Positions 1 through 64,000 of a stretch of DNA of 64,000 bases are shown here, piece after piece; positions within the stretch are counted from its first letter, which is position 1; each line of letters starts with the position of its first letter. A model generated the notes under the pieces. That model ran no database searches, was not told the origin of the DNA, and saw nothing but the letters and a program-made list of their open reading frames with translations. The stretch is from Candidatus Zixiibacteriota bacterium (GTDB taxonomy: Bacteria; Zixibacteria; MSB-5A5; GN15; FEB-12), in NCBI GenBank assembly GCA_034003725.1, contig JAVEYB010000004.1, forward strand, positions 62,001 to 126,000. Direction: 5' to 3'. The position numbers were made by a program, and so were the translations under genes.

Positions 1-12
1 ATAGCGCGAACG

Positions 13-339
13 CTACGCGAGGACCTTTTCCAGGCGCTGCATCAGCTGAGATTTCGGCACGGCGCCGACGACCTGATCCACGACCTCACCGTTCTTAAAG
101 AACAGGAGCGACGGGATCGACATGATGTTGTACTTCCCCGCCGTTTTGGCGTTGGAATCGACATCGAGCTTAGTGATTTTGATTCTCTCACCCATCTCGC
201 CGGCGATTTCTTCGAGGATCGGGGCGATCATCTTGCAGGGACCGCACCACGTGGCCCAGAAGTCCACAACTACCGGCTTGTCGGATTGAAGCACTTCGGC
301 TTCAAAGGAGTCATCAGTGATCTCGACGGGTTTGCTCAT
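13..339 (-). CDS. trxA: Thioredoxin
   Basis: A 108-residue thioredoxin, the usual length for the family. It reduces protein disulfides in the cytoplasm through the active-site motif WCGPC at about residues 31-35, and the conserved cis-proline segment (SIPSLLFF) follows near residue 75. The ATG is preceded by GAGGAAACGG, a good ribosome binding site. It lies upstream of no other leftward gene in this window because the window ends just past its stop. The large activase gene lies behind it on the same strand with a gap of 174 bases, so the two may not share a transcript. Family assignment is secure; which reductase feeds it cannot be seen here. Confidence 0.97.
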
Positions 340-513
340 GTCCGTTTCCTCTATATTATTCGATTCACCATACGACTTTACGCCTACAACAGCCGGAGCG
401 GGGCCAGGTTCCGTCGAATCTCAAGCACGCCCGGGCAACAGCGACCAATATACCTGACGTTTTGCGGATTTGTCAAACGCTTAGCGAAGGGTGCAACGGG
501 TACGGGAGAGTGA

Positions 514-3500
514 TCAGAGCGCGACGCGAGTGCATCGCACGCGACTCATGACCTGATCGGCAAACGCTTCGAGTCGGGTCTCCTCGCCGGAGTCGCGCAA
601 TCCTTCGTAGCTGATATTGAGCCACGGTATGCCGCCCAGATCGTCGGCGAGCTTTCGGGACAGGGAGCTGACGATTGTGCCCGGCATACAGTTGAACGGC
701 ATTGCGTTGACGATCCCGGAGGCGCCCGATCGCACCATTTCGATAGCTTTGCCGACTGAAAGGATGGCTTCTCCCTTGATATCTTTCGACAGGTAATTCG
801 ACGCAAGGTCCATGACGGAGCTTACCGAGCCTTCGGGTCGAATCGGGAACACCCGGTGGGCGGCGCGCATGATCCGGTGTTCCTGCCAGCGCTGTGTTAT
901 CAACTGCAGGCTGCTGTGTGCCAGCGCCTTGAGATTCCAGTCCTGGATTGCATCGCGCTGATACGTGGTCGACGTGTAAAGCGGCCACTCGGTGAACGTA
1001 GCGAGCCAGACTTCCGTCCCCAATCGTTCGAGCTTGCGAATGAGATTGTTATTGGAGAAGCGGTTGCTTCGCAAATAGATCTCGCCGACGACGCCGACCA
1101 GCGGCTTTGTGGTCGACTTTCGTTCGATCGCGAGAAATGCCCGGGCTGCGGCTTCGGCCACTTCCTCCATCGGCGTATCGTCTCGTACGGCACTGTCCAT
1201 GCGGTCGAGAAACTCGGCGTAGACCCGGTCGGCCTCGCCTTCGACGGCCTCATACGGCCGGGTCTGATGCAGCATTTTCATGAGGCAATCAACCAGCACC
1301 ATGGCCTTCCACGCCGTCGTGCGAAAGCCTGTTCCATCGAGGCCAAACTGCGAGTATCCGTCGCGCGAGTTGGGTGAGAAGATCGGAATATCCCGGTAAC
1401 CGAGCTCATCGAGGATCAGCCTGTGCAGCTGGCTGTATTGCCCGAACCGACACGGACCATCAGCCCCGGGCATGAAAAACACGGAGCGCTTCGGGTCGAA
1501 TCCCGTCGATCGTATCTTCTTGATCATGTCGCCCGTGGTGATGACGCAGGGGAAACATTCTTTACCGGAGGTAAACTTCTGACCGAAGGCGAGGGTAGCG
1601 TCATCCGGTTCCTCGAGCACTTCGGCAGTCAGTCCATACCGGTCGAAAGCCGCCCGCAGCGCGTAGGCCTGGTCGCACATATTGGGAATGTATATGGTCT
1701 TTTCGAATGGTCGAAAGTCATCCTGCGAGATACTGAACTCGGTGATGGGCGGCCGATAGCGGTAAAAGCGCAGCGAGTCCAGAAACGCTTCGCACCGTGT
1801 GATCAGTCCTGCATCGGCTGAGTGTTCGTCGAGTTCGAGCTGCAGATACGGCTTGCCTGTCATGGTCCGACGGAAGTAGTGCGTAATGAAGGAGTCAGGA
1901 CCGCACCCGAATGAGGTGATGTACACGGCAAACAGGTTTGGGTGAGTGCGGATGAACCTCGCAGCCGACATGATTCGGCGTCCGTAGCGCCAGTACATAG
2001 AGTCATTGAGCGAGCCTTCCTCTTCCGGAAGGGGCAGAAAGTCGATCGAAATGACTTTGTAGCCGAGGGCGCGAATTTTGTCGGGCAGTTCCATGGAGAG
2101 GCGGCGGTCGAAGCCGTTGTACGGGCGGCTGACAATGACCAGAACCTTCTCCCCGCTTTGGAGCCCTTCAAGTATTTTCTTTCCTTCCGCCCTCAGTTCT
2201 TCTTTGAACGCCCGGTAGGCATTGATTCCGGCTCGAGTGGCGCGGGTTAAATCGCGTTCGCCGATATTGAGTTCTTTCGCGATCGCGCGAAGGCGCCGGC
2301 GTGTGTCGGGGAGGTCGTAACTGAGCTGTACCGGCGCGTCGACGAACCGGATACCGAGTTTGGAAAAGTCAAATCGAGCGCGTATGGACGATCCGACGGA
2401 CTGCACGTACGGACAGCTGTATGCTCCCTCGTCGCTGGACTCATTTTCTTCGGCAGTTTTGATGAGTGACGGAAGAAAAATAACATCGACTTTTTTCGCG
2501 ATCAGGTTGTTGACGTGTCCATAGACGAGTTTGACCGGATAACACGTTTCCGCCGCAAAGAGCTCAAGCGAATCTTCGACAATCCGGTGGTTACTGACGT
2601 CGGAAAGCACGATGCGGAAGTCGAGCGCCTCGAAGAAGGCCATCCAGAACGGGTAGAACTCGTAGAAGTGCAGCGCGCGCGGAATGCCGATTCGTTTCAG
2701 AGGCTGCCGTGGCTGTTTGTACCGACCGCGACGGCGGTACAGCCCTTTCTGCCGCATGGTGGAGTAATCGCGCGGGAGGGTTCGTTCGGCGGTGCGATTA
2801 ACCTCGTATTTTTCGCAGCGGGCGCCGTAGAACAGGGGTTGTTCACCTTCAATCTCCACGCGGCGGATTTCGCAGTGGTTCGAGCACTCTTCGCACGGAA
2901 ACGTGGCCACGTTGTACTTTCGCTTATACAGCTCGAAACCCTTGAACCGGGTTTGGAAACCCGTCTCCCCGACCTTTTCGATAGCCAGGATGGCGGCGCC
3001 GATCGCGCCGGTGACGTCGTGGTGCGGCGGCACCGTTATCTTCCGACCGATCAGATTCTCGAAGGCGGCGACGACACCTTTGTTCCAGGCGACGCCGCCC
3101 TGGAAGAAGATGTTTTCGCCGATCTTGCGATCGCCGACGACTTTGTTGAGATAGTTGCTCGCGATCGAGTATGCCAGCCCCGCAATGAGGTCATCCTTTT
3201 TGGCACCCGACCGCATGTGGGCGACCAGATCGGACTCCATGAACACCGTGCAGCGTTCCCCGCATCCGACGGGGCATGTCGCACAGAGGGCGCGGTCGCC
3301 GAATTCGGTTTCGATGTTGATTTTCAGCTTCTCGGCCTGTTCCTGCAGGAAGGAGCCGGTTCCGGCGGCGCAGGCCTTGTTCATCTCAAAGTCGACGACG
3401 GCTTTGTTCTCGATTGAGATGTACTTGGAGTCCTGGCCCCCTATCTCGAAGATGGTATCGACGGTTGGATCTATGTTGATCGCGGCGGTGGCCTGGGCGG

Positions 3501-4701
3501 TGATTTCATTGCGGACGATGTCGGCGCCTATAAAGTCGCCGATGAGGTATCGGCCGGAGCCGGTGGTGCCGACGGCGGCGACGTTCACGCGACCGTTCAC
3601 TTCCAGCCCGATTTCCGCCAGCCCCTTGCGAACGGCTTCGATCGGCCGGCCCTCGGTCATAAGATAGCGCCGGGCGATAACCCGGTGATCGGAATCGATC
3701 AAAACGAGGTTGGTGGACAGCGAACCAACATCGACGCCGAGGAAGACGTCGAGTTTGTCGAAGCCGGTCGGCGGATCAGCGGTCGTGACGGCGTAGAATT
3801 TGGAGTCGGGGTGATCGTAAGTCAGGGCCTCGCGACCGCGTTCGGCATCTTCGCGGTACTCGAGATAGGCGGCGAGCCGGTCGGGGTCAAAAGGGTCCAC
3901 CAACGCGCGCTGATCGTTCGCCAGCGCCGCGGCTCCGATTGCCGCCACCACGTTGAAGCCATCGGGGATAACGAGCTCGCCGTCGGCGAGTTCAAGCACA
4001 TCGGTGAAGGCGCGCACCATACCGGGGTTGGCGGCCACTCCCCCTTCGAACGCGATCGGTTTCTCCAGTCTTTTGCCGCGCGCGATCGCCGATTTGAAAT
4101 TTCTCGCCACGGCAAAACACAGGCCGGCGACTATGTCATAATCGGGGGTTGCGATCTGCTGGAGGTGGATCATATCGGTCTTGGCGAAAACCGAGCATCG
4201 TCCGGCGATTCTCGGCGGGTTACTCGATTTGAGGGCGAGGGCGCCAAACTCGTGCTCGATATCAATCTTGAGACGACCGGCCTGCTGATCGAGGAACGAG
4301 CCCGTTCCGGCGGCACACTGCGCGTTCATGGCGAAATCGACGATCGTGCGGGACTCGGGATCAAGCAACAGCAGTTTGGAGTCTTCTCCCCCCATTTCAA
4401 TGACCGTGCGGACATGCGGCACGACACGGAAATTGCCCGCCGCGAGCGCGGCGATTTCTCCGAACGCTTTTCCCCGAAGTACAGATTGGCTCGTCTTGGC
4501 CCCGATGCCGGTGTGCCCGAGGTAGATGGTTCCGCCTGCCAGATCGCCGAATTCGGTTTCGAGAAGTTGGCGGAGCGTTTCGAACGGCCCGTCGTCGAAC
4601 CGGCGGTAGACGCGCCGCACGATCTGCCCCTCGGCCAGCAGAACCAGTTTAACGGCAACGGATCCAATGTCGATGCCGAGCGAAAGGACCGGATGTGCCA
4701 T
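514..4701 (-). CDS. Double-module acyl-CoA dehydratase activase (BadF/BcrA family + DUF2229)
   Basis: A 1395-residue protein of the activator family for 2-hydroxyacyl-CoA dehydratases and benzoyl-CoA reductases, which use ATP hydrolysis to pass a low-potential electron to the target enzyme. Two ASKHA-type ATPase modules run in tandem: residues about 5-270 (GIDIGS, GGEDSK, CAAGTGSF) and about 315-585 (GVDVGS, GGQDSK, CAAGTGSF). The second has an extra cysteine cluster, CATCPVGCGERC. The rest is a DUF2229/CoA-activase C-terminal region beginning near RIGIPRALHFYEF. The cysteine in each CAAGTG motif is the expected ligand of a bridging [4Fe-4S] cluster. No dehydratase subunit is encoded nearby, so the substrate is unknown. 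There is no convincing ribosome binding site before the ATG. Confidence 0.9.
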   Translation of the reverse strand: MAHPVLSLGIDIGSVAVKLVLLAEGQIVRRVYRRFDDGPFETLRQLLETEFGDLAGGTIYLGHTGIGAKTSQSVLRGKAFGEIAALAAGNFRVVPHVRTVIEMGGEDSKLLLLDPESRTIVDFAMNAQCAAGTGSFLDQQAGRLKIDIEHEFGALALKSSNPPRIAGRCSVFAKTDMIHLQQIATPDYDIVAGLCFAVARNFKSAIARGKRLEKPIAFEGGVAANPGMVRAFTDVLELADGELVIPDGFNVVAAIGAAALANDQRALVDPFDPDRLAAYLEYREDAERGREALTYDHPDSKFYAVTTADPPTGFDKLDVFLGVDVGSLSTNLVLIDSDHRVIARRYLMTEGRPIEAVRKGLAEIGLEVNGRVNVAAVGTTGSGRYLIGDFIGADIVRNEITAQATAAINIDPTVDTIFEIGGQDSKYISIENKAVVDFEMNKACAAGTGSFLQEQAEKLKINIETEFGDRALCATCPVGCGERCTVFMESDLVAHMRSGAKKDDLIAGLAYSIASNYLNKVVGDRKIGENIFFQGGVAWNKGVVAAFENLIGRKITVPPHHDVTGAIGAAILAIEKVGETGFQTRFKGFELYKRKYNVATFPCEECSNHCEIRRVEIEGEQPLFYGARCEKYEVNRTAERTLPRDYSTMRQKGLYRRRGRYKQPRQPLKRIGIPRALHFYEFYPFWMAFFEALDFRIVLSDVSNHRIVEDSLELFAAETCYPVKLVYGHVNNLIAKKVDVIFLPSLIKTAEENESSDEGAYSCPYVQSVGSSIRARFDFSKLGIRFVDAPVQLSYDLPDTRRRLRAIAKELNIGERDLTRATRAGINAYRAFKEELRAEGKKILEGLQSGEKVLVIVSRPYNGFDRRLSMELPDKIRALGYKVISIDFLPLPEEEGSLNDSMYWRYGRRIMSAARFIRTHPNLFAVYITSFGCGPDSFITHYFRRTMTGKPYLQLELDEHSADAGLITRCEAFLDSLRFYRYRPPITEFSISQDDFRPFEKTIYIPNMCDQAYALRAAFDRYGLTAEVLEEPDDATLAFGQKFTSGKECFPCVITTGDMIKKIRSTGFDPKRSVFFMPGADGPCRFGQYSQLHRLILDELGYRDIPIFSPNSRDGYSQFGLDGTGFRTTAWKAMVLVDCLMKMLHQTRPYEAVEGEADRVYAEFLDRMDSAVRDDTPMEEVAEAAARAFLAIERKSTTKPLVGVVGEIYLRSNRFSNNNLIRKLERLGTEVWLATFTEWPLYTSTTYQRDAIQDWNLKALAHSSLQLITQRWQEHRIMRAAHRVFPIRPEGSVSSVMDLASNYLSKDIKGEAILSVGKAIEMVRSGASGIVNAMPFNCMPGTIVSSLSRKLADDLGGIPWLNISYEGLRDSGEETRLEAFADQVMSRVRCTRVAL

Positions 4702-5030
4702 AGCAATCTAGAAAGTAGGTTCGAGTTTCCTAGACGGCAAGGAGAATGTCGCCTGGGCGGAGGCGTAAATATATACCTTTTTGGACCTTAGGTATCCGCG
4801 AGCATTGGCGCGACCATGCGGACCCGGGAGGCTCATGTGAAAATAGTAGCATGACACGTCGTCGGTCGAAGATGGGAATGTAGATTAGTTTTATCCGTAT
4901 CCGACCTCACCAAGGGCTCCCCCTGTTTTGCCTAACCATCTATAAAGCAATATATTAGGTACAAGATTCACTTCTCCTCGGGGCGGGGAACTTTTTCTTC
5001 ATGGAGTCGTTAAGAAAATACTTTACAAAC

Positions 5031-5048
5031 CGGTAAAGATTTGTAGAT
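5031..5048. promoter_or_regulatory. Inverted-repeat operator, CTTTAC-N6-GTAAAG
   Basis: A perfect 6-bp inverted repeat with a 6-bp spacer lies on top of the -35 element and the start of the spacer of the promoter at 5032-5059, 53 bases before the rrf2 start codon. That position fits repression. The natural candidate is the Rrf2/IscR-like protein encoded just downstream. It does not resemble the long type-1 IscR site of enterobacteria. Confidence 0.55.
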
Positions 5049-5059
5049 TGCAGATAACT
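5032..5059 (+). promoter_or_regulatory. Probable sigma-70 promoter of the rrf2-suf operon
   Basis: TTTACA (5032-5037), a 16-base spacer and TAGATT (5054-5059) precede the regulator gene by about 42 bases. The -35 is covered by the inverted repeat. Confidence 0.5.
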
Positions 5060-5101
5060 TTGACGATGAATTGGATTGAAAGGCTCTATTAACGAGAGAT
5101 T

Positions 5102-5626
5102 ATGAGAATATCTGCGATAGAAGAGTACGGACTTCGCTGCCTCGTCACGCTGGCTCGCGAAGGGACCAAGGGGATGTTGTCGATTGCCGACATGGCAGAG
5201 CGCGAGGGTCTGTCCGTGCCTTATACTTCCAAGCTGCTCTCCATCCTCAGGAAGGCCGGTCTGGTGACCGCAGAGCGCGGGCGTGGCGGCGGGTTTTCGA
5301 TCGCGCGCGACCCGGCCGAGATCGACCTGTACGAGGTGATAACGGCGCTGGGCGGGCCGATCATCGACCCGGACCATTGCAGCCGCTTTTCGGGCCAGCG
5401 TGAGGAGTGTGTGCATGCCGAAAACTGCACAGTCCACGATGTGCTCGGGGGTCTCGCCGGGTACATACAGGAGTTTCTGTCGCGGACGACAGTGGCGGAC
5501 CTGATCGCTACGGAGCCGATCATTGAGCTGCGGCCCCGCGGTGAGCGGGTCGAAGCGCGAGCGATCCCGGCGACGCCGAAAGTCGCCCGTCAGGCGAACA
5601 GTTTCCAGCCGGATGCAGAGAATTGA
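5102..5626 (+). CDS. Rrf2-family Fe-S-sensing regulator, IscR-like
   Basis: A 174-residue Rrf2-family winged-helix DNA-binding protein. The N-terminal 80 residues carry the usual helix-turn-helix (SVPYTSKLLSILRKAGLV) and wing (RGRGGGF). Three cysteines follow at about residues 98, 107 and 113 in HC...EEC...NC; cysteines in this position bind a [2Fe-2S] cluster in IscR. The gene is first in the suf operon, 28 bases before sufC, and its promoter overlaps an inverted repeat, so it probably represses its own operon when clusters are plentiful. The exact subfamily (IscR or SufR-like) is not settled by the sequence alone; SufR proper is a different, DeoR-like protein. Confidence 0.88.
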   Translation: MRISAIEEYGLRCLVTLAREGTKGMLSIADMAEREGLSVPYTSKLLSILRKAGLVTAERGRGGGFSIARDPAEIDLYEVITALGGPIIDPDHCSRFSGQREECVHAENCTVHDVLGGLAGYIQEFLSRTTVADLIATEPIIELRPRGERVEARAIPATPKVARQANSFQPDAEN

Positions 5627-5654
5627 GTCGTAGTAACGATAGAGGAAGGATTCG

Positions 5655-6425
5655 ATGACCGAGAAACACGCTTTGCTTTCGTTTACTGATATCCACGTCG
5701 AAGTGGAAGGCAAGGAAGTTGTCAAAGGGGTATCCCTGACGATCAACGCAGGCGAGACGCATGCGATTATGGGCCCGAACGGGTCCGGGAAATCGTCGCT
5801 TTCGCAGGCGCTCATGGGGCATCCGTCTTATGCGATCACCAAGGGCGACGCCTTTTTGGGCGGCCAATCCCTGCTGGAGATGGAGCCTGACGAGCGGTCG
5901 CGGGCGGGGCTGTTCCTTGCGTTTCAGTACCCGCTGGCCATTCCGGGTGTCACGGTGGCCAATTTCATGCGGTCGGCGCTGCAGTCGCATCGCGGCAAGG
6001 ACGCCGACATGTCCGATTTCCGGAGCCTGTTTAAAAGAGAAATGGACGCGTTGGGGATCGATCATTCGTTTGCTACTCGCTATCTAAACGAGGGATTCTC
6101 CGGGGGCGAGAAGAAACGGGTCGAGATTTTGCAGATGGCGATGCTGCAGCCGACAGTCGCGATCCTCGATGAGACCGATTCGGGTCTCGATATTGACGCC
6201 CTCAAGACCGTTGCCGAGGGTATCAATCGCTTTCACACGGACAGCAACGGAATACTGCTGGTGACCCACTATCAGCGCTTGTTGAACTACGTCAAGCCGG
6301 ACTACGTGCACGTCATGATGGGCGGTCATCTGGTCAAGTCGGGCGGGCCCGAGCTGGCGCTTCGGCTCGAAGAGCAGGGCTACGATTGGGTCGCCGCAGA
6401 GGCAAATCAGAAAGTTGAGGTCTAG
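5655..6425 (+). CDS. sufC: Fe-S cluster assembly ATPase SufC
   Basis: A 256-residue ABC-type ATPase that drives the SufBCD scaffold. Walker A is GPNGSGKSS (about residue 38), the signature [11 protein letters not shown] is near residue 151, and Walker B with the SufC-typical ending [11 protein letters not shown] is near residue 176. There is no membrane segment, as expected for the soluble SufC. AGAGGAAGG precedes the ATG. It is followed after 5 bases by sufB. Confidence 0.97.
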
Positions 6426-6430
6426 ATATC

Positions 6431-7864
6431 ATGGGTGACGCAGCGCAGAGACAGAGAGAAGATCTGTCCCAGCTCAACAACGACTACGCCACCCGCTACG
6501 GGTTCCGCGACCCGGTGGACTATTTCCACAAGGGTGCCCGCGGTATAAATCACGAAGTCGTTGAGATGATCTCGCAGATGAAGAAAGAACCGCGCTGGAT
6601 GTCGGACATTCGTCATCACGCATTGGACGTCTTTCTCGCGAAGCCGACCCCTCAGTGGGGCAACAGCAAGCTGCTCAATGAGATCGTGTTCGAGAACATA
6701 TTCTATTTCATGAAGCCCATCGAGCAGCAGGGCAAAAGCTGGGACGACGTCCCGGAGTATATCCGCAAGACGTTCGACCGGCTGGGTATTCCCGAGGCCG
6801 AGAAGAACTTTCTCGGCGGGGTTTCGGCGCAGTACGAATCCGAGGTCGTCTACCATTCGATGCGTGAGGATCTCAAGAAGCTCGGAGTCGTTTTCCTCGA
6901 TATGGACTCGGGGCTGCGGGAATACCCTGAGATCGTGCAGAAGTATTTCGGGACGGTTATCCCCACGGACGACAACAAATACGCGGCGTTGAACACATCG
7001 GTGTGGTCGGGCGGTTCGTTCATCTACGTACCGCCGGGCGTCGATGTCGCAATTCCGCTGCAGGCCTATTTCCGCATCAACGCCGAGAACATGGGGCAAT
7101 TCGAACGGACGCTGATCATCGCCGACAAGGGCTCGCGCGTTCATTATATCGAGGGGTGCACGGCGCCGGTGTACTCGACGGATTCGCTGCACTCCGCAGT
7201 GGTCGAGTTGATTGCGCTCGAGGATGCGTCCATTCGATACACAACGATTCAGAACTGGGCTCGCAATATTTACAATCTGGTCACCAAGCGGGCGACCGCT
7301 CACAAAAACGCTACGGTGGAGTGGGTGGACGGCAATCTCGGTTCGCGCCTGACGATGAAATACCCCTGTATCCAGCTTGTCGGCGAAGGTGCACGCGGCG
7401 AGATATTGTCGGTCGCGTTCGCCGGGCAGGACCAGCATCAGGACGCCGGCGCAAAAGTGATTCATGCGGCGCCTAATACGTCGTCGCGAATCACCTCGAA
7501 ATCGATCTCCAAAGACAACGGCCGGGCTTCGTATCGCGGCCTGGCGAAGATACACAAGAACGCGACCAACGCGAAGATCTCGGTCGAGTGCGACGCGCTG
7601 TTGATCGGCGACGATGCCCGCAGCGATACGTACCCGACGATGGAGATCGACAACGATCAGGTCCGGGTGGAACACGAGGCGCGCGTTTCCAAGGTGGCGG
7701 AGGAGCAGCTGTTCTACCTGACCAGCCGCGGCCTGACCGAGGATGACGCCCGTCTGCTGATCGTAAACGGCTTCATGGAGCCGTTCACGAAAGAGCTGCC
7801 GCTGGAATACGCGGTGGAATTGAACCGGCTGATCGAACTTGAAATGGAAGGATCGATAGGCTGA
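6431..7864 (+). CDS. sufB: Fe-S cluster assembly scaffold SufB
   Basis: A 477-residue SufB, the scaffold subunit on which the nascent cluster is built in the SufBC2D complex. Recognisable family segments are [12 protein letters not shown] near the N terminus and the C-terminal half with [19 protein letters not shown], which contains the conserved cysteine region, then [17 protein letters not shown]. Length is normal for SufB. It lies between sufC and sufD with spacers of 5 and 1 bases, so translation is probably coupled. Confidence 0.97.
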
Positions 7865-7865
7865 T

Positions 7866-9191
7866 ATGGCAAGCAACATCACGCAGGAAACTCGATACAC
7901 GATTCCTGAAATAGCCAGTCCGGCGCTCGAGCGCGGGCCGCTGTGGATCCGCGACATTCGCCGAGCGTCACTTGAGGCGTTCAATTCGACGCCTGTCCCC
8001 CGCCGCGGGCTGGCGCTGTGGCGGTATACCGATCCGGAGACCTTCCTGATCAGGTCCGACGTCATGGACACTGCGTTCGGCGACCATTTCGATGAGGCCG
8101 AGTCAATCGAGACGAAGCACTTCGAAGACGGAACGCTCGACGGCCTGGTGATCGACCACGGTGGGCGTCGGATCGACGTCCGGTTGTCCGGCCATTCGGC
8201 GCGTAACGGAATCGTGATCATGGCGCTTTCGGACGCGATCGAGACGCATCGCGAGCTGGTGGAGCGACACCTCTACCAGGCGGTCAACTCCCGCACGGGG
8301 AAGTTCGAGGCCATGAACGGCGCGCTGTGGAACGACGGCGTATTCGTTTTCATCCCTGATAACAAGACCGTGGAGCGGCCGATTCACCTCATTCGCGAGG
8401 CCGGCCGAGCGGGTTCGGCATCGTTTCCGCGCCTGCTGGTCGTGGTCGGCGCCAACGCCGAGGTAACATTGGTCGACGAATATGCGGGCGGAGAGCGTAC
8501 TTCCGAACACGGTCTTGCGTACACGAACGGCGCAGTGGAGATATTCGGCGGGCCGGACAGTCGCACGCGCTATATCTCGCTTCAGCGTCAGGCTGAGGGC
8601 ACGATTTCTTACCTGACGCACCGTGCCCGGATCGGCACGGGGGCCAGTATGCTCACTGTCCCGTTTGCGTTCGGGGCGTCGATTTCCAAGCAGAATTTCG
8701 GCGTGGACCTCAACGGCGAGGGGGCCACCAGCAAGATGGTCGGTCTCGTGTTCGGTAACGGTCGTCAGCACTTTGACAATCACACGCTGCATCACCACAC
8801 GGTCGGGCAGACGTTTTCGGACATCGATTTCAAGGTGGTGCTGCGAGGCAAGTCCCGGTCGGCGTATACGGGTCTGATCAGGATCGATCATCACGCCAAA
8901 TCATGCGAGGCATATCAGGAGAATCGCAATCTCCTGCTGAATCGCGGCACGAAAGCCGAGACCATTCCGGAACTGGAGATTCTCAACGAGGACGTCAGCT
9001 GCAGTCACGGTGCGACAGTCGGACCGATCGACGACATGCAGGTCTTCTACCTCATGGCGCGCGGCATCCACTATCAGGAGGCCGTTCGGATGGTGGTTTC
9101 GGGCTTCGTGCGCTCGTCGATTACGGCAGCCCCGGCCGATTTGCAGGAGCGGCTGAGCAGCGTTATCAGCGAACGATTGGGAGACCTCTGA
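7866..9191 (+). CDS. sufD: Fe-S cluster assembly protein SufD
   Basis: A 441-residue SufD, the partner of SufB in the SufBC2D scaffold complex. The C-terminal beta-helix core shows SRSAYTGLIRIDHHA, ENRNLLLN, then the hallmark EDVSCSHGATVGPID with the conserved histidine, and MARGI. The N-terminal third is more variable, as usual. It starts 1 base after the sufB stop and ends 3 bases before the Rieske gene. Confidence 0.96.
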   Translation: MASNITQETRYTIPEIASPALERGPLWIRDIRRASLEAFNSTPVPRRGLALWRYTDPETFLIRSDVMDTAFGDHFDEAESIETKHFEDGTLDGLVIDHGGRRIDVRLSGHSARNGIVIMALSDAIETHRELVERHLYQAVNSRTGKFEAMNGALWNDGVFVFIPDNKTVERPIHLIREAGRAGSASFPRLLVVVGANAEVTLVDEYAGGERTSEHGLAYTNGAVEIFGGPDSRTRYISLQRQAEGTISYLTHRARIGTGASMLTVPFAFGASISKQNFGVDLNGEGATSKMVGLVFGNGRQHFDNHTLHHHTVGQTFSDIDFKVVLRGKSRSAYTGLIRIDHHAKSCEAYQENRNLLLNRGTKAETIPELEILNEDVSCSHGATVGPIDDMQVFYLMARGIHYQEAVRMVVSGFVRSSITAAPADLQERLSSVISERLGDL

Positions 9192-9194
9192 TCG

Positions 9195-9509
9195 ATGACC
9201 GGGTTCGTGAAGGTGGCGACAGTCGAAGAGGTTCCGGAAGGAACGTTCAAGAAGATCGAAGTTGAATTCGAGCGTCTGGTTCTCGTTCACACGGCCGACG
9301 GGTATTTCGCCCTGGCCGACGAGTGCACGCACGACGGGGAGCCGATCAGTTCGGGGTTCCTCAAGCGTAATGAACTGATCTGCAGTCGCCACGGAGCGCG
9401 GTTTGACGTCCGCAGCGGGGCGGTCACCCGTCCCCCGGCGCTCGTCCCGCTGGAGACGCACGAGGTGAAGGTCGAAGGAGACGAGATCTTCGTCAGGCTG
9501 GCTGAGTAA
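9195..9509 (+). CDS. Rieske [2Fe-2S] ferredoxin-type protein in suf operon
   Basis: A 104-residue single-domain Rieske protein of the NirD/biphenyl-dioxygenase-ferredoxin type. The two cluster-binding boxes are ECTHDG (C-x-H, about residue 36) and ICSRHGARF (C-x-x-H, about residue 56), giving the standard 2 Cys/2 His ligation. There is no signal or membrane segment, so it should be cytoplasmic. It lies between sufD and sufS with spacers of 3 and 14 bases, so it is part of the operon. A role as electron donor during cluster assembly is plausible but is inference; a Rieske protein occupies the same operon slot in several suf operons. Confidence 0.9.
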   Translation: MTGFVKVATVEEVPEGTFKKIEVEFERLVLVHTADGYFALADECTHDGEPISSGFLKRNELICSRHGARFDVRSGAVTRPPALVPLETHEVKVEGDEIFVRLAE

Positions 9510-9523
9510 GAGGGTGTAACACG

Positions 9524-10810
9524 GTGACGGATATGACATCGCAGTCGCACAACGACCCGGCGGCGGTTCATCCGCCGGTACCGGGAATCGACGTCGAGCA
9601 GATCAAGGCGGATTTCCCGATCCTCGCCCAGGAGATAAACGGCAACCGGCTCGTCTATCTGGACAGCGCGGCGACATCGCAGAAACCGCGTGAAGTGATC
9701 AACGCCTTGCTGGAGTACTACCGCAAGACGAATGCAAACATACATCGCGGTCTCCACACGCTGGCCGAGCGAGCGACCGAAGCATACGAAGCGACGCGTT
9801 CGCACACGGCTCGTTTCATTGGCGGCGTGCAGCCGGAGGAGATCGTTTTCACGCGCGGGACAACCGAATCGATCAACCTGGTTGCCTATACATGGGGCGA
9901 GCAGAATATCGGTGAGGGCGACGAGATTCTCGTCTCCGAGATGGAGCACCATGCAAACTTCGTCCCGTGGTTCGAACTGGCCCGGCGCCGGAAGGCGGTC
10001 TTCCGCAGACTCCCGATTACCCTGTGCGGTCATCTCGACCTCAGCACGATTGACACGCTGATCAACGGGCGGACGAAGCTGGTGGCGGTGTCACACATGT
10101 CAAACGTGTTTGGCACCGTGAATCCGGTCGGCCGGATCGCGCGACTGGCGCATGAGCGAGGGGCGCTCGTGCTTGCCGACGGAGCGCAGGCGGCGCCTCA
10201 TCTGCCGATTGACGTTAAGGCGCTCGACGTTGATTTCTACGCGTTTTCTTCACACAAGATGCTTGGTCCCACCGGTGTGGGCGTGTTATACGGCCGTCGC
10301 GAACTGCTTGAATCGATGCCGCCGTTCAACTTCGGCGGAGAAATGATCAGCCAGGTGGGATTTGACCGGGTGACGTTTGCGGATCTGCCGCACAAATTCG
10401 AGGGCGGTACGCCCAACATCGCCGATGTGGTCGCGTTTGACGCCGCGCTGTCGTATCTCGAGCGGATCGGGATGGAGAAGGTTCACGAGCACGAGACGGC
10501 GATCACACGTTATGCGCTTGACCGGTTGTCCGAGATTCAGGGGCTGGAAATCCAGGGTCCGCAGGATACATCGGAACGCGGCTCGGCGATCTCGTTCACG
10601 GACCCGGACATTCACCCGCACGATATATCGACTTTTCTGGACTACAAGGGGATCGCAATCCGAGCCGGTCACCATTGCGCGCAACCGTTGATGAAATTCC
10701 TCGGAAAGGTTGCGACAGCGCGGGCGTCGTTTTACATTTATAACGACAGGGCTGATGTTGACGCCCTGGTTGACGCACTTCGCGACATGAGGAGATACTT
10801 TGGCGTATGA
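9524..10810 (+). CDS. sufS: Cysteine desulfurase SufS
   Basis: A 428-residue class-V PLP enzyme that takes sulfur from cysteine and passes it as persulfide to the Suf scaffold. The PLP lysine is in FSSHKMLGPTGVG (about residue 245) and the catalytic cysteine in AGHHCAQPLM (about residue 384), typical of group-II desulfurases. The start is taken as GTG at 9524 behind AGAGGGTG; an in-frame ATG at 9533 is an alternative. It overlaps sufU by 4 bases (ATGA), a sign of translational coupling and of the SufS-SufU pair working together. Confidence 0.97.
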   Translation: MTDMTSQSHNDPAAVHPPVPGIDVEQIKADFPILAQEINGNRLVYLDSAATSQKPREVINALLEYYRKTNANIHRGLHTLAERATEAYEATRSHTARFIGGVQPEEIVFTRGTTESINLVAYTWGEQNIGEGDEILVSEMEHHANFVPWFELARRRKAVFRRLPITLCGHLDLSTIDTLINGRTKLVAVSHMSNVFGTVNPVGRIARLAHERGALVLADGAQAAPHLPIDVKALDVDFYAFSSHKMLGPTGVGVLYGRRELLESMPPFNFGGEMISQVGFDRVTFADLPHKFEGGTPNIADVVAFDAALSYLERIGMEKVHEHETAITRYALDRLSEIQGLEIQGPQDTSERGSAISFTDPDIHPHDISTFLDYKGIAIRAGHHCAQPLMKFLGKVATARASFYIYNDRADVDALVDALRDMRRYFGV

Positions 10811-11301
10811 TGCCGCTCGATGAGATGTATCGCGAGATTATACTCGACCACTACCGGTCGCCCCGTGGGCGTAAACCGCTTGATGCCGCCACTCTCACGG
10901 CAGAGGGGCATAATCCGTCGTGCGGCGACGATATACGTCTGGAGATCGAACTGAAGGACAACATCCTCAAGGACGTCCACGTCGACTGCAAAGGCTGTGC
11001 TATCTCGGTGGCATCGGGTTCCATGCTCGCCGAAGCCGTCAAGGGAAAGACGTTTGCCGAAGTGTCCGAACTGGCCAGGATGATTCGACTCATGCTCAAG
11101 GGCGAGCTTGACGACCCGCCGGGCGATATCGGGGATCTCGGCGCCCTGGCCGGCGTACGGCAGTTCCCTGTCCGAATCAAATGCGCCCTGCTGGCCTGGG
11201 TGACCCTCATCGAGGGGTTGGACAAATACGCCGGCGGACATCCGGACGGCACCATCGTGGTGACGTCGGAACACGACCACGACTCAAAGAAGACGGAGTA
11301 G
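10807..11301 (+). CDS. sufU: SufU/NifU-like sulfur acceptor and scaffold
   Basis: A 164-residue SufU-type protein. The three ligand cysteines of the family are in NPSCGD (about residue 38), CKGCAIS (about residues 60-63) and RIKCALLAW (about residue 122), and the SufU-type insertion separates the last two. In Firmicutes SufU is a zinc protein that accepts persulfide from SufS. The overlap with sufS supports that role here. A residual question is whether it also acts as a scaffold, as IscU does. Confidence 0.93.
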   Translation: MMPLDEMYREIILDHYRSPRGRKPLDAATLTAEGHNPSCGDDIRLEIELKDNILKDVHVDCKGCAISVASGSMLAEAVKGKTFAEVSELARMIRLMLKGELDDPPGDIGDLGALAGVRQFPVRIKCALLAWVTLIEGLDKYAGGHPDGTIVVTSEHDHDSKKTE

Positions 11302-11313
11302 CGTCGAAGAAGC

Positions 11314-11625
11314 ATGCCTATACCCACTACCAACCAGATTATCGAAGCGCTCCGGCCGGTGCAGGATCCCGAAATCCGGATCGGTGTCATCGATCTCGGC
11401 CTTATCTATGATGTCGCCGTAAACCAACAGGGAGAGGCGACAGTGAAGATGACGCTGACGACTCCAGCCTGCCCGTACGGCGAGATGCTGATGACGGACG
11501 TACATCGGGCCGTAGAAGATCTCGACGGGATCTCCAAAGTGGAGGTCGTCCTGGTTTGGGATCCGCCGTGGGATCCGAAGGAAATGTGTTCCGATCTTGC
11601 CAAGGACCAACTGGGCATCTGGTAG
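11314..11625 (+). CDS. DUF59/MIP18-family Fe-S maturation factor (SufT-like)
   Basis: A 103-residue protein made of a single DUF59 (MIP18) domain, with the family features RPVQDPEIRIGVIDLGLIYDV near residue 12 and LTTPACPYGEMLM, which holds the conserved cysteine, near residue 50. Members act in late steps of Fe-S protein maturation. It lies 12 bases after sufU and closes the suf operon; the next rightward gene is 174 bases on. Confidence 0.92.
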   Translation: MPIPTTNQIIEALRPVQDPEIRIGVIDLGLIYDVAVNQQGEATVKMTLTTPACPYGEMLMTDVHRAVEDLDGISKVEVVLVWDPPWDPKEMCSDLAKDQLGIW

Positions 11626-11799
11626 GCGCCCGGCGGCGCGTCTTGTCCGCCTTCTCGGCCCGGACAATGCGGCCTATCGTACAAACCTCCAAGAATGTGT
11701 TTGCCTTCAGCGGCCGATCGGCGTATATCAGTAACCTATCGAGTCGTGAGTTGTTTTATGGACACTGCGGCTACACGATAATCTGCGTCGGATTCATTC

Positions 11800-12987
11800 A
11801 TGGAAAACGAGAAAAACAACTACGATCTGTCATCGTTGCGAATCGATCGCAGCAAGAAATTCAACGATCGCCCGAAATCCCGGATTTGGCTCTGGGGGGG
11901 TCTGGCCGTCATCGGCGCCGCGACAGTGCTGGCATACTTCTCACTCAGGGAGTCGGTGACACCGGCACAAAGCGTGCAGATAGCCTCGGTGACACGAATG
12001 ACCGGTTCCGATGCGGCGGCTGAGTTGGTGGCAACCGGATATGTTGTAGCTCAGCGCCTGGCCGAAGTTGCGTCGAAGGGCACGGGTCGGCTGGCTTTTA
12101 TCGGATTTGACGAGGGTGACGTGGTCGTCAAAGGCGAGGTGATCGCCCGACTCGAGAATGAGGACATCAAGGCGAACCTGGACCTGGCGCGGGCCCGGCT
12201 GGCGCAAGCGACCGTGGACACGCTCAACCTCGGACGGCAGTATCGTCGACAGGTGGCTCTTCGTGATTCAGGCGCCGTGACACAGGAGATGATGGAATCG
12301 GCGGAGTCCGCGTATCTTGGGTCGCTGGCCGCGGCGAAAGCGGCCGAGGCGACGGTGCGGATCGCTGAGGTCGATCTCGAAAACACGATCATTCGGGCGC
12401 CGTTCGACGGCACGGTGCTGACGAAGAACGCCGAGGTCGGCGAAATCGTTGCACCCTTCGCGTCGTCCGCGTCATCGAAGGGTTCCGTGGTAACTCTTGC
12501 CGATATGACGTCGCTGGAGGTTGAAGCCGACGTCAATGAGTCAAATATCAACAAAGTGATTCCCAATCAGCGGTGTGAGATCGTACTAGATGCGTACCCG
12601 TCGGTACGGTACAAGGGATACGTAAAAAAGATCGTACCGACGGCCGATCGGTCGCGCGCGACTGTCCTGACGCGGGTAGCGTTTGCCGAAATCGACGATC
12701 GAGTTCTTCCGGAAATGTCGGCGCGGGTGAACTTCTTTGTCGAGAATGGCGGCCCCGATGCGCAGGCAACGGCGCTCACGGTTCCGGACGAGGCTGTCAC
12801 TTCGAGAGACGGCAAGACGGTGGTATTTCGGATCGTGAACGACGTCGTGAGCGAGGTGACCGTGGAAACCGGGCGTGATCTTGGGTCGCGCACGGAGATA
12901 CTCAGCGGACTGGGCGAGGGGGACCGGGTGGTGCTGTCGCCTCCGGGCAAACTGACCGACGGGCAGAAGATCACCGAATCACCGTAG
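11800..12987 (+). CDS. Efflux periplasmic adaptor (HlyD/MacA/RND type)
   Basis: A 395-residue membrane-fusion protein. A single N-terminal membrane anchor (about residues 28-48, WLWGGLAVIGAATVLAYF) is followed by the lipoyl half (ASKGTGRLAFIGFDEGDVV), a short coiled-coil hairpin (about residues 115-195), the second lipoyl half (TIIRAPFDGTVLTKNAEVG) and beta-barrel domains. It would bridge an inner-membrane pump to an outer-membrane channel. The three ABC genes that follow at 24 bases are the probable pump. No outer-membrane channel gene is present. Confidence 0.92.
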   Translation: MENEKNNYDLSSLRIDRSKKFNDRPKSRIWLWGGLAVIGAATVLAYFSLRESVTPAQSVQIASVTRMTGSDAAAELVATGYVVAQRLAEVASKGTGRLAFIGFDEGDVVVKGEVIARLENEDIKANLDLARARLAQATVDTLNLGRQYRRQVALRDSGAVTQEMMESAESAYLGSLAAAKAAEATVRIAEVDLENTIIRAPFDGTVLTKNAEVGEIVAPFASSASSKGSVVTLADMTSLEVEADVNESNINKVIPNQRCEIVLDAYPSVRYKGYVKKIVPTADRSRATVLTRVAFAEIDDRVLPEMSARVNFFVENGGPDAQATALTVPDEAVTSRDGKTVVFRIVNDVVSEVTVETGRDLGSRTEILSGLGEGDRVVLSPPGKLTDGQKITESP

Positions 12988-13011
12988 TTTGGATGACCAC
13001 AAAGGAGCGCT

Positions 13012-13692
13012 ATGGCAGAGCCGATCGTTCAACTCACTTCCGTATTCAAGTCCTATTACCGGGGACGGTTGGAAATCCCGGTCCTCCACGACATAAGCCT
13101 CACGTTTCGCGAAGGTCAGTTCGTCGCGCTCATGGGGCCGTCCGGATCGGGCAAAACGACCTTGTTGAATCTGATCGCGGGAATCGATCGTCCGTCGGCG
13201 GGCCAGGTGACGGTCGCCGGAGAAGATATCGACCGGCTATCGGAATCGGATATGGCGCGATGGCGGGCCGAGAATATCGGCTTCATTTTCCAGTTCTACA
13301 ATCTCATGCCGGTGCTGAATGCGTTTGAAAACGTGGAGTTGCCGCTGCTATTGACCCGCCTGAGCCGGTCTGAACGCCGGCAGCAGGTGGAGACGGCGCT
13401 AAACATCGTCGGACTCGGCGACCGGATGGACCACTACCCCAACCAATTGTCGGGTGGACAGGAACAGCGGGTCGCCATCGCCCGAGCAGTGGTCACCGAT
13501 CCGCGCTTGCTGCTGGCCGACGAGCCGACCGGTGATCTGGACAAGCAGTCCGCCGAGGACATCATGGAGCTGCTGTCGCGCCTGAACCGGGAATTCGGCA
13601 AAACGATCATCATGGTGACGCACGACCCGCGCGCGGCGGAAGCCGCGCAGGTGGTCCAGCATCTCGACAAAGGTGAACTGGTCGACGCATGA
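13012..13692 (+). CDS. ABC transporter ATPase, MacB/LolD type
   Basis: A 226-residue ATPase with Walker A GPSGSGKTT (about residue 42), Q-loop FQFYNLMP, signature LSGGQEQRVAIARA (about residue 144) and Walker B LLLADEPTGDLD (about residue 162). Sequence type and length match the ATPases that pair with FtsX/MacB-fold permeases. AAAGGAG lies upstream of the ATG, and the 3' end overlaps the first permease gene by 4 bases. Substrate is unknown; lipoprotein, peptide or drug export are the family options. Confidence 0.94.
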   Translation: MAEPIVQLTSVFKSYYRGRLEIPVLHDISLTFREGQFVALMGPSGSGKTTLLNLIAGIDRPSAGQVTVAGEDIDRLSESDMARWRAENIGFIFQFYNLMPVLNAFENVELPLLLTRLSRSERRQQVETALNIVGLGDRMDHYPNQLSGGQEQRVAIARAVVTDPRLLLADEPTGDLDKQSAEDIMELLSRLNREFGKTIIMVTHDPRAAEAAQVVQHLDKGELVDA

Positions 13693-14846
13693 GGCTGTTG
13701 AAGATCATTTATCGGAACACGCTGCGGCACTGGCTGAGGACATCGCTGACGGTTTTTGGTCTGGCTATCGCCGTGGTGGCGTTCATTGTCATCAGGACGA
13801 CGATCGACGCCTGGTACGCGCAATCCGAAGCGGCATCGCCCGACCGACTGGTAACCAGGCATGCGGTTTCACTCACGTTCTTTCTTCCCCTTGCGTATGC
13901 GAGCCGAATCGAGGACGTCGATGGAGTGAATATGGTGTCGCATGCCAGCTGGTTCGGCGGCATTTATGTGGAGCCCAAGAACTTCTTTGCGAATTTCGCG
14001 GTCGATCATACGACGTACCTCGATTTGTATCCGGAGTTTCAGTTGTCCGACGAGGAGCGCACCGCCTTCATGAGCGAGCGCAACGCGGCGGTTGTCGGGC
14101 GCAAGCTCGCGGATCGATTCGGCTGGCAGGTGGGCGACCGCGTCCAGCTGCAGGGCACTATTTTCCCGGGGGACTGGGAGCTGGTAATTCGGGGGATCTA
14201 CACCGGCGCGCGTGAAAACACCGACGAAAGCAGCATGCTGTTTCGATGGGATTTTGTCGACGAGCGGATGCGCAGCGAGTCACCGGGGCGTGCCGGCTAT
14301 GTCGGGACATTCATCGAGCGTATCGACGACCCTTCGCGGGCGGCGGATATTTCGTCGAAGATCGACGCGCTTTTCCTGAATTCGATCGCTGAGACGAAAA
14401 CAGAGACCGAGGAGGCGTTCAACCTGAGTTTCGTAGCCATGGCGGGGTCGATCGTTCTCGGACTGAAAGCCATCTCGATTCTGGTGATCGGCATCATCCT
14501 GCTCGTGCTCGGAAATACGATGGCCATGACGGCCCGGGAGCGGGTTTCGGAGTACGCGGTGATGAAAACGCTGGGATTTCGGCCCATTCATATCGTGGGG
14601 CTCATATTCGGGGAATCCCTGTTTATCGCCGCCATCGGCGGAGGGTTGGGCATTCTGCTTGCGTTTCCGCTCGGTGCGCTGGTGCAAATCGCCTTGAGTG
14701 CTTTTTTCCCGGTGTACAACATTGCGGTCGTTACGGTGCTCCTGGCTTCACTCGCGGCGTTTGTGGTCGGGCTGCTCGCGGCGGTCTTCCCTGCGATTAA
14801 GGCGGTCCGGACACCAATAGTTGACGGACTGAGAATAGTCGATTGA
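13689..14846 (+). CDS. ABC transporter permease, FtsX/MacB fold (first of two)
   Basis: A 385-residue permease. One N-terminal membrane helix (about residues 18-38) is followed by a large periplasmic MacB-PCD-like domain and three C-terminal helices (about residues 260-380) forming the FtsX domain, with the typical cytoplasmic stretch RVSEYAVMKTLGFRP between helices 2 and 3. It overlaps the ATPase gene and is followed after 9 bases by a second, related permease, so the pump is probably a heterodimer. Confidence 0.92.
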   Translation: MRLLKIIYRNTLRHWLRTSLTVFGLAIAVVAFIVIRTTIDAWYAQSEAASPDRLVTRHAVSLTFFLPLAYASRIEDVDGVNMVSHASWFGGIYVEPKNFFANFAVDHTTYLDLYPEFQLSDEERTAFMSERNAAVVGRKLADRFGWQVGDRVQLQGTIFPGDWELVIRGIYTGARENTDESSMLFRWDFVDERMRSESPGRAGYVGTFIERIDDPSRAADISSKIDALFLNSIAETKTETEEAFNLSFVAMAGSIVLGLKAISILVIGIILLVLGNTMAMTARERVSEYAVMKTLGFRPIHIVGLIFGESLFIAAIGGGLGILLAFPLGALVQIALSAFFPVYNIAVVTVLLASLAAFVVGLLAAVFPAIKAVRTPIVDGLRIVD

Positions 14847-14855
14847 GGACATAGT

Positions 14856-16022
14856 ATGCGTTTGCTCGCGGCATATTCGTTTCGCAACGTCATCGCGCGT
14901 CGGTTGACATCGACGCTGACAATCATAGGCGTGGCGCTGGTGGTGTTTGTTTTTTGTGCCGTACTCATGCTTTCACATGGGCTCAGGCAGACGCTTGTGG
15001 ATACCGGCTTCGATGACAACGCGATTATCATCCGCAAGGCGTCTCAGACCGAGATACAGTCAATTCTTCCCCGAGACATGGCAAACGTCGTTCGCGCTGA
15101 TCCCGCAATTGCACCGGCGCCGGACGGCGGTCCATTTGCCTCGGGGGAACTGATGGTACTGATAAATCAGCCGAAGCGGGGAAGCAACGACCCGAGTAAC
15201 GTTCCGATACGCGGCGTCAGCCCCAACTCCATGACCATTCGTCCCAATATTGGCCTTGTGGAAGGACGGATGTGGAAGCCGGGGACGTCGGAGATCATCG
15301 CGGGTGCGAAGGTGGCACGAAACTTCCAGGGATGCGGTCTCGGCGAATCCGTACGATTTGCGTCGCGGGACTGGACGGTGGTGGGTGTATTTGAAACCGA
15401 CGGATCCGGTTTTGAGTCGGAACTCTGGGGAGACTATGAGCAGCTGGCGCAGGCGTTTCAGCGGCCCATCTTTTCCTCTATCACCGTTCGGGTGCCCGGA
15501 GAAGCGAAGTTTGCGGCTCTCAGAGAACGACTCGAGAACGACCCGCGCGTGACTGTCGACGTCAAGCGCGAGAAGGAGTACTACGCCGAGCAGTCCAATT
15601 TCACTCGCACGTATATCAACGTGCTGGGGCTGATCATCTCCGTTATCTTTGCCGCGGGTGCGACAGTTGGCGCCATGATCACGATGTATGCAAGTGTCGC
15701 GGGCCGGACCACGGAGATAGGAACACTGAGGGCGCTTGGCTTCTCGCGATTCACGGTTTTGCTCACGTTTCTCGTTGAAAGCATATTCATGGGACTTATC
15801 GGCGGTTCGTTCGGCGTGCTTGCCGCGACGTTTCTGCGTCAGTTCGAAGTATCCACGACCAATTGGGACACGTTTGCGGAGCTGGCATTCGGTTTCGAGA
15901 CGTCGTGGGGGATTGTTGTGGGCGGGTTTTGTTTTGCAGTTGCCATGGGAGTGGTCGGGGGCTTCCTGCCGGCGCTGCAGGCGTCACAAGTCCGTATCAT
16001 TGAGGCGCTTCGCGCGAAGTGA
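14856..16022 (+). CDS. ABC transporter permease, FtsX/MacB fold (second of two)
   Basis: A 388-residue paralogue of the preceding permease with the same layout: helix near residues 19-40, periplasmic domain, then three helices with the FtsX-type loop RTTEIGTLRALGFSR near residue 285. It closes the four-gene operon adaptor-ATPase-permease-permease. No clear Rho-independent terminator follows; a weak CCGTC-GGC-GACGG hairpin lies at about 16031-16043 without a T-run. Confidence 0.92.
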   Translation: MRLLAAYSFRNVIARRLTSTLTIIGVALVVFVFCAVLMLSHGLRQTLVDTGFDDNAIIIRKASQTEIQSILPRDMANVVRADPAIAPAPDGGPFASGELMVLINQPKRGSNDPSNVPIRGVSPNSMTIRPNIGLVEGRMWKPGTSEIIAGAKVARNFQGCGLGESVRFASRDWTVVGVFETDGSGFESELWGDYEQLAQAFQRPIFSSITVRVPGEAKFAALRERLENDPRVTVDVKREKEYYAEQSNFTRTYINVLGLIISVIFAAGATVGAMITMYASVAGRTTEIGTLRALGFSRFTVLLTFLVESIFMGLIGGSFGVLAATFLRQFEVSTTNWDTFAELAFGFETSWGIVVGGFCFAVAMGVVGGFLPALQASQVRIIEALRAK

Positions 16023-16094
16023 GGGGTGGTCCGTCGGCGACGGGCCGGGTTCAACTGGACATTGTGGGTCTACAGGCCGAGTGCGGCGTAGCGC

Positions 16095-16106
16095 ACAATG
16101 CATTGT
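16095..16106. promoter_or_regulatory. 12-bp perfect palindrome ACAATGCATTGT in a 281-base gap
   Basis: The palindrome is accompanied by a second CACAATG copy at 16109-16115. It lies between the permease operon and the uncertain small gene at 16304. It may be an operator for that gene, but no promoter elements of useful quality were found. The rest of the gap shows nothing recognisable. Confidence 0.3.
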
Positions 16107-16303
16107 CACACAATGTTATACGGGTACCTGTACGAATGGAGGTTCCGGCAGTCTATTGATCGGTGCAGACGTGCACGTGTCTAATAGCTTGCTGAATGTC
16201 TCCGAATTGTTTAGATTTTATTGTCCGCGCGCACACACCAAACCACGACAACGTGAATATTGATCGCCACATTCCTTACGGGATGTAGTGCTGTTGAAGA
16301 GAC

Positions 16304-16831
16304 ATGGACTACAGAAATCGCATAGTAGGCGCTCACGGTCATCACTGGATAGCCAGGTTTGTTGATCGGCTCGGTGGACGCGAACCACGAATGGCGCGCC
16401 CGAACCGATGCCAGGAGACATTTGTCGACGAATCGCTCCCTTCAGGGATCTTCTGCATGCACAGTCGCGGGGCACGTCTGATAGCACGCGTACGGTCAGG
16501 GTTTGGTCTTGCTGAGTATGACCGGCATGACAGCGCGGGCAGAAGGACCTGTCCGGCATGCGGTCGTCTGGATTGGTCCGAGGCAGTTGTCGCACGAGTG
16601 CTGACGGTGATGTTTGCGGATGGTGATTCGCACGAGTACGTGTTTCCCGCGCTCGATCGGAAGGCGTGTTACTGCATGTCCGAAACGGCGCTTCATATAT
16701 ACCGGCATGATACGATCATCTCATATTCGCTGGAACTGGTAGAGGCCGTCAACTTCGGCACGCGAGTGGATGCGCCGGAGCCTGCGGAAGTACTCGCGGC
16801 GGAACGAATCATCGCCGGAATTTCGCGCTGA
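16304..16831 (+). CDS. Hypothetical protein, uncertain start
   Basis: An open frame of up to 175 residues that I do not recognise. The second half (from about residue 82, TCPACGRLDW onward) reads like a real small protein with a Cys-x2-Cys pair, alternating strands and an acidic helix near the end. The first 80 residues are rich in Arg, Gly and His and may be non-coding. An internal start could therefore be right. It stands alone, convergent with the leftward permease gene 45 bases away. Confidence 0.42.
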   Translation: MDYRNRIVGAHGHHWIARFVDRLGGREPRMARPNRCQETFVDESLPSGIFCMHSRGARLIARVRSGFGLAEYDRHDSAGRRTCPACGRLDWSEAVVARVLTVMFADGDSHEYVFPALDRKACYCMSETALHIYRHDTIISYSLELVEAVNFGTRVDAPEPAEVLAAERIIAGISR

Positions 16832-16876
16832 AGTCTCGGCGCGCGACCGGACGGCCCCTGCAAGCGATCCTCTCCC

Positions 16877-17929
16877 CTACCGCCGCATCAATTCCTGAAC
16901 GGCCCGCCGGCGTCGGTACGATCTCAGCACCGCTCCGAGAATGATCACCATTCCCGCCAGGCCGCCGGTATACAGAATGGCATGGCTCACCCACGACAGC
17001 ACTGACTCGGTGAAACTGGTCAGGGGTAGTTTGCCCAGCCGGGACAGATAGACGGGCAGCTCGAACGATCGGCTCACGACACACACGAGGATAATCAGTC
17101 CTGTCGTGAGGCGGAGAATCCGTTCTTTGAGGATGCGGGTGCCGTAGGTCCCAAAATAGACTCCAATGAGGGACCCTGTCAGAAGCAGGGCGACCAGCCG
17201 CAGGTCGACCATGCCGTCCCAGGCGTACGCAACAGCACCGCCCGCCTGCATGAATATGGCCAGGAACAGCTGAGTGCCTGCGGCAACGACGGTCGGGACG
17301 CCGAAGGCGTAGATCATGGCGGGAACGCCGACAAATCCGCCGGAACCGATGGCTCCCGCCAGGAACCCGGTCATCAGGCCGACGGCGGACACCAGCCAGA
17401 AAGAGATCCGTACGTCGGCGGTCGGGAAGTAGATCATGGGAGGGATCTTCAGATGCGAGAGGAATTCGGCGATCCGTGTAGACGGTCCGCGGTTGTCTTT
17501 TGCCGACGCATCTTTCAGCATACCGAGCGAGACGATACCGAGTACGCCGACATACACGACGCTGATATAGAGGTCGCTTGCCGCCGTGCCGGTTGCGGAA
17601 GTCGCCTGACTCGCATAGAAGCGGGTATTGAGCCAGACGGCAAGCCCGGTACCGATCAGCGCCGAGAACAGCATATATATGCCGAGCTTGCGATCGACAT
17701 GGCCAAGCTCGCGATGCTTACCCGAACCGATCAACGCTTTTCCGAAGCGTTGTGTCAAACTCGTCCCCACCGCGATGACGCCGGGTACACCGAGGTTCAT
17801 CATGCCGGGCGTCATAAAAAACGCGCCGCCGATACCCATGAATCCGCTCAGCACACCGCCGACAAACCCGAGCATGATAACGCGCAGGGCCGTGATGAGG
17901 TCGATGGTTATATAGGTATCGGGCGACAT
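16877..17929 (-). CDS. TauE/SafE-family anion permease
   Basis: A 350-residue membrane protein with about eight or nine predicted helices. The N-terminal repeat shows GFVGGVLSGFMGIGGAFFMTP and the second repeat GFLAGAIGSGGFVGVPAMIY, the duplicated glycine-rich motif of the TauE/SafE (DUF81) family. Members export or import sulfite, sulfoacetate, sulfonates or other organic anions. In a sulfate reducer a sulfur oxyanion is an attractive substrate, but nothing in the sequence proves it. It follows the kinase-like gene on the same strand after 27 bases and probably shares its promoter. Confidence 0.9.
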   Translation of the reverse strand: MSPDTYITIDLITALRVIMLGFVGGVLSGFMGIGGAFFMTPGMMNLGVPGVIAVGTSLTQRFGKALIGSGKHRELGHVDRKLGIYMLFSALIGTGLAVWLNTRFYASQATSATGTAASDLYISVVYVGVLGIVSLGMLKDASAKDNRGPSTRIAEFLSHLKIPPMIYFPTADVRISFWLVSAVGLMTGFLAGAIGSGGFVGVPAMIYAFGVPTVVAAGTQLFLAIFMQAGGAVAYAWDGMVDLRLVALLLTGSLIGVYFGTYGTRILKERILRLTTGLIILVCVVSRSFELPVYLSRLGKLPLTSFTESVLSWVSHAILYTGGLAGMVIILGAVLRSYRRRRAVQELMRR

Positions 17930-17956
17930 GATCGCGGGGATTCCTCCAGCAGTCGA

Positions 17957-19471
17957 CTATTCGAATCGTGCGAGTTTCAGGATCACCTTCACGGCCGAGC
18001 CCCAGAGCCACGCATAGCCGGCCGTACAAACAACCACAGACAGGCCCGCCAGCGGTCGAAACCACATCGTGTCGCTCGTCCGCAGCACGCGGAGCAGGTC
18101 CTGCTGATGAGCGAGCAGGAGCCAGACCACGGCCGTCGAGAGCAGCACCACCGCTGCGAGCCGAAGAGTGTCGAGCGTTGAGAACCTGACCTTCTGGGAG
18201 ATCTCCTCCGTCGTGACGACGGGAACGTGCAGCCGATAGGAGAACCGGCGCGCAAGTTGGTCGCGCAGCCGGGTGCGAATCGCCGCCGAGCGGTTGAGAA
18301 ACAGTTCGCCAAGCACGACCATCGATGCGACTCGTGACGATTCGAGATGGGACAACAGCCAGTCGGCGGATCCGTAAAATGTCGCCACGCCGGCCGAGCG
18401 GCACTTTTCGCAGAGAATGGCGGCGCACTCGGCCAGATCGTCGCCGGCTTCGATCACGGCGCCGTCGGGTGGCTCCGGATGGATCAGATCGTGCACTTCG
18501 ATACCGACCTCTTCCTCATGCGACGTGGAGGCGTCGAAGAAGTCCGCGCCCGGCGTTGCATCGGGTCCGGCGAGCCGCAACAACTGAACGGCGTTATCGG
18601 ACCGATCGGCGAGCGTACATACGTCCTGAAGGCTGGGGTCGGCGCGTTTGAATCGGTCCTGTACGAAAAGTATGACACCGGCGGCAAGCGTGATACGCAC
18701 ATCGGTAACGCCCGGAACCGATTCAAGGACGTCGCGAACAGCCGGCATCTGTTCGGCATCCTGCGGCCGCCCGACTACCGTCAGGATGCCGGCATGGGCC
18801 CCGATCTTGACGGACAGGTGACGCGTGCGGTCGTCGTGCAGCAGGCGGTAGTGCGCCAACGACGCGAGTCGGAGATTGAGCAAAGATGAACGGGCGGCGT
18901 CCCCGAACTTGAACTCGGGCAGGCCGGCCATGGTCTTGACTTTATCCAAGGCGTGGTTTATCCCGGTCTGCGATATGTTGACGAGCACGTCGTAGTAAAA
19001 CAGATCACGCCAGTCTACGTGGTAGAGGAAACGCGACCAGCGGTCACGGTCGAGGTCGACATGGGCGATATACTCTTTGGCCTCACGGTAGGATTTGCCC
19101 ATGGTGTGCATGACGACATGGGTACGGAAGTCGGTGTCGGCTACAACCCGGACGCGCAGGATGTTCGGTACGCCGCTCAGCAGCATGTGTCCGGCGTGCC
19201 CGTCGTAGACGACCCCGCCCTGTAGAACTTTGTCGCAGAGCTGAACCCGCACACAGGCGAGGTAGGCGAGGCGCTCCTGTGCCATTTCCTCATACAGGAG
19301 CGGGGGTTTATGAATGGCTTCCTGCAGCAGGTCTACCGGCACGCCACAGCGCTTCGCCTCTTCGGCGAGTTGCTCCCGACTCACATACTGCCAGCCGAGT
19401 TCATCGGCCAGTTTCTGAGAGAGTTCGTGCCCCCCGCTGTAGGTGCCGCGCGAAACGGTTATAAGTGACAT
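17957..19471 (-). CDS. Cytidylate-kinase-like protein fused to BON domain and membrane segment
   Basis: A 504-residue multidomain protein. Residues about 1-190 match the cytidylate-kinase-like family (start SLITVSRGTYSGGHELS, with a degenerate P-loop that lacks the usual lysine, and VVYDGHAGHMLL). Residues about 210-275 resemble a BON domain (HLSVKIGAHAGILTVVGRP then VPGVTDVRITL). Residues about 335-410 look like a universal-stress or nucleotide-binding fold, unassigned. Two hydrophobic helices (about 438-455 and 475-495) end the protein, so it is probably membrane-attached with a cytoplasmic N terminus. The function is unknown; regulation of the adjacent TauE/SafE permease is one possibility. 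Confidence 0.75.
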   Translation of the reverse strand: MSLITVSRGTYSGGHELSQKLADELGWQYVSREQLAEEAKRCGVPVDLLQEAIHKPPLLYEEMAQERLAYLACVRVQLCDKVLQGGVVYDGHAGHMLLSGVPNILRVRVVADTDFRTHVVMHTMGKSYREAKEYIAHVDLDRDRWSRFLYHVDWRDLFYYDVLVNISQTGINHALDKVKTMAGLPEFKFGDAARSSLLNLRLASLAHYRLLHDDRTRHLSVKIGAHAGILTVVGRPQDAEQMPAVRDVLESVPGVTDVRITLAAGVILFVQDRFKRADPSLQDVCTLADRSDNAVQLLRLAGPDATPGADFFDASTSHEEEVGIEVHDLIHPEPPDGAVIEAGDDLAECAAILCEKCRSAGVATFYGSADWLLSHLESSRVASMVVLGELFLNRSAAIRTRLRDQLARRFSYRLHVPVVTTEEISQKVRFSTLDTLRLAAVVLLSTAVVWLLLAHQQDLLRVLRTSDTMWFRPLAGLSVVVCTAGYAWLWGSAVKVILKLARFE

Positions 19472-19539
19472 CTGAGCACACTATCCTCCGTACGCCCGGC
19501 CGGTCCGCCAACCGGCATATTGAGCGCCTGAATTGGGCA

Positions 19540-19568
19540 ATAATACACACGACAGTCGTAAAAATCAA
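19540..19568 (-). promoter_or_regulatory. Probable sigma-70 promoter of kinase-like/permease operon
   Basis: On the minus strand TTGATT (19563-19568), a 17-base spacer and TATTAT (19540-19545), about 70 bases upstream of the start codon. Both elements match five of six consensus positions or nearly so. Confidence 0.55.
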
Positions 19569-19703
19569 AGAAACAAAGGTCCTTCCGGTCGGCAAGACGG
19601 CGGTCGAGAAGATATTTGTTGATTTTAGGGGCCGTAAGCGTTCACTAGTGCCAGTTCGTAGGACCATTCGCGCCGAGAACCGTTTACAGTAGTCGGATAG
19701 GTC

Positions 19704-20516
19704 ATGTTTGAAGCCTTAGAGAATCTCAACCCGATCACACAAGCATTGCTCGCGACGTGTTTCACGTGGTTTATGACCGGGCTTGGCGCAGCCATGACTT
19801 TTCTTACCCGTGAGTTCAGTCGGCGCACACTCGACATGATGCTCGGGTTCGCTGCGGGGGTAATGATTGCGGCCAGTTATTGGTCGCTGCTGGCACCCGC
19901 TATCGAGATGTCTGAAGGCGGATCGGTGCCGGTGTGGGTGCCCGCCGTGACGGGATTTTTGCTTGGGGCGATTTTCCTGAGGGGCGTCGATATGGTCCTA
20001 CCTCACGTTCACATCGGCTTCAAGACCTCGGAGGCCGAGGGGATTCATACGCACTGGAAACGAACGACCTTGCTGGTACTGGCAATCACGCTTCATAACA
20101 TTCCCGAAGGACTGGCGGTTGGGGTAGCATTCGGCGCCGTGGCGGCCGGGATGCCTTCGGCAACGTTCGCGGGAGCGGTGGCCCTTGCGATCGGAATCGG
20201 CATCCAGAATTTCCCCGAAGGTGCAGCCGTTTCCGTACCGCTGCGGAGGGAAGGAATATCGGCGGGCCGGAGTTTCTGGTATGGGCAGTTGTCGGGTATG
20301 GTGGAACCGGTTGCCGGGGTGGCGGGAGCCGCGCTGGTGCTCGCAGCCCAACCGATATTGCCGTACGCCCTTGCATTCGCGGCCGGCGCGATGATCTTTG
20401 TCGTGGTGGAAGAAGTCATCCCGGAATCGCAGAGCAAGGGACATTCGGATTACGCAACGATGGGGGCAATTCTGGGATTCGCCGTCATGATGACGCTCGA
20501 TGTCGCCCTGGGATAG
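19704..20516 (+). CDS. ZIP-family divalent metal transporter (ZupT-like)
   Basis: A 270-residue membrane protein with eight predicted helices. The metal-binding helices carry HNIPEGLAVGVAFG (about residue 132) and QNFPEGAAVSVPL (about residue 170), the paired motifs of the ZIP/ZupT family; a further conserved EEVIPES is near residue 236. It would import zinc, iron or manganese. Its 3' end runs close to the HEAT-like gene (10 bases between stop and next start), so the two are probably cotranscribed. Confidence 0.93.
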   Translation: MFEALENLNPITQALLATCFTWFMTGLGAAMTFLTREFSRRTLDMMLGFAAGVMIAASYWSLLAPAIEMSEGGSVPVWVPAVTGFLLGAIFLRGVDMVLPHVHIGFKTSEAEGIHTHWKRTTLLVLAITLHNIPEGLAVGVAFGAVAAGMPSATFAGAVALAIGIGIQNFPEGAAVSVPLRREGISAGRSFWYGQLSGMVEPVAGVAGAALVLAAQPILPYALAFAAGAMIFVVVEEVIPESQSKGHSDYATMGAILGFAVMMTLDVALG

Positions 20517-20526
20517 GCAGGAGACA

Positions 20527-21207
20527 ATGCCTCGACGGATAGAAGCTTTCGGTCACTCACGGAACCGCCGCCGCAAGGCGCGAGTCAAGGCCATGCTGTT
20601 GAAGCGTGACCGTGCGGCGCCGGCGGTTTGGGAGGCCGATGAGAAAAACGGATTTCGGACGCTGCAATCGCTGCTGTGGGACAGCGACCTGCTGGTCGTC
20701 TGGCGGGCGATCGAGGCCATCGGTGAGCTGGCCGCCGCACGGGAATCGGGCGGACTCGACGAAGTCCGAGAGGTGATTCGCAGACTACTCTGGTGTATGA
20801 ACGATGAGTCCGGCAACCTGTGCTGGTTTGCGGCCGAAGCAATCGCCGAGATTCTCACGAGGGTACCGTCGCTGCGGGATGAGTTTCTGGTCGTGTGGCT
20901 GGGGTTTCTCGATGAAGAGCCATTCGAGGCGGGTGTCCGCTGGGGGATAGCGCGCCTGATACGTGCCGGCAGGCTCAGCGATGACGAATTGCAGACACTG
21001 TTGGACAGGCGCTTCGCGATCGTGGCTTCTCTCGACAACGTCAACGCTTCCGTCCGCGCGACGGCACTTTTCGCATTGACCGCGCTTGGCGAACCGGTCC
21101 CGACCGACATGCGCACGACGCTGGCCAACGACGCCACATCCGTGAATATCTACGACATCGACTCGGGCGAACTCCGGTTTGTCGAAGTTCGTTCCCTGCT
21201 GCCCTGA
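20527..21207 (+). CDS. HEAT-repeat-like protein, similar to DVU0298-type proteins of sulfate reducers
   Basis: A 226-residue, wholly alpha-helical protein with HEAT-like helical pairs (for example LLVVWRAIEAIGELAA, NLCWFAAEAIAEIL, VRWGIARLIRAG, VRATALFALTALG). Such folds usually bind other proteins. I recall similar proteins in Desulfovibrio under the label DVU0298, but this cannot be confirmed without a search. The start is the ATG at 20527, 6 bases behind GGCAGGAG, rather than an upstream ATG inside the zip gene. The end of the protein (YDIDSGELRFVEVRSLLP) is a small non-helical tail. Confidence 0.72.
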   Translation: MPRRIEAFGHSRNRRRKARVKAMLLKRDRAAPAVWEADEKNGFRTLQSLLWDSDLLVVWRAIEAIGELAAARESGGLDEVREVIRRLLWCMNDESGNLCWFAAEAIAEILTRVPSLRDEFLVVWLGFLDEEPFEAGVRWGIARLIRAGRLSDDELQTLLDRRFAIVASLDNVNASVRATALFALTALGEPVPTDMRTTLANDATSVNIYDIDSGELRFVEVRSLLP

Positions 21208-21307
21208 GTCTTCGAAGCGGCGAGCGGTCGCATTGTTGCTTTGTAGACTACAATAATCTATATTTCGTGGTTGGAACCATCCTCAACAACACAAGGAATG
21301 CTGCGAA

Positions 21308-21748
21308 ATGACACGTGACCCCGACATATCCCCCACGGACCTGGTCGGCGGCTTCACCATCGATCATTTCCGGCTGATCGAGAAGATCGGCGAAGACGGC
21401 ATGGGCGGCGGCGCAGTTCGATCACCGTCATACCTTAACCGTACACGGGGGCGCGTATCAAGGTCGGCCGTACTTTTCCATGGCATATACGTCCCGGGGT
21501 GCACGCTCGATGCGTACGCGGCCCGGCACCGCACAGCCAACGCAACCGTTCCGATCGTCCGGTTTGTTGTCGATGCCGATGATTTCGACGCCGTCGACCG
21601 CATACTCGAACACCACCTGCGGGACAACGTGCTCGGCGACGAATTTACAGAAGCGACGATCGTGCGCGAAGATGTTCCGCATGTCGAACCGGCAAGTCAG
21701 GAGATCCTATTACGGCACACGTCGGACGTAATTGACCTCCTCGTGTAA
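21308..21748 (+). pseudogene. Remnant of a Ser/Thr protein kinase start, followed by unrelated frame
   Basis: The frame opens behind AAGGAATG with about 35 residues that look like the start of a bacterial Hanks-type kinase: a polar lead, then HFRLIEKIGEDGMGGG, close to the glycine-rich loop IGEGGMG. After this the frame loses any kinase similarity; there is no catalytic HRD or DFG motif, and the remaining 110 residues are not recognised. The simplest reading is a kinase gene deleted after its first codons and joined to other DNA. The later part (VDADDFDAVDRILEHHL onward) could belong to a real small protein, but nothing supports a function. Confidence 0.45.
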
Positions 21749-21846
21749 GTTCGCCTGCGGATATCGGGGCGGACAAGAACCCCGCGTGCGGACTACTGCA
21801 GTACGCAGGGCCGACGGGAATTTGAGAAATCTCGATACTCGACGTA

Positions 21847-22683
21847 TTACGATGCGGAACCGGATCCGCCTTCTGCGCCCAGTTTCTCCCGGCGGGCCGC
21901 CAGAGCGTCGGAGCGCACACTCATAGTCTTTTCACCGAAAAGAGCGAACCGGAGCCATCGGTATCCGAACTTCAGCAGCTCGACATCGTCTTCCTTGATC
22001 TTCTCTCTGGTCGTATCATCGACTTCGAACTTGCTGAAGAACGTGCTCCCGAACAGAAATCGGCGGAAGTTATCGATATCGTAACACACCGTATAGAACA
22101 TATCCATCTTCTCAGGCGAAAGCATTTTCCCTTCGCCAAAGTAACGATGGGTGGTAAGATGCTTGAACATCTCGCCGTTGCGGTCGTAATCGTCCACACC
22201 CTGTGCGCGCTTGTAGTCGGCGATGGTCCATTCCTTTTTGTCGTCGAATCCGCGGCATACGGATTCCTGCAGGAGGAAGTAGAATTCCTCCTCAATCGCT
22301 TCGGCCCCCTCGCCGGGTGAGGCTACGCCGAGCGGATACATGCGGCAGGCCCAGGGACGGTCGGCATAGACGGAACACCCTTCCGGGCGGTTGAAAGGAC
22401 AGGACTTGCGGTCATCGTCCTCCATGCGCAGCAGCACGACCGGGAATTTGGAGTCTTTGCTGAAGGGAGTAATCGTGTAACGGTCGAGGAAGTCATCGGA
22501 AGTGATACCGAGGTTGTTCTTCAGGCGGATGATGTCGTACGGGGTCAGGAAGATATTGACGTCACCGCAACAACGGTTGAAACAGGCAACACCGTGATGG
22601 CAGTCGAACCGAAAGACGCTGTCGGGTTTGAGTCGCGGGTATTCTTTCAGGACTTTTTCTTTGAAGGCATCGATTTCTTTCAT
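21847..22683 (-). CDS. YkgJ-family cysteine-cluster protein
   Basis: A 278-residue protein of the YkgJ (zinc/iron-chelating) family. Conserved cysteines are in FDCHHGVACFNRCCGDVNIFLTP-like order: C at about residues 28, 34, 38 and 39, then CPFNRPEGCSVYADRPWACRMYP near residues 95-115. The pattern suggests a bound metal or Fe-S cluster. The C-terminal half is longer than in minimal YkgJ proteins and is not recognised. It is 12 bases behind the small zinc-ribbon gene, so the two are likely cotranscribed, downstream of sat-aprBA but past a terminator. Confidence 0.85.
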   Translation of the reverse strand: MKEIDAFKEKVLKEYPRLKPDSVFRFDCHHGVACFNRCCGDVNIFLTPYDIIRLKNNLGITSDDFLDRYTITPFSKDSKFPVVLLRMEDDDRKSCPFNRPEGCSVYADRPWACRMYPLGVASPGEGAEAIEEEFYFLLQESVCRGFDDKKEWTIADYKRAQGVDDYDRNGEMFKHLTTHRYFGEGKMLSPEKMDMFYTVCYDIDNFRRFLFGSTFFSKFEVDDTTREKIKEDDVELLKFGYRWLRFALFGEKTMSVRSDALAARREKLGAEGGSGSAS

Positions 22684-22695
22684 GAGCCGCTCCTG

Positions 22696-22977
22696 TCAGT
22701 CGACGATACCGTCTTTGAGCGCGTCCCCGGACCATACCGGTAACGGTCCCGACTCGCCGTTGTCAGGGTTGAAGCGATATCGGTACGACACGTTCTGTTT
22801 GAATTGCGATCGCATCCACTCCCACCCCTCGATATAGTAGGCGCATTCGTCGTTGAAGCAGACGAACTGGGGGACGAATCCCCACGCCGATTCGAGCGAA
22901 CCGACCCAGCGCCGCATCTTCTTGCCGCAATACGGACAGACGTCGTCGCCCGCACCGCTGAATTTCTTTTCCGCCAT
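22696..22977 (-). CDS. Small zinc-ribbon protein
   Basis: A 93-residue protein with CPYCGKKM (about residues 13-16 for the cysteine pair) and a second pair in CFNDECAYY (about residues 39-44), a single four-cysteine zinc ribbon resembling the Ogr/Delta type. The rest contains an aromatic-rich segment, NVSYRYRFNP. ATG at 22977 is chosen because the protein becomes typical from there; a start at 23004 would add nine residues. It pairs with the YkgJ-type gene and follows aprA at a distance of about 200 bases. The function is unknown. Confidence 0.7.
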   Translation of the reverse strand: MAEKKFSGAGDDVCPYCGKKMRRWVGSLESAWGFVPQFVCFNDECAYYIEGWEWMRSQFKQNVSYRYRFNPDNGESGPLPVWSGDALKDGIVD

Positions 22978-23076
22978 CACCACTCTCTGACTCGATAGAT
23001 TCATCCAATCACGATACCGTTCCGTCGAGGCCACTTATACCCAGTCCGATTGCCCGGTACAAGCGGCCACAAAGAA

Positions 23077-23104
23077 TCCTCCGGGGGATGGACCGCCCGG
23101 AGGA
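23077..23104 (-). terminator. Rho-independent-like terminator after aprA
   Basis: A perfect 9-bp stem (TCCTCCGGG with CCCGGAGGA, 10-base loop). On the minus strand it is followed by TTCTTTGTG. It lies 76 bases past the aprA stop and would end the sat-aprBA transcript. Confidence 0.65.
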
Positions 23105-23179
23105 CCATCGACTCAATGCTGTCGTTTATCGAGGCGACTGCCGGTCCCCTGCGGGAGCCGGCAATCGTCGGTACGGTCG

Positions 23180-25102
23180 CTATCCGCCGACCAGCTCGTG
23201 TTCCTGAGCCTTCGGATACAGATGGAGCATCGGCCGCTTGATCATTTCCCACTCGTTCTTTCCGGGGATCCAGCGGCAGTTGGCGAAGCAATGCCAATTG
23301 GCCTCGTCCATCGTCGGGAAGTCAGTGCGGCGGTAGTATCCCGGCCAGCGAGTCTCTTCGCGGAAGAGAATCGTGCGGGTGTGGGCCTCGGCCTGCCACA
23401 GGCGCTGGACGTTTTCCCAGCACCGGAGCAGTTCGTGCAGGTCCGCAGCCGCGAGGTTCGCAGAGTCTTCCTTCAAGAAGGCCAGCAGTTCGAGGGCACG
23501 GTCGAGACACGCCTTGTTGGTGGCGAACTGCGCGGAGACGCCTCCGACGTACTCGTCCATGATCTTCTGCAGGCGGAACATGAACATTTTCGGCTTGATG
23601 TAGTGCGGGTTGATTTCCGGGTCGGTCGTCTTGCCGGAGAATTCGGCAAAGACATCCAGCGGCTTGAACTGGGCTTCGATCATCTTGTCGACGGCGGCCG
23701 TGTCCATGGACGGCAGGGTGTTGTTCTCGACGACGAACTTCACCGCGGCCTTACCGCAGATGCGACCTTCGGCATGCGAGCCAGAGGAGAACTTGTGCGA
23801 GGAGGCACCGGAGGCGTCACCAGCACAGAACATTCCCTTGACGGTCGACATGTGGCTGTAACCCCAGAAATAGTCGTTTTTGGTCTGGCCGTTCTGGAGG
23901 TCTTCCGGACCGGAGATCCAGGCGCCGGAGGCGCCGGAGTGTGAACCGATGAAATACGGCTCAGCGGCAGCGATCTCAGACGAGCGCTTCTCGGGCTCGA
24001 CGTTGTTGGCGGCCCACAGAATCGCCTGCGAAATCGTCATATCGAGGAAGTCTTCCCAGGCCTCGGCTTCGAGCTCTTTCAGTTTCTTCTTGGCGGCCTT
24101 TTCGTCGCCGGCATCGGCAGCGATCTTCTGGATGGCTTCGGCCGTCCGCATGAAGATCGGGCCCTTGCCTTCCATCACATCGAGCATGCCAAGCCAGTTG
24201 CGCAGGTTGGCCGGAATCGGCTTGACCAAACCGTAGGGCTTCCAGCTCTCCAGCTCGTCCTTGCGCTCGATCATGTAGTTGCCGCCCATGGCGTTGGTCG
24301 CAGCCGACTTGAACAGCAGGAACCATGCGCCGACCGGACCGTAGGCATCCTTGAAGCGCACCGGGATGAACCGGACTTCCTGCGACGTCATTTCGGCGCC
24401 GGCGCGAAGCGTGAAGTAGGCCGATGAACCGGAGTTCCACGGCGGATACCACGCACGGCCGAGACCTTCGCCGGTGCTGCGCGGCTTGAAGACGTGCACG
24501 GCACCACCCATGGCGACGATCACCGACTTGGCGCGGAACACATACGCCTTGTTCTCACGGGTCGAAAAACCGATCGCACCGGCGATCCGGTCACCATCGA
24601 GAATCGGCTCGGTGATGAACACGCGTTCAAAGTACTCTCCGCCCGCTTCCTGGAGCGCGTTCTTGGCGGCTTCGGCGACGATCACCTTGTACGATTCGCC
24701 GTTGATCATCAGCTGCCAACGACCTTCGTGCACGTAGCGGCCTTCCGCGTCTTTCCAAATCGGCAGACCCCACTTCTCGAAGAGGTGGACGGTCGAGTCG
24801 ACGTGGCGGGCGATATTGGCCACCAGGTCTTCGCGGATAATACCCATGAGGTCCATGCGGACGTAGTCCACGTAGTCCTTCACGGTGTTTTTGCCTTCAT
24901 GCAGGCCGACGTACTGGTTGATGGCGGAGAGGCCCATGGCCACGGCTCCGGAGCGATCCATCGCCGCCTTGTCAACCAGCGTCACCTTGAGGCCGTTTTT
25001 CTTCGCCCAGTAGGCAGCTTCCACCGCTGCGCCACAGGCTGCCATGCCACCACCGAGGATCAGAAGGTCAGTGGTGACTTCCACTTTTTCGAATTTAGCC
25101 AT
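23180..25102 (-). CDS. aprA: Adenylylsulfate reductase alpha subunit AprA
   Basis: A 640-residue flavoprotein of the fumarate-reductase/succinate-dehydrogenase superfamily that reduces APS to sulfite and AMP. The FAD-binding site opens the protein (LLILGGGMAACGAAVEAA), and later family segments include FVPRSTGEGLGRAWYPP-like FKPRSTGEGLGRA, HSGASGAWISGPEDLQ and the AprA-typical AGDASGASSHKFSSGSH. Length is near the family norm. The start codon is preceded by GGAAGGAACG. It follows aprB after 21 bases. Presence with sat, qmo and reductive-type dsr genes indicates the reductive direction, though the protein alone does not fix it. Confidence 0.98.
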   Translation of the reverse strand: MAKFEKVEVTTDLLILGGGMAACGAAVEAAYWAKKNGLKVTLVDKAAMDRSGAVAMGLSAINQYVGLHEGKNTVKDYVDYVRMDLMGIIREDLVANIARHVDSTVHLFEKWGLPIWKDAEGRYVHEGRWQLMINGESYKVIVAEAAKNALQEAGGEYFERVFITEPILDGDRIAGAIGFSTRENKAYVFRAKSVIVAMGGAVHVFKPRSTGEGLGRAWYPPWNSGSSAYFTLRAGAEMTSQEVRFIPVRFKDAYGPVGAWFLLFKSAATNAMGGNYMIERKDELESWKPYGLVKPIPANLRNWLGMLDVMEGKGPIFMRTAEAIQKIAADAGDEKAAKKKLKELEAEAWEDFLDMTISQAILWAANNVEPEKRSSEIAAAEPYFIGSHSGASGAWISGPEDLQNGQTKNDYFWGYSHMSTVKGMFCAGDASGASSHKFSSGSHAEGRICGKAAVKFVVENNTLPSMDTAAVDKMIEAQFKPLDVFAEFSGKTTDPEINPHYIKPKMFMFRLQKIMDEYVGGVSAQFATNKACLDRALELLAFLKEDSANLAAADLHELLRCWENVQRLWQAEAHTRTILFREETRWPGYYRRTDFPTMDEANWHCFANCRWIPGKNEWEMIKRPMLHLYPKAQEHELVGG

Positions 25103-25123
25103 CGTGTTCGTTCCTTCCGATTC

Positions 25124-25561
25124 CTACTTGATCGTGTACACTTCTGACATGTTCAGGGCGGCCGGTTCCTGCGCGAGCACCTGGGAGTTCAGGTCGTTGT
25201 GCGGCGGGTATCCGCCAGCCGGCTGAGCCTGACCCTCCGGGGTAGTCCGGATCGGGAACTTAAAGCGTTTGAGCATGCCGTTGCGGAACTTGACCGTCCA
25301 CATGATGCTGTCGGTCGAGCGCATCGGCGTGACGTTAGCGCCCATGGGAACAAAGTCTGCGTACCCGCGGACTTCGATAGCCTGCACCGGGCAGATCTTC
25401 ACGCACGAGTAGCATTCCCAACACATCTCAGGCTCCCGGTTCCAGGCCTTCATGGCCTCCTTGTCGAGCACCATGAGGTCGTTGGGACAAATGTACTGGC
25501 ATGCGGTCTTGTCCAGTGCCTTGCACCCATCGCATTTCTCGGGGTTTACGTAGCTAGGCAT
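25124..25561 (-). CDS. aprB: Adenylylsulfate reductase beta subunit AprB
   Basis: A 145-residue ferredoxin-like subunit with two [4Fe-4S] clusters that passes electrons from the Qmo complex to AprA. Eight ligand cysteines are visible in EKCDGCKALDKTACQYICP and CWECYSCVKICP. The C-terminal tail (about residues 105-145, rich in proline) is the part that wraps AprA in known structures. The gene is in the usual order sat-aprB-aprA. Confidence 0.98.
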   Translation of the reverse strand: MPSYVNPEKCDGCKALDKTACQYICPNDLMVLDKEAMKAWNREPEMCWECYSCVKICPVQAIEVRGYADFVPMGANVTPMRSTDSIMWTVKFRNGMLKRFKFPIRTTPEGQAQPAGGYPPHNDLNSQVLAQEPAALNMSEVYTIK

Positions 25562-25612
25562 TACACCCTCCTTACACAGGATAAAGACTGAAAGGTCTTC
25601 GCGTACCTAACG

Positions 25613-26839
25613 TTATTTCTTCCTGGCGTCGCCGGTCGCATGACCGTGCAGTTTCACTTCCACTTTCTCGTCTTCCTCAAGCTCGGCGTAATACTGACGC
25701 AGAATCTCGAGGACTTCCGGACGGCTGAACTCTGCCGGAACACTTCCGCCCTCGGACAGCGCTTTGCGCAGTGCCGTGCCGGAGAGGAAAAGGCGGTCTT
25801 CCTTGCCGTGCGGACAGGTCTTCATCGAAGACATCCCGCCGCACTTGAAGCACCAGAAGGTCCAGTCGATCGGCAGCATCTTGCACAAGAGGGCTCCGTC
25901 CCACAGCTTGAAGAAGATTTCCTGCGCATCGAACGGGCCATAATAGTCGCCGACGCCGGCGTGGTCGCGGCCGATGATCATGTGCGTGCAGCCGAAGTTC
26001 TGGCGGAAAACGGCGTGCAGGAGGCCCTCACGCGGGCCGGCATAGCGCATGTCGAGCGGGTATCCGCCGGTTACCACGCGATCCTTCACGAAGTAGTTCT
26101 CAACCAGGGTATTGATGCACTTAACGCGCACGTCCGCCGGGATGTCGCCGGGCTTCAGGCCGCCCACCAGCTGATGAATGTACAGACCGTCGGAGACTTC
26201 GACTGCGATCTTCGCAAGATACTCGTGCGACCGGTGCATCGGGTTGCGAAGCTGCAGGGCCGCGATGGACTTCCAGCCTTTCTGCTCAAAGATCTTGCGG
26301 CTCTCGGCAGGGCGCTGATAGATGCCCTTGAAGTGCTCGGGGAAATAGCTCTCGGAGAGCACCTTCACGGGGCCGGCGATGTTCCACGGCTTCTGGGCCA
26401 TGACCATCTTGACGCCGGGGTGCGCTTCATCGGTTGTCGAAAACACGTGCTTGCACTCGAAGGCCTTGTCGATCTGATAAGACTCGGTCACCTTCATCGT
26501 ACCCATGATCTCCTGCGTCTCGCCGGAGATGAGGGTGATCTCCGTTCCCGGGTCGATCTTGCTGTCGTGAGAGAGCGTGACCGGAATGGGCCAGAAGATG
26601 CCGTTGGTCATCTTCATGTGCTCGCAGACACCCTTCCAGTCGTCCTTGCCCATAAAGCCGTCGAGCGGAGTGAAGCCGCCGATTCCGAGCATGATGAGGT
26701 CGCCGGTTTCACGCGATGTCATCACCACTCTGGGTAGCTTCTCGGCGCGTTTTAACTCGGCTGCCCTCTCCGCTCCTTCGAGCAGCAGGATCTTCAGTTT
26801 GTCACTGCCATGCGGCGGGATCAGCATTGAAGTTGCCAT
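25613..26839 (-). CDS. sat: Sulfate adenylyltransferase (ATP sulfurylase)
   Basis: A 408-residue dissimilatory-type ATP sulfurylase, which activates sulfate with ATP to APS. The active-site motifs are [12 protein letters not shown] (about residue 198) and [17 protein letters not shown] (about residue 293). A metal-binding cluster of the type found in sulfate reducers, CFKCGGM...TCPHG, is near residue 330. The ATG at 26839 is chosen over an upstream in-frame codon because GGATAGGAAG lies 7 bases before it and the protein starts normally there. It has its own promoter with two flanking operator-like sites. Confidence 0.97.
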
Positions 26840-26898
26840 AGTGTTCTTCCTATCCTTCTCTATGATCAGCGTGGTTCTTATTGAAGTGATCGGCAGCC

Positions 26899-26916
26899 AT
26901 GTGACTTTTTTCACAA
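26899..26916. promoter_or_regulatory. Operator-like site, ATGTGA-CTTTTT-TCACAA
   Basis: Near-perfect inverted repeat in the sat leader, at about +53 to +70 from the predicted start of transcription. It matches the recurring window element and fits both the Rex and CRP/FNR (HcpR) consensus. Confidence 0.65.
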
Positions 26917-26974
26917 GGCGCAACAAGGAATACAGGCTGCAATCCGTCCTTCTCCCTTTTGAGGGACTGCTTCG

Positions 26975-27003
26975 AATCTAAAGCCGGTCCCAGTGAGTGT
27001 CAA
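26975..27003 (-). promoter_or_regulatory. Probable sat-aprBA promoter
   Basis: On the minus strand TTGACA (26998-27003), a 17-base spacer and TAGATT (26975-26980). The leader would be about 130 bases. Flanked by two operator-like sites. Confidence 0.65.
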
Positions 27004-27008
27004 GCGAA

Positions 27009-27026
27009 AAGTACCTTTTTTCACAA
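27009..27026. promoter_or_regulatory. Operator-like half-site upstream of sat -35
   Basis: AAGTAC-CTTTTT-TCACAA. One half is perfect and the N6 is identical to that of the site in the sat leader; the other half is degenerate. It begins 6 bases upstream of the -35 hexamer, the same position as at qmoC and qmoA. Confidence 0.5.
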
Positions 27027-27230
27027 GTTTTTTGGTCGTGCAAGTCGCTGAACCCACCAGATTGCCGTAAGTTAGCAATATTGAACCTGTCCCATCTTGC
27101 CCATGATTGGCTACAACCATCAACTTTCACGGGCATTACGGGGTGACAGCCCTGCCCCGGGCGAATCGCTGTTTTTGACCAACACGTGAGGAGAGACACT
27201 GGACACACTTGCCCATGTTCGTGCGTGAAG

Positions 27231-27288
27231 CCCCGGGCCCGGCCCCCAGGCCACTCCCGGCACGAGCCGGGCATCTTCCGGGCCCCGG
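27231..27288. other. GC-rich nested hairpin between sat and qmoC
   Basis: CCCCGGGCCCGG (27231-27242) can pair with CCGGGCCCCGG (27278-27288) with one bulge, enclosing a perfect inner hairpin CCCGGC-acga-GCCGGG (27256-27271). It is far more GC-rich than its surroundings. It could be a bidirectional insulator/terminator or part of a structured RNA; no known RNA family was recognised. Confidence 0.4.
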
Positions 27289-27411
27289 TGTGCTTTCCGG
27301 ACCAGTCCGACGCCCACTGCAGTAACCCGATCATGCTGCCGCACAAAGCGTTAAGAGTCCGCCCCTCAGCCTCATTCGTCTTCGTCAGATTTTCCGATGG
27401 CTTGATATAGA

Positions 27412-27429
27412 TTGTGAAAAAAATAACAA
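27412..27429. promoter_or_regulatory. Operator-like site, TTGTGA-AAAAAA-TAACAA
   Basis: Ends 6 bases before the -35 of the qmoC promoter, centred near -50. Five of six positions of the two arms are complementary. Confidence 0.65.
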
Positions 27430-27435
27430 TTCCCC

Positions 27436-27464
27436 TTGACAGCATAGATACGTCGGTCTATTAT
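27436..27464 (+). promoter_or_regulatory. Probable qmoC promoter
   Basis: TTGACA (27436-27441), 17-base spacer, TATTAT (27459-27464): a near-consensus sigma-70 promoter. The leader to the qmoC ATG is about 70 bases. Confidence 0.75.
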
Positions 27465-27538
27465 ATACAGTGCCGAAACGGACCGGCTTCGGCAACCCGG
27501 CTTTCGTAGCAAGCAGCAGCATACAAAGGAGTTGCGAC

Positions 27539-28714
27539 ATGGCTGCCCGACGATTGGTGGAACCGGATCTTGCTCTGATCCGGGAGGTAAAACGGGTCGG
27601 CGGGGACACCGTAAAACGCTGTTATCAGTGTGCGACCTGTTCGGTGGTCTGTTCCCTGTCACCGGCCGACCGCCCTTTTCCCCGCAAGGAGATGATTCTC
27701 GCGCAATGGGGACAGCGGGATCAGTTGGTGGCCGATCCCGATATCTGGTTATGTCATCAGTGTAACGACTGCACCCAGCGTTGCCCGCGTGGGGCCCGTC
27801 CGGGCGATGTGCTCGCGGCCGTTCGTTCGTATGTATACGAGTATTTTGCGTTTCCACGGTTCATGGGCAAGGCCCTGGCGACTCCGGCGGCGTTGAGCTG
27901 GCTGATCCTCACGCCAATCCTGTTGCTCGCTGCGGCGGTATTGGCTTTTGCACCGAGAACCCCTGATGGTGCTTTTGCGTTTCTGCACAGCACAGTAGTC
28001 GATTTTGACATTTTCCTGCCGCACAGTTCGGTGGACGCCCTGTTCGTATTCGGTAACATCCTCGTATTTCTCTTTGCGGCTATCGGCTTCAAACGGTTCT
28101 GGAATGGTTTGCAGGCGGGCAACCCGGGCGAGCGGATGTCATTCGTCTCGGGATTGGTCTTGACGGTCAAAGAGATTTTCGCCCACAGTCGGTTCCGTTC
28201 GTGCGACGCCAACCGCGCTCGCGCGACCGCTCACATGTTGTTGTTGTTCGGATTTGTCGGTGCGATGATCACTACCGGCTGTGTGTTTGTGTTTGTATTC
28301 ATTCCGCATTACCTGCATCTGCTGGGACTCGAGAGCATGAGTTCGTTTTTCGGACTGCCGATCGAATTGCCTCACCCTGTCAAGATCCTGGGGGCAGCAA
28401 GCGGGTTGGCTCTCGTAATCGGAGGGGCCATGGCCATATACCGCCGCTGGAGTGAGCGGGACCGGGTGGGCGCGAACGGCTATACCGACTACCTGTTCCT
28501 GTATGTCTTGTTCGTTGTCGGGTTAACCGGTATGCTTTCGTGGCTCGTTCGCTGGGCGGGGCTGGCGCTACCGGCATACACTGTTTACTTCATCCATATG
28601 GTCAGCGTGTTTTTCCTGCTGTGGTATATGCCGTACTCGAAATTCGCACATATGATTTATCGCACGCTCGCTCTCGTTTATGCCCGTCAGATCAATCGCC
28701 TTCCGAGGTCATGA
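27539..28714 (+). CDS. qmoC: Quinone-interacting oxidoreductase subunit QmoC (HdrC-HdrE fusion)
   Basis: A 391-residue membrane subunit. The N-terminal 100 residues are HdrC-like with two [4Fe-4S] motifs, CYQCATCSVVC and CHQCNDCTQRCP; the remainder has six predicted membrane helices with histidines suited to haem b, as in HdrE/NarI. In sulfate reducers QmoABC takes electrons from menaquinol for AprBA. The ATG has AAAGGAG 6 bases upstream. It is the only qmoC here and stands alone next to sat, while qmoAB lie 20 kb away on the other strand. A generic HdrCE-type subunit is the alternative, but the length, sat neighbour and shared operator favour QmoC. Confidence 0.88.
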   Translation: MAARRLVEPDLALIREVKRVGGDTVKRCYQCATCSVVCSLSPADRPFPRKEMILAQWGQRDQLVADPDIWLCHQCNDCTQRCPRGARPGDVLAAVRSYVYEYFAFPRFMGKALATPAALSWLILTPILLLAAAVLAFAPRTPDGAFAFLHSTVVDFDIFLPHSSVDALFVFGNILVFLFAAIGFKRFWNGLQAGNPGERMSFVSGLVLTVKEIFAHSRFRSCDANRARATAHMLLLFGFVGAMITTGCVFVFVFIPHYLHLLGLESMSSFFGLPIELPHPVKILGAASGLALVIGGAMAIYRRWSERDRVGANGYTDYLFLYVLFVVGLTGMLSWLVRWAGLALPAYTVYFIHMVSVFFLLWYMPYSKFAHMIYRTLALVYARQINRLPRS

Positions 28715-28780
28715 TCGGCGGACTCTGACGCACGGTCGAGAAGCGCGATTAATTGATTTTGTGCGAGAGGGATCGGGACC

Positions 28781-29068
28781 ATGAAGCTGTTCAATCGGCA
28801 CGTAGCGGCGCTGTCAGTGACGGCCCTGGCGGTCGCTGCAATCATCGTTAGTTCGAATTCGACTCATACCCGGTCACTGGAAAATCGAACACGGAGTTCA
28901 GTTGATCCAAGCATTGTCATATGCGCTGACAGTGTGCGTGCGGCGGATTCCCTCGGCGCCGGCCAGTCTGACTCTCTGTTAAGGCAACCCGGTGATTCGC
29001 TGGCTCCCCACGCTATCGGCACTGCCAGGGGCACGGTGTGTAACCCTGCCGCGGACGAGTGCCCATGA
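28781..29068 (+). CDS. Small exported protein of unknown function
   Basis: A 95-residue frame that starts MKLFNRHV and then has a hydrophobic stretch (about residues 8-24) like a signal peptide. The rest is serine/aspartate-rich with cysteines near residues 48, 87 and 94. GAGAGGG lies about 10 bases upstream of the ATG. It follows qmoC at 66 bases. No family is recognised, and the composition does not rule out a chance frame. Confidence 0.4.
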   Translation: MKLFNRHVAALSVTALAVAAIIVSSNSTHTRSLENRTRSSVDPSIVICADSVRAADSLGAGQSDSLLRQPGDSLAPHAIGTARGTVCNPAADECP

Positions 29069-29086
29069 ATCGGCTGCTGACGACGA

Positions 29087-30061
29087 CTACTCGGTAAGCC
29101 AGCGCGCGGCATCGCATGCGTGATAGGTAATGATGATGTCAGCGCCGGCGCGTTTGATAGAAGTCAGGATTTCCAGCGCCAACCGGCGCTCTTCGGCCAA
29201 TCCCGCAGCCGCCATCTGCTTCACCATCGCATATTCGCCGCTGACGTTGTAAGCCGCCAGCGGCCGATCGAAACGAGTCCGCGCCTCCCGGATAATATCG
29301 AGATAGGCCAAAGCCGGCTTGACCATCACAATATCGGCGCCCTCATCGACATCTTCTTCGATCTCGCGCATCGCTTCGCGGAAATTCGGCGGGTCCATCT
29401 GGTAGGTTGACCGATCGTCGAACTGAGGGGCTGAATCGACCGCTTCGCGGAACGGTCCGTAAAAGGCCGAGCAGTACTTGGCAGCATACGACATGATCGG
29501 GATCTGCTCGAAACCCTCGCTGTCGAGATGCGATCGGATGGCCTCCACCCGACCGTCCATCATATCCGACGGCGCGACGATATCGGCGCCGGCTTTGGCG
29601 TGGCTGAGCGCCTGCCGGGCGAGCTGGGCGATGGTCAGGTCGTTGTCCACACACTGATTCTTGATGATACCGCAGTGGCCGTGGTCGGTATACTCGCAGA
29701 GACACACGTCGGTGATGACCAGAGCATCCGGCACCTTGTTCTTGATTTCTCGAACCGCTCGTTGAATGATGCCATCATCCGATACCGAATCGGAGCCTCT
29801 CGCATCCTTTCGCTTCGGGGTACCGAACAAAATGATCCCGCCGAGTCCCAGCCGCCGGGCGCACGCTGCCTGCTCCGCAACCATGGTTATCGGGACATTG
29901 GCGATTCCGGGCATCGATGCAATCGGTTCAGGCGACTCCACAAGATCGCTCACAAAGACCGGGAATACGAAGTCGGATGGATGAAGCTTCGTCTCCCGAA
30001 CCAGGTCACGTATCGCACGTGTTCGTCGCAGCCGCCGCGGTCGCGATTCTGGAAAAGCCAT
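29087..30061 (-). CDS. hemB: Delta-aminolevulinic acid dehydratase (porphobilinogen synthase)
   Basis: A 324-residue HemB, which condenses two aminolevulinates to porphobilinogen. The active-site lysines lie in MSYAAKYCSAFYGPFREA and VMVKPALAYLD. The cysteine-rich zinc site DVCLCEYTDHGHCG (about residue 118) marks it as a zinc-dependent type. It is the last gene of the leftward porphyrin block, 5 bases after cobA-hemD. Confidence 0.97.
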   Translation of the reverse strand: MAFPESRPRRLRRTRAIRDLVRETKLHPSDFVFPVFVSDLVESPEPIASMPGIANVPITMVAEQAACARRLGLGGIILFGTPKRKDARGSDSVSDDGIIQRAVREIKNKVPDALVITDVCLCEYTDHGHCGIIKNQCVDNDLTIAQLARQALSHAKAGADIVAPSDMMDGRVEAIRSHLDSEGFEQIPIMSYAAKYCSAFYGPFREAVDSAPQFDDRSTYQMDPPNFREAMREIEEDVDEGADIVMVKPALAYLDIIREARTRFDRPLAAYNVSGEYAMVKQMAAAGLAEERRLALEILTSIKRAGADIIITYHACDAARWLTE

Positions 30062-30066
30062 GGCAG

Positions 30067-31587
30067 TTACCTCTGCGCTTTCAGGAATTGAATCATCTTC
30101 TCAATCACGCCCGGCAGCGAATGGTGCGTTGCCTCTATCGTGACCCTCATTCCCAGCCGTTCGATTACTCGCGTAGTCGAAGGGCCGATAGACACCACTT
30201 TTGCCTCGGACAATCGGGCGCGTTCGTCGGGCGTCAGATTAGTCGCGAAGCCGTCGACGGACGAACCCGAGGTGAATACGATAAAGTCCGGCGGATACCG
30301 AAACAACTTTTCTTTCAGATTTTCCGGCCAGGTCGGGATGTATGTTTCGTACACGGTGAGCTGAGTCACCGAAGCGCCAGCCGATTCCAGTGCTTGTTCC
30401 GCGGTCGAATCCGCAAGATTGCCTCGGACGCGCACAACGGCGGCTCCTGTCAACGACAGCTTCGTGGTCATCTCCTCCGCGAGCACGTCGACGGTTGCTC
30501 TGGAGGGCACGAAATCCGGAGCGAGATGATAGTGCTGCATGGCTTTTGCGGTGCCGTAGCCGATAGCGGCGATCCGGAATTTCGAGAGCTTTCGGACGTC
30601 ACCGTACCGCGTCACGAACCCGCCGATGAAATACCTGACCGCGTTTTCACTGGTAAGGATCAGCCACTGATCGCCGCCGTGGAGTCGGTCAAACTGTGCC
30701 CATCCCTGCTCGTCGACGTACGCGCGTGTCGCAATCGTCGGGTAACTGAGCACTTCCGCTCCGAGATCGCGAAGCTCGTGGTATACGTCGCGGGCCTGGT
30801 CAGCCGGGCGAGTGACCATCACGCGGTGACCGAACAGCGGCCGGCCTGAGAACCATTCTATCTCCTCTTTCAGGTCGACAACGTCGCCGATGACGATAAG
30901 GGCAGGCGGACGGACGTCCTTTTCTCGCGCGAGATGAGCAAGCCCTCGCAACGGTGATGTATAGACCCGCTGGGTGCTGAAGGTGCCGCGTTCGATCACG
31001 GCTGCCGGAGTGTCGGCCGCCATGCCGTGCGCAATCAATTCATCGGCCAGTCGCTCCAATTCGCTGACGCCCATGTAAATGACGATGGTCGAAAACCTGG
31101 CCCTGGCCACCCAGTCCCACTGCACCATCGACTCACACTTCGTTCCCTTGTGGCCGGTCACGTACATGACAAGCGACGCCTTGCGGCGGTCGGTCGGGGG
31201 AATGCCGGCATATGCCAGCGCGGCCGACGCCGACGTGACGCCCGGGACAACCTCGTAGGGAATGCCATGCCGCCGTAACAGCGACGCTTCTTCGGCGCCG
31301 CGACCGAATGTAAACGGGTCCCCTCCTTTGAGGCGGGCGACGCGCTTGCCCTGTTGGGCGAGTGTCACCAGCAGTTCGTTGATCTCTTCCTGGGGCAGTG
31401 TATGTACTGAGGACAGTTTTCCGACATATCGACGCTCCACGCGTTCCGGCAGTGTGACAATCAATTCGTCGGGGATGAGGTTGTCGTAGACGACGACGTC
31501 ACACTGTTCAAGCAGCCGGCGTCCCCGGACGGTTATCAGGTCCGGGTTGCCCGGACCGGCGCCAATGAGATAGACGATGCCATTCAT
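30067..31587 (-). CDS. cobA-hemD: Uroporphyrinogen-III methyltransferase/uroporphyrinogen-III synthase fusion
   Basis: A 506-residue bifunctional protein. Residues about 1-245 are the SAM-dependent CobA/SUMT domain (YLIGAGPGNPDLITVRG, LKGGDPFTFGRGAEE, VVPGVTSASAALAYAGIP), and residues about 255-506 are HemD (RVMVTRPADQA, FTSGSSVDGF). Together they close uroporphyrinogen III and methylate it to precorrin-2, the branch point to sirohaem and corrinoids. ATG at 31587 begins exactly at the family start; an upstream start inside hemC would add 16 residues of no known content. Confidence 0.96.
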   Translation of the reverse strand: MNGIVYLIGAGPGNPDLITVRGRRLLEQCDVVVYDNLIPDELIVTLPERVERRYVGKLSSVHTLPQEEINELLVTLAQQGKRVARLKGGDPFTFGRGAEEASLLRRHGIPYEVVPGVTSASAALAYAGIPPTDRRKASLVMYVTGHKGTKCESMVQWDWVARARFSTIVIYMGVSELERLADELIAHGMAADTPAAVIERGTFSTQRVYTSPLRGLAHLAREKDVRPPALIVIGDVVDLKEEIEWFSGRPLFGHRVMVTRPADQARDVYHELRDLGAEVLSYPTIATRAYVDEQGWAQFDRLHGGDQWLILTSENAVRYFIGGFVTRYGDVRKLSKFRIAAIGYGTAKAMQHYHLAPDFVPSRATVDVLAEEMTTKLSLTGAAVVRVRGNLADSTAEQALESAGASVTQLTVYETYIPTWPENLKEKLFRYPPDFIVFTSGSSVDGFATNLTPDERARLSEAKVVSIGPSTTRVIERLGMRVTIEATHHSLPGVIEKMIQFLKAQR

Positions 31588-31603
31588 GCTGTCGCTTCCG
31601 CTT

Positions 31604-32518
31604 TCACTCCAGGAGGTCTTTCGCTCCCTGTGCAATCAACTCCCCCGCCAATCGCTCGGCGAGATCAAACCGGTTGGCGACGGTATCGGTCTGACTGACC
31701 TGCAGCCGGTTCACCCCACGTTTGTCGAGCACGGCAGCGATCATTCGGATGTCAGATCCCGACACCATGGCGGTGCAGCCGACCGCGGCGCTGCAGCCGG
31801 CGCCGAGTTTCTCCATGAGTCGTCGCTCGGCATCCACACACTGGTGGTCAGCCTCGCAGTCGATAGTGCGTGCAACGCCTATCACGGCATGATCGTTCGC
31901 CCGGCACTGTACCGCAAGGGCTCCCTGGCCGCCGGCGGGCACGAACTTGTCGGTCGGCAGACGATGCGTGACAAACTGCTCCATGTCGAGACGGCTCAGC
32001 CCGGCCGCCGCCATGATGAGCGCGTCGTAGTCTCCGGCGTGCAGTTTTTCCAGTCGGGTTTCGACATTGCCGCGAATGTCCCGCACGGACAGATCGGGTC
32101 GCATTGACAACAGCAGTGCACGACGGCGGGGCGAACTGGTTCCAACGACGGCTCCGTGTGGCGTATCGTCGAGTCGACGCGCGTCACGGGAGAGCCAGAC
32201 ATCTGCGCGCTCTTCCCGCTCGGGCACCGCGGCAAGAACAAGTCCGCTGGTCATGACCGATGGCAGGTCCTTGGCGCTGTGGACGGCGAGGTCGATTTCG
32301 TTGTCGATCAGGGCTTGCTCAATGCGCTTGGTGAATACTCCAATACCGCCCATCTGCTCCAACGGCTGCAGCCGTTCCTCGTCGCCGCTCGTGCTGATCC
32401 GTATAAGGCGAAAATCGATTGCGGGATGCATCTGCTGGAGGTGGGCCGTAACCCACAACGCCTGGGTCACCGCCAACCGGCTGGCGCGCGTGCCTACGCG
32501 GATAGATTCTACAGCCAT
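31604..32518 (-). CDS. hemC: Hydroxymethylbilane synthase (porphobilinogen deaminase)
   Basis: A 304-residue HemC that polymerises four porphobilinogens. The protein opens with IRVGTRASRLAVTQA and has HSAKDLPS near residue 80; the cofactor-binding cysteine is in KLGAGCSAAVGC near residue 240, where most homologues have proline in place of the second alanine. It lies 17 bases upstream of cobA-hemD and 31 bases downstream of the precorrin-2 dehydrogenase gene. Confidence 0.97.
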   Translation of the reverse strand: MAVESIRVGTRASRLAVTQALWVTAHLQQMHPAIDFRLIRISTSGDEERLQPLEQMGGIGVFTKRIEQALIDNEIDLAVHSAKDLPSVMTSGLVLAAVPEREERADVWLSRDARRLDDTPHGAVVGTSSPRRRALLLSMRPDLSVRDIRGNVETRLEKLHAGDYDALIMAAAGLSRLDMEQFVTHRLPTDKFVPAGGQGALAVQCRANDHAVIGVARTIDCEADHQCVDAERRLMEKLGAGCSAAVGCTAMVSGSDIRMIAAVLDKRGVNRLQVSQTDTVANRFDLAERLAGELIAQGAKDLLE

Positions 32519-32549
32519 GGATCACCTTTTCTGCACCAGGTCAACTCGG

Positions 32550-33188
32550 TCAAAAAGTCAGCATCCGATCAAGTTCCGACTCGACCTCAGCTTCGTTCTT
32601 TTCCTTCAGCATCGTCTTCCAGTCCGCTTCGAGAAACCGTTCGTAGCATGCGTTCTTCTTTTCGACATCCGACGACCACTTCTGCTGTACCCGGTTGCGG
32701 AAAATGCCGGCCAGACCCACGAGCTTTGCCCAGTGTTCCGGAAAGATGTTCTCGAGGATCAGCCGGAGGTGTCCCGCCAGAAACGGCGCAGTGCCGTCGG
32801 TGGATACAGCCAGCGTAAGGGTATCGCGCCGCACCACGGCCGGGAAGATGAAGTCGCACAGCGGCGGGTTGTCGACGACATTGCAGATGGAGGGCGTATC
32901 GCGCGTGTCGTCGTACACCTGCTTGTTGACCACTTCATTGTCGCTCGCGGCGATCACGATATTGTAGCGAGCCGCCTCGGGGGAAAGATACTGTCGTTTG
33001 ACGACCGATAGCATGTCGCGCTGCCCGTAGTACTCGATCTTGGGATCGAGTTCCGGTGCGACCACCGTCACCGCGACCGCGTAATTCAACAGCGTATCGA
33101 TCTTGCGCAAAGCCACGGTGCCTCCCCCCACCACGAGACAGGTGCGATCCCGGGCAGTGAGGCTGATCGGTATGTATCGATTGGGCAT
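32550..33188 (-). CDS. Precorrin-2 dehydrogenase (CysG N-terminal/Met8p type)
   Basis: A 212-residue protein with an N-terminal NAD-binding fold (CLVVGGGTVALRKIDTLL) and the family segments IAASDNEVVN, CNVVDNPPLCDFIFPAVVRRDTLTLAVSTDG. It oxidises precorrin-2 to sirohydrochlorin and in some members also inserts iron. Together with cobA-hemD it supplies sirohaem for DsrAB. No separate sirohydrochlorin ferrochelatase is seen in the window, so either this protein does both steps or the chelatase lies elsewhere. Confidence 0.93.
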   Translation of the reverse strand: MPNRYIPISLTARDRTCLVVGGGTVALRKIDTLLNYAVAVTVVAPELDPKIEYYGQRDMLSVVKRQYLSPEAARYNIVIAASDNEVVNKQVYDDTRDTPSICNVVDNPPLCDFIFPAVVRRDTLTLAVSTDGTAPFLAGHLRLILENIFPEHWAKLVGLAGIFRNRVQQKWSSDVEKKNACYERFLEADWKTMLKEKNEAEVESELDRMLTF

Positions 33189-33199
33189 AAAGCCGGCTC

Positions 33200-34417
33200 C
33201 TATCCTTCAGGCGTTTCATTCACGCGGTTGTGAACGTGCAGCAGCTTCTGGACGAGATGTCGGCTGGCATGATCCAGTTCATCGCGCAACTCAATGGGCA
33301 GCTTCATCATCAGCCGCGCCAACTCGAGCCGGCGAATATGCTCAAACGACCGGTCCAGCATGCCGTTGGCAAGTTCCTGGTGCGCGTGCGAGTACCAGTA
33401 CATGAATTCCGACAGCCGCTGCTCGATGATCTGCTCGGCCTGCGGCACGGCGTCTTCGCGGTGCTGCCGGTTGTTCTCAACAAATACTTTCAAGCGATCA
33501 AGATCAAGGATATTGAGTCCCGGCCGTTCGAGCCCGGGGTCGTAGTCGATATCGCGTGGCACAGCCATGTCGACCACCAGCAGTGGCCGTCCGTTTCGTC
33601 GGCGAAGCGCCTCATCCAGCAGGGAACGGGATACGACTGCATCCGGCGATCCCGTACAACTGACGATCACATCGGCTCTCTCAAGCAGCGACGGAAGCTC
33701 GGCCAGGGAATGTCCGCGCAAACCGAACCGGGCGGCCAATCCGTCGGCTTTCTCGACCGTCCGGTTGGCAAACATGAACTCACCAACATCCAGCCGTGAG
33801 AGGCTCGAGGCTGCCAGGGCAACCATCGGGCTCGCTCCTATATAAAGCACGTTTCGACCGGCGAGCGAATCTAAGTGACGTGCGATGTACTCGGCGGCAG
33901 CGGACGCAATGCTGCAGGCACCCTTGCCCATTTCCGTATCGGTGCGCACCTGCTTGCCGACACGGAACGCCTGATGGAAGAGTCGATGGAGGATTCTGCC
34001 GGCTGTCTTGACGGTACAGGCGCTGCTGTATGCGTCTTTCAATTGGCCGAGAATCTGGGACTCGCCGACGACCATGGAGTCGATCGCGGCCGCGACATCA
34101 AACAGGTGTCGGGCGGCCATCCGGTCACGCATGCAATAAAACCGGCCCGGAGGGGTCGGCGGATCAGGCCGCCCGATGCGGCGGTAAAACGCGCCAATGA
34201 CCTCAAGCGGTTCGCTGACCCGGTCGGCGACAAAGTAGAATTCTACGCGGTTGCAGGTGGAAACGATGGTGGATTCGATCACCCCGGGAATTTCAGAGAA
34301 GGCGACCTGGCAGTCCGCCAGTTCTTCCCGTCCGATCTGCAGGGACTGTCGCTCGTCCTGCGAGGCGGTTTTGTGATTGACACCACAGACGTATAAATAC
34401 CACGGTGCCACTGCCAT
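33200..34417 (-). CDS. hemA: Glutamyl-tRNA reductase
   Basis: A 405-residue HemA, the first step of the C5 route to tetrapyrroles. It opens YLYVCGVNHKTAS, with the catalytic cysteine in VSTCNRVEFYF (about residue 55) and the NADPH-binding fold at VLYIGASPMVALAA (about residue 190). The partner hemL (glutamate-1-semialdehyde aminomutase) is not in the window. The gene heads the porphyrin block in the direction of transcription and follows the rhodanese-flavoprotein gene after 43 bases. Confidence 0.97.
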   Translation of the reverse strand: MAVAPWYLYVCGVNHKTASQDERQSLQIGREELADCQVAFSEIPGVIESTIVSTCNRVEFYFVADRVSEPLEVIGAFYRRIGRPDPPTPPGRFYCMRDRMAARHLFDVAAAIDSMVVGESQILGQLKDAYSSACTVKTAGRILHRLFHQAFRVGKQVRTDTEMGKGACSIASAAAEYIARHLDSLAGRNVLYIGASPMVALAASSLSRLDVGEFMFANRTVEKADGLAARFGLRGHSLAELPSLLERADVIVSCTGSPDAVVSRSLLDEALRRRNGRPLLVVDMAVPRDIDYDPGLERPGLNILDLDRLKVFVENNRQHREDAVPQAEQIIEQRLSEFMYWYSHAHQELANGMLDRSFEHIRRLELARLMMKLPIELRDELDHASRHLVQKLLHVHNRVNETPEG

Positions 34418-34460
34418 ACGAACCCTTTCTTCTCGCCCGGGCGTCGCGGACGAATATACG

Positions 34461-36149
34461 CTAATCCTTTAGCGCGTGCAACCCTCCACCGATGATCGCC
34501 ACATCGGTAAATCCTGCATGTCGGAGAATCACGGCAGCCTGATAGGAGCGCGGCCCGCGGGCGCACAATATTCGGACCGGCCGGGCGGGGTCCAGTTCTG
34601 CGAGACGATGTCTTAGTTCGCCCATTGGAATCAGTATCCATGGCCGGGTTTCCGCATCCGGACCATCGGGGATCGTCTCCGCAGCGGCCTCATCGGCTTC
34701 ACGAACGTCCAACCACTGCACTACCGGGTTGCTGTCTGAACCGAGGTCGGGCGGGAGAAACACCGTGCCGCGAACCTGGGCCGTTGCCTGGCAGGCCAGA
34801 TGGAACAGCGGATCCAGTGCTTCGCTGAATGGGGGTGCATAAGCGTGCTCATGATCGAGCAGGTCGCGAATCGTGCCGGAGTGGTACAAAAACGCGGAAA
34901 AGACGTCCGTCCGACGACAGACGTCGCCGCGCCCGACGGCCTGCAGTCCCAGCAAGCGAAGATTATCCGGGCTATACACCATTTTGCACGTGATATCGGC
35001 GTGCTCCATGAAATAGACGGGGCGGTCGGTGTAGGTTCCCCATACTGCCTCGGAAGCAAGTCCGGCTTTCTTCGCCTGATCCTGAGTCAGCCCGACGGCC
35101 GAGACGTTCAACTCGCCGACTCTGACGACAAAGGCGCCCACGGCGCCGTTGAAGACCGCCGAGCCTCCGGCGATATGTTCGGCGATCACTCTTCCATGAC
35201 GGTTAGCCAGTGAACCCATGGGAAGATAGAACTTGTGGCCGGTGATCCGGTTGTGCGATTCGACGCAGTCGCCGCCCGCGTAGATGTCGGGATCAGACGT
35301 CTGCATGTGCTGATTGACAACGAGACCACCCGAGCCGCCCAGCTCGAGGCCGCATGCCTGAGCCAAAGCCGTATTGGGACGCACACCGAGGCAGAGAAAC
35401 ACATGGTCGGTCTCGATCTCATTGTTTCCGAATGACACAACTGGACTACCGGTCGCATTCGTTTTCACGCAATCGACCCGGGTACCCAAATGGACTGTAA
35501 CCCCCTGCGCACGGACGTGTCGGTACACCATAGCCGACATGTCCGGGTCCAACGCGTACGGCAGAATGCGGTTCTCGGCTTCAACGAGTGTTGTGTCGAT
35601 TCCCCACAGATCACCAAGGGCGCCGAGCAGTTCGACCCCGATGAACCCGGCGCCGATGACAACGGCACGCCCTGCCTTGCCCTGCTCCGCGTGGCGGCGG
35701 AATTGCGTCGCCTCGGCCAGCGAATGAAATGACGTGACATACGGGCAGTCTTGCGGGACGGGAAACGGCGGAGACGCAGGCAGCGCACCCGTTGCGAGTA
35801 CCAGTTTACCGTATTGATGTTCGATCATCTCTCCATTGGCAAGCCGCACTGTCACGGTCTTCGCCGAACGATTTATCGACAGGACTTCCGATTCCGGAAG
35901 GGCGAAGACCCCTTTAGTGTCCCGGAAAAACGAGGCATCCCGCTTGACCCCATATTGGGTCGCGCACAGCACGTCGGGTCCTTCAAGGTCGCCCGACGCC
36001 AGCCACGGCATGCCGCACGAGGCGTAAGACAGATACGGCTCTTTTTGAAAGAGCGTGATGCGCGCATCCGGCATGCGACGCGCCAGCACGGCCGCGGCTT
36101 TGGGACCACACGCGATTCCTCCGACAATCACGACATCGGAACTTTCCAC
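34461..36149 (-). CDS. CoA-disulfide reductase-like flavoprotein with C-terminal rhodanese domain
   Basis: A 562-residue protein. Residues about 1-450 are a pyridine-nucleotide-disulfide oxidoreductase of the CoA-disulfide/persulfide reductase class: FAD site, the single redox cysteine in YASCGMPW (about residue 45), the NAD site VVIGAGFIGVELLGALG, the second FAD motif YAGGDCVE, and a dimerisation domain. Residues about 465-562 are a rhodanese domain with catalytic cysteine in CARGPRSYQAA. Enzymes of this layout reduce persulfides, polysulfide or sulfane sulfur with NADH. It sits directly between dsrP and hemA, so a role in sulfur handling is likely but unproven. Confidence 0.88.
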   Translation of the reverse strand: MESSDVVIVGGIACGPKAAAVLARRMPDARITLFQKEPYLSYASCGMPWLASGDLEGPDVLCATQYGVKRDASFFRDTKGVFALPESEVLSINRSAKTVTVRLANGEMIEHQYGKLVLATGALPASPPFPVPQDCPYVTSFHSLAEATQFRRHAEQGKAGRAVVIGAGFIGVELLGALGDLWGIDTTLVEAENRILPYALDPDMSAMVYRHVRAQGVTVHLGTRVDCVKTNATGSPVVSFGNNEIETDHVFLCLGVRPNTALAQACGLELGGSGGLVVNQHMQTSDPDIYAGGDCVESHNRITGHKFYLPMGSLANRHGRVIAEHIAGGSAVFNGAVGAFVVRVGELNVSAVGLTQDQAKKAGLASEAVWGTYTDRPVYFMEHADITCKMVYSPDNLRLLGLQAVGRGDVCRRTDVFSAFLYHSGTIRDLLDHEHAYAPPFSEALDPLFHLACQATAQVRGTVFLPPDLGSDSNPVVQWLDVREADEAAAETIPDGPDAETRPWILIPMGELRHRLAELDPARPVRILCARGPRSYQAAVILRHAGFTDVAIIGGGLHALKD

Positions 36150-36173
36150 GGTATAATCTTCTCTCTAATAACA

Positions 36174-36199
36174 GGTCGGTCAGGTCAGGCTGACCGACC
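36174..36199 (-). terminator. Hairpin between dsrP-side and the rhodanese-flavoprotein gene
   Basis: A perfect 9-bp stem, GGTCGGTCA with TGACCGACC, loop of 8. The following bases on the minus strand (TGTTATTAG) are only modestly T-rich. It may be a weak terminator of dsrMKJOP or a processing site. Confidence 0.45.
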
Positions 36200-36264
36200 G
36201 GCCGCGTGTGTTTCCCTCACCGGGCGGCGCGGTATCAGCGCCGCCCCGCTACTATCAACGCGAG

Positions 36265-37437
36265 CTATTTGTAGCCTTCCGTGCGCAGCTGGTGCCGCAC
36301 CGACAACGTCATCTTGTAGAAGACGGTCACAAGCAGCAAACCCATCGCATACACTCCCAGAGAGATCAGCAACTCAGGAAGGGTGGGGATGTAGTCGACG
36401 ACGTGCCCAAGCACGGTCGGCACGAACCCGGCGATCACCATCGCGAGACCCTTGTCGATCCACAGCGACAGCACCACTGCGATGCACGCAACCACCAGAA
36501 CCGACTCTCTGCGACGAGTCTTCGGATTAAACAGGAGCACCAGCGACAACAGGGCGAGGATCGACGAAATCCACATCCACACCACATACGTCGCGTGTCC
36601 GTCGATACCGACAAACAGGTACTGGAAATGAGCCGTGTGTTCCGGCATGTCGGAGTACACCGCGGTGAACACCTCCATCAGCACAAAGAACACGTTGACG
36701 GCCATCGCGTAGGTCGTGATAAGCGCCAACTTCTGGACAGGTTCGCGCCCGGCGTCGAATTTCGTCAGCTTTCTCAGAATCAGTACCAGAAGGATCAGCA
36801 GGGCCGGGCCGGTGGCGAACGCCGATGCGAGAAACCGGGGTGCGAGGATTGCAGTGAGCCAGAATGGCCGTGCGGCGAGGCCCGAATAGAGAAAGGCCGT
36901 GACCGTATGAATCGAAAACGCCCATGGAATCGACAGGATAATGATCGGCTTGATCCATTTCGGCGGTGCAATGCCCTTGCGCTCCGCATCGAGCGTCACC
37001 CGCGAAATGAGCACGTTCAACAGGAGATACCCGCTCAACACGACCGTGTCCCAAAACATCAACGAATTCGGAGAGGGGTGCAGGAATACGTTCATGATAC
37101 GGAAGGGCTGACCCATATCGACGAAAATGAAGGTCATACACATGATCACCGAGGCTACGGCGATAAACTCGCCGAGAATCGTGATTTTGCCGAACTCCTT
37201 ATAGTCGTGGAGATAGTACGGCAACACGACCATCACGGCGGAGGCAGCCACCCCAACCATAAACGTGAACTGGGCGATATAGAATCCCCAGGTAACGTCG
37301 CGGCTGAGGCCCGTAATCCCCAGACCTATCTGGTACTGAAAACGTATATACGTGTACGCCGCCACCGCTATGGTTGCCACGAGGAAAGTGATCCACGCCC
37401 AGTATTGTTTATTGCCGGATAATGCTTTCTCTATCAT
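36265..37437 (-). CDS. dsrP: DsrP, NrfD-family membrane subunit of DsrMKJOP
   Basis: A 390-residue integral membrane protein of the NrfD/PsrC family with about ten predicted helices. It is thought to exchange electrons with the quinone pool as part of DsrMKJOP. Recognisable features include WITFLVATIAVAAYTYIRFQ at the N terminus and DTVVLSGYLLLNVLISR. It is last in dsrMKJOP and starts 7 bases after the dsrO stop. Confidence 0.95.
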   Translation of the reverse strand: MIEKALSGNKQYWAWITFLVATIAVAAYTYIRFQYQIGLGITGLSRDVTWGFYIAQFTFMVGVAASAVMVVLPYYLHDYKEFGKITILGEFIAVASVIMCMTFIFVDMGQPFRIMNVFLHPSPNSLMFWDTVVLSGYLLLNVLISRVTLDAERKGIAPPKWIKPIIILSIPWAFSIHTVTAFLYSGLAARPFWLTAILAPRFLASAFATGPALLILLVLILRKLTKFDAGREPVQKLALITTYAMAVNVFFVLMEVFTAVYSDMPEHTAHFQYLFVGIDGHATYVVWMWISSILALLSLVLLFNPKTRRRESVLVVACIAVVLSLWIDKGLAMVIAGFVPTVLGHVVDYIPTLPELLISLGVYAMGLLLVTVFYKMTLSVRHQLRTEGYK

Positions 37438-37444
37438 GACAACC

Positions 37445-38236
37445 TCACACTATGTAGAAGACCTCGGGTGACGTTCCCAGTTCCGGTCGGCGCCGGATCG
37501 TAAAATGCTCTCGAAGAAGCGCGCGTATATCCGACTCCGGGTCCTCGAGATCGCCGAAGGCGAGCGCTTTTTCCGGACAAACCTCCACACACACCGGGAG
37601 CAGGCCACGGACCAGCCGTTCTTCGCAAAACGTACACTTCTCCACCACACCGCGGGTGCGAGTCGGGAAGTTCTCGTCGATCGTTTCGATATGAGGGCGG
37701 GGTTCCCGCCAGTTGAACGACCGCGAGCCGTACGGACAGGCCACCACGCAGTAGCGACATCCGATACAGCGGTGCCAGTCCATCATGACGATACCGTCCG
37801 ATTCCCGTTTCCACGTCGCACCGGTCGGACAGACCCGCGTACACGGCGGGTTGTCGCAGTGATTGCACAGAAGCGGAACGTTGCTGTGACGTATCTCTTC
37901 GGTGATATACTCATGCTCCTGCCCGTGGAAGGCGTGCTCGAAGCGCTCCTTCCATATCCACTTGACCTCGTCTTTGGGGTTGCCGAAGTCGGGGACATTG
38001 TGGGCGAGATGACACGCCTTGATACACGCGTCGCAGCCTTCCTTTCGGCGACATTTGCTGAGATCGCACACCATTGCCCAGCGCTTTGCGGTCAGTGGGG
38101 TGTCGAAGGATCCCGTGCGCGGCGGTTCGACCTTTGTCGAATCATCCTGGCCGAGAACGCTCATCTGACGGCCTCCGGCGAGGGCCAGTGCCGTAAGGCC
38201 GGACACCTTCATGAATTTGCGTCGGTCAATTCCCAT
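37445..38236 (-). CDS. dsrO: DsrO, periplasmic ferredoxin-like subunit
   Basis: A 263-residue protein with a twin-arginine signal at the very N terminus (DRRKFMKVSGLTALALAGG) and cysteine sets for several [4Fe-4S] clusters: CDLSKCRRKEGCDACIKAC, CNHCDNPPCTRVCP, CIGCRYCVVACPYG and CTFCEERL...CVEVCP. It faces the periplasm with DsrJ and contacts DsrP. The 5' end overlaps dsrJ by 11 bases. Confidence 0.96.
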   Translation of the reverse strand: MGIDRRKFMKVSGLTALALAGGRQMSVLGQDDSTKVEPPRTGSFDTPLTAKRWAMVCDLSKCRRKEGCDACIKACHLAHNVPDFGNPKDEVKWIWKERFEHAFHGQEHEYITEEIRHSNVPLLCNHCDNPPCTRVCPTGATWKRESDGIVMMDWHRCIGCRYCVVACPYGSRSFNWREPRPHIETIDENFPTRTRGVVEKCTFCEERLVRGLLPVCVEVCPEKALAFGDLEDPESDIRALLREHFTIRRRPELGTSPEVFYIV

Positions 38237-38633
38237 AAGCCACCTCCTGACTCAGCGGCGTCTCCGGGACGATATGACAGTCCCAGCAGTAGGGATCGAC
38301 CGCCATATACGTGTGACATTCATCGCAGAATTTCACCTTATCGGCATGACAATCCAGACACGTGTTGGTGAGACTCATTTCATAGCGCTGGCCGTCGGCA
38401 GCCACGTACACCCGTTCTCCTTCGCGGACGACCCGGTCGCGCCAATCATTGAGCAGATTCATGTGGTTTGCGCGCATGTACGCGGTTTCGGTCACGCAGG
38501 CTTCGCCGCGAATGGGTTTGGCGAGATCCGGCTCATGGTCGATCTGGCCGCTGGCAAGGTTGTACCACACCGGAAACAGCAGCAACACGAGGAACGCCAA
38601 CACACCGATTATTACGGTACCGGAGTTATACAT
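38226..38633 (-). CDS. dsrJ: DsrJ, triheme cytochrome c
   Basis: A 135-residue cytochrome with an uncleaved-looking N-terminal helix (about residues 5-25) and three CXXCH haem sites, CLDCH, CDECH and CWDCH, in its last 45 residues. A lone cysteine in GEACVTE (about residue 46) is where DsrJ of Allochromatium has an unusual haem-ligand cysteine. Periplasmic location is expected. It overlaps dsrK by 8 bases and dsrO by 11. Confidence 0.95.
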   Translation of the reverse strand: MYNSGTVIIGVLAFLVLLLFPVWYNLASGQIDHEPDLAKPIRGEACVTETAYMRANHMNLLNDWRDRVVREGERVYVAADGQRYEMSLTNTCLDCHADKVKFCDECHTYMAVDPYCWDCHIVPETPLSQEVAYGN

Positions 38634-40287
38634 CCTTGCTCACCTCCTTCTCGGCCGGTTGGTCGGCAGCGCCTTCGCCGTCAGCCCCCGCTTGTCCCGG
38701 AAGTGGCTCTCCGCGCAGGTCGCTGACCCGGTGCTCTCCCTTCATCACGAGGGCGTTACCGATCAGCTCATGCACGCCGCAGACCTCCACGCCCGGCACC
38801 CAGAACTCCAGAAGCGGCGGCAACGTGGCCTTGTCGATCGCACAGATACATGCCAGCATGTTCACGCCGTGTATCTCGTGAACGTATTTCACGGCGTTGG
38901 CACGGGGGAAGCCGCCGCGCATCCGCATTTCGAAGTTCTCATCGGTTCCAATCCCGGAGCCCGAACCGCAACAGAATGTTTGCTCGCGGATGGTATTCTC
39001 GGGCATCTCGAAGAAGTGGTTGCAGGCGTGGTCGATGCAGTACCGCGGTTCGTCGAGTAATCCCATTGCGCGTGCCGGGTTGCAGGAGTCATGGAACGTC
39101 ACCCGCACGTTGTCATTGCGGCTCTTCTCCAGTTTGAGCTTCCCGTTGGCGATCAGGTCCGACGTAAACTCGCAGATGTGTACCATCTTCGTCGCACGGG
39201 CATGGTCGAATTTGGTCCCTGTGATGGGGGACACCGGCTCTTCCAGAAAGTCCGCAGGTCCGTTCATGGTATCCATGTACTGGTGCAGCACACGCCACAT
39301 GTGGCCGCATTCACCGCCCAGAATCCACTTCACACCGAGGCGCCTGGCTTCAGCGTAGATTTTCGCGTTAAGCCGCTTCATCATATCAGACGAGTGAAAC
39401 AGCCCGAAATTGCCGCCCTCAGATGCATATGCCGACCACGTGTAATCCAGTCCGATTTCGTGGAAAAGGGCCAGGTACCCCAGCAACGTATAGTAGTGGG
39501 GGCTGGCAAAGTAGTCGGCCGACGGCGATACGAACAAGATTTCGGCGCCTTTGCGGTTGATGGGCGCTTCGACCCGGACGCCGGTAATCTCGGCGAGTTC
39601 GTCCACCGCAAAATCGAGGGAGTCCTTGAACCCGTGCGGCTGAATGCCGAGGTGGTTGCCCGTACGAAAGCAGTTGGCGGCGGGCGTCGTAATCCAGTCG
39701 ATACCGAGTCCGATGGAGTTGAGCAATTCGCGCCCCATCATGGTAATCTCGGCCGTGTCGATACCGTAGGGGCAGAACACCGAACAGCGCCGACATTCCG
39801 TGCACTGGTAGAAGTACAGAAACCACTCTTTGATGACCTGTGGAGTCAGGGGTCGGGCGCCCGCCAGCTTGCCGAGAATTTTGCCGGCGGTCGTGAAGTC
39901 CCGGCGATACACCGAGCGAAGCAGCTCGGCGCGCAGGACCGGCATGTTTTTCGGATCGCCCGATCCCAGAAAGAAGTGGCACTTGTCCGCGCAGGCTCCA
40001 CAGCGCACGCAGATGTCCATGAACAGCTTCAGCGAGCGGTATTTCTGCAGCCGGTCGGCCAGTCCTTCGAGCACAATCTGCTGCCAGTTGTCGGGAAGTT
40101 TCCAGTCTTCATCGGTCGGCTGCCACTTGCGAACATGCGGCAGATCGAGATATGCTGCATTGGCCGGGTTGGCGGCCCAGTTGAATGTCCCGGGACGCAC
40201 GTTGGGCGGGACGTCCATCCAGCTTTGTGACGGCGGATGGTAATCAACCGATGACAGTTTCTCCGGTTTTGGTTTTGCTCCCGCCAT
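38626..40287 (-). CDS. dsrK: DsrK, HdrD-like catalytic subunit
   Basis: A 553-residue cytoplasmic Fe-S protein related to HdrD. Two [4Fe-4S] motifs lie near residues 90-175 (CVRCGACADKCHF and CTECRRCSVFCPYG), and two CCG-type regions follow, with HDSCNPARAMG and TFCCGSGSG near residues 400-445. The special Fe-S cluster formed by such motifs is thought to reduce the DsrC trisulfide or disulfide. It is 2 bases behind dsrM. Confidence 0.97.
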   Translation of the reverse strand: MAGAKPKPEKLSSVDYHPPSQSWMDVPPNVRPGTFNWAANPANAAYLDLPHVRKWQPTDEDWKLPDNWQQIVLEGLADRLQKYRSLKLFMDICVRCGACADKCHFFLGSGDPKNMPVLRAELLRSVYRRDFTTAGKILGKLAGARPLTPQVIKEWFLYFYQCTECRRCSVFCPYGIDTAEITMMGRELLNSIGLGIDWITTPAANCFRTGNHLGIQPHGFKDSLDFAVDELAEITGVRVEAPINRKGAEILFVSPSADYFASPHYYTLLGYLALFHEIGLDYTWSAYASEGGNFGLFHSSDMMKRLNAKIYAEARRLGVKWILGGECGHMWRVLHQYMDTMNGPADFLEEPVSPITGTKFDHARATKMVHICEFTSDLIANGKLKLEKSRNDNVRVTFHDSCNPARAMGLLDEPRYCIDHACNHFFEMPENTIREQTFCCGSGSGIGTDENFEMRMRGGFPRANAVKYVHEIHGVNMLACICAIDKATLPPLLEFWVPGVEVCGVHELIGNALVMKGEHRVSDLRGEPLPGQAGADGEGAADQPAEKEVSKDV

Positions 40288-40289
40288 GG

Positions 40290-41297
40290 TTACTTCGTCT
40301 CCACGTCTTTTTCGAGCGGCATGTCGGCCGCCTTCATTACGTCGCGGAACTCATCCTCCCATTCTTCGTAGGTGTGCACCTTCACGGGGTAGTTCCACGG
40401 GTTGATATGTCGCTGCTCTCGGTTGTTGTTGCTCATATTCCGGGTGGGGCTGAAAAACACCCCGGCCATGTGCACGAGCTTGCTGAACGGGAAGTACAGC
40501 AGCAACACGCTGAGCATGGTCAGGTGAACGAAAAACACGGCCCCCAGAGATTCAGGCACGACCGGATCGAGGCTGATCAGCCCGGTTGCCAGGAGTTTGA
40601 CGTCGGTGATATCGACCCGCAGCGACGTGTGTCTCATAATGACACCGCTGGTCGCAAGACCGCCGATCAGAAGCAACGGGAAGTAATCGCCGGCGAGTGA
40701 CAGGTAGCGGAGTTGCGGATTAACCACCCTTCGGAAGAACAGATACGTGATCGCCGCCAGCAGGATGCCGTCGGTGATATAGAATATCGGCAGTCCGATC
40801 TGGAAAAAGCCATCGAGTTCCTGTATACCCGAGACCCATCCCGGTACCGGCTCCACGAAAAACTTGAAGTGTCGAACGAAGATGACAAGAAACGACCAAT
40901 GAAACGCGAGTCCCCCCAGCCACAGCCACCGCGCATCTCCGTAGACCAGACGAGGTCCATCTTTCAGCTCGGCCTTCGTATTTCGGAAAAGGGAGCGGAA
41001 GAACAGCACTTCCAGCGCCATTCGTCCGAGGACGCCCCAGAGGTTGTGCGGGCTTTCCAGGTTATCGTGCTTAATCCAGGACAACGATCGCTGCTGCCCG
41101 CACGTGGTCGTGATCTTGAACGGCACCGGCGAGCGCGCCCAGTGCAGAACGCGGTAGATCATCCCCACGAGAAAGGTGGCGATAGCGGCGTAGGGCAGAA
41201 TCGTTCCAACGAAGAAGCGACCGCCCGAGGTGGCGACCGCCGCGATTGTCAGCAGCACCACCACCGCTACCACAGACAGGGAAAACAAGGCCCTCAT
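40290..41297 (-). CDS. dsrM: DsrM, haem b membrane subunit
   Basis: A 335-residue membrane protein with five to six predicted helices and a NarI-like core, including paired histidines for haem b (for example AFHWSFLVIFVRHFKFF and FVHLTMLSVLLLYFPFSKLVHM). It connects DsrK to menaquinone. It overlaps the RsbRD-type gene by 4 bases (ATGA), so the two are translated together. Confidence 0.96.
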   Translation of the reverse strand: MRALFSLSVVAVVVLLTIAAVATSGGRFFVGTILPYAAIATFLVGMIYRVLHWARSPVPFKITTTCGQQRSLSWIKHDNLESPHNLWGVLGRMALEVLFFRSLFRNTKAELKDGPRLVYGDARWLWLGGLAFHWSFLVIFVRHFKFFVEPVPGWVSGIQELDGFFQIGLPIFYITDGILLAAITYLFFRRVVNPQLRYLSLAGDYFPLLLIGGLATSGVIMRHTSLRVDITDVKLLATGLISLDPVVPESLGAVFFVHLTMLSVLLLYFPFSKLVHMAGVFFSPTRNMSNNNREQRHINPWNYPVKVHTYEEWEDEFRDVMKAADMPLEKDVETK

Positions 41298-41866
41298 TGC
41301 CTCTCTCCTCCCTCAACCTGAGGTGTGATATCGTCACGTGTGATTTTTTGACCGGTTGCATGACGTTCGATGATCTGATGTGCTCGTGCGAGCAGTTTGG
41401 CGGACCGGGCTTTTTCCTCTCGCGCCCGGATGTCATAGACCTGCTCACGACACGACATATAGAGATCGAACGCGAGAAGAGCGAGTTGATCGACCCGCCG
41501 GTCAAAGGCAGACAGGTCCTCACGCAGTGCGGATTCGCCGGCATGGCCGTTGAGAGACGCGTGCACGATTTCCTTGAGCGCGAACACGAACCCCACCGCG
41601 TCCTGCGCAGAGAAATTCTGCACCGACCGGAGCCTGATGACGGCGTCGATATCCTCACGCAGCCGCTCGGGATCGGCGCCGGCGACGAGACTGTCAAAGA
41701 CGGCCGACAAGCCCCTTTTGATGGTATCACCGACCGGATTGGCGAACCGATCACTTCGGGTTGCGAAGAAGCGAACGGAATCCGCCGGATACGTGGCGAA
41801 GGTTCGCCCGATCCATGAGGACAGGATGTCCGCACGGTTAGTCAGAAGATGCTCGCGGATGGACAT
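41294..41866 (-). CDS. RsbRD N-terminal-domain protein heading dsrMKJOP
   Basis: A 190-residue, mostly helical protein starting MSIREHLLTNRADILSSWIG, which resembles the RsbRD N-terminal globin-like domain. Such proteins occur at the head of dsrMKJOP in several sulfate reducers. ATG at 41866 is preferred over a GTG three codons upstream because GGGAG is properly spaced before it. The function is unknown; a sensory or assembly role is a guess. No histidine kinase or STAS part is fused to it. Confidence 0.8.
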   Translation of the reverse strand: MSIREHLLTNRADILSSWIGRTFATYPADSVRFFATRSDRFANPVGDTIKRGLSAVFDSLVAGADPERLREDIDAVIRLRSVQNFSAQDAVGFVFALKEIVHASLNGHAGESALREDLSAFDRRVDQLALLAFDLYMSCREQVYDIRAREEKARSAKLLARAHQIIERHATGQKITRDDITPQVEGGERQ

Positions 41867-41945
41867 AATCGGCACACTCCCAGCAGCAGAGTCCGCGTCG
41901 GTCTCGGGTGTACGTTGAATACCGCACAGGTGACCGACCAGCGAA

Positions 41946-41981
41946 AACAGCCCGGAAAGGACGAATCCTCGCCGGGCTGTT
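41946..41981 (-). terminator. Terminator after dsrC
   Basis: Perfect 10-bp stem AACAGCCCGG with CCGGGCTGTT and an inner AGGA/TCCT pairing. On the minus strand the stem ends in GTTTTCG. It lies 34 bases after the dsrC stop and separates the dsrABDNLC run from RsbRD-dsrMKJOP. Confidence 0.75.
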
Positions 41982-42014
41982 CGTTTCTTTCCGTCTCCTC
42001 AGATTCGTGTCTGA

Positions 42015-42332
42015 TCAGACACAGCCCGTCGGCTTCGCCAAACCGGCAACCTTGCAGGCGCCTTTTGCGGGACCTGACGGGAACAGCTCGTAGACCTTCT
42101 TCAGCGGAAAACCCGTCTCCTTGCACAGCTTCCGGATCATCGGTGCGATACCGTATTTCTGATAGTAATCGCGCAGGTAGTTGACCAGCTTCCAGTGTTC
42201 GTCGGTCAAGTTGTCGACACCTTCGGTGCTCGCGAGGGCAAGCGCCACGCGCTCGTTCCACTGATCCGGTTCTTCCATAAATCCGTCTTCATCGACCTGG
42301 ATCTTCACATCCTGCCATTCAAATGTCGGCAT
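42015..42332 (-). CDS. dsrC: DsrC, sulfur carrier protein
   Basis: A 105-residue DsrC with both conserved C-terminal cysteines: CKVAGLAKPTGCV puts them 11 residues apart, the second penultimate, as required for the cysteine pair that forms the DsrC trisulfide. This distinguishes it from TusE-type proteins that keep only the last one. It carries sulfur between DsrAB and the DsrMK membrane complex. It is 38 bases behind the dsrL-type gene and 34 bases before a strong terminator. Confidence 0.97.
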   Translation of the reverse strand: MPTFEWQDVKIQVDEDGFMEEPDQWNERVALALASTEGVDNLTDEHWKLVNYLRDYYQKYGIAPMIRKLCKETGFPLKKVYELFPSGPAKGACKVAGLAKPTGCV

Positions 42333-42370
42333 AGCAAACCTCCACGTACTTTACTCTATGCGTTGGCGTT

Positions 42371-44053
42371 CTAGTGCATTTCGATATATCCGCACGGACA
42401 GTTCTCCGCGCATTTCTTGCAGCCGATACAGTATTCCATTTTGACCTTGTAGGGCTGACCCTTGATTAGCGGTTTGACAATAGCGCTGTCCTGGCAGAAG
42501 CTCCAGCACGTGCCGCAGTCGAAACACTTGCCGCAGCTCATGCATCGAAGCGATTCGGCGGTTGCCTCGTCCAGGGTCAGGGTAGACGCAATCTCCGCCG
42601 TAAGCGATTTCAGCCGTTCATCCGGGGCAAGCTCCTTAGTCGCGGTCCGCGGCCGCTGTTCGTAGTAGGCCAACATCATGTTCTCGGCCTTGATCAGTTT
42701 ACGCTCCTCCGGCTTATACGGGACTTCGCCGGTTAACATGGCGTGAATCTCCTCTGCCGCACGACGACCGTGGAATATGGCGGTGACGGCGATATCGAGG
42801 TTGATATTATCGCCTCCCGCGAATACCGCATCGACTTTCGTCTTCATATGTTCGTCGATCTTGATCCAGTCCCGGCCCTCGATGAGATCTTCGAAACCCG
42901 CGAAATCGGGCTGCTGTGAGATCGCTGCGATCAGTGCGGTGCACTCGAGTTCGTAGGTATCGCCATCGATCGGTACCGGCCGACGCCGACCCGACGAATC
43001 GGGTTCGCCGAGCTGCATGCGCTGGCAGGTGATCGAAGTCGCCCGGTCACCGCTCCTGGTAATGGCGATTGGCGCGGCCAGATACTCGATAGTCACGCCC
43101 TCCGCAAGAGCCCCCTCGATTTCCTCGGCAATGGCCGGCATTTCGTTGCGGGTGCGGCGATACAGGATGGTAACTTCGGCGCCCAATCGCCGCGACACCC
43201 GAGCGGCGTCGATCGCCGTGTCACCGCCGCCGACGACGACCACCTTCTTGCCCACATCGATCATATCGCCGACATTGATGCGGTGCAGGAAATCGGTACC
43301 GGTGTACACGTTGGCGGCATCTTCACCGTCGATCTTCAGCGAGTAACCGGTGTGTGCGCCGAGACCGACGAAAATCGCCTTGTAGTCTTTCTTGAGATCA
43401 GCGTACGGGATATCTTTTCCAATTATCGTATTCAGCTTGAGTTCGACGCCCATGTCGAGGATGCGCTGTATTTCGGCATCGAGAATGTTTTGCGGCAGAC
43501 GATAATCCGGGATGCCGTAGCGCAGCATGCCGCCGGACTTGGGGAACGCTTCGAACACCGTCACCGGATATCCGCGTCGCGCCAGTTGATATGCGGCGGT
43601 CATGCCGGCAGGCCCCGATCCGATAATGGCTATTTTCTCCGGGCGCTTTTCCTCGGTGAGCTTTTTCGGCTTCAGTCCCTTGCGTAGTCCAAAGTCTCCG
43701 AGCGCCCGCTCGAAGGCGTTGATTGCGATCGCACCCTCGAGTTTCGCACGGTTGCATTCCGTTTCGCACGGGTGCGGGCAGACCCGGCCGCATACCGACG
43801 GGAACGGCGATGTCTCCGTCCACCGATGCCAGGCTTCTTCGAATGCCTGCTCCTGAGTCTTGCCGTACGCTTCCGCCTTGTGGACGATCATCAGGCATTC
43901 GCGAATCTGGTTCTGGTTAGGACAGGTGTTGATACACGGCGGTATCTTTTCAACAAGATATGGCCGAAGGTCCGATGTCTCCCGGCTCGATGCCCCACCG
44001 GAAGAGCGGCCCAGACCTCCAAGTTTCTTTACCTTCTTGACTACTTTTGCCAT
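42371..44053 (-). CDS. dsrL: DsrL-type NAD(P)H:acceptor flavoprotein
   Basis: A 560-residue GltD-like iron-sulfur flavoprotein. An N-terminal cysteine region (CINTCPNQNQIRECL, CGRVCPHPCETECNR) is followed by an FAD site (IAIIGSGPAGMTAAYQLARRG), a pyridine-nucleotide site (VVVVGGGDTAIDAARVSRRLG with YRRTRNEMPA, whose arginines suggest NADPH use) and a C-terminal two-cluster ferredoxin domain (CMSCGKCFDCGTCWSFC, CIGCKKCAENCP). The layout and the place in the dsr run match DsrL, which exchanges electrons with DsrAB. ATG at 44053 is chosen for its GGGAGAG site. DsrL is best known from sulfur oxidisers; a second type occurs in some reducers. Confidence 0.85.
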   Translation of the reverse strand: MAKVVKKVKKLGGLGRSSGGASSRETSDLRPYLVEKIPPCINTCPNQNQIRECLMIVHKAEAYGKTQEQAFEEAWHRWTETSPFPSVCGRVCPHPCETECNRAKLEGAIAINAFERALGDFGLRKGLKPKKLTEEKRPEKIAIIGSGPAGMTAAYQLARRGYPVTVFEAFPKSGGMLRYGIPDYRLPQNILDAEIQRILDMGVELKLNTIIGKDIPYADLKKDYKAIFVGLGAHTGYSLKIDGEDAANVYTGTDFLHRINVGDMIDVGKKVVVVGGGDTAIDAARVSRRLGAEVTILYRRTRNEMPAIAEEIEGALAEGVTIEYLAAPIAITRSGDRATSITCQRMQLGEPDSSGRRRPVPIDGDTYELECTALIAAISQQPDFAGFEDLIEGRDWIKIDEHMKTKVDAVFAGGDNINLDIAVTAIFHGRRAAEEIHAMLTGEVPYKPEERKLIKAENMMLAYYEQRPRTATKELAPDERLKSLTAEIASTLTLDEATAESLRCMSCGKCFDCGTCWSFCQDSAIVKPLIKGQPYKVKMEYCIGCKKCAENCPCGYIEMH

Positions 44054-44073
44054 GCTGCTTCTCTCCCGCTCTC

Positions 44074-44109
44074 GGGGAGTGGACTGCCCGGACAAAAGGT
44101 CCACTCCCC
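44074..44109 (-). other. Perfect 11-bp hairpin in the dsrN-dsrL spacer
   Basis: GGGGAGTGGAC pairs with GTCCACTCCCC across a 14-base loop. It lies 21 bases upstream of the dsrL-type start codon in a 133-base spacer. There is no T-run after it on the minus strand, so a processing site or translational control element is as likely as a terminator. Confidence 0.5.
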
Positions 44110-44186
44110 TGGGGCCATTCGTTCTTTCGTCGTCGGACACGGCTCCGGCGTTTGGATTCCCGTGGCCGTCCGTTCCTCTATCTGGT

Positions 44187-45641
44187 TCACATCGTCAGCG
44201 ACTTCGCCACAGACGGCTCAGGTTCCTCCTCCGGAGAGCTGTCAGTCGATGCTGTGGACGACGATCGTTGTTGCCGATATCGTGCAGCCGCATTCACGAA
44301 CGACGGCGCCCAACACGACACGCCGTCGGCATGGATATGAACATACGAGGCCATCACGTTCTTCTTGAGCAGACCGTCGCGTCCGCCGCCGAGGCCGACG
44401 CCTGTTTCGATTTTCAGACATGTCTGTGTCGACATTGAACCGGATGCCCCGGTATAATGAAACTCGTGCCCTCGGATACGCGTCCCGGGTGCCAGAAACG
44501 GGTTGACGACGTCGACAGTAGCGTCGACGTACCCGTGACCGCAGGGCTTGTGCTGCATCGTAAGGTCTATGTCGAAAACACCGGCGAGCTGGTACGTTCG
44601 ATCATCCCGGCACAGCGTCCTCGCAAGGTAGATCAGTCCACCGCACTCCGCATAAACGGGCAATCCGCTGTCGGCAGCCCGGTGCACGGATCGCATCAGC
44701 GCACGATTTCCGGCCAGCCGGTCGAGTTGTGTTTCCGGAAATCCGCCGCCGATATAAAGCCCGTCGAGTCCGACGGGAAGCGATTGATCCGTCAGCGAAT
44801 CGATCGCGACCAGGCGTGCGCCCGCCTGCTCGAGCGCCTCCAGGTTTTCGGGATAGTAAAAGGTGAACACGGAATCCCGAAAGACACCGATCGTGCACGT
44901 AGCGCGAGCCGGCGACACCGGTTCGGCGGTGTTGACGGGTTGGTCGAACCGGTGAGCGATTTCGATAAGCGCGTCGAGATCAAGATGGTGCAGTGCGAGT
45001 TCGGTCAGGCGGGTCTTGATCTCGGCGCATTCATCGGTTTCGGTCGGCGGCACCAGGCCGAGATGGCGGCTCGGGATGAGCGCGCGGCCACTTCCCAGCT
45101 TCGGCAGCGCGCCCAACACCGGAATACCGCATCCTTGCTCAATGGTGGCGCGGGCAATTGACTCGTGTCGAGTACCCGCGACGCGATTGAGAATAACCCC
45201 GGCGATCGCAACGCCGGGTTCGAATACCATCGCTCCCATCACCAGTGCGGCCAGCGTCCGGGTGGCCTTGGTCGCATCGACCACGAGGATGACCGGTGCC
45301 GCCAGAAGTCTGGCGAGGGAGGCACTTGAGTGAGTGCCCTCCAGGTCTTGACCGTCGAAGAGTCCCCGGTTGCCTTCGATGAGCGCCAGATCACGGCCGG
45401 TGCTGGACGCGCCGAACCGTTGGCGCACGGATTCCGCCGGCACCATAAAGGTGTCGAGGTTCCGGCACGCGGTATCGGCCGCCCAGCCGAGCCAGGCGGC
45501 ATCGATATAATCCGGCCCTTTTTTGAACGGAGCGACCTTTACGCCCCTCGAGCGCAGTGCTCTCAGCAGGCTTAACGAGACAATCGTCTTGCCCGTATCA
45601 CCCGAGAGCCCCGCGATGAGCAACCGTGGTGTACCGCGCAT
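44187..45641 (-). CDS. dsrN: DsrN, cobyrinate a,c-diamide synthase-like amidase
   Basis: A 484-residue homologue of CobB/CbiA. The N-terminal ATPase starts LLIAGLSGDTGKTIVSLSLL and has KKGPDYIDAAW and EGNRGLFDG; the C-terminal amidotransferase half has the glutaminase motif VYAECGGLIYLAR. DsrN is proposed to amidate sirohaem for DsrAB, and the location inside the dsr run supports that over a role in cobalamin synthesis. ATG at 45641 with AGGAATAAG is preferred to a GTG five codons upstream. It lies 24 bases after the dsrD stop. Confidence 0.9.
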   Translation of the reverse strand: MRGTPRLLIAGLSGDTGKTIVSLSLLRALRSRGVKVAPFKKGPDYIDAAWLGWAADTACRNLDTFMVPAESVRQRFGASSTGRDLALIEGNRGLFDGQDLEGTHSSASLARLLAAPVILVVDATKATRTLAALVMGAMVFEPGVAIAGVILNRVAGTRHESIARATIEQGCGIPVLGALPKLGSGRALIPSRHLGLVPPTETDECAEIKTRLTELALHHLDLDALIEIAHRFDQPVNTAEPVSPARATCTIGVFRDSVFTFYYPENLEALEQAGARLVAIDSLTDQSLPVGLDGLYIGGGFPETQLDRLAGNRALMRSVHRAADSGLPVYAECGGLIYLARTLCRDDRTYQLAGVFDIDLTMQHKPCGHGYVDATVDVVNPFLAPGTRIRGHEFHYTGASGSMSTQTCLKIETGVGLGGGRDGLLKKNVMASYVHIHADGVSCWAPSFVNAAARYRQQRSSSTASTDSSPEEEPEPSVAKSLTM

Positions 45642-45665
45642 GGGCTTATTCCTCACACGCTCGGG

Positions 45666-45911
45666 TCAATCGTTGGCTGCACCCTCTCGATGCGGCAGTT
45701 CCAGGAAACTCCCGCCGAAATAGGTGTAGACACACCGACCGCTGTCCACGAGCTGCTTGATCGCAGCCTTGCAGACCTTCTTGTCAATATCATCGCCGTA
45801 GAGTTCCATCATGGCCTTGGTGAGGTCCATGGGTTTGAGCTTCTTCTGCCCCTGGGCCTCTTTGACCATGTTGAACATCGCGTCGGCGATCTCTTCGACT
45901 GTCTTTGCCAT
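45666..45911 (-). CDS. dsrD: DsrD
   Basis: An 81-residue winged-helix-like protein that begins MAKTVEEIADAMFNMVKEAQGQKKLKP and contains CVYTYFGGSFLELP, both typical of DsrD. DsrD is found with reductive-type DsrAB and is reported to stimulate DsrAB activity allosterically. It lies 11 bases after dsrB. Its presence supports the sulfite-reducing direction of this locus. Confidence 0.95.
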   Translation of the reverse strand: MAKTVEEIADAMFNMVKEAQGQKKLKPMDLTKAMMELYGDDIDKKVCKAAIKQLVDSGRCVYTYFGGSFLELPHREGAAND

Positions 45912-45922
45912 GGCATTACCCT

Positions 45923-46999
45923 CTAGAACGTTAGGTGGGTTGACCGCTTATAGGTCAGCCCGGCATGCTTGAAGTCGTCGATATGTTCTTTCTGGAACGG
46001 GATGTCGGCCATCCGGAAGAACTTCGGCCAGCCGATTCGCTGAATCCACTCGCCCATCCGTTCGTGGTTGCGGGCGTTCGCCGCCCACAGTTCCACCAGC
46101 CTTCGGACCGCATCGGTCACTTCCGGCCAGCGCGGCGGATTGTTGGAAATAAACGGAATAGCGAGTTTCGAGAACATCGGCTCGTGACGCGCGTTGGACA
46201 CCTTGCCTCCGACCCAAATCGACACGCCATCATTCAGCGGATCGTTCAACGGCATCGACGGACAGACGGTGTAGCAGTTGGCGCAGAACATGCAGTTGTC
46301 CTCGATCACTTCCACTGACTGGTTGCCATCGACGATCGCCGGTCGAATTGCGGCCGTCGGGCACGCGGCAACCACGTTCGGGATCTCACACTGCTTCTTG
46401 AGCATCTCGTGGTTTACTTTCGGAGGACGGCGGTGAATGCCCAGGATGGCGATATCCGAACAGTGTACCGCGCCGCACATGTTGAGACAGCACGCCAGTG
46501 CGATACGGAGCTTGCCCGGCAGCTTCTTCCGACCATCGAAGTACTCAATCAGGTCGTCCATCACGCACTTCACGATTCCCGACGCATCGGTGGCCGCCGA
46601 GTGACAGTGCACCCAGCCCTGTGTGTGTACGATCGAAGTGATCGCGTTCCCGATGCCACCAACCGGGTGACCGATCTTCTGCAGATCGGCGATAAGCGGG
46701 TCGATATTCGACGGGTCGGTCAACAGGAACTCGACATTGTGCCGGCTGGTGAATCGCAGATAGCCGCCGGTGTATTTGTCGGCCAAGTCCGCATAAATGC
46801 GGATTTTGTCGATACTGAGCAGACGGCCAGAGGACGCGCGAACCGTGTACAGCTTGTCGCCGGTTTCCGAGACGTGTACCATGACACCCGGCTTAAGGAT
46901 CTCATGATATTTCCACTTGCCGTAATTCTGCTTGATAATCGGCGGCAAGAACCTCTCATAGTGTGGCGGGCCGAAGTCCGTCCGTCTTTCTACTGCCAT
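45923..46999 (-). CDS. dsrB: Dissimilatory sulfite reductase beta subunit DsrB
   Basis: A 358-residue DsrB. The sirohaem/[4Fe-4S] binding residues lie in [18 protein letters not shown] (about residues 130-150) and [15 protein letters not shown] (about residues 168-182), and the inserted ferredoxin domain shows [12 protein letters not shown] near residue 235. With DsrA it reduces sulfite on sirohaem. It lies 54 bases after dsrA. Confidence 0.98.
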
Positions 47000-47053
47000 A
47001 TCAAACCTCTATGTTCCACTGGTTTTTCGTTTTCAGACTCCCTGGAGAATCGA

Positions 47054-48268
47054 TTACGACTCGGTCTCCTCTTCGTCGCCGCTGTCTTCCTCGAAGTATT
47101 CTTCATAGAAGACGTAGGGATTCTCACGGGGATGAGCAACCATCTCAGGGATGGGCTCGACACCGATCGCATCGAGGAAGTTCCCCAGACCGACACGCTG
47201 GATGAACTCGCCGACGCGTTCGCGGTTTTTGCCCTCTTCGCACCAGAGATCCCAGATGCGCTCGATGAGGTCCTTCAGCTCGTCATACGGCGGTTCCATT
47301 TTCATGAACGGAACGAGAACCGATGACAGCTGAGCGCCCTCCACGATCGGCGCTTTGGAACCGATCAGGATCATGCAGCCTCGATCCTTGCCGGGGCGCA
47401 GCGCCTTGGGCATTACGTTGATGCAGTGCATGCACTTGACGCAGTAGCTGTTTTCGATAGACAGCTCTTTGCCGTTCCATTCCATGCACTTGCCGGGGCA
47501 GTGCTCGACTACGTCTTGCTGGATATTCAGGCCCGTATCCACGTACTTTTTCACCTCGGCCTGATCCATCTGGATATCGTCGCGCCAGGTTCCGATGAAG
47601 GACATGTCGGCACGCGCTATTGAGGCCACGCAATCGTTTGGACACCCCGAAAATTTGAACTTGAACTTGTAGGGAAACGCCGGGCGATGCAGCTCATCCT
47701 GGAAATCCTGGGTGAGTGTGTAGCATGCCTTCATGGTGTCGTAGCAAGCCCACTCGCACCGCGCCATGCCGTTACAGCAGCTGGGGGTCCGAAGGTCCGA
47801 TCCCGAACCACCGATGTCGAAGTCAATCTTGGCCAGCTCTTCGAATATCGGCTCCAGTTGTTCGGTGCGGGTACCGAGGAACACGATGTCGCCGGTTGAA
47901 CCGTGCATGTTGGTCAATCCGGAACCATGGCGTTCCCAGATGTCGCACAGTTTGCGCAAGGCCTCGCTGGTGTAAAACCAGCCGGCCGGCTGGTTGATTC
48001 GCATCGTGTGAAAATGCGAGATTCCCGGAAACTTGTCGGGCAGGTCGGAATACCGACCGATCACGCCGCCGCCATAGCCCATGACGCCGACGATTCCGCC
48101 GTGTTTCCAGTGTCCGATTTTCTCGTGATACGACTGCTCCAGCTGCCCCAGAAGATCGTTGGCCATCGGAGAGCGCTTCGCCGCCATCTTGATTTCCTTG
48201 ACGAAACTCGGCCAGGCACCCTTTTCCAGTTCATCGAGCAACGGGGTCTTGTATGTTGTCTCCGCCAT
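47054..48268 (-). CDS. dsrA: Dissimilatory sulfite reductase alpha subunit DsrA
   Basis: A 404-residue DsrA. Cluster and sirohaem ligands are in [15 protein letters not shown] (about residues 168-180) and [17 protein letters not shown] (about residues 215-225); the ferredoxin domain shows [20 protein letters not shown] precedes the ATG. It is the first gene of a six-gene leftward run dsrA-B-D-N-L-C, behind a promoter with operator-like sites. Confidence 0.98.
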
Positions 48269-48343
48269 GATTTCTCCTCCCGGCTACCACAGAGTAACGC
48301 GGTTTGTTACAGCATCTATCCGTACCATCTTTATCGTCATGGC

Positions 48344-48361
48344 TCGTTATTTTTTTCACAA
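48344..48361. promoter_or_regulatory. Operator-like site, TCGTTA-TTTTTT-TCACAA
   Basis: Lies in the dsrA leader at about +68 to +85 from the predicted start of transcription. It keeps the same strong TTGTGA half as at the other sites (read on the minus strand). Confidence 0.55.
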
Positions 48362-48435
48362 AGTGCAGTGGGCAAAACGCCTCAATATCGACTCCAACGG
48401 CCAATGAGGATCGGTTTGTCCATTTCCCTCCATAC

Positions 48436-48464
48436 TATCTAATGAATTCCGGTTAATGCGTCAA
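48436..48464 (-). promoter_or_regulatory. Probable dsrA promoter
   Basis: On the minus strand TTGACG (48459-48464), 17-base spacer, TAGATA (48436-48441). The leader to the dsrA ATG would be about 160 bases. Confidence 0.65.
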
Positions 48465-48471
48465 GCCCAAA

Positions 48472-48489
48472 ATGTGAAAATTTTCTTTA
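48472..48489. promoter_or_regulatory. Weak operator-like half-site upstream of dsrA -35
   Basis: ATGTGA-N6-TCTTTA, beginning 8 bases upstream of the -35. Only one half matches; it is listed because the position is the same as at sat, qmoC and qmoA. Confidence 0.3.
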
Positions 48490-48668
48490 AGTCCGCCAAG
48501 CGTCCCATTTTGCACGGCGTAGCAAGAAACGACACGATAACAACTGAAAGTGTTATGCTGCAATAACTACGGAGATAGCCCGTGGATCAATACGGTCCAA
48601 AAAGTAACCGGGCATGGACTCTACCATGCTAATTAGTATAGTAGTTCTTCCGTCTTCAAACTGAAACG

Positions 48669-48690
48669 GACCCGCCTTTGCGGCGGGCCC
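48669..48690 (-). terminator. Terminator after qmoB
   Basis: CCCGCC (48671-48676) pairs with GGCGGG (48682-48687) across a 5-base loop, with GG and CC extending the stem imperfectly. On the minus strand it runs into GTTTCAGTTTG. It lies just past the qmoB stop. Confidence 0.6.
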
Positions 48691-48714
48691 ATACCGCGAA
48701 CCAGCTTCAGCCGG

Positions 48715-50937
48715 TTACATCCCTTTGTAGGGATTGAACCCGATCCCGCTTATCTCTTCCACAAAATCATCGAAGATATTAGGGAGCTTGTAGTATTCGT
48801 TAATGGCCAGTTCCACGATCTGCACGCGCTCCTCTTCCAGCACCAGCTGAGTCAACTTCTCACGGACGTTATCCATCCGGTAGTTGGCTAACTCCGACCC
48901 GCGGATAAAGTGGCACTGGTAGTCGTCGCCGCGCTTGCACCCGATCAGTATGATGCCGTCGAATCCCGACGCCAGCGCATCGGACACCCACACGGCGTTC
49001 ATCGATCCGAGGCAGCGCAGGGGGATAATCCTGACAAACGGCGAGTACTTCATCCGTTTGATCCCGGCCATGTCGACCGATGGGAGGGCGTCGTTTTCGC
49101 AGACAAACGCCAGGATTCGCGGCTTCTCGTCGAACTCGTCGGGCATGCTGATGGACTTGATCATCTTGGAAATCATGTTGACCGAGTAGTTCTTAAACGA
49201 AATGATTCGCTCCGGACAGGCGCCGAGGCAGACCCCGCACCGACGACAGCGGGTCGGATTCGGCAGCGGAGTCCCTTTCTCGTCCTCGTCCAACGCACCG
49301 AACGGACACTCTTCCGTGCAGCGCTTGCACTGCGTGCACTTGGTCATGAAGAAGTCGGGGAAGCTGCTATCACCGGCCCTCGGGTGGACCGCACTCCCCC
49401 GTGAGATCGCCTCGACCGCCTGGATGGCCTTCAGAGCCGCTCCGTAGGCGTCGGAGACCGACGCTGCAAAATCCATAGGGGAACGCACCGGGCCGGCCGC
49501 ATATATGCCCGTGCGACGGGTTTCGTACGGGAAGCAGATGAAGTGGCTGTCGGGGAAACCGTACTTGAGGGTCGGCAGGTCGGTGCCCTGGCGATACCCG
49601 AGGTTGATCAGATGGGCGCCTTTCTCGGCGCCGGCGGCGGCCTTCTTGCCGTCTTCGAGCAGAGCCTCATCGGCCGCATCCGCTGCAACAGGGATATCGT
49701 CGGGTTTGTTGGTTGTCACCATGCCGGTGGCAAGAACCACCATGTCCGCCTTTATGGTGATGTCTTCTCCGAGAAGGGTCTCAGACACATCAATGGCAAT
49801 CTGATCACCATCCGGCCTGACGCTGCCGATTTCTCCCTTGGTCAGGAACATACCGTCGTCGGTCTGCGCGTGCTGGTAGAAGAGCTCGTACTGCTGCGGT
49901 GAGCGGATGTCTTTGTAAATCACGTAAATCCTGGCATCCGGGTACTTTTCGCGCACGTACATCGCCTGCTTCAAGGAGACACGGCAGCAGACTGTCGAGC
50001 AGTAGGGCAGGTGGTCCTGATCGCGGGAGCCGGCGCACTGAATGAATGCGATTGAGCCAATCGGCTTGTTGTCGGACGGACGCTTCATCTCTCCCGACAG
50101 CGCCAACGCTTCCATCTTCACGTTGGTGATGATGTTCGGGCTGGAGCCGTAACCGAGATGGGATAGCTTTTCGGCCGGATATGGCGTCCACCCGGTCGCG
50201 ACGACCATCGCACCAACTTTGAACGACGGTGCGTCCGAGCCGTTTCTGAGCGTGACGTCGAATTTCCCCGGTGCGCCCTTGGCCGATTTTATCTGTGAGT
50301 TCGTATGAACCACAATGTTGTCGTGCGTCTCGACAGCCTTGACCAATTCAGGATACCCGGAGTCCTGCAGTTGCCGATACGGCGGTCGTTTCGGAAACAC
50401 TCTGGAAAATGACCGTGCCCAACCGCCCAGCTGCGGCTCCTTCTCGACCAGATGCACGCGGTAACCGGCGTCGGCCGCGGCTCGGGCCGCGGTCAATCCG
50501 GTCATACCGCCGCCGATGACGAGAATGTCCTTGCTGGTTTCCTCGATAAGAGGCACCGCCGGTTCAGAGGTCTGCACTTTGACGATACCCATGCGCAGGT
50601 AGTCCTCGACGAGCATCTGCGTGTCTTCGTCATTCGGCTCGTGCGCCCACGCGCCGTACTCGCGGATATTCGCGCGTTCGGTCAGTACCGAGTCGCCGAA
50701 TACGAAGAGCTCAGGAAATACGCGCTGGGAGCAGGCCGCGACAACGACCCGATTGAGCCCTTCAGTTTCGACATCTTTGCGGATGGTTTGTATTCCCTCG
50801 GCGCTGCACCACGCGTCATGCGTCTTGCAGACAGGCACGTGGTATTCGCCGGTCGCGACGGTAACCAGCTTGTCGACGTCGATCGATGACGCGATTTCGC
50901 AGCCCTTGCATATATAAACGCCAACCTTGGTGTCCAT
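48715..50937 (-). CDS. qmoB: QmoB, HdrA-like flavoprotein with MvhD-type domain
   Basis: A 740-residue soluble subunit of the Qmo complex. An N-terminal cysteine segment (YICKGCEIASSIDVDKL) precedes an HdrA-type FAD domain (VIGGGMTGLTAARAAADAG), two [4Fe-4S] motifs near residues 535-585 (CTQCKRCTEECPFGAL, CRRCGVCLGACPERI) and a C-terminal MvhD-like domain with cysteines in VCEND, RCLGS and IGCKRGDDYQC. This domain order is that of QmoB. It follows qmoA after 3 bases. No qmoC follows it. Confidence 0.95.
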   Translation of the reverse strand: MDTKVGVYICKGCEIASSIDVDKLVTVATGEYHVPVCKTHDAWCSAEGIQTIRKDVETEGLNRVVVAACSQRVFPELFVFGDSVLTERANIREYGAWAHEPNDEDTQMLVEDYLRMGIVKVQTSEPAVPLIEETSKDILVIGGGMTGLTAARAAADAGYRVHLVEKEPQLGGWARSFSRVFPKRPPYRQLQDSGYPELVKAVETHDNIVVHTNSQIKSAKGAPGKFDVTLRNGSDAPSFKVGAMVVATGWTPYPAEKLSHLGYGSSPNIITNVKMEALALSGEMKRPSDNKPIGSIAFIQCAGSRDQDHLPYCSTVCCRVSLKQAMYVREKYPDARIYVIYKDIRSPQQYELFYQHAQTDDGMFLTKGEIGSVRPDGDQIAIDVSETLLGEDITIKADMVVLATGMVTTNKPDDIPVAADAADEALLEDGKKAAAGAEKGAHLINLGYRQGTDLPTLKYGFPDSHFICFPYETRRTGIYAAGPVRSPMDFAASVSDAYGAALKAIQAVEAISRGSAVHPRAGDSSFPDFFMTKCTQCKRCTEECPFGALDEDEKGTPLPNPTRCRRCGVCLGACPERIISFKNYSVNMISKMIKSISMPDEFDEKPRILAFVCENDALPSVDMAGIKRMKYSPFVRIIPLRCLGSMNAVWVSDALASGFDGIILIGCKRGDDYQCHFIRGSELANYRMDNVREKLTQLVLEEERVQIVELAINEYYKLPNIFDDFVEEISGIGFNPYKGM

Positions 50938-50940
50938 GGC

Positions 50941-52218
50941 CTACCTCCTCGCTTCTGCCGTCATTGCCTTGAGCGCAGCACCGGTGGCGTCTTGAATCGA
51001 GCTTGCCACATCCATCGGCCTCAGCGCCGAGCCGGCGCCGATGATGCCGCAATCTCCGTCGGCAACCAGAAATCCGAACTCGTCGATCGGTACATCGAGC
51101 GGCGGCGGTTGATCAGCTGAATTCGGCACCATACCGATCGCGAGAACGGCCATATCAAGTTCGGCTTTGGTTATCTGTCCGGTCATCGTGTTCTCGGCCT
51201 CGAGAATCACGTTGCCGGTGGCCGGGTTTTCCACGATTTTGCCGACCTTTCCGCGGTGGAAATGCATTTTCGTGTCAGCCTGCCGGGCGACATAGAAGTC
51301 TTCATACCGTCCGGGTGACCGGACGTCTATGTAGAACATGTGGACGTCGGCGTCGGGATACCGCTCCCGCACGTAGGTCGCCTGTTTCATTGACGCCAGG
51401 CAACAGACTGCAGAGCAGTACGGCAGGTGGTTTTCGTCGCGAGACCCGGCGCATTGGACGAACCCAATACTCTTGATTTCTTTCTTGTCGGACGGCCGCA
51501 GGATCCTGCCTCCCGTGGGACCGGACTCCGACGCAAGTCGTTCCATGATCACGCTGGTAACGACGTTTGGAATACGTCCGAAGCCGAGATTGTCGATTTT
51601 CGTGGCGTCGTAAGGTCGCCACCCGGTTGCCCACACGATCGCCTTCACGGTGGCTGTGATCGTTCGCGGCTGCATTTCAAGATCGATCGCGCCGTGGGGA
51701 CACGCCTGCGCCACCTTCTTCATCCGCTCATCCGCTGCGTGTGCGGCATCGACTACATAGCGATGCGGGTAAGCCATCAGATGCGGCAGATAAATCGCCT
51801 TTGTCTTGTCGAGGCCGTAGTTCAGGTCGTTGTCCCGCTCGATGTCGCAGACTTTTTCGCATTCGCCGCACAGCGTGCACTTGTCGGTCACATATCGGGG
51901 GTTAAGACGAATGGTTACCTCGTAACGGCCGGGTTGTCCGGTCACGGACACAATCTCCGCGAGCGTCAGAACCCGAACCTTGTCTGTTACGCGAAGTCGC
52001 TTGAGATTGATCTCAATCCCGCACGATGGCGGACAAAGCTTCGGGAAGTACTGATTGGTCGCCAGAACACGCCCGCCGATCGTAGGCTTTCGTTCGATGA
52101 GAATGACGTTGCGACCGACCTCAGCGGTCTCAATCGCAGCCGTCATGCCGCTGATTCCGCCTCCGACGACCAGGGTGTTTGCTGATATTTCGTTCTGGAG
52201 AGGCTCAAATTCCGCCAT
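50941..52218 (-). CDS. qmoA: QmoA, HdrA-like flavoprotein
   Basis: A 425-residue HdrA-related subunit. It opens with an FAD site (NTLVVGGGISGMTAAIETAEVG), has one [4Fe-4S] motif (CTLCGECEKVCDIERDN, near residue 140) and the family segment GFVQCAGSRDENHLPYCSAVCC. ATG at 52218 follows AAGGAG at the right distance; two upstream in-frame ATGs lie within that site. With QmoB and QmoC it passes electrons from menaquinol to AprBA, possibly with electron confurcation. Confidence 0.95.
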   Translation of the reverse strand: MAEFEPLQNEISANTLVVGGGISGMTAAIETAEVGRNVILIERKPTIGGRVLATNQYFPKLCPPSCGIEINLKRLRVTDKVRVLTLAEIVSVTGQPGRYEVTIRLNPRYVTDKCTLCGECEKVCDIERDNDLNYGLDKTKAIYLPHLMAYPHRYVVDAAHAADERMKKVAQACPHGAIDLEMQPRTITATVKAIVWATGWRPYDATKIDNLGFGRIPNVVTSVIMERLASESGPTGGRILRPSDKKEIKSIGFVQCAGSRDENHLPYCSAVCCLASMKQATYVRERYPDADVHMFYIDVRSPGRYEDFYVARQADTKMHFHRGKVGKIVENPATGNVILEAENTMTGQITKAELDMAVLAIGMVPNSADQPPPLDVPIDEFGFLVADGDCGIIGAGSALRPMDVASSIQDATGAALKAMTAEARR

Positions 52219-52290
52219 ACCCATCTCCTTCATATTTGCCGTGAGCCATAATGCAAACCGACCGAATCGACAGGTTCGGGCAGGAGATGC

Positions 52291-52308
52291 TTGTGAAATT
52301 TATAACAA
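52291..52308. promoter_or_regulatory. Operator-like site, TTGTGA-AATTTA-TAACAA
   Basis: Lies in the qmoA leader at about +60 to +77. It has the same arms as the qmoC site although the N6 is different, which makes a chance A-tract match less likely. Confidence 0.65.
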
Positions 52309-52373
52309 ACATCTCGGCGCAAACGCGCTCGCGGAACGTCCTGATTGGACATTCGCCACGTGTCAATATCGTC

Positions 52374-52402
52374 AGTAAAGGCACACGTGTCCATATTGTC
52401 AA
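52374..52402 (-). promoter_or_regulatory. Probable qmoAB promoter
   Basis: On the minus strand TTGACA (52397-52402), 17-base spacer, TTTACT (52374-52379). The leader would be about 150 bases. A second TTGACA further downstream lacks a good -10. Confidence 0.6.
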
Positions 52403-52408
52403 GGTCTT

Positions 52409-52426
52409 ATGTGAAAAAAGTAACTA
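52409..52426. promoter_or_regulatory. Operator-like site, ATGTGA-AAAAAG-TAACTA
   Basis: Begins 7 bases upstream of the qmoA -35 hexamer, centred near -50, as at qmoC. Confidence 0.6.
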
Positions 52427-52652
52427 AATACCTCACTATCCGGGCACCATCGGCAGGCCCTCAATGCCATCCGGCCGGCGGCACTGGTGGCAGCATACCA
52501 AGCCGCTAACCTGCTCATTTTAAATACAATAGTGATGGTAAAAATGGTGCCTTCCCCTGTTTCAGACTTCTCGAGGGTCGCCAACGCGGCCGCCGCCGGC
52601 AAGATGGAGATAGATATCGATAGGGTCTATCATCGATGGGAGGGAAAAACGG

Positions 52653-53492
52653 ATGGACGCAGCAGCATTCGCCACCGCCATCAAACGTCTGCGCGCGTTT
52701 CCGCCATCATGGCATCTGTTTACCGATAATACAGTGGACTTCGGCAGTGTTGGGGACGACGTCAGACTGGTTCAGGAATGGCTCTCTCTAAACTCATTGC
52801 CGGTCGAGATAGACGGACAATTCGGTCCTCAAACCCAGGCGGCCGCGTCCGAGTTCAGGAGGGGGCAGGATATGGACCCGCTCGGGCCGGTCGACTCCGG
52901 TGTTTTAATCCGACTGATCGAACCGATGCTCAAGGCACTCGCCCCACTGTCCGTACCGCCGGTCTCACTTTCCGAAGCGATCACCACGATTGCGGGCCAT
53001 CATCTTGAGGCTGCCGCCCGCGAGGTCGGCGGTGTCAACCGAGGTCCCTGGGTCCGACTCTATATGAATGGACAAGACGGCCGAACCCTCCCGTGGTGCG
53101 CCGGGTTTGTCTGCGCTGTCGTACAGCAGGCGTGTGGGGAGACAGGAAACCCGACTCCCATCCCCCTGTCAAGGTCATGCTCTCAGATGGCCGGTCGAGC
53201 ACGGCAGCTAAACATGCTCCAAACGATCGAAAGCGGCGTAAGGCAATCGTCTCTGCCCGGTTCGGTGTATCTCATCCGATCCGGAAAGAACCGATGGAGC
53301 CATTGCGGGATAATAACCGAGGTGCACTCCGATTCGATCGAAACGATAGAGGGGAATACAAACAGCGGCGGGTCGGCGGAAGGATACGCGGTGTGCCGAC
53401 GCACGCGTCGCCGCGCCGGAAACGACGTTATTTTGCTACCGCCACCGCGTCATTCAGGCTACGGACGCTCGGGCGAGCGCTGCTTCTGGTGA
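52653..53492 (+). CDS. Peptidoglycan-binding/CHAP-domain protein
   Basis: A 279-residue protein. Residues about 25-90 form a PG_binding_1-type domain (DDVRLVQEWLSLNSLPVEIDGQFGPQTQAAASEFR). Residues about 105-250 are a CHAP-type cysteine peptidase/amidase domain with the nucleophile in LPWCAGFVC, the histidine in WSHCGIITEV and the acidic end EGNTN. No signal peptide is evident, so export is unclear; a phage-like endolysin or a toxin-type hydrolase is possible. GGGAGGG precedes the ATG. Its last 34 bases overlap the convergent large gene. Confidence 0.85.
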   Translation: MDAAAFATAIKRLRAFPPSWHLFTDNTVDFGSVGDDVRLVQEWLSLNSLPVEIDGQFGPQTQAAASEFRRGQDMDPLGPVDSGVLIRLIEPMLKALAPLSVPPVSLSEAITTIAGHHLEAAAREVGGVNRGPWVRLYMNGQDGRTLPWCAGFVCAVVQQACGETGNPTPIPLSRSCSQMAGRARQLNMLQTIESGVRQSSLPGSVYLIRSGKNRWSHCGIITEVHSDSIETIEGNTNSGGSAEGYAVCRRTRRRAGNDVILLPPPRHSGYGRSGERCFW

Positions 53493-56400
53493 AAATCGGA
53501 CGTCCCGCCAAGCGGCAACTCCCTCGCGGCATCGGTCACGGCTCCAATCTTGACCGCATAGCTGGATTTGTCGCGAATGTCATCGTCAGTAACCAACTGG
53601 ATATCGAGCAGGCCGCCCCGGCGATACCCTGTCCGCAGAAAGTTGATCTCGTCGAGACAGAAACTCCACCCGCCGAGCCACTGCAACAGATCGGCACGCT
53701 GTTGCTCGGATCCCCGGATGTGCACGATCAGGTCGATATCGCTGCCCGGTCCGGCCGTGCCATTTTTGGTGCTGCCATAGACATAGAAACCAACCACGCC
53801 GAAGCGCTTCGGGTCAATCAGCCGGGCTATCCTTTCTGCCATATGCAGTCGCCAGTGCCAGTGTGATTCGGTCGCCATCGGTACCGCCGGGTCGTGCTCC
53901 GTGACGATGGGACGTTCCGACGTCGGCCGTGAAAACACCCCTACCGCTTCGTCGAGATCGGCATTCAGCAGAACGCGCAATACGCTTCCGTTGGTGGATT
54001 GCCCGACATCAATCACGCGAATGGTACCTTCAAGATGGGAGAACTCGGGAAGCAATTCGGCGAAGATGCTCCGTGACTGGGTCAGGAACTTCTCGTTGAA
54101 CACGTTCCCCGGTTCATCGGGATAGAGGGGCAAATAGCGGATTCTCGCCTCAACCAGGTCCTGGAAGAAGTGCGTTCCAAACGACAGGTCCGGTGTGTAG
54201 TTGCCCTGGGAGCGCGCTATCTCCACGAGAACAGCGGTGTTATTGATGTCTGAGTAGGTGACGTTTACGCCGAGCTTGATATCGCCACGGCTGCCCCAGC
54301 GTCCCGGTCCCATCAAGATGAACTGCCGTTTGGGCAGGATCTTATTCAGACGGGAAACTGCCCTGCCGACGGCGTTGAGGTGATCGCGGTCGGGTAATCG
54401 GCTATACTGGCCGGGATCCACGTACACAATATGGGAGATATCGGGCACAACGCCGTTGGAGACGAAACGATTCGCCGTAAACAACACGCGATCCCGGGGC
54501 AAGTCACGCGGAATGGCGACCGGCTGGCTGTTATCGGAATGACTTTGCGGCCGGCACTGCAGGAGATACAGATCTTTGCCATCGTGCGCGAACTCGATAT
54601 CGACCGGGGACCCCGTCCGCTCCTCGAGTACTTTGAGGATTGCATGCATTTGCCGCACGAACTGCTGATTCTCCATCAGCCCCTCGAAGGTCACTATCAG
54701 GTGTTCCCGGCCGTACGCCGTCTCGGCGAGCGACATTCGCCGCACACCGCCATCACGCAAAATCGAGATGATTTGTGAGACACCGGGAATGGTGTCTCCC
54801 CACTCGGCGAACAGGCTGGCCGCATCAACCGTCTCGAAAGAATTCGTCTCGAGATTAATAACGTCCACCCAGCGCGGAGAGTAGCGGACCATCTCGTCGA
54901 CCGATACATTCACGCGGAGCCCGGGCTGGCCGGGTGAAAACATGATCGGGTAGTCATTGCTGAGCCTGTCAACCGCCCGGGTGCCCAGTCCGGGAACCAG
55001 CCTGATAAGCCCGTCCTCCCGCTGGATCCGTGGCGACCACCTGAATTCATTTCGGCTGAATGCCACCCCGGCAAACGACGGCAGGAAGTACTTTCCGACC
55101 CGAGTACCGACAACCTCCTGGATCATGATGCCCATTTCTTCGGCGAAATCCAGCAGACCCCGTTCGCATCGATACTCAATCGGATCGGGACCAAACATCG
55201 AAGCATAGACTTCGGCGATAGCATCCTGCAACGCCTCCAGACGCTGTTGTTTGGTTCCCTGATTGGCCAGAAACAAGCTCTTGTATTTGCCGGAGAAGGC
55301 CGCCCCGACACGATCTTCGAGTACCGAGGAACTCCTCACGATAAGAGGTCTTTCGCCGAAATCGTCAAGGGCGACCGACAGCCCCTTGGTCAACTCCGGG
55401 GGAAAACGGGAGTTTTTGCACGTATGGACGATATAGGGATACTCAAATCGGATCTGCGAAATCTCCTTGTACTTTTGTTCTACGATTTCATCCAGGTTGT
55501 TGTAATGCATGAAATTCAGTTGCATGTCGGAGGTGATGTGCCAGGTTTTGGGGATTTTGATCCGCCCCAGTTCGGGCCGATGCGACGCTTCCTGCCTCAA
55601 AATTTGCGCCGCCAGGTACAGCCCCGCGCTCTTGCCGCCCAACCGACCATGGCTCTCCGACGAAAAGATGATGTACTGGAGTAGTTCGTAAAAATCACGA
55701 ATGCCGAGGTATTCTTTTGCGATACTGATATAATTAAGCTGGTCTGAGAGGAATCGACGAATCAGCGACACGCGCACACCCACCCGTGAAGGCCGCGACA
55801 ACTCGTCTTCCTGGCTCGAGATATGATGGTACCGTCGAATAGCGTCGGCCACCTCGGGCAGCGACAGGTTGCGCTCCACCGCCCTCACCAGAAAGCCGAG
55901 TTTCTCCTCCTGCATCCACTTCTGGATGCGAGCGAGAATCTCAAGATCATTGAGATGTTTTGAGGCGAGCCGGAACGTCGCCTCCCCGAGTTCCATGGGG
56001 AAGTGATATGAGCGCTTCTGGTACGGTCGGTTGGAGTCGACCATCAAGTCTTCTGCGTCGCCCTTGCGATAAAGGTCTGACTTCTGGAGTAGCTCTTCAG
56101 CCTCTTTGTTGCCGCTCCAGCACAGCTGGTTCAGCATCTTGTGTGATATGCGGGTGTACAGATTTTTGTCGGTGCGCGCCAGCATGTCGAGTATAATCCG
56201 CCAGTCGCCCGGCTCGCGCCCCTGACGGTCCCGTCGGGCAACTTCCCAGTCCTGCAGCACCTGGCGCATTCGGGAGTGAGAAACGAAATTGCCCAGCAGA
56301 TCGGCGATCGTCTTGATGAGCCTGGCCTCGTCCTTCAGAAACGGACCATCATCGGCCGCGGGCATCTGCTCGGTGTAGTACACGGCAATCCGACCCACAA

Positions 56401-56677
56401 TTCGGTCGGGGGTGACGATATCGGCGGACTGACTCCAGGGCGTCTCGACAAACCCTGTGGAAAAATACTCTTCACCGTCCAAAACGATCATCGTCTGGCA
56501 AACGTCAGGATACTGCCACCCTGTGGGTATTGCGGCAAGCAGCCCCCGGATGACGTCGTCGAGCTCATTTTGGGGGTTGGCCAGCAGCTCTTCAACCGCG
56601 TACAGGCAGTTCAGCTCCTTGGCACGCTCGCGAAGTCCATCATGTCGTTCAGTCGATGAATCCCTGCCGTCGTCCAT
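53459..56677 (-). CDS. PEP/pyruvate-binding ATP-grasp protein with GAF-like N terminus and nucleotidyltransferase tail
   Basis: A 1072-residue protein. Residues about 10-150 look like a GAF domain; about 340-570 match the PPDK/PEP-synthase ATP-grasp domain (GGKSAGLYLAAQIL, LIVRSSSVLEDRVGAAFSGKY, MIQEVVG); a middle part has MGPGRWGSRGDIKLGVNV and SFGTHFFQDLVEA; about residues 960-1050 form a nucleotidyltransferase fold (VYGSTKNGTAGPGSDIDLIVHI, the GS-x-DxD pattern). The swivelling phosphohistidine and PEP-barrel domains of PEP synthase are absent, so it is not a normal PEP synthase. The role is unknown; a regulatory or nucleotide-transfer activity is plausible. Confidence 0.82.
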   Translation of the reverse strand: MDDGRDSSTERHDGLRERAKELNCLYAVEELLANPQNELDDVIRGLLAAIPTGWQYPDVCQTMIVLDGEEYFSTGFVETPWSQSADIVTPDRIVGRIAVYYTEQMPAADDGPFLKDEARLIKTIADLLGNFVSHSRMRQVLQDWEVARRDRQGREPGDWRIILDMLARTDKNLYTRISHKMLNQLCWSGNKEAEELLQKSDLYRKGDAEDLMVDSNRPYQKRSYHFPMELGEATFRLASKHLNDLEILARIQKWMQEEKLGFLVRAVERNLSLPEVADAIRRYHHISSQEDELSRPSRVGVRVSLIRRFLSDQLNYISIAKEYLGIRDFYELLQYIIFSSESHGRLGGKSAGLYLAAQILRQEASHRPELGRIKIPKTWHITSDMQLNFMHYNNLDEIVEQKYKEISQIRFEYPYIVHTCKNSRFPPELTKGLSVALDDFGERPLIVRSSSVLEDRVGAAFSGKYKSLFLANQGTKQQRLEALQDAIAEVYASMFGPDPIEYRCERGLLDFAEEMGIMIQEVVGTRVGKYFLPSFAGVAFSRNEFRWSPRIQREDGLIRLVPGLGTRAVDRLSNDYPIMFSPGQPGLRVNVSVDEMVRYSPRWVDVINLETNSFETVDAASLFAEWGDTIPGVSQIISILRDGGVRRMSLAETAYGREHLIVTFEGLMENQQFVRQMHAILKVLEERTGSPVDIEFAHDGKDLYLLQCRPQSHSDNSQPVAIPRDLPRDRVLFTANRFVSNGVVPDISHIVYVDPGQYSRLPDRDHLNAVGRAVSRLNKILPKRQFILMGPGRWGSRGDIKLGVNVTYSDINNTAVLVEIARSQGNYTPDLSFGTHFFQDLVEARIRYLPLYPDEPGNVFNEKFLTQSRSIFAELLPEFSHLEGTIRVIDVGQSTNGSVLRVLLNADLDEAVGVFSRPTSERPIVTEHDPAVPMATESHWHWRLHMAERIARLIDPKRFGVVGFYVYGSTKNGTAGPGSDIDLIVHIRGSEQQRADLLQWLGGWSFCLDEINFLRTGYRRGGLLDIQLVTDDDIRDKSSYAVKIGAVTDAARELPLGGTSDFHQKQRSPERP

Positions 56678-56851
56678 CTGTGTCTGTCTCCCGTCCCAAG
56701 ACGCGTGTTGTCACCACACCGTCACTGCCGCCGATCGCCGAGCGGCGGCTGCCTCGTGGGCTTGTCCGGCGCCGTTCCATACGAAGATATTATCGGTATC
56801 GGCAAATCCAAGCGGAAAAGGTCGCCTCGTCCGGTGTCGTACAAACAGCAA

Positions 56852-56876
56852 CGGCGACCGGTCTATCCGGTCGCCG
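56852..56876 (-). terminator. Terminator after gdhA
   Basis: A 10-bp stem, CGGCGACCGG with CCGGTCGCCG, and a 5-base loop. On the minus strand it is followed by TTGCTGTTTGT. It lies 34 bases past the gdhA stop. Confidence 0.7.
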
Positions 56877-56909
56877 CTGCATGAGATCGCCAACAAGTGT
56901 AAGTGGGTG

Positions 56910-58196
56910 TTACACCCAGCCGCGGTCGCGACAGGCCCGGGCGACCCGGTCTACCGCGATGAGATACGCGGCGTTGCGCATGTTCTGTTTGCGGCGCTGC
57001 GCCAGTTCGCTGACCGCCAGATATGCGGTCGTCATCTTCACATCCAGCTTGCTCAGGACTTCCTCTTTTTCCCAGAAGTAGTTCATGTTGCTCTGGACCT
57101 GTTCGAAATAGCTGCATGTAACGCCACCGGCGTTGCAGAGAAGGTCGGGGACTTGCAGCACTTTCCGATCGAAGAGTACCTGGTCGGCTTCCGGAGTGGT
57201 CGGACCGTTCGCTCCTTCGGCAACGATTCTCACCTTCGAGCTGATTTTCTTGACGGTGTCCGCGGTAATCTGATGCTCAAGGGCCGCCGGTACAAGTATG
57301 TCCACATCCTGAGAAATCCAGGAATCTCCGGGCAGGATTTCATAGCCGAGGTCCTTGGCTTTGGCCTTGTCGATGCCGCCAAATCGGTCGGTAATCCCCG
57401 CCAGCTCGTCGACCTTCACGCCGTCGGACTTGCGGAAAGCGTATGAGGTCTGGTCCCTCTGATCCCAGCACGACACGCACACGCAGGTTCCGCCCATCTG
57501 GGTATACAAACGGATGGCGTGTTGAGCCACGTTTCCGAATCCCTGCACTGACGCTGTCGTATTACTGGGTGGAATCCCGAGTTCCTTCAGCGCCTCGCGA
57601 ACCGTGTACATGACGCCGAACCCGGTTGCTTCTTTTCGTCCCAGGGAGCCGCCCATACCGACCGGCTTGCCGGTGATGAATCCCGGCGCCTTTTCGCCGC
57701 GAATCATCTCATACTCATCGAGCATCCACAGCATGTGCTGGGCCGATGTCATGACGTCGGGAGCCGGTACATCCTGATACGGACCGACATTGCGCGCCAA
57801 CTGACGGACCCAACCGCGACAGAGTCCTTCCTGCTCGCGCGAGCTCAGGTTGTGCGGATCACAGATCACGCCACCTTTGCCCCCGCCAAGCGGAATGTCA
57901 ACGGTCGCGCATTTCCACGTCATCCACATCGCCAGGGCGCGCACCGTGTCCAGCGTCTCCTGCGGATGGAACCGGATGCCGCCTTTGCTCGGACCGCGCG
58001 AGTCATTGTGTTGAACCCGGAATCCCCGGAAAACCTGTACCGATCCATCGTCCATTCGCACGGGGATCAGAAAGCTGTATTCCCGAACCGGATTGCGAAG
58101 AAATTCGCGGACTGCTGAGTCCAGTTCCAACATGTGCGCAATCTTGTCAAACTGCGACTGTGCCATTTGAAACGGGTTAAAAGACGAAGCACTCAT
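56910..58196 (-). CDS. gdhA: Glutamate dehydrogenase (Glu/Leu/Phe/Val dehydrogenase family)
   Basis: A 428-residue member of the family, with FRVQHNDSRGPSKGGIRFHP (about residue 60), the catalytic segment CATVDIPLGGGKGGV (about residue 95) and a Rossmann domain near QGFGNVAQHAIRLY. Sequence type is that of the hexameric small GDH found in many bacteria and archaea. It interconverts glutamate and 2-oxoglutarate with ammonia. ATG at 58196 follows AAGGGG at 8 bases. Its promoter carries the same operator-like element as the sulfate-reduction genes. Confidence 0.95.
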   Translation of the reverse strand: MSASSFNPFQMAQSQFDKIAHMLELDSAVREFLRNPVREYSFLIPVRMDDGSVQVFRGFRVQHNDSRGPSKGGIRFHPQETLDTVRALAMWMTWKCATVDIPLGGGKGGVICDPHNLSSREQEGLCRGWVRQLARNVGPYQDVPAPDVMTSAQHMLWMLDEYEMIRGEKAPGFITGKPVGMGGSLGRKEATGFGVMYTVREALKELGIPPSNTTASVQGFGNVAQHAIRLYTQMGGTCVCVSCWDQRDQTSYAFRKSDGVKVDELAGITDRFGGIDKAKAKDLGYEILPGDSWISQDVDILVPAALEHQITADTVKKISSKVRIVAEGANGPTTPEADQVLFDRKVLQVPDLLCNAGGVTCSYFEQVQSNMNYFWEKEEVLSKLDVKMTTAYLAVSELAQRRKQNMRNAAYLIAVDRVARACRDRGWV

Positions 58197-58358
58197 CAAA
58201 GTACCCCTTAGGTTGTGACATCAGATATGATCGTTCACGTGTTTCGGATCTTATACGAACGAAGGCTGCAGCCTAAATCGGGCGACAGTATTCAGTCTTC
58301 TGGCCGAAACGCTCCGACCAATCGACTTTCCGAAGCCGAAATATGCGCCGCCTCCCAT

Positions 58359-58376
58359 TTGTTACAAAATTCACAA
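58359..58376. promoter_or_regulatory. Operator-like site, TTGTTA-CAAAAT-TCACAA
   Basis: Lies across about +1 to +17 of the predicted gdhA transcript, a position that fits repression. Arms match the qmoC and qmoA sites exactly. Confidence 0.6.
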
Positions 58377-58381
58377 GGATT

Positions 58382-58410
58382 GATATATAACCGAAAAGCG
58401 ATTCTGTCAA
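58382..58410 (-). promoter_or_regulatory. Probable gdhA promoter
   Basis: On the minus strand TTGACA (58405-58410), 17-base spacer, TATATC (58382-58387), in an AT-rich stretch. Confidence 0.6.
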
Positions 58411-58506
58411 GTCCAACCGTACTGGGGAACTTGCGAAATCTGAGGAGGGGAAAAACCGGAGCCCGCCGAACATTCGCCTTAGGTCCCAAAAGACTGGACT
58501 CCGCCG

Positions 58507-59265
58507 CTATCCTAGAATATTCCGACCGCCGTCGACCGTGATAAACTGACCGCAGATCATTTCGGCTTCGTTGGAGCAGAGGAACGCCACAACCCGGGCG
58601 ATGTCGTCGCCGGTTACAATTCGCCCTCTGGGGGTATGCTGGGAGGCGTGCTGGATAACGTCATTGGCGCCCGGAATGGAACGTGATGATTTGGTATCCG
58701 CCAACCCCGCAAGGATGCCGTTTACCAGGACTCCGCGGCGTGCCAGTTCGTAGGCCAGGCCACGGGTAATGGATTCCAGGGCGGCTTTTGCCGGGCCAAC
58801 GACGCCATACCCCGGGATAACTTTCTGCCCTCCATCGCTGGTGATGGAGATGACTCGGCCCCAGCCGGTTGTCATGAGAGGGAGGGCTCTCTGGGTCATG
58901 GCGATCAGAGACCACGCCGACGCAGACATCGTCACTTCCCAGTGATGGGGGGTAGCTTCCAGCACGTTTCCCGGAACGCCAAAAGCCGCGTTGGCGACGA
59001 CGATATCGAGCGCCCCGAGTTGTTCCTCAATCGCCCGAAACATCTTGTCGAGGCTTTGTTCCTTGCCGACATCTCCACGAATGGCAACGGCTTGGCCTCC
59101 CGCCTGCTGGATTTCCTCAACGACTGCTGCCGCATCGGACATGCTCCTCCGGTAGTTTACGACCACACGAGCTCCTTCGGCAGCCAATCGAACCGCAATG
59201 GCGCGCCCGAAACCACGAGCCGCGCCAGTAACCAGGGCGTTTTTCCCCGCTATTTCTGGATACAT
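58507..59265 (-). CDS. FabL-like enoyl-[acyl-carrier-protein] reductase (SDR family)
   Basis: A 252-residue short-chain dehydrogenase with the NAD(P) site VTGAARGFGRAIAVRLA at the N terminus and NAAFGVPGNVLE near residue 90. In place of the usual Y-x3-K it has YGVVGPAK, a Y-x6-K spacing that marks the enoyl reductases FabI and FabL. The segments around it (HHWEVTMSASAWSL, ADMIxGQ-type EAEMICGQFITVDGG) resemble Bacillus FabL more than FabI. It would then catalyse the last reduction of fatty-acid elongation. A plain 3-oxoacyl reductase is the alternative. Confidence 0.75.
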   Translation of the reverse strand: MYPEIAGKNALVTGAARGFGRAIAVRLAAEGARVVVNYRRSMSDAAAVVEEIQQAGGQAVAIRGDVGKEQSLDKMFRAIEEQLGALDIVVANAAFGVPGNVLEATPHHWEVTMSASAWSLIAMTQRALPLMTTGWGRVISITSDGGQKVIPGYGVVGPAKAALESITRGLAYELARRGVLVNGILAGLADTKSSRSIPGANDVIQHASQHTPRGRIVTGDDIARVVAFLCSNEAEMICGQFITVDGGRNILG

Positions 59266-59411
59266 CGATGCTCTCTTGAGCCTCCTTGCTGGATAGAAAT
59301 GTCACCCGGGACCACAGGGGTTTCGTCCCGGTGTGGCCGACCAAATCAGTCTATGATAGCCATCTGGATGTGGCGTGTAAACCTAAAAAGACGGCCCCGA
59401 GACAGTCAAAA

Positions 59412-59441
59412 AAACACCCCCGGCGCGCCGGGGGTGTTTTA
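59412..59441 (-). terminator. Strong terminator after the tetrahaem cytochrome gene
   Basis: An 11-bp stem (AAAACACCCCC with GGGGGTGTTTT) around the self-complementary loop GGCGCGCC. On the minus strand it ends in seven T. It lies 24 bases past the cytochrome stop. Confidence 0.85.
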
Positions 59442-59464
59442 AGTCGCTGATTTAAGGGCGCTGA

Positions 59465-59992
59465 TTAGCCTTCGGTCTTCTCTGCTACCGGCATGTCATG
59501 GATGCCTGTCGCCTTCATCTTCTCAAAGTCAAAGGCCGGCAGTTCCTTGTGGCCTTCCGGGACTTTGCCTTCGTGGCAAGTTTTGCAGGTCTCGGCGGTC
59601 GGGATAATCATGCCGTTCTTGATGGCCAGTTCCCGATCTTCCATAACGGACTTTTTCCAATAATCGCCGCCCGCGCCGTGGCAGGACTCGCACTGTACGC
59701 CTTCAAGCACTTCACCGGTAGCCAGCTTGCCCGTGGCATGGCAGGTCAGGCAGGTGGGATCAGCCTTTTCTGCGTCGGTCTTCAGACTCGCGAAAGCAGT
59801 GGCGTGGGGGGTCTTTTCCCAACTCGGGAAAGTCCCGTCCTTCTTGTGGCAGAACGAGCACTTCTTCACGCCGATAAACTCATGACCGGCAGCCTTTTCC
59901 CCTGTTTTGGCCTCCTCCTGAGCGATCAGGATCGGGCTCACCAGAGCTAGTGCCACGAGGGCTACCATGGGCAGCATCAGCTTCTTGACCAT
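59465..59992 (-). CDS. Exported tetrahaem cytochrome c
   Basis: A 175-residue protein with an N-terminal signal peptide (KKLMLPMVALVALALVSPILIAQ) and four CXXCH haem sites: CSFCH, CLTCH, CESCH and CKTCH. The spacing resembles the cytochrome c554-like family of multihaem proteins. It should act in the periplasm as an electron carrier. It is monocistronic: own promoter upstream and a strong terminator downstream. The partner enzyme is unknown; it is not near dsrMKJOP or another oxidoreductase gene. Confidence 0.9.
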   Translation of the reverse strand: MVKKLMLPMVALVALALVSPILIAQEEAKTGEKAAGHEFIGVKKCSFCHKKDGTFPSWEKTPHATAFASLKTDAEKADPTCLTCHATGKLATGEVLEGVQCESCHGAGGDYWKKSVMEDRELAIKNGMIIPTAETCKTCHEGKVPEGHKELPAFDFEKMKATGIHDMPVAEKTEG

Positions 59993-60049
59993 TCGTTCCT
60001 CCAGTTCAGTCTAAGACGATCAATCAAGTTGTCATTTCCTACTCGGCTA

Positions 60050-60078
60050 TTTATACACCCCGACACCCGCCGAAGCAA
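60050..60078 (-). promoter_or_regulatory. Probable promoter of the tetrahaem cytochrome gene
   Basis: On the minus strand TTGCTT (60073-60078), 17-base spacer, TATAAA (60050-60055). The leader is about 50 bases. Confidence 0.6.
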
Positions 60079-60212
60079 CAGAATTCTCATGACACTCACA
60101 TGACATTCTATCAGTTATACGCTGTCGGCTCGTCTTTCTTCCCACAAAACGGTATGCTGTACAATGACTCGCACTCCTCAACGCCTCCTTGTCCAACGAG
60201 AATTGCAGATAT

Positions 60213-60243
60213 AGTATCACTTAGATCGACTTAAGCTGATACT
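60213..60243. promoter_or_regulatory. Inverted repeat AGTATCA-N17-TGATACT
   Basis: Perfect 7-bp arms, followed by another GATACT-like copy (GAGATACTT). It lies about 230 bases before the FG-GAP gene and about 220 after the cytochrome start. Its role is unknown. Confidence 0.3.
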
Positions 60244-60472
60244 AACGAGATACTTACGGGGCGGAGCAACGATTCCGATCGCTCAGAGGGCCTTGTCACT
60301 CACCGAAGGCGCACCGCCTATGATGGCGATGCAGGTAAGCGATGCTTTGGGGACTCTACTAATAGGCTTACAATCGGTGATTTCGCGGAAACGACATATG
60401 CAAACAGGGTGTTGCAGGAGAAGCCGGCTCCGCCGGTCCCGAAGAGCAACCAGTAGCAATGAGGACACCCGT

Positions 60473-62497
60473 GTGACCAAACAGCCGGTCTGGGCCCTGG
60501 CCGCCGTCTCCTTTTTCCTGTTGATAGTCGTGCAAACGGCAGCGGGGCAATCCTATACGCGCTCAGTAACACCTTTCCCGGTCACTCGCGAAGGCGAGCC
60601 GGTGGCACTCCCGTTTCTCGGTGGCATCAACGAGGCCAAACCGTCGCTTGTAGACTTTGACGGGGACGACCGGCTCGATCTGCTGATCGGCGAGCGATCC
60701 GGCAAAATCCTCTATCTCCGAAACACGGCTCCGTCCGGCGAACCGGCGTTTGAGGTTATCTCCAACCGACTGGGCGGCGTCGATGTGGGCAGCTGGTTTG
60801 CAGCCGTCGATATTGACGCAGACGGCGATATGGATCTATTCTGCGACAACCGAAACGGGGGCGTCGAGTTTCACCGCAATGACCAGCCCGGTCTCTCCCC
60901 TGACTTCGTCTTGGTCGATTCTTCGTATGATGGATTGATGACGGGGGTCAACAACACGCCGGTCCTCTTCGACATCGACAGCGACGGAGACCTCGACTTC
61001 TTCCTGGGAGGGGTAACCGGCACTCTTGCGTTCTATCGCAATGACGGCGACAGTACCACACCGTCATTCACATTTATCACCGACAGCTATGATAGTATCG
61101 CAGCATTTCCGGGTGGTGGCGCGAAGCGCACCGCGGACCAGAGACACGGCTTTTCGTGCATTCACTTCGCCGATATCAACGACGACGGCGACGGCGATCT
61201 GTTCTGGGGAGATATCAATAATGTCAATCTTTACCTGTTCGCGAATCTGGGCACCCCGAACGTTTCCGATCTCACGTATGAAACCGATACGTTCTTGCCG
61301 GGTAATACTGTCGGGTTCAATCATGCGACGACCGCCGATATCGACGGCGACGGCGACCTGGATTTGCTGATCGGCGTGGGCAACGGTTCGGCGCTCGACA
61401 ACCTGAGACTATATCGCAATAACGGGAGCGCCTCATCCGCATCCTATGTCCTCGAGAATCTGAACTTCGTCGACAACATAGACGTCGGAAGCAACGCTTT
61501 TCCTGCAATCGGCGATATTGACGCGGACGGTGACCTGGACATGATAATCGGGCGTTTCGATGGCCGGCTGACTTTGTATGAAAACACCGGTACGCCGCTT
61601 CGCCCGGTTCTGAGTCATCGGACAGACTTCTTCGCCTCCATCGATGTCGGGACGTTTGCAGCGCCGGTGCTTGTCGATTGGGATTCGGACGGCCGCCTTG
61701 ACCTGCTGATCGGCACCGGCGGAGGTCGAATCGAATACTGGCGCAATATCGGAACCGCCGATTCGATCCAGCTCGTACAGGAATCAAATCAACTGGCCGG
61801 CATTCAGGTCGACCAGTATGCGACTCCCCGGAGCGGTGATCTCAACGGTGATGGGCTGACTGACCTGGTCGTAGGAGAATGGGATTTCAACAGCAGGGCG
61901 AATATACGCCTCTACCAAAACACGGGGGCGGAAGGCAACCCGTCGTTGTCACTGGTGACAGCAGCTTTGCTGCCGGTCATCACGCCGCGCGATTATGCCT
62001 CGGCGCAGATATATGACGGGGACGGCGACGGGCGACCGGACGTAATTGCCGGCACTGCCGCGCTGGGTCTAACGCTGTGGCGCAATGCCGCCGCTCCCGG
62101 ACAAATGCCCGACTCGCTCACACTCATTCCGCAAAGCGCGGTCATCCCGGGCACCGATGACGGGTTGTTTCCGGCCGTCGTCTTTGCCGATTTCGACGGT
62201 GACGGCGATGATGACGCTGTCGTGGGCGAAGGCAACGGAGGATTGAATTACTGGAGCCGCGATGGTTCGTGTTGCTCCGGCACCGCAGGCAATGTCGACG
62301 CCGATTCCTCCGGCGCCGTGGAGATCGCCGATATCGTGCGGCTAGTCGATTGGCTTTTCCTCGGCGGTTCCGATCTGAGCTGCCTCCCGGCGGCCAATGT
62401 CGACGGCGACGCGATGGGTGTGGTCGATCTGCGTGATGCGATCTACCTCATCAATGCTGTCATTCTCGGCGGCCCGCCGCCTGCCCCCTGCAATTGA
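60473..62497 (+). CDS. Secreted FG-GAP/VCBS-repeat protein with C-terminal dockerin-like domain
   Basis: A 674-residue exported protein. GTG at 60473 starts a good signal peptide (KQPVWALAAVSFFLLIVVQTAAGQ) behind GAGGACAC; an upstream ATG would put 60 basic residues before it. The body has about eight FG-GAP/VCBS-type repeats, each with a calcium-binding-like DxDxDGxxD motif (for example DFDGDDRLDLLIG, DIDADGDMDL), likely forming a beta-propeller. The last 70 residues have two dockerin-type repeats (GNVDADSSGAVEIADIVRLV and NVDGDAMGVVDLRDAIYLI). Binding partner and substrate are unknown. Confidence 0.88.
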   Translation: MTKQPVWALAAVSFFLLIVVQTAAGQSYTRSVTPFPVTREGEPVALPFLGGINEAKPSLVDFDGDDRLDLLIGERSGKILYLRNTAPSGEPAFEVISNRLGGVDVGSWFAAVDIDADGDMDLFCDNRNGGVEFHRNDQPGLSPDFVLVDSSYDGLMTGVNNTPVLFDIDSDGDLDFFLGGVTGTLAFYRNDGDSTTPSFTFITDSYDSIAAFPGGGAKRTADQRHGFSCIHFADINDDGDGDLFWGDINNVNLYLFANLGTPNVSDLTYETDTFLPGNTVGFNHATTADIDGDGDLDLLIGVGNGSALDNLRLYRNNGSASSASYVLENLNFVDNIDVGSNAFPAIGDIDADGDLDMIIGRFDGRLTLYENTGTPLRPVLSHRTDFFASIDVGTFAAPVLVDWDSDGRLDLLIGTGGGRIEYWRNIGTADSIQLVQESNQLAGIQVDQYATPRSGDLNGDGLTDLVVGEWDFNSRANIRLYQNTGAEGNPSLSLVTAALLPVITPRDYASAQIYDGDGDGRPDVIAGTAALGLTLWRNAAAPGQMPDSLTLIPQSAVIPGTDDGLFPAVVFADFDGDGDDDAVVGEGNGGLNYWSRDGSCCSGTAGNVDADSSGAVEIADIVRLVDWLFLGGSDLSCLPAANVDGDAMGVVDLRDAIYLINAVILGGPPPAPCN

Positions 62498-62519
62498 CGC
62501 GGGCGGCGATCGAACTCCC

Positions 62520-63626
62520 TCAGTGATGGCCGCCCTGATGGTGCAGGATGCTGAACCCGAACGGCTCGGACCCCGCCGCGACCGAATCGATCACCTGATA
62601 ACTCTGCCCGTCGATGACGTATAGCGTTCCGTCGTCCGGACGAAAGCCGGTAGTGGAGACATACACACGGTCACCGGACTGATCGGCCATAACCATAAAC
62701 GGGCGTGCAGTCCCCAGGGGAATGGTCTGGACGACACTCGCTGTCGACAGACGCACCACCCAGACGCGGTTGTCCGTAAATCCGGTCACATAGACGATGT
62801 CGTTATCGGGGGCGACGTGCATCATCGTGGGCCCGGCCATAGCTGAAGACGTCTGGTCGGCGGTGGGAATGACGATGGAATCAACAAGCTGACGAGTAAG
62901 AAGGTCGATCACACGGATCTGATCGACTCCTTTGCGACATGCTACGATCGCCAACTCAGAGGCATTATCGACACGAACGCCGTAAGGGCCGTAGCCAGCC
63001 GGCGGCGTACCGAAACCGGTGGATGCATCCTGAACCAGCAGCGGCGTAGTGGACCCGGAGTCAAGATTCACGATGGTGATGTCATCGCTGTTGAAACCCA
63101 CGGAGACGAAGAATTCGCCGCTGGAGGCGAAATGCAGGTCGTGCGTCTGATAGCCGGCCTGCAGGGACGAATCGAGATACGCGAAGTTGTTGCCGGACGC
63201 AGCATAACGATGGATACGCCCTTTGGTATCGGAGAAATCGCACACGTACACGGTGTCGTCATTCGGGCTGATGGCCAGTGCGGTTGGAAACACCGTCCCC
63301 GGCACCGTTACCAGCTGCAGCAGTGAGTCGTCGGCGGTACGGTACTTTGCAATCTGACCGCCCACTTGTCGACCGATCACGTAGTAGCAGGAATGGTCGC
63401 GCGAGAACTCGATGAAGTGCGGTTCGACGACCGGAGTCGAAAGAGAGTCTATCCGCACCAGCGTCTGTGCGTTGTACTTGTAGATTGTCTGGTCGGCCTG
63501 GTTGAGGACATACAGGATATCGAACGCCGCCGGTTCCGGACTGACCGGGTTGTCATCACTGCAGGCAAACCACAATACGCTCGCCGCAGCAACGCCAAGC
63601 AGCGTACGGACTGCGAACTTTCTCAT
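62520..63626 (-). CDS. Beta-propeller (YncE-like) lipoprotein
   Basis: A 368-residue exported protein. The N terminus is a lipoprotein signal (RKFAVRTLLGVAAASVLWFAC with the cysteine of LWFAC as acyl site). The rest has repeats of the YncE/NHL-type seven-bladed propeller, such as LYVLNQADQTIYKYNAQTL, ISPNDDTVYVCDFSD and DNDIVYVTGFTDNRVWVV. ATG at 63626 follows GGAG at 5 bases. It is convergent with the FG-GAP gene. The function is unknown. Confidence 0.87.
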   Translation of the reverse strand: MRKFAVRTLLGVAAASVLWFACSDDNPVSPEPAAFDILYVLNQADQTIYKYNAQTLVRIDSLSTPVVEPHFIEFSRDHSCYYVIGRQVGGQIAKYRTADDSLLQLVTVPGTVFPTALAISPNDDTVYVCDFSDTKGRIHRYAASGNNFAYLDSSLQAGYQTHDLHFASSGEFFVSVGFNSDDITIVNLDSGSTTPLLVQDASTGFGTPPAGYGPYGVRVDNASELAIVACRKGVDQIRVIDLLTRQLVDSIVIPTADQTSSAMAGPTMMHVAPDNDIVYVTGFTDNRVWVVRLSTASVVQTIPLGTARPFMVMADQSGDRVYVSTTGFRPDDGTLYVIDGQSYQVIDSVAAGSEPFGFSILHHQGGHH

Positions 63627-63757
63627 AGTGTCTCCGCAATAGGTGTAGTCATTCGACGACAATGACGGGCGGCCGGCGCGACCGGCGCGGCACGGTGATC
63701 ATCATCCACATGTGCTAACCGCGAGGTTATCTTTACGTCGGCGAAGGCGGCGACTCG

Positions 63758-64000
63758 CTACTGGCACGCGGCCGGCCCGGCTCCTCCGAGAAACAAGAAA
63801 TTAACCAGGGCGATCAGATCGGAGAGGTCGATTGCGCCGCCGGCGTCACCATTCACATTGGCCGCCTGTTCGCATGCAGGGTCCGGACCTCCGAGAAACA
63901 GATAGTTCACCAAATAAATGAGGTCCGAGAGATCGACCGCCCCGCCGGCATCCTGGTTCACATTGCCGGCCGTCCCCGCGCAGCACGGCGGCGCTCCAAG
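63758..64000 (-). CDS. Dockerin-domain protein, C-terminal part (cut by window end)
   Basis: The frame is open to the right-hand edge, and 80 residues are visible. It begins with a Cys-Cys segment (APPCCAGTAGNVNQDAGG) and then has two dockerin-type calcium-binding repeats: VNQDAGGAVDLSDLIYLVNYL and NVNGDAGGAIDLSDLIALVNFL. The same arrangement ends the FG-GAP protein. The N-terminal domains lie outside the window, so the function cannot be told. Confidence 0.85.
   Translation of the reverse strand, partial: LGAPPCCAGTAGNVNQDAGGAVDLSDLIYLVNYLFLGGPDPACEQAANVNGDAGGAIDLSDLIALVNFLFLGGAGPAACQ

Follow-up and report, generated by a model that had tools for sequence, protein, structure and literature searches.

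Predicted Rex operators recur in preferred positions around the sulfate-reduction promoters of a Zixibacteria genome

Introduction

How is the central pathway of a sulfate reducer switched on and off, and what part in this is played by the similar sites that lie in pairs around the sat, qmoA, and dsrA promoters of a Zixibacteria genome? Outside Desulfovibrio little is known of the switching of this pathway; within Desulfovibrio, Rex repression of sat is the documented case. The DNA considered here, referred to as the window, is a 64,000-nucleotide stretch of a Candidatus Zixiibacteriota genome that comprises 3.73 Mb in 35 contigs. Zixibacteria with a Dsr pathway are already on record (PMC10591310), and the nearest named records to the sat protein of the window are Candidatus Zixiibacteriota/GN15 metagenome-assembled genomes. 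A preliminary description of the window, based on its letters and open reading frames, reported one site just above the -35 hexamer and another downstream of the start at each of the three promoters, and regarded the repeated layout as a designed pair that might allow repression by looping, or activation from the upstream site with repression from the downstream one.

Experimental Procedures

Promoters in the window were inferred from matches to -35 and -10 hexamers. Upstream regions were compared in gene-bearing relatives and then in new genomes, mostly of other families in the same class, with a maximum of 44 Zixibacteria genomes. The start of each operator was measured from the first base of the -35. 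The weight matrix was built from 43 sites, all from genera other than that of the window.

Results

The genes, promoters, and sites are collected in Table I. The six sites near the sat, qmoA, and dsrA promoters are present as first described, with small clarifications, and their centre-to-centre spacings are 110 bp for the sat pair, 118 bp for the qmoA pair, and 128 bp for the dsrA pair; it should be noted that the interval 26899-27026, to which the preliminary description was attached, covers the sat pair only. The transcription starts expected from the inferred promoters fall near 26968 (sat), 52367 (qmoA), 48429 (dsrA), and 27471 (qmoC). The inventory of the preliminary description was incomplete in that a stronger site at qmoC and another at the glutamate dehydrogenase promoter had been overlooked. 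At qmoC, which is divergent from sat and separate from qmoAB, the upstream operator stands alone, a downstream partner being absent in the window.

Table I. Genes, inferred promoter elements, and predicted Rex sites in the window
Feature	Position	Strand	Remarks
sat (sulfate adenylyltransferase)	25613-26839	-	first gene of its operon
aprA	23180-25102	-	after sat
qmoA	50941-52218	-	assigned from HdrA-type matches and gene order
qmoB	48715-50937	-	after qmoA; assigned from HdrA-type matches and gene order
dsrA	47054-48268	-	
dsrB	45923-46999	-	after dsrA
qmoC	27539-28714	+	divergent from sat, apart from qmoAB
Glu/Leu/Phe/Val-type (glutamate) dehydrogenase gene	56910-58196	-	
sat upstream Rex half-site, TTGTGAAAAAAGGTACTT	27009-27026	-	TTGTGA half intact, other half poor; 5 bases above -35
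sat -35 (inferred), TTGACA	26998-27003	-	17-bp spacer to TAGATT at 26975-26980
sat downstream Rex operator (predicted), TTGTGAAAAAAGTCACAT	26899-26916	-	
qmoA upstream Rex operator (predicted), ATGTGAAAAAAGTAACTA	52409-52426	-	6 bases above -35
qmoA -35 (inferred), TTGACA	52397-52402	-	17-bp spacer to TTTACT at 52374-52379
qmoA downstream Rex operator (predicted), TTGTGAAATTTATAACAA	52291-52308	-	top matrix score in window
dsrA upstream weak Rex site, TAAAGAAAATTTTCACAT	48472-48489	-	TAAAGA/TCACAT; 7 bases above -35
dsrA -35 (inferred), TTGACG	48459-48464	-	17-bp spacer to TAGATA at 48436-48441
dsrA downstream Rex operator (predicted), TTGTGAAAAAAATAACGA	48344-48361	-	
qmoC upstream Rex operator (predicted), TTGTGAAAAAAATAACAA	27412-27429	+	6 bases above TTGACA at 27436-27441
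Glutamate dehydrogenase Rex operator (predicted)	58359-58376	-	directly after -10

In a matrix scan of 63,983 window positions, the six named sites took ranks 1, 4, 5, 6, 8, and 9, with the qmoA downstream site at rank 1, the qmoA upstream site at rank 6, and the sat upstream site at rank 9; ranks 2 and 3 fell to the qmoC and glutamate dehydrogenase sites, and rank 7 to position 4835. The upstream sites of sat and dsrA scored 6.0 and 6.8, and the others between 16 and 27. When ≤2 mismatches are allowed, the core pattern TTGTGAAAAAANTNAC is present 6 times in the 64-kb window as against 0.19 expected, a number that no shuffle reached, and a looser palindrome also occurs 6 times as against 1.67 expected, a number reached by 3 of 100 shuffles. 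In the whole genome the palindrome with ≤2 mismatches gave 107 matches, compared with 48 for the reversed control, so that roughly one in two matches of this loose kind is noise. The probability of finding by chance an equal upstream site at a gap of 4-8 bases above the -35 is 0.00075 for sat, <0.00005 for qmoA, and 0.0012 for dsrA, and the corresponding chance probability for the downstream sites of the three genes is ≤0.00015. The Rex-type site at rank 7 (4835-4852) lies about 130 bp upstream of a BcrAD/BadFG-type activase gene (514-4701, encoding 1395 residues).

Within the genus, among the three congeners G000-G002, the upstream sites are identical at 18/18 (sat), 17/18 (qmoA), and 15/18 (dsrA) positions and the downstream sites at 18/18, 15/18, and 16/18, respectively. 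Site identity is thus 83-100%, compared with 40% (sat), 34% (qmoA), and 47% (dsrA) in the rest of the same intergenic regions. Constraint thus acts even on the two weak upstream elements, those of sat and dsrA. Loss of one of the two sites in all relatives, the finding that the preliminary description had named as evidence against its reading, is not seen; the sites are conserved and are paired around the three promoters.

The matrix consensus, TTGTGAAATATTTCACAA, together with its TTGTTA half-site variants, has the form of a Rex operator, TTGTGAA-N4-TTCACAA or the TTGTTA variant. The Staphylococcus aureus Rex operator is TTGTGAAW4TTCACAA (PMC2883068), and the TTGTTA variant is known for Rex of Thermoanaerobacterium (PMC5886521). 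The genome has a single rex gene (contig C7:108076-108720), which encodes a 215-residue protein with an N-terminal DNA-binding domain (PF06971) and a Rossmann NAD-binding domain (PF02629); its best match among solved Rex structures has E = 1.9e-47. The rex promoter carries a near-perfect operator directly after its -10, here and in 24/25 genomes, and further genomic sites precede nuoA, a malic enzyme gene, and the glutamate dehydrogenase gene, all normal Rex-type targets. No rex gene was found in G057, an assembly 83% complete from a relative with conserved dsrA sites. Seven rex promoters (e.g. L149, L144, and L161) have a second, weaker operator that starts 16 nucleotides before the -35, a slot different from the upstream slot of the sulfate genes.

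Across the relatives the operators fall into a small set of slots, for which the following counts are approximate, the promoter finder being simple, the assemblies incomplete, and the related genomes not independent: the slot from -26 to -22 is filled at qmoC in 22/24 genomes, at dsrA in 30/37, at qmoA in 10/41, and at sat in 9/44; the slot at +10, over the -10 hexamer, at sat in 31/44; the slot from +26 to +45 at rex in 24/25, at qmoA in 13/41, and at dsrA in 12/37; and the slot from +71 to +110 at sat in 20/44, at qmoA in 21/41, and at dsrA in 6/37. The upstream slot, in which operators start 23-25 nucleotides before the -35, is filled almost universally at dsrA and qmoC but only in a minority of genomes at sat and qmoA. 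At dsrA, most relatives have TAATGAAATTTTTCACAA or a near copy, with one half deviating, 7 bases above the -35, and at qmoA most have the downstream operator only. The genus of the window has lost the +10 operator of sat, whereas most relatives have one over the -10; its -35 and upstream element TACTTTTCGCTTGACA have been retained (compared with CACTTTTCGCTTGACA in G059). Outside the phylum, the sat promoters of Desulfacinum and its relatives have weak single sites, LCP-89 and a few other records show some sites, and the promoters of Bacteroidetes-labelled, acidobacterial, and proteobacterial records mostly have none.

Within the genus the pairs are kept with spacing changes of ≤3 bp; in wider relatives downstream sites are common and their distances vary widely. 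The fixed, designed pair of the preliminary description is not supported, since qmoC and many qmoA promoters have a single operator, sat in most relatives has one over its -10 instead of above the -35, and the downstream distances are not constant. Predicted Rex operators recur in preferred slots rather than as a fixed pair.

Discussion

The motif, the presence of an operator at the promoter of rex itself, the other Rex-type targets, and the conservation and positions of the sites, all of which are read directly from the DNA, make it almost certain that these sites bind Rex, and NADH-relieved, multi-operator Rex repression of the sulfate-reduction pathway is their probable function. We infer the binding of Rex, its response to NADH, and the direction of the effect from sequence, and the activation from the upstream site envisaged earlier finds no support, the regulator being by homology Rex, a repressor in the cases consulted. 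At low NADH, Rex dimers would occupy the operators and repress sat-apr, qmoAB, qmoC, and dsrAB, the operons for sulfate activation, electron delivery, and sulfite reduction; when NADH rises, Rex would be released and the pathway turned on. Relative to the inferred start, the upstream operator spans about -59 to -42, where Rex is likely to compete with the contact between the RNA polymerase α-subunit and the UP element and would also crowd the -35. An operator over the -10, as at sat in most relatives, or near +1 would block the polymerase directly, and a downstream operator centred at about +60 to +80 may act as a roadblock or as a second occupancy step. The upstream sites are weak at sat and dsrA and strong at qmoC, which suggests graded responses among the sulfate-reduction promoters.

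A different role for the pairs would follow if the Rex dimers bound upstream and downstream made contact by looping of the DNA or within a helically phased complex, the pair then being the functional unit. The genus keeps its pairs with little change in spacing, and in the discovery genomes the spacings, in clusters grouped by hand, concentrate in helical phase (R = 0.64 at 10.5 bp, p = 0.008). However, when a phase prediction fixed beforehand was put to held-out genomes, p was 0.11 at the period stated in advance and the mean phase was 2.1 bp as against 3.8 bp in the discovery genomes, and the p = 0.007 obtained for pairs of ≤130 bp comes from a cut chosen after the fact. Helical phasing is not claimed, because the held-out genomes did not clearly uphold it; the phase signal across relatives is suggestive only. 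The window spacings of 110, 118, and 128 bp share a helical register no better than chance (P = 0.26), and the two operators do not always occur together, as looping would require: a single operator is present at qmoC and at many qmoA promoters. We therefore regard looping or phased cooperation as a possible but unlikely account of these pairs. A more elaborate scheme, in which operators in fixed, helically phased slots (with centres near -50, over the -10, near +1, and at +60 to +80) would build a cooperative multi-operator complex linking the entire pathway, and dsrAB with it, to NADH, and in which the slot above the -35 may even contact the polymerase in an activating way, seems to us rather unlikely.

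Two further alternatives concern the upstream sites alone. The weak sat and dsrA elements might be AT-rich UP elements that merely resemble half-sites, Rex acting at these promoters only from downstream. Their low matrix scores, the runs of A and of T that lie where an UP element would be, and the constant distance to the -35 are consistent with this, but near-perfect full Rex sites stand in the same slot at qmoC and at several qmoA promoters, and the sat element keeps its TTGTGA unchanged within the genus, so that such an origin is improbable. Alternatively, the upstream sites could belong to a CRP/FNR-type (HcpR-like) activator or repressor, with only the other sites being those of Rex. The genome encodes one CRP/FNR protein (C10:23381-23587, HTH_Crp_2 E = 2.5e-18), the recognition helix of which reads ETLSR; this we take to be the FNR/HcpR type, and its presumed preference for TTGA-like halves is at odds with the upstream sites. 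In Desulfovibrio, HcpR was the regulator to which the same palindrome at sat and apsAB was originally ascribed (PMC545781), and Rex is reported there to recognize sites that do not differ from those of HcpR1 (PMC5701242). Against this, one half of the qmoC upstream site reads TAACAA, a variant known for Rex (PMC5886521), and the same motif is present at rex itself; an HcpR-like owner of the upstream sites is very unlikely. The palindrome of the Desulfovibrio HcpR regulon, TTGTGA-N6-TCACAA, is the same and likewise overlaps the sat/aps promoters (PMC545781), but the TTGTTA halves and the rex-promoter site of the present genome point to Rex.

Rex control of sat has a precedent in Desulfovibrio vulgaris Hildenborough (Christensen et al. 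2015, as related in PMC7531388), where Rex is reported to repress sat, the sat transcript to rise when rex or the site is lost, and the mutant IR1and2, without the Rex site at sat, to make more transcript. The regulator family, operator type, and gene are those of the present case, and the strain name implies two inverted repeats at sat. At Desulfovibrio sat the site lies across the -10 (PMC545781), an arrangement found in most Zixibacteria relatives and not in the genus of the window; in addition, qmoA, qmoC, and dsrA here carry operators as well, and the slot above the -35 is conserved. Two Rex sites upstream of a single gene are also found at S. aureus ldh1, where they give two gel-shift bands (PMC3544828), and at adhE of Thermoanaerobacterium saccharolyticum, where they were proposed to explain stronger control (PMC5886521). 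At ldh1 the distance between the two sites, which lie at -160 and -218 relative to the start codon, is 58 bp, whereas the present pairs are 110-128 bp apart and flank the promoter.

The sites of the window are genuine and well conserved, and a known regulator accounts for them in large part. Promoters with two Rex sites have been described elsewhere, but the set of operator positions and the extension to the key gene dsrA were not found in the literature searched. The operator layout and its phylum-wide conservation appear to be new, as does the presence of operators at dsrA and at the two qmo units. Throughout an uncultured phylum, predicted Rex control now takes in sat-apr, qmoAB, qmoC, and dsrAB, and it would link NADH/NAD+ directly, and in a falsifiable manner, to how strongly the marker gene of the pathway, dsrAB, is expressed. 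The operator positions are conserved enough for testing with synthetic promoters and purified protein.

Some minor observations concern sat. A second, distant ATP-sulfurylase homologue, at another place in the genome (L002, G000:C6:19955-21109), has about 29% identity and a 589-residue open frame. A reading of the downstream sites as second promoters was set aside, as inspection found no -10 at those of the window; it does fit the sat gene of G021, upstream of which (L028) there are two tandem promoters, with an operator over each -10 and a third site between them.

Follow-up and report, generated by a model that had tools for sequence, protein, structure and literature searches.

The qmoC gene of most sulfate-reducing Zixibacteria is detached from qmoAB and divergent from sat-aprBA, and the separate units share an operator that is most likely a Rex site

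The window analyzed here, a stretch of 64,000 nucleotides, belongs to a genome of the candidate phylum Zixibacteria (G000; 3.73 Mb in 35 contigs, 99.5% complete), whose named relatives are found under Candidatus Zixiibacteriota or candidate division GN15. On the minus strand, the sulfate adenylyltransferase gene sat (25613–26836, with its ATG at about 26836; 489 bits for NF003166 and 368 bits for TIGR00339, both above the cut-off) is followed leftward by aprB (25124–25561, recognized by position and similarity, and conserved beside aprA) and aprA (23180–25102; 874 bits for TIGR02061, against a cut-off of 642). The run continues into two conserved neighbors, which encode a small zinc-finger protein (22696–23034; PF04606) and a CxxCxxCC metal-chelating, YkgJ-like protein (21847–22683; PF03692). 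These two genes lie directly 3' of aprA in many relatives as well as in the window, and in the Ignavibacteria and Kapabacteria, they separate aprA from qmoC; their products possibly have a role in the maturation of Apr. In the opposite direction, qmoC (27539–28714, plus strand) encodes the HdrC-HdrE-type membrane subunit of Qmo, a protein of 391 amino acids identified through the NF038018 model, phylogenetic trees, and conserved cysteines and histidines. Directly 3' of it is a rightward open reading frame of 95 amino acids (28781–29068), which has a possible signal peptide and no match in Pfam.

To the right of qmoC, the genes, which were named partly by inspection here as on the left, read leftward once more, with hemB, cobA-hemD, hemC, sirC, hemA, and a rhodanese-type disulfide reductase, followed by dsrP-O-J-K-M, a dsrT-like gene, dsrC, dsrL, dsrN, and the genes dsrD, dsrB, and dsrA (dsrA-dsrB-dsrD, 45666–48268, minus strand, by inspection and synteny). 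Beyond these lie qmoB (48715–50937, minus strand), with HdrA-like and MvhD/FlpD parts (PF02662 and HdrA models), and, directly before it, the HdrA-like flavoprotein gene qmoA (50941–52233, or 52218 from an inner ATG). Further to the right, a protein of 1072 amino acids (53459–56677) combines a PEP/pyruvate-dikinase ATP-binding domain with a nucleotidyltransferase domain. The preliminary description of this DNA had pointed out that qmoC is detached from qmoAB, that it diverges from sat-aprBA across a region of about 0.7 kb, and that qmoAB ends in a terminator, and all three points hold: the leftward qmoAB pair is 20 kb from qmoC, approximately 700 bp separate the divergent sat and qmoC starts, and a GC-rich, terminator-like stem of 11 pairs (8 of them GC) is found just past qmoB, at 48692–48666 of the minus strand. 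Given this gene order, qmoC and qmoAB are located near the opposite ends of a single sulfate island of 30 kb.

Far from being peculiar to one odd genome, the arrangement has been conserved across most of the phylum. The survey covered 132 Zixibacteria genomes, of which 46 contain a QmoC above the cut-off, 53 a QmoB, and 49 an AprA. QmoB is present in 45 of the 46 QmoC genomes (the exception being G079), and QmoC in 45 of the 53 QmoB genomes, while 78 of the 132 have neither; the eight genomes that have QmoB without a full QmoC are mostly fragmented. There are 56 qmoC loci, that is, 46 main loci and 10 second copies. The main qmoC is divergent from sat-aprBA in 39 of the 46 genomes, distributed over seven family-level groups, with aprBA on the same contig at 2.3–2.7 kb in 34 of these, and with sat near a contig end in the other five (G002, G006, G008, G029, and G058). 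Elsewhere, qmoC is near qmoB on the same strand in four genomes (G091, G092, G128, and, at 3.7 kb, G093) and away from both aprBA and qmoB in two (G119 and G121), with G098 not being assignable. Misassembly or chance was rejected as a cause, given the recurrence of the divergent pair in so many genomes, three of which consist of a single contig (G030, G114, and G115).

The distance to qmoAB varies widely. Of the divergent genomes, 15 have qmoB on the contig of qmoC, at 18–46 kb and on the opposite strand, whereas qmoB lies 1.30 and 0.92 Mb from qmoC in G030 and G114, respectively, both of them single-contig assemblies, and approximately 0.93 Mb from it in the named genome of locus L098. In G115, the distance is 3.6 Mb when the contig is read as linear, and would be about 0.17 Mb on a circular molecule. 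As qmoC stays with sat even where qmoAB is some 0.9–1.3 Mb away, the sat/qmoC pair is the unit that is retained. A second association is that of qmoAB with dsrA, which lies 3' of it on the same strand, within approximately 3.5 kb and usually within 0.6 kb, in all 20 of the stretches fetched around qmoB in the split genomes.

This distribution bears on one of the competing explanations, in which the split is the product of neutral gene shuffling inside the 30-kb island, and a functional account is unneeded. The location of qmoC and qmoAB toward opposite ends of a single island in the window, their separation by only tens of kilobases in the 15 genomes, and the existence of several other gene orders in the phylum would all fit such shuffling. 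Persistence of the sat/qmoC pair across the seven family-level groups, even where qmoAB has moved away, and the fixed distance of an operator (see below) from both the start and the promoter of qmoC argue against it, and neutral shuffling is considered fairly unlikely.

The ten second qmoC copies belong to contiguous qmo sets found away from aprA, in which qmoC lies directly behind a second qmoB (G019 C5, G030 C1:1164262, G037 C34, G040 C83, G043 C35, G054 C201, G091 C156, G092 C124, G111 C62, and G123 C24). In trees that include four of these sets, their QmoB groups with a sequence from the Planctomycetota and their QmoC with one from the Acidobacteriota. In the single-contig genome G030, only the end of qmoA is matched before the qmoB of a further locus (L185; C1:636500–648500), which represents either a frameshift or a broken gene.

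The detachment also extends beyond the phylum. The QmoC of the window falls within a clade of 54 rows (SH-aLRT 100, and 100/100 in a more careful tree), formed by the Zixibacteria, LCP-89, Electryoneota, Ignavibacteria/Kapabacteria, Calditrichota, and one MAG labeled as Myxococcota. In the Ignavibacteria, Kapabacteria, and Electryoneota, sat-aprBA is followed by one or two small genes and then by qmoC, with qmoAB elsewhere; in the genomes of loci L104 and L108, and in G121, qmoAB precedes sat and qmoC stands alone, while LCP-89 and the Zixibacteria group f9 have a single qmoC-qmoA-qmoB-sat-aprB-aprA run. The named loci compared were the 80 best among at least 568 relatives, and the nearest relatives are therefore over-represented in the following counts. 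Within the lineage of the window's QmoC, qmoC touches qmoAB in 3 of the 25 named loci and is clearly apart from it in 16, with five of the remaining six having no qmoAB on the readable side, and one being undecidable. Outside this lineage, by contrast, qmoC touches qmoAB in 50 of the 55 loci, and the other five are cut short, which bears out the expectation of the preliminary description that qmoABC is normally contiguous. In its various forms, then, detachment is a trait of the whole QmoC lineage, including the relatives in the Ignavibacteria, Kapabacteria, Electryoneota, and Calditrichota.

The separate units of the window share an operator-like sequence. Scored with a matrix built only from sites outside the genus of the window, the qmoC operator, TTGTGAAAAAAATAACAA (27412–27429, plus strand), reaches 27.8 bits, and the predicted qmoC promoter, TTGACA-17-TATTAT (27436–27464, plus strand; 11 of 12 matches), has its –35 beginning 6 bp past the operator. 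On the minus strand, the sat operator (26899–26916; 25.2 bits) lies downstream of the predicted sat promoter, TTGACA-17-TAGATT (26975–27003; 10 of 12 matches), and a weaker second site (27009–27026; less than 15 bits with the same matrix) precedes the predicted –35 by 5 bp. The gene qmoA has two operators, TTGTGAAATTTATAACAA (52291–52308; 28.5 bits) and a second one at 52409–52426 (21.1 bits). An operator common to the sat, qmoC, and qmoA promoters had been proposed from the window, and is conserved; the operator of dsrA (48344–48361, minus strand; 22.8 bits) is an addition. The matrix finds six sites of at least 20 bits in the 64 kb, and none in 40 simulated windows; these are the sites before sat, qmoC, dsrA, and qmoA (two), and one before a dehydrogenase gene. 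This last site, a strong Rex-like sequence at 58359–58376, is upstream of a Glu/Leu/Phe/Val dehydrogenase (56910–58199).

The operator is conserved in the phylum. With a matrix made from five sites of the window, and counting only sites equalled by at most 1 of 30 shuffles, it was found upstream of sat in 27/27 regions, of qmoC in 27/32, of qmoA in 20/27, and of dsrA in 18/24, against 3/27 for aprB and 1/29 for qmoB, the internal-gene controls. A scan for half-sites, which required 10 of 12 matches and left the six central positions unconstrained, recovered sites in 75 of 98 regions, compared with 1–7 in ten shuffled sets. The site lies at about –111 to –133 from qmoC in most relatives, and ends 5–7 bp before the TTGACA in 16 of 26 qmoC promoters; it is located between –35 and –10 of sat in 13 of 26 genomes, ends 7 bp before the –35 of dsrA in 8 of 24, and overlaps the best predicted –35 of qmoA in 6 of 22, although neither these counts nor those of the operators are independent, given that the genomes share descent. 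Outside the phylum, the Zixibacteria matrix recovers one site before sat in LCP-89 (19.5 bits), and none of at least 18 bits at the sat, qmoC, and qmoA promoters of the Ignavibacteria, Kapabacteria, Electryoneota, and Calditrichota loci, where the DNA scanned upstream of qmoA was approximately 200 bp each in most of L256–L265. The predicted co-regulation is therefore supported for the Zixibacteria only.

The Rex operator consensus is an 18-bp inverted repeat, TTGTGAA-N4-TTCACAA, and that of HcpR/CRP is TGTGA-N6-TCACA, in which positions 7 and 12 are unconstrained. By both matrix and half-site scans, the operators match the Rex consensus or come close to it, with an asymmetric fit at sat and qmoC, where the right half is often RTAACAA. 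Position 7 is an A in 73 of 75 sites, even though it was left free in the scan, which argues for Rex, since this base is a trait of the TTGTGAA half-site that CRP/HcpR does not require. The window genome has a single rex gene, with the site at its own promoter, and a match to rex is found in 118 of the 132 genomes of the phylum; of the 20 best-scoring rex loci, which are not a random sample, 17 carry the site, mostly within 100 bp of rex, as against 0 of 8 CRP-HTH loci. The pattern WTGTGAANNNNRTMACWW has 14 matches in the window genome, and its reversed control none, with matches outside the island preceding a ferritin-alr-rex run, hemA, nuoA-D, thiolase-hbd, and a group 3b NAD(P)-linked hydrogenase (all named by eye). 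The shared operator, for which the preliminary description had named no regulator, is thus most likely a site for Rex, a sensor of NADH/NAD+, as judged from these sequence patterns.

Four of the five HdrC-like loci that were meant as controls also carry the site, and may be targets of Rex themselves. One of these is in the window genome (L213; G000 C20:7200–13800), and has an Hdr-like cluster, with HdrA-like and HdrC-like genes, near the Rex-like site.

The operator might instead belong to a regulator of the HcpR kind, of the CRP/FNR family, in which case the units would sense nitric oxide or oxygen, rather than NADH. The half-sites TTGTGA-N6-TCACAA suit CRP/HcpR equally, one CRP-type HTH protein exceeds the cut-off in the window genome, and the qmoC site, just before the –35, would suit an activator. 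In passages of two papers, HcpR-type regulators of Desulfovibrio are reported or predicted to control sat and aprBA (apsBA), through sites near-identical to those of Rex (PMC1274295, PMC5701242), and one paper calls the Rex and HcpR1 sites identical. Passages of other papers describe the repression of sat by Rex in D. vulgaris (PMC7531388) and, crediting Ravcheev 2012, the co-regulation of sulfate genes by Rex in Desulfovibrio (PMC4215793). The near-constant A at position 7, the presence of the site at rex and its absence from the eight CRP-HTH loci, and the location of the sat site inside the promoter in half of the genomes, which is the position of a repressor, make an HcpR-type owner unlikely.

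The protein itself has the features of an ordinary QmoC, with an HdrC-like two-cluster part at the N terminus and a NarI/HdrE-like membrane part at the C terminus, and its top matches in the PDB are HdrC chains. The cysteines 28/31/34/38 and 72/75/78/82, which form two CxxCxxCxxxC [4Fe-4S] motifs, are identical in all 113 aligned QmoC rows, as are His216, His232, His353, and His371, the four candidate ligands of haem b in the membrane part. The adjacency to qmoAB that is usual for qmoC, without being a defining trait, is absent in the window, although QmoA and QmoB are encoded in the same genome (48715–52233). A search of the whole genome, which is 99.5% complete, recovered no second QmoC above the profile cut-off, so that no better candidate competes with the one noted at first; a hit at C20:10796 was rejected as an HdrC-like partial match of 69 bits.

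Some pathway genes may have histories of their own. The QmoC tree places the window genus with other Zixibacteria, while the QmoC of four genomes of group f4 (G042, G045, G050, and G052) groups with the more distant f9 type (support 99/86), and their QmoB stays with the f4 relatives. An exchange of QmoC in these four genomes is a suggestion only, given that the AU test, for which the f4 group was named after inspection of the tree, does not reject a single Zixibacteria QmoC clade (p 0.051). The AprA sequences (23180–25102 in the window, and relatives) form two well-separated lineages in the phylum, mixed across families, which also suggests gene exchange. Taken together, these patterns hint that pathway genes may be exchanged singly. 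The distances of QmoC gave a partial correlation of 0.34 with QmoB, against 0.06 with AprA (30 genomes), although AprA is a poor background because of its two lineages; with DsrA added as a further background (21 genomes, in which the QmoA row was probably spoiled by the partial hit of L185 in G030), QmoC tracks DsrA at r 0.53–0.55 and QmoB at 0.42–0.51. Co-evolution was thus dropped as evidence of partnership between QmoC and QmoB, since DsrA correlates as well. A tentative and rather doubtful extension of these patterns is that QmoC is an independently kept and replaceable module, with its gene placed beside sat-aprBA or alone rather than with qmoAB, QmoC by itself being replaced by a distant type in one group of Zixibacteria that retained its QmoAB, and the pieces being kept in step by Rex operators.

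The detached QmoC might also have ceased to serve QmoAB, and act directly with AprBA or another partner, with QmoAB being fed from elsewhere. The three genomes in which qmoC accompanies sat-aprBA with qmoAB about a megabase away, the discordant grouping of the four f4 genomes, and the eight genomes with QmoB and no full QmoC could be read in this way. All the cofactor ligands are retained, however, QmoB accompanies QmoC in all but one genome, qmoA and qmoC have the operator in common, and a contiguous qmoCAB persists in the same lineage (L102 and L107), all of which render such an uncoupling very improbable. The idea that the window protein is some other HdrC/HdrE fusion, such as a TcuB or a DsrMK-type protein, draws on weak matches to the TcuB and NarI models and can be dismissed, given a score of 410 bits (410.2) for NCBIfam NF038018 (cut-off 300; model positions 1–360 of 360), against 77 bits for TcuB (cut-off 524), the next family, and its nesting, in trees without an HdrE or DsrM outgroup, among QmoC genes that adjoin qmoAB; the protein is a genuine QmoC by these measures, as had been proposed.

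The reading preferred here, with good confidence, is that of an ordinary QmoABC, encoded in separate units controlled by Rex, for which the window gene provides the genuine and only QmoC. In the membrane, QmoC would associate with QmoA and QmoB, and electrons would pass from menaquinol through the two haems b and the two [4Fe-4S] clusters of QmoC to QmoAB, and then to AprBA. The qmo genes would once have been contiguous, and would have been split into separate transcription units in the QmoC lineage of the window, with selection keeping the back-to-back pair of sat-aprBA and qmoC, and with qmoAB preceding dsrAB. At low NADH/NAD+, Rex would occupy the sat, qmoC, qmoA, and dsrA operators and keep all of the units off, and as NADH rises, it would leave, allowing the four units to be made together. 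Having the same operator at every promoter is proposed to let the units be expressed in step, and presumably in balance. Some observations weigh against this reading: the qmoC operator, like one of the two sat operators of the window genus, is located just upstream of the –35, which is unusual for a repressor, and the eight genomes with QmoB, most of them fragmented, have no full QmoC.

A detached qmoC is not new as such, given the precedent of Ca. Thermonerobacter thiotrophicus, of the Bacteroidetes/Chlorobi group, which is described in passages of a 2019 paper on three MAGs from hot springs (PMC6338057). In these MAGs, as in the window, qmoC is linked to sat-aprBA, with qmoA and qmoB elsewhere, and two small conserved genes, termed hypothetical there, follow aprA; the transcripts of sat-aprAB-qmoC-dsr and of qmoAB were plotted over the day, and the sulfate genes peak at night. 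In Ca. Thermonerobacter, however, qmoC closes a sat-aprBA-hyp-hyp-qmoC run that leads into dsrAB, whereas in the window, it is divergent from sat, with a predicted promoter and operator of its own, and it is qmoAB that leads into dsrAB. The green sulfur bacteria, Nitrospirota, and many Desulfobacterota have the same proteins and pathway in a sat-aprBA-qmoABC run, which differs from the window in having qmoC beside qmoAB, as in the 50 of 55 loci sampled outside the lineage. The QmoAB-HdrBC of Gram-positive sulfate reducers resembles the window in having qmoAB with no qmoC following, but has no QmoC according to passages of the source, while the window genome encodes a full QmoC elsewhere (PMC10504309). 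In D. vulgaris, as in the window, a Rex-type operator precedes sat and sulfate-reduction genes (passages of PMC7531388 and PMC4215793); the window differs in its separate predicted operators over sat, qmoC, qmoA, and dsrA. In the passages of the literature consulted, figures and most subscription papers aside, neither the divergent arrangement of sat and qmoC nor a Rex site before qmoC was found to be described.

The function of these genes is most likely ordinary, and the surprise is organizational: throughout a lineage, one subunit gene has become uncoupled from its partners, and a shared redox operator likely serves as the glue. The genes for the subunits of a complex would normally be expected to lie together, and an entire QmoC lineage departs from this rule, with a candidate cure for the separation, the redox operator at each piece, being visible in the sequence. 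Annotation based on synteny would score these genomes as Qmo-incomplete. If QmoC really is exchanged alone, these bacteria would also provide a natural test of the specificity of the contact between QmoC and QmoAB.
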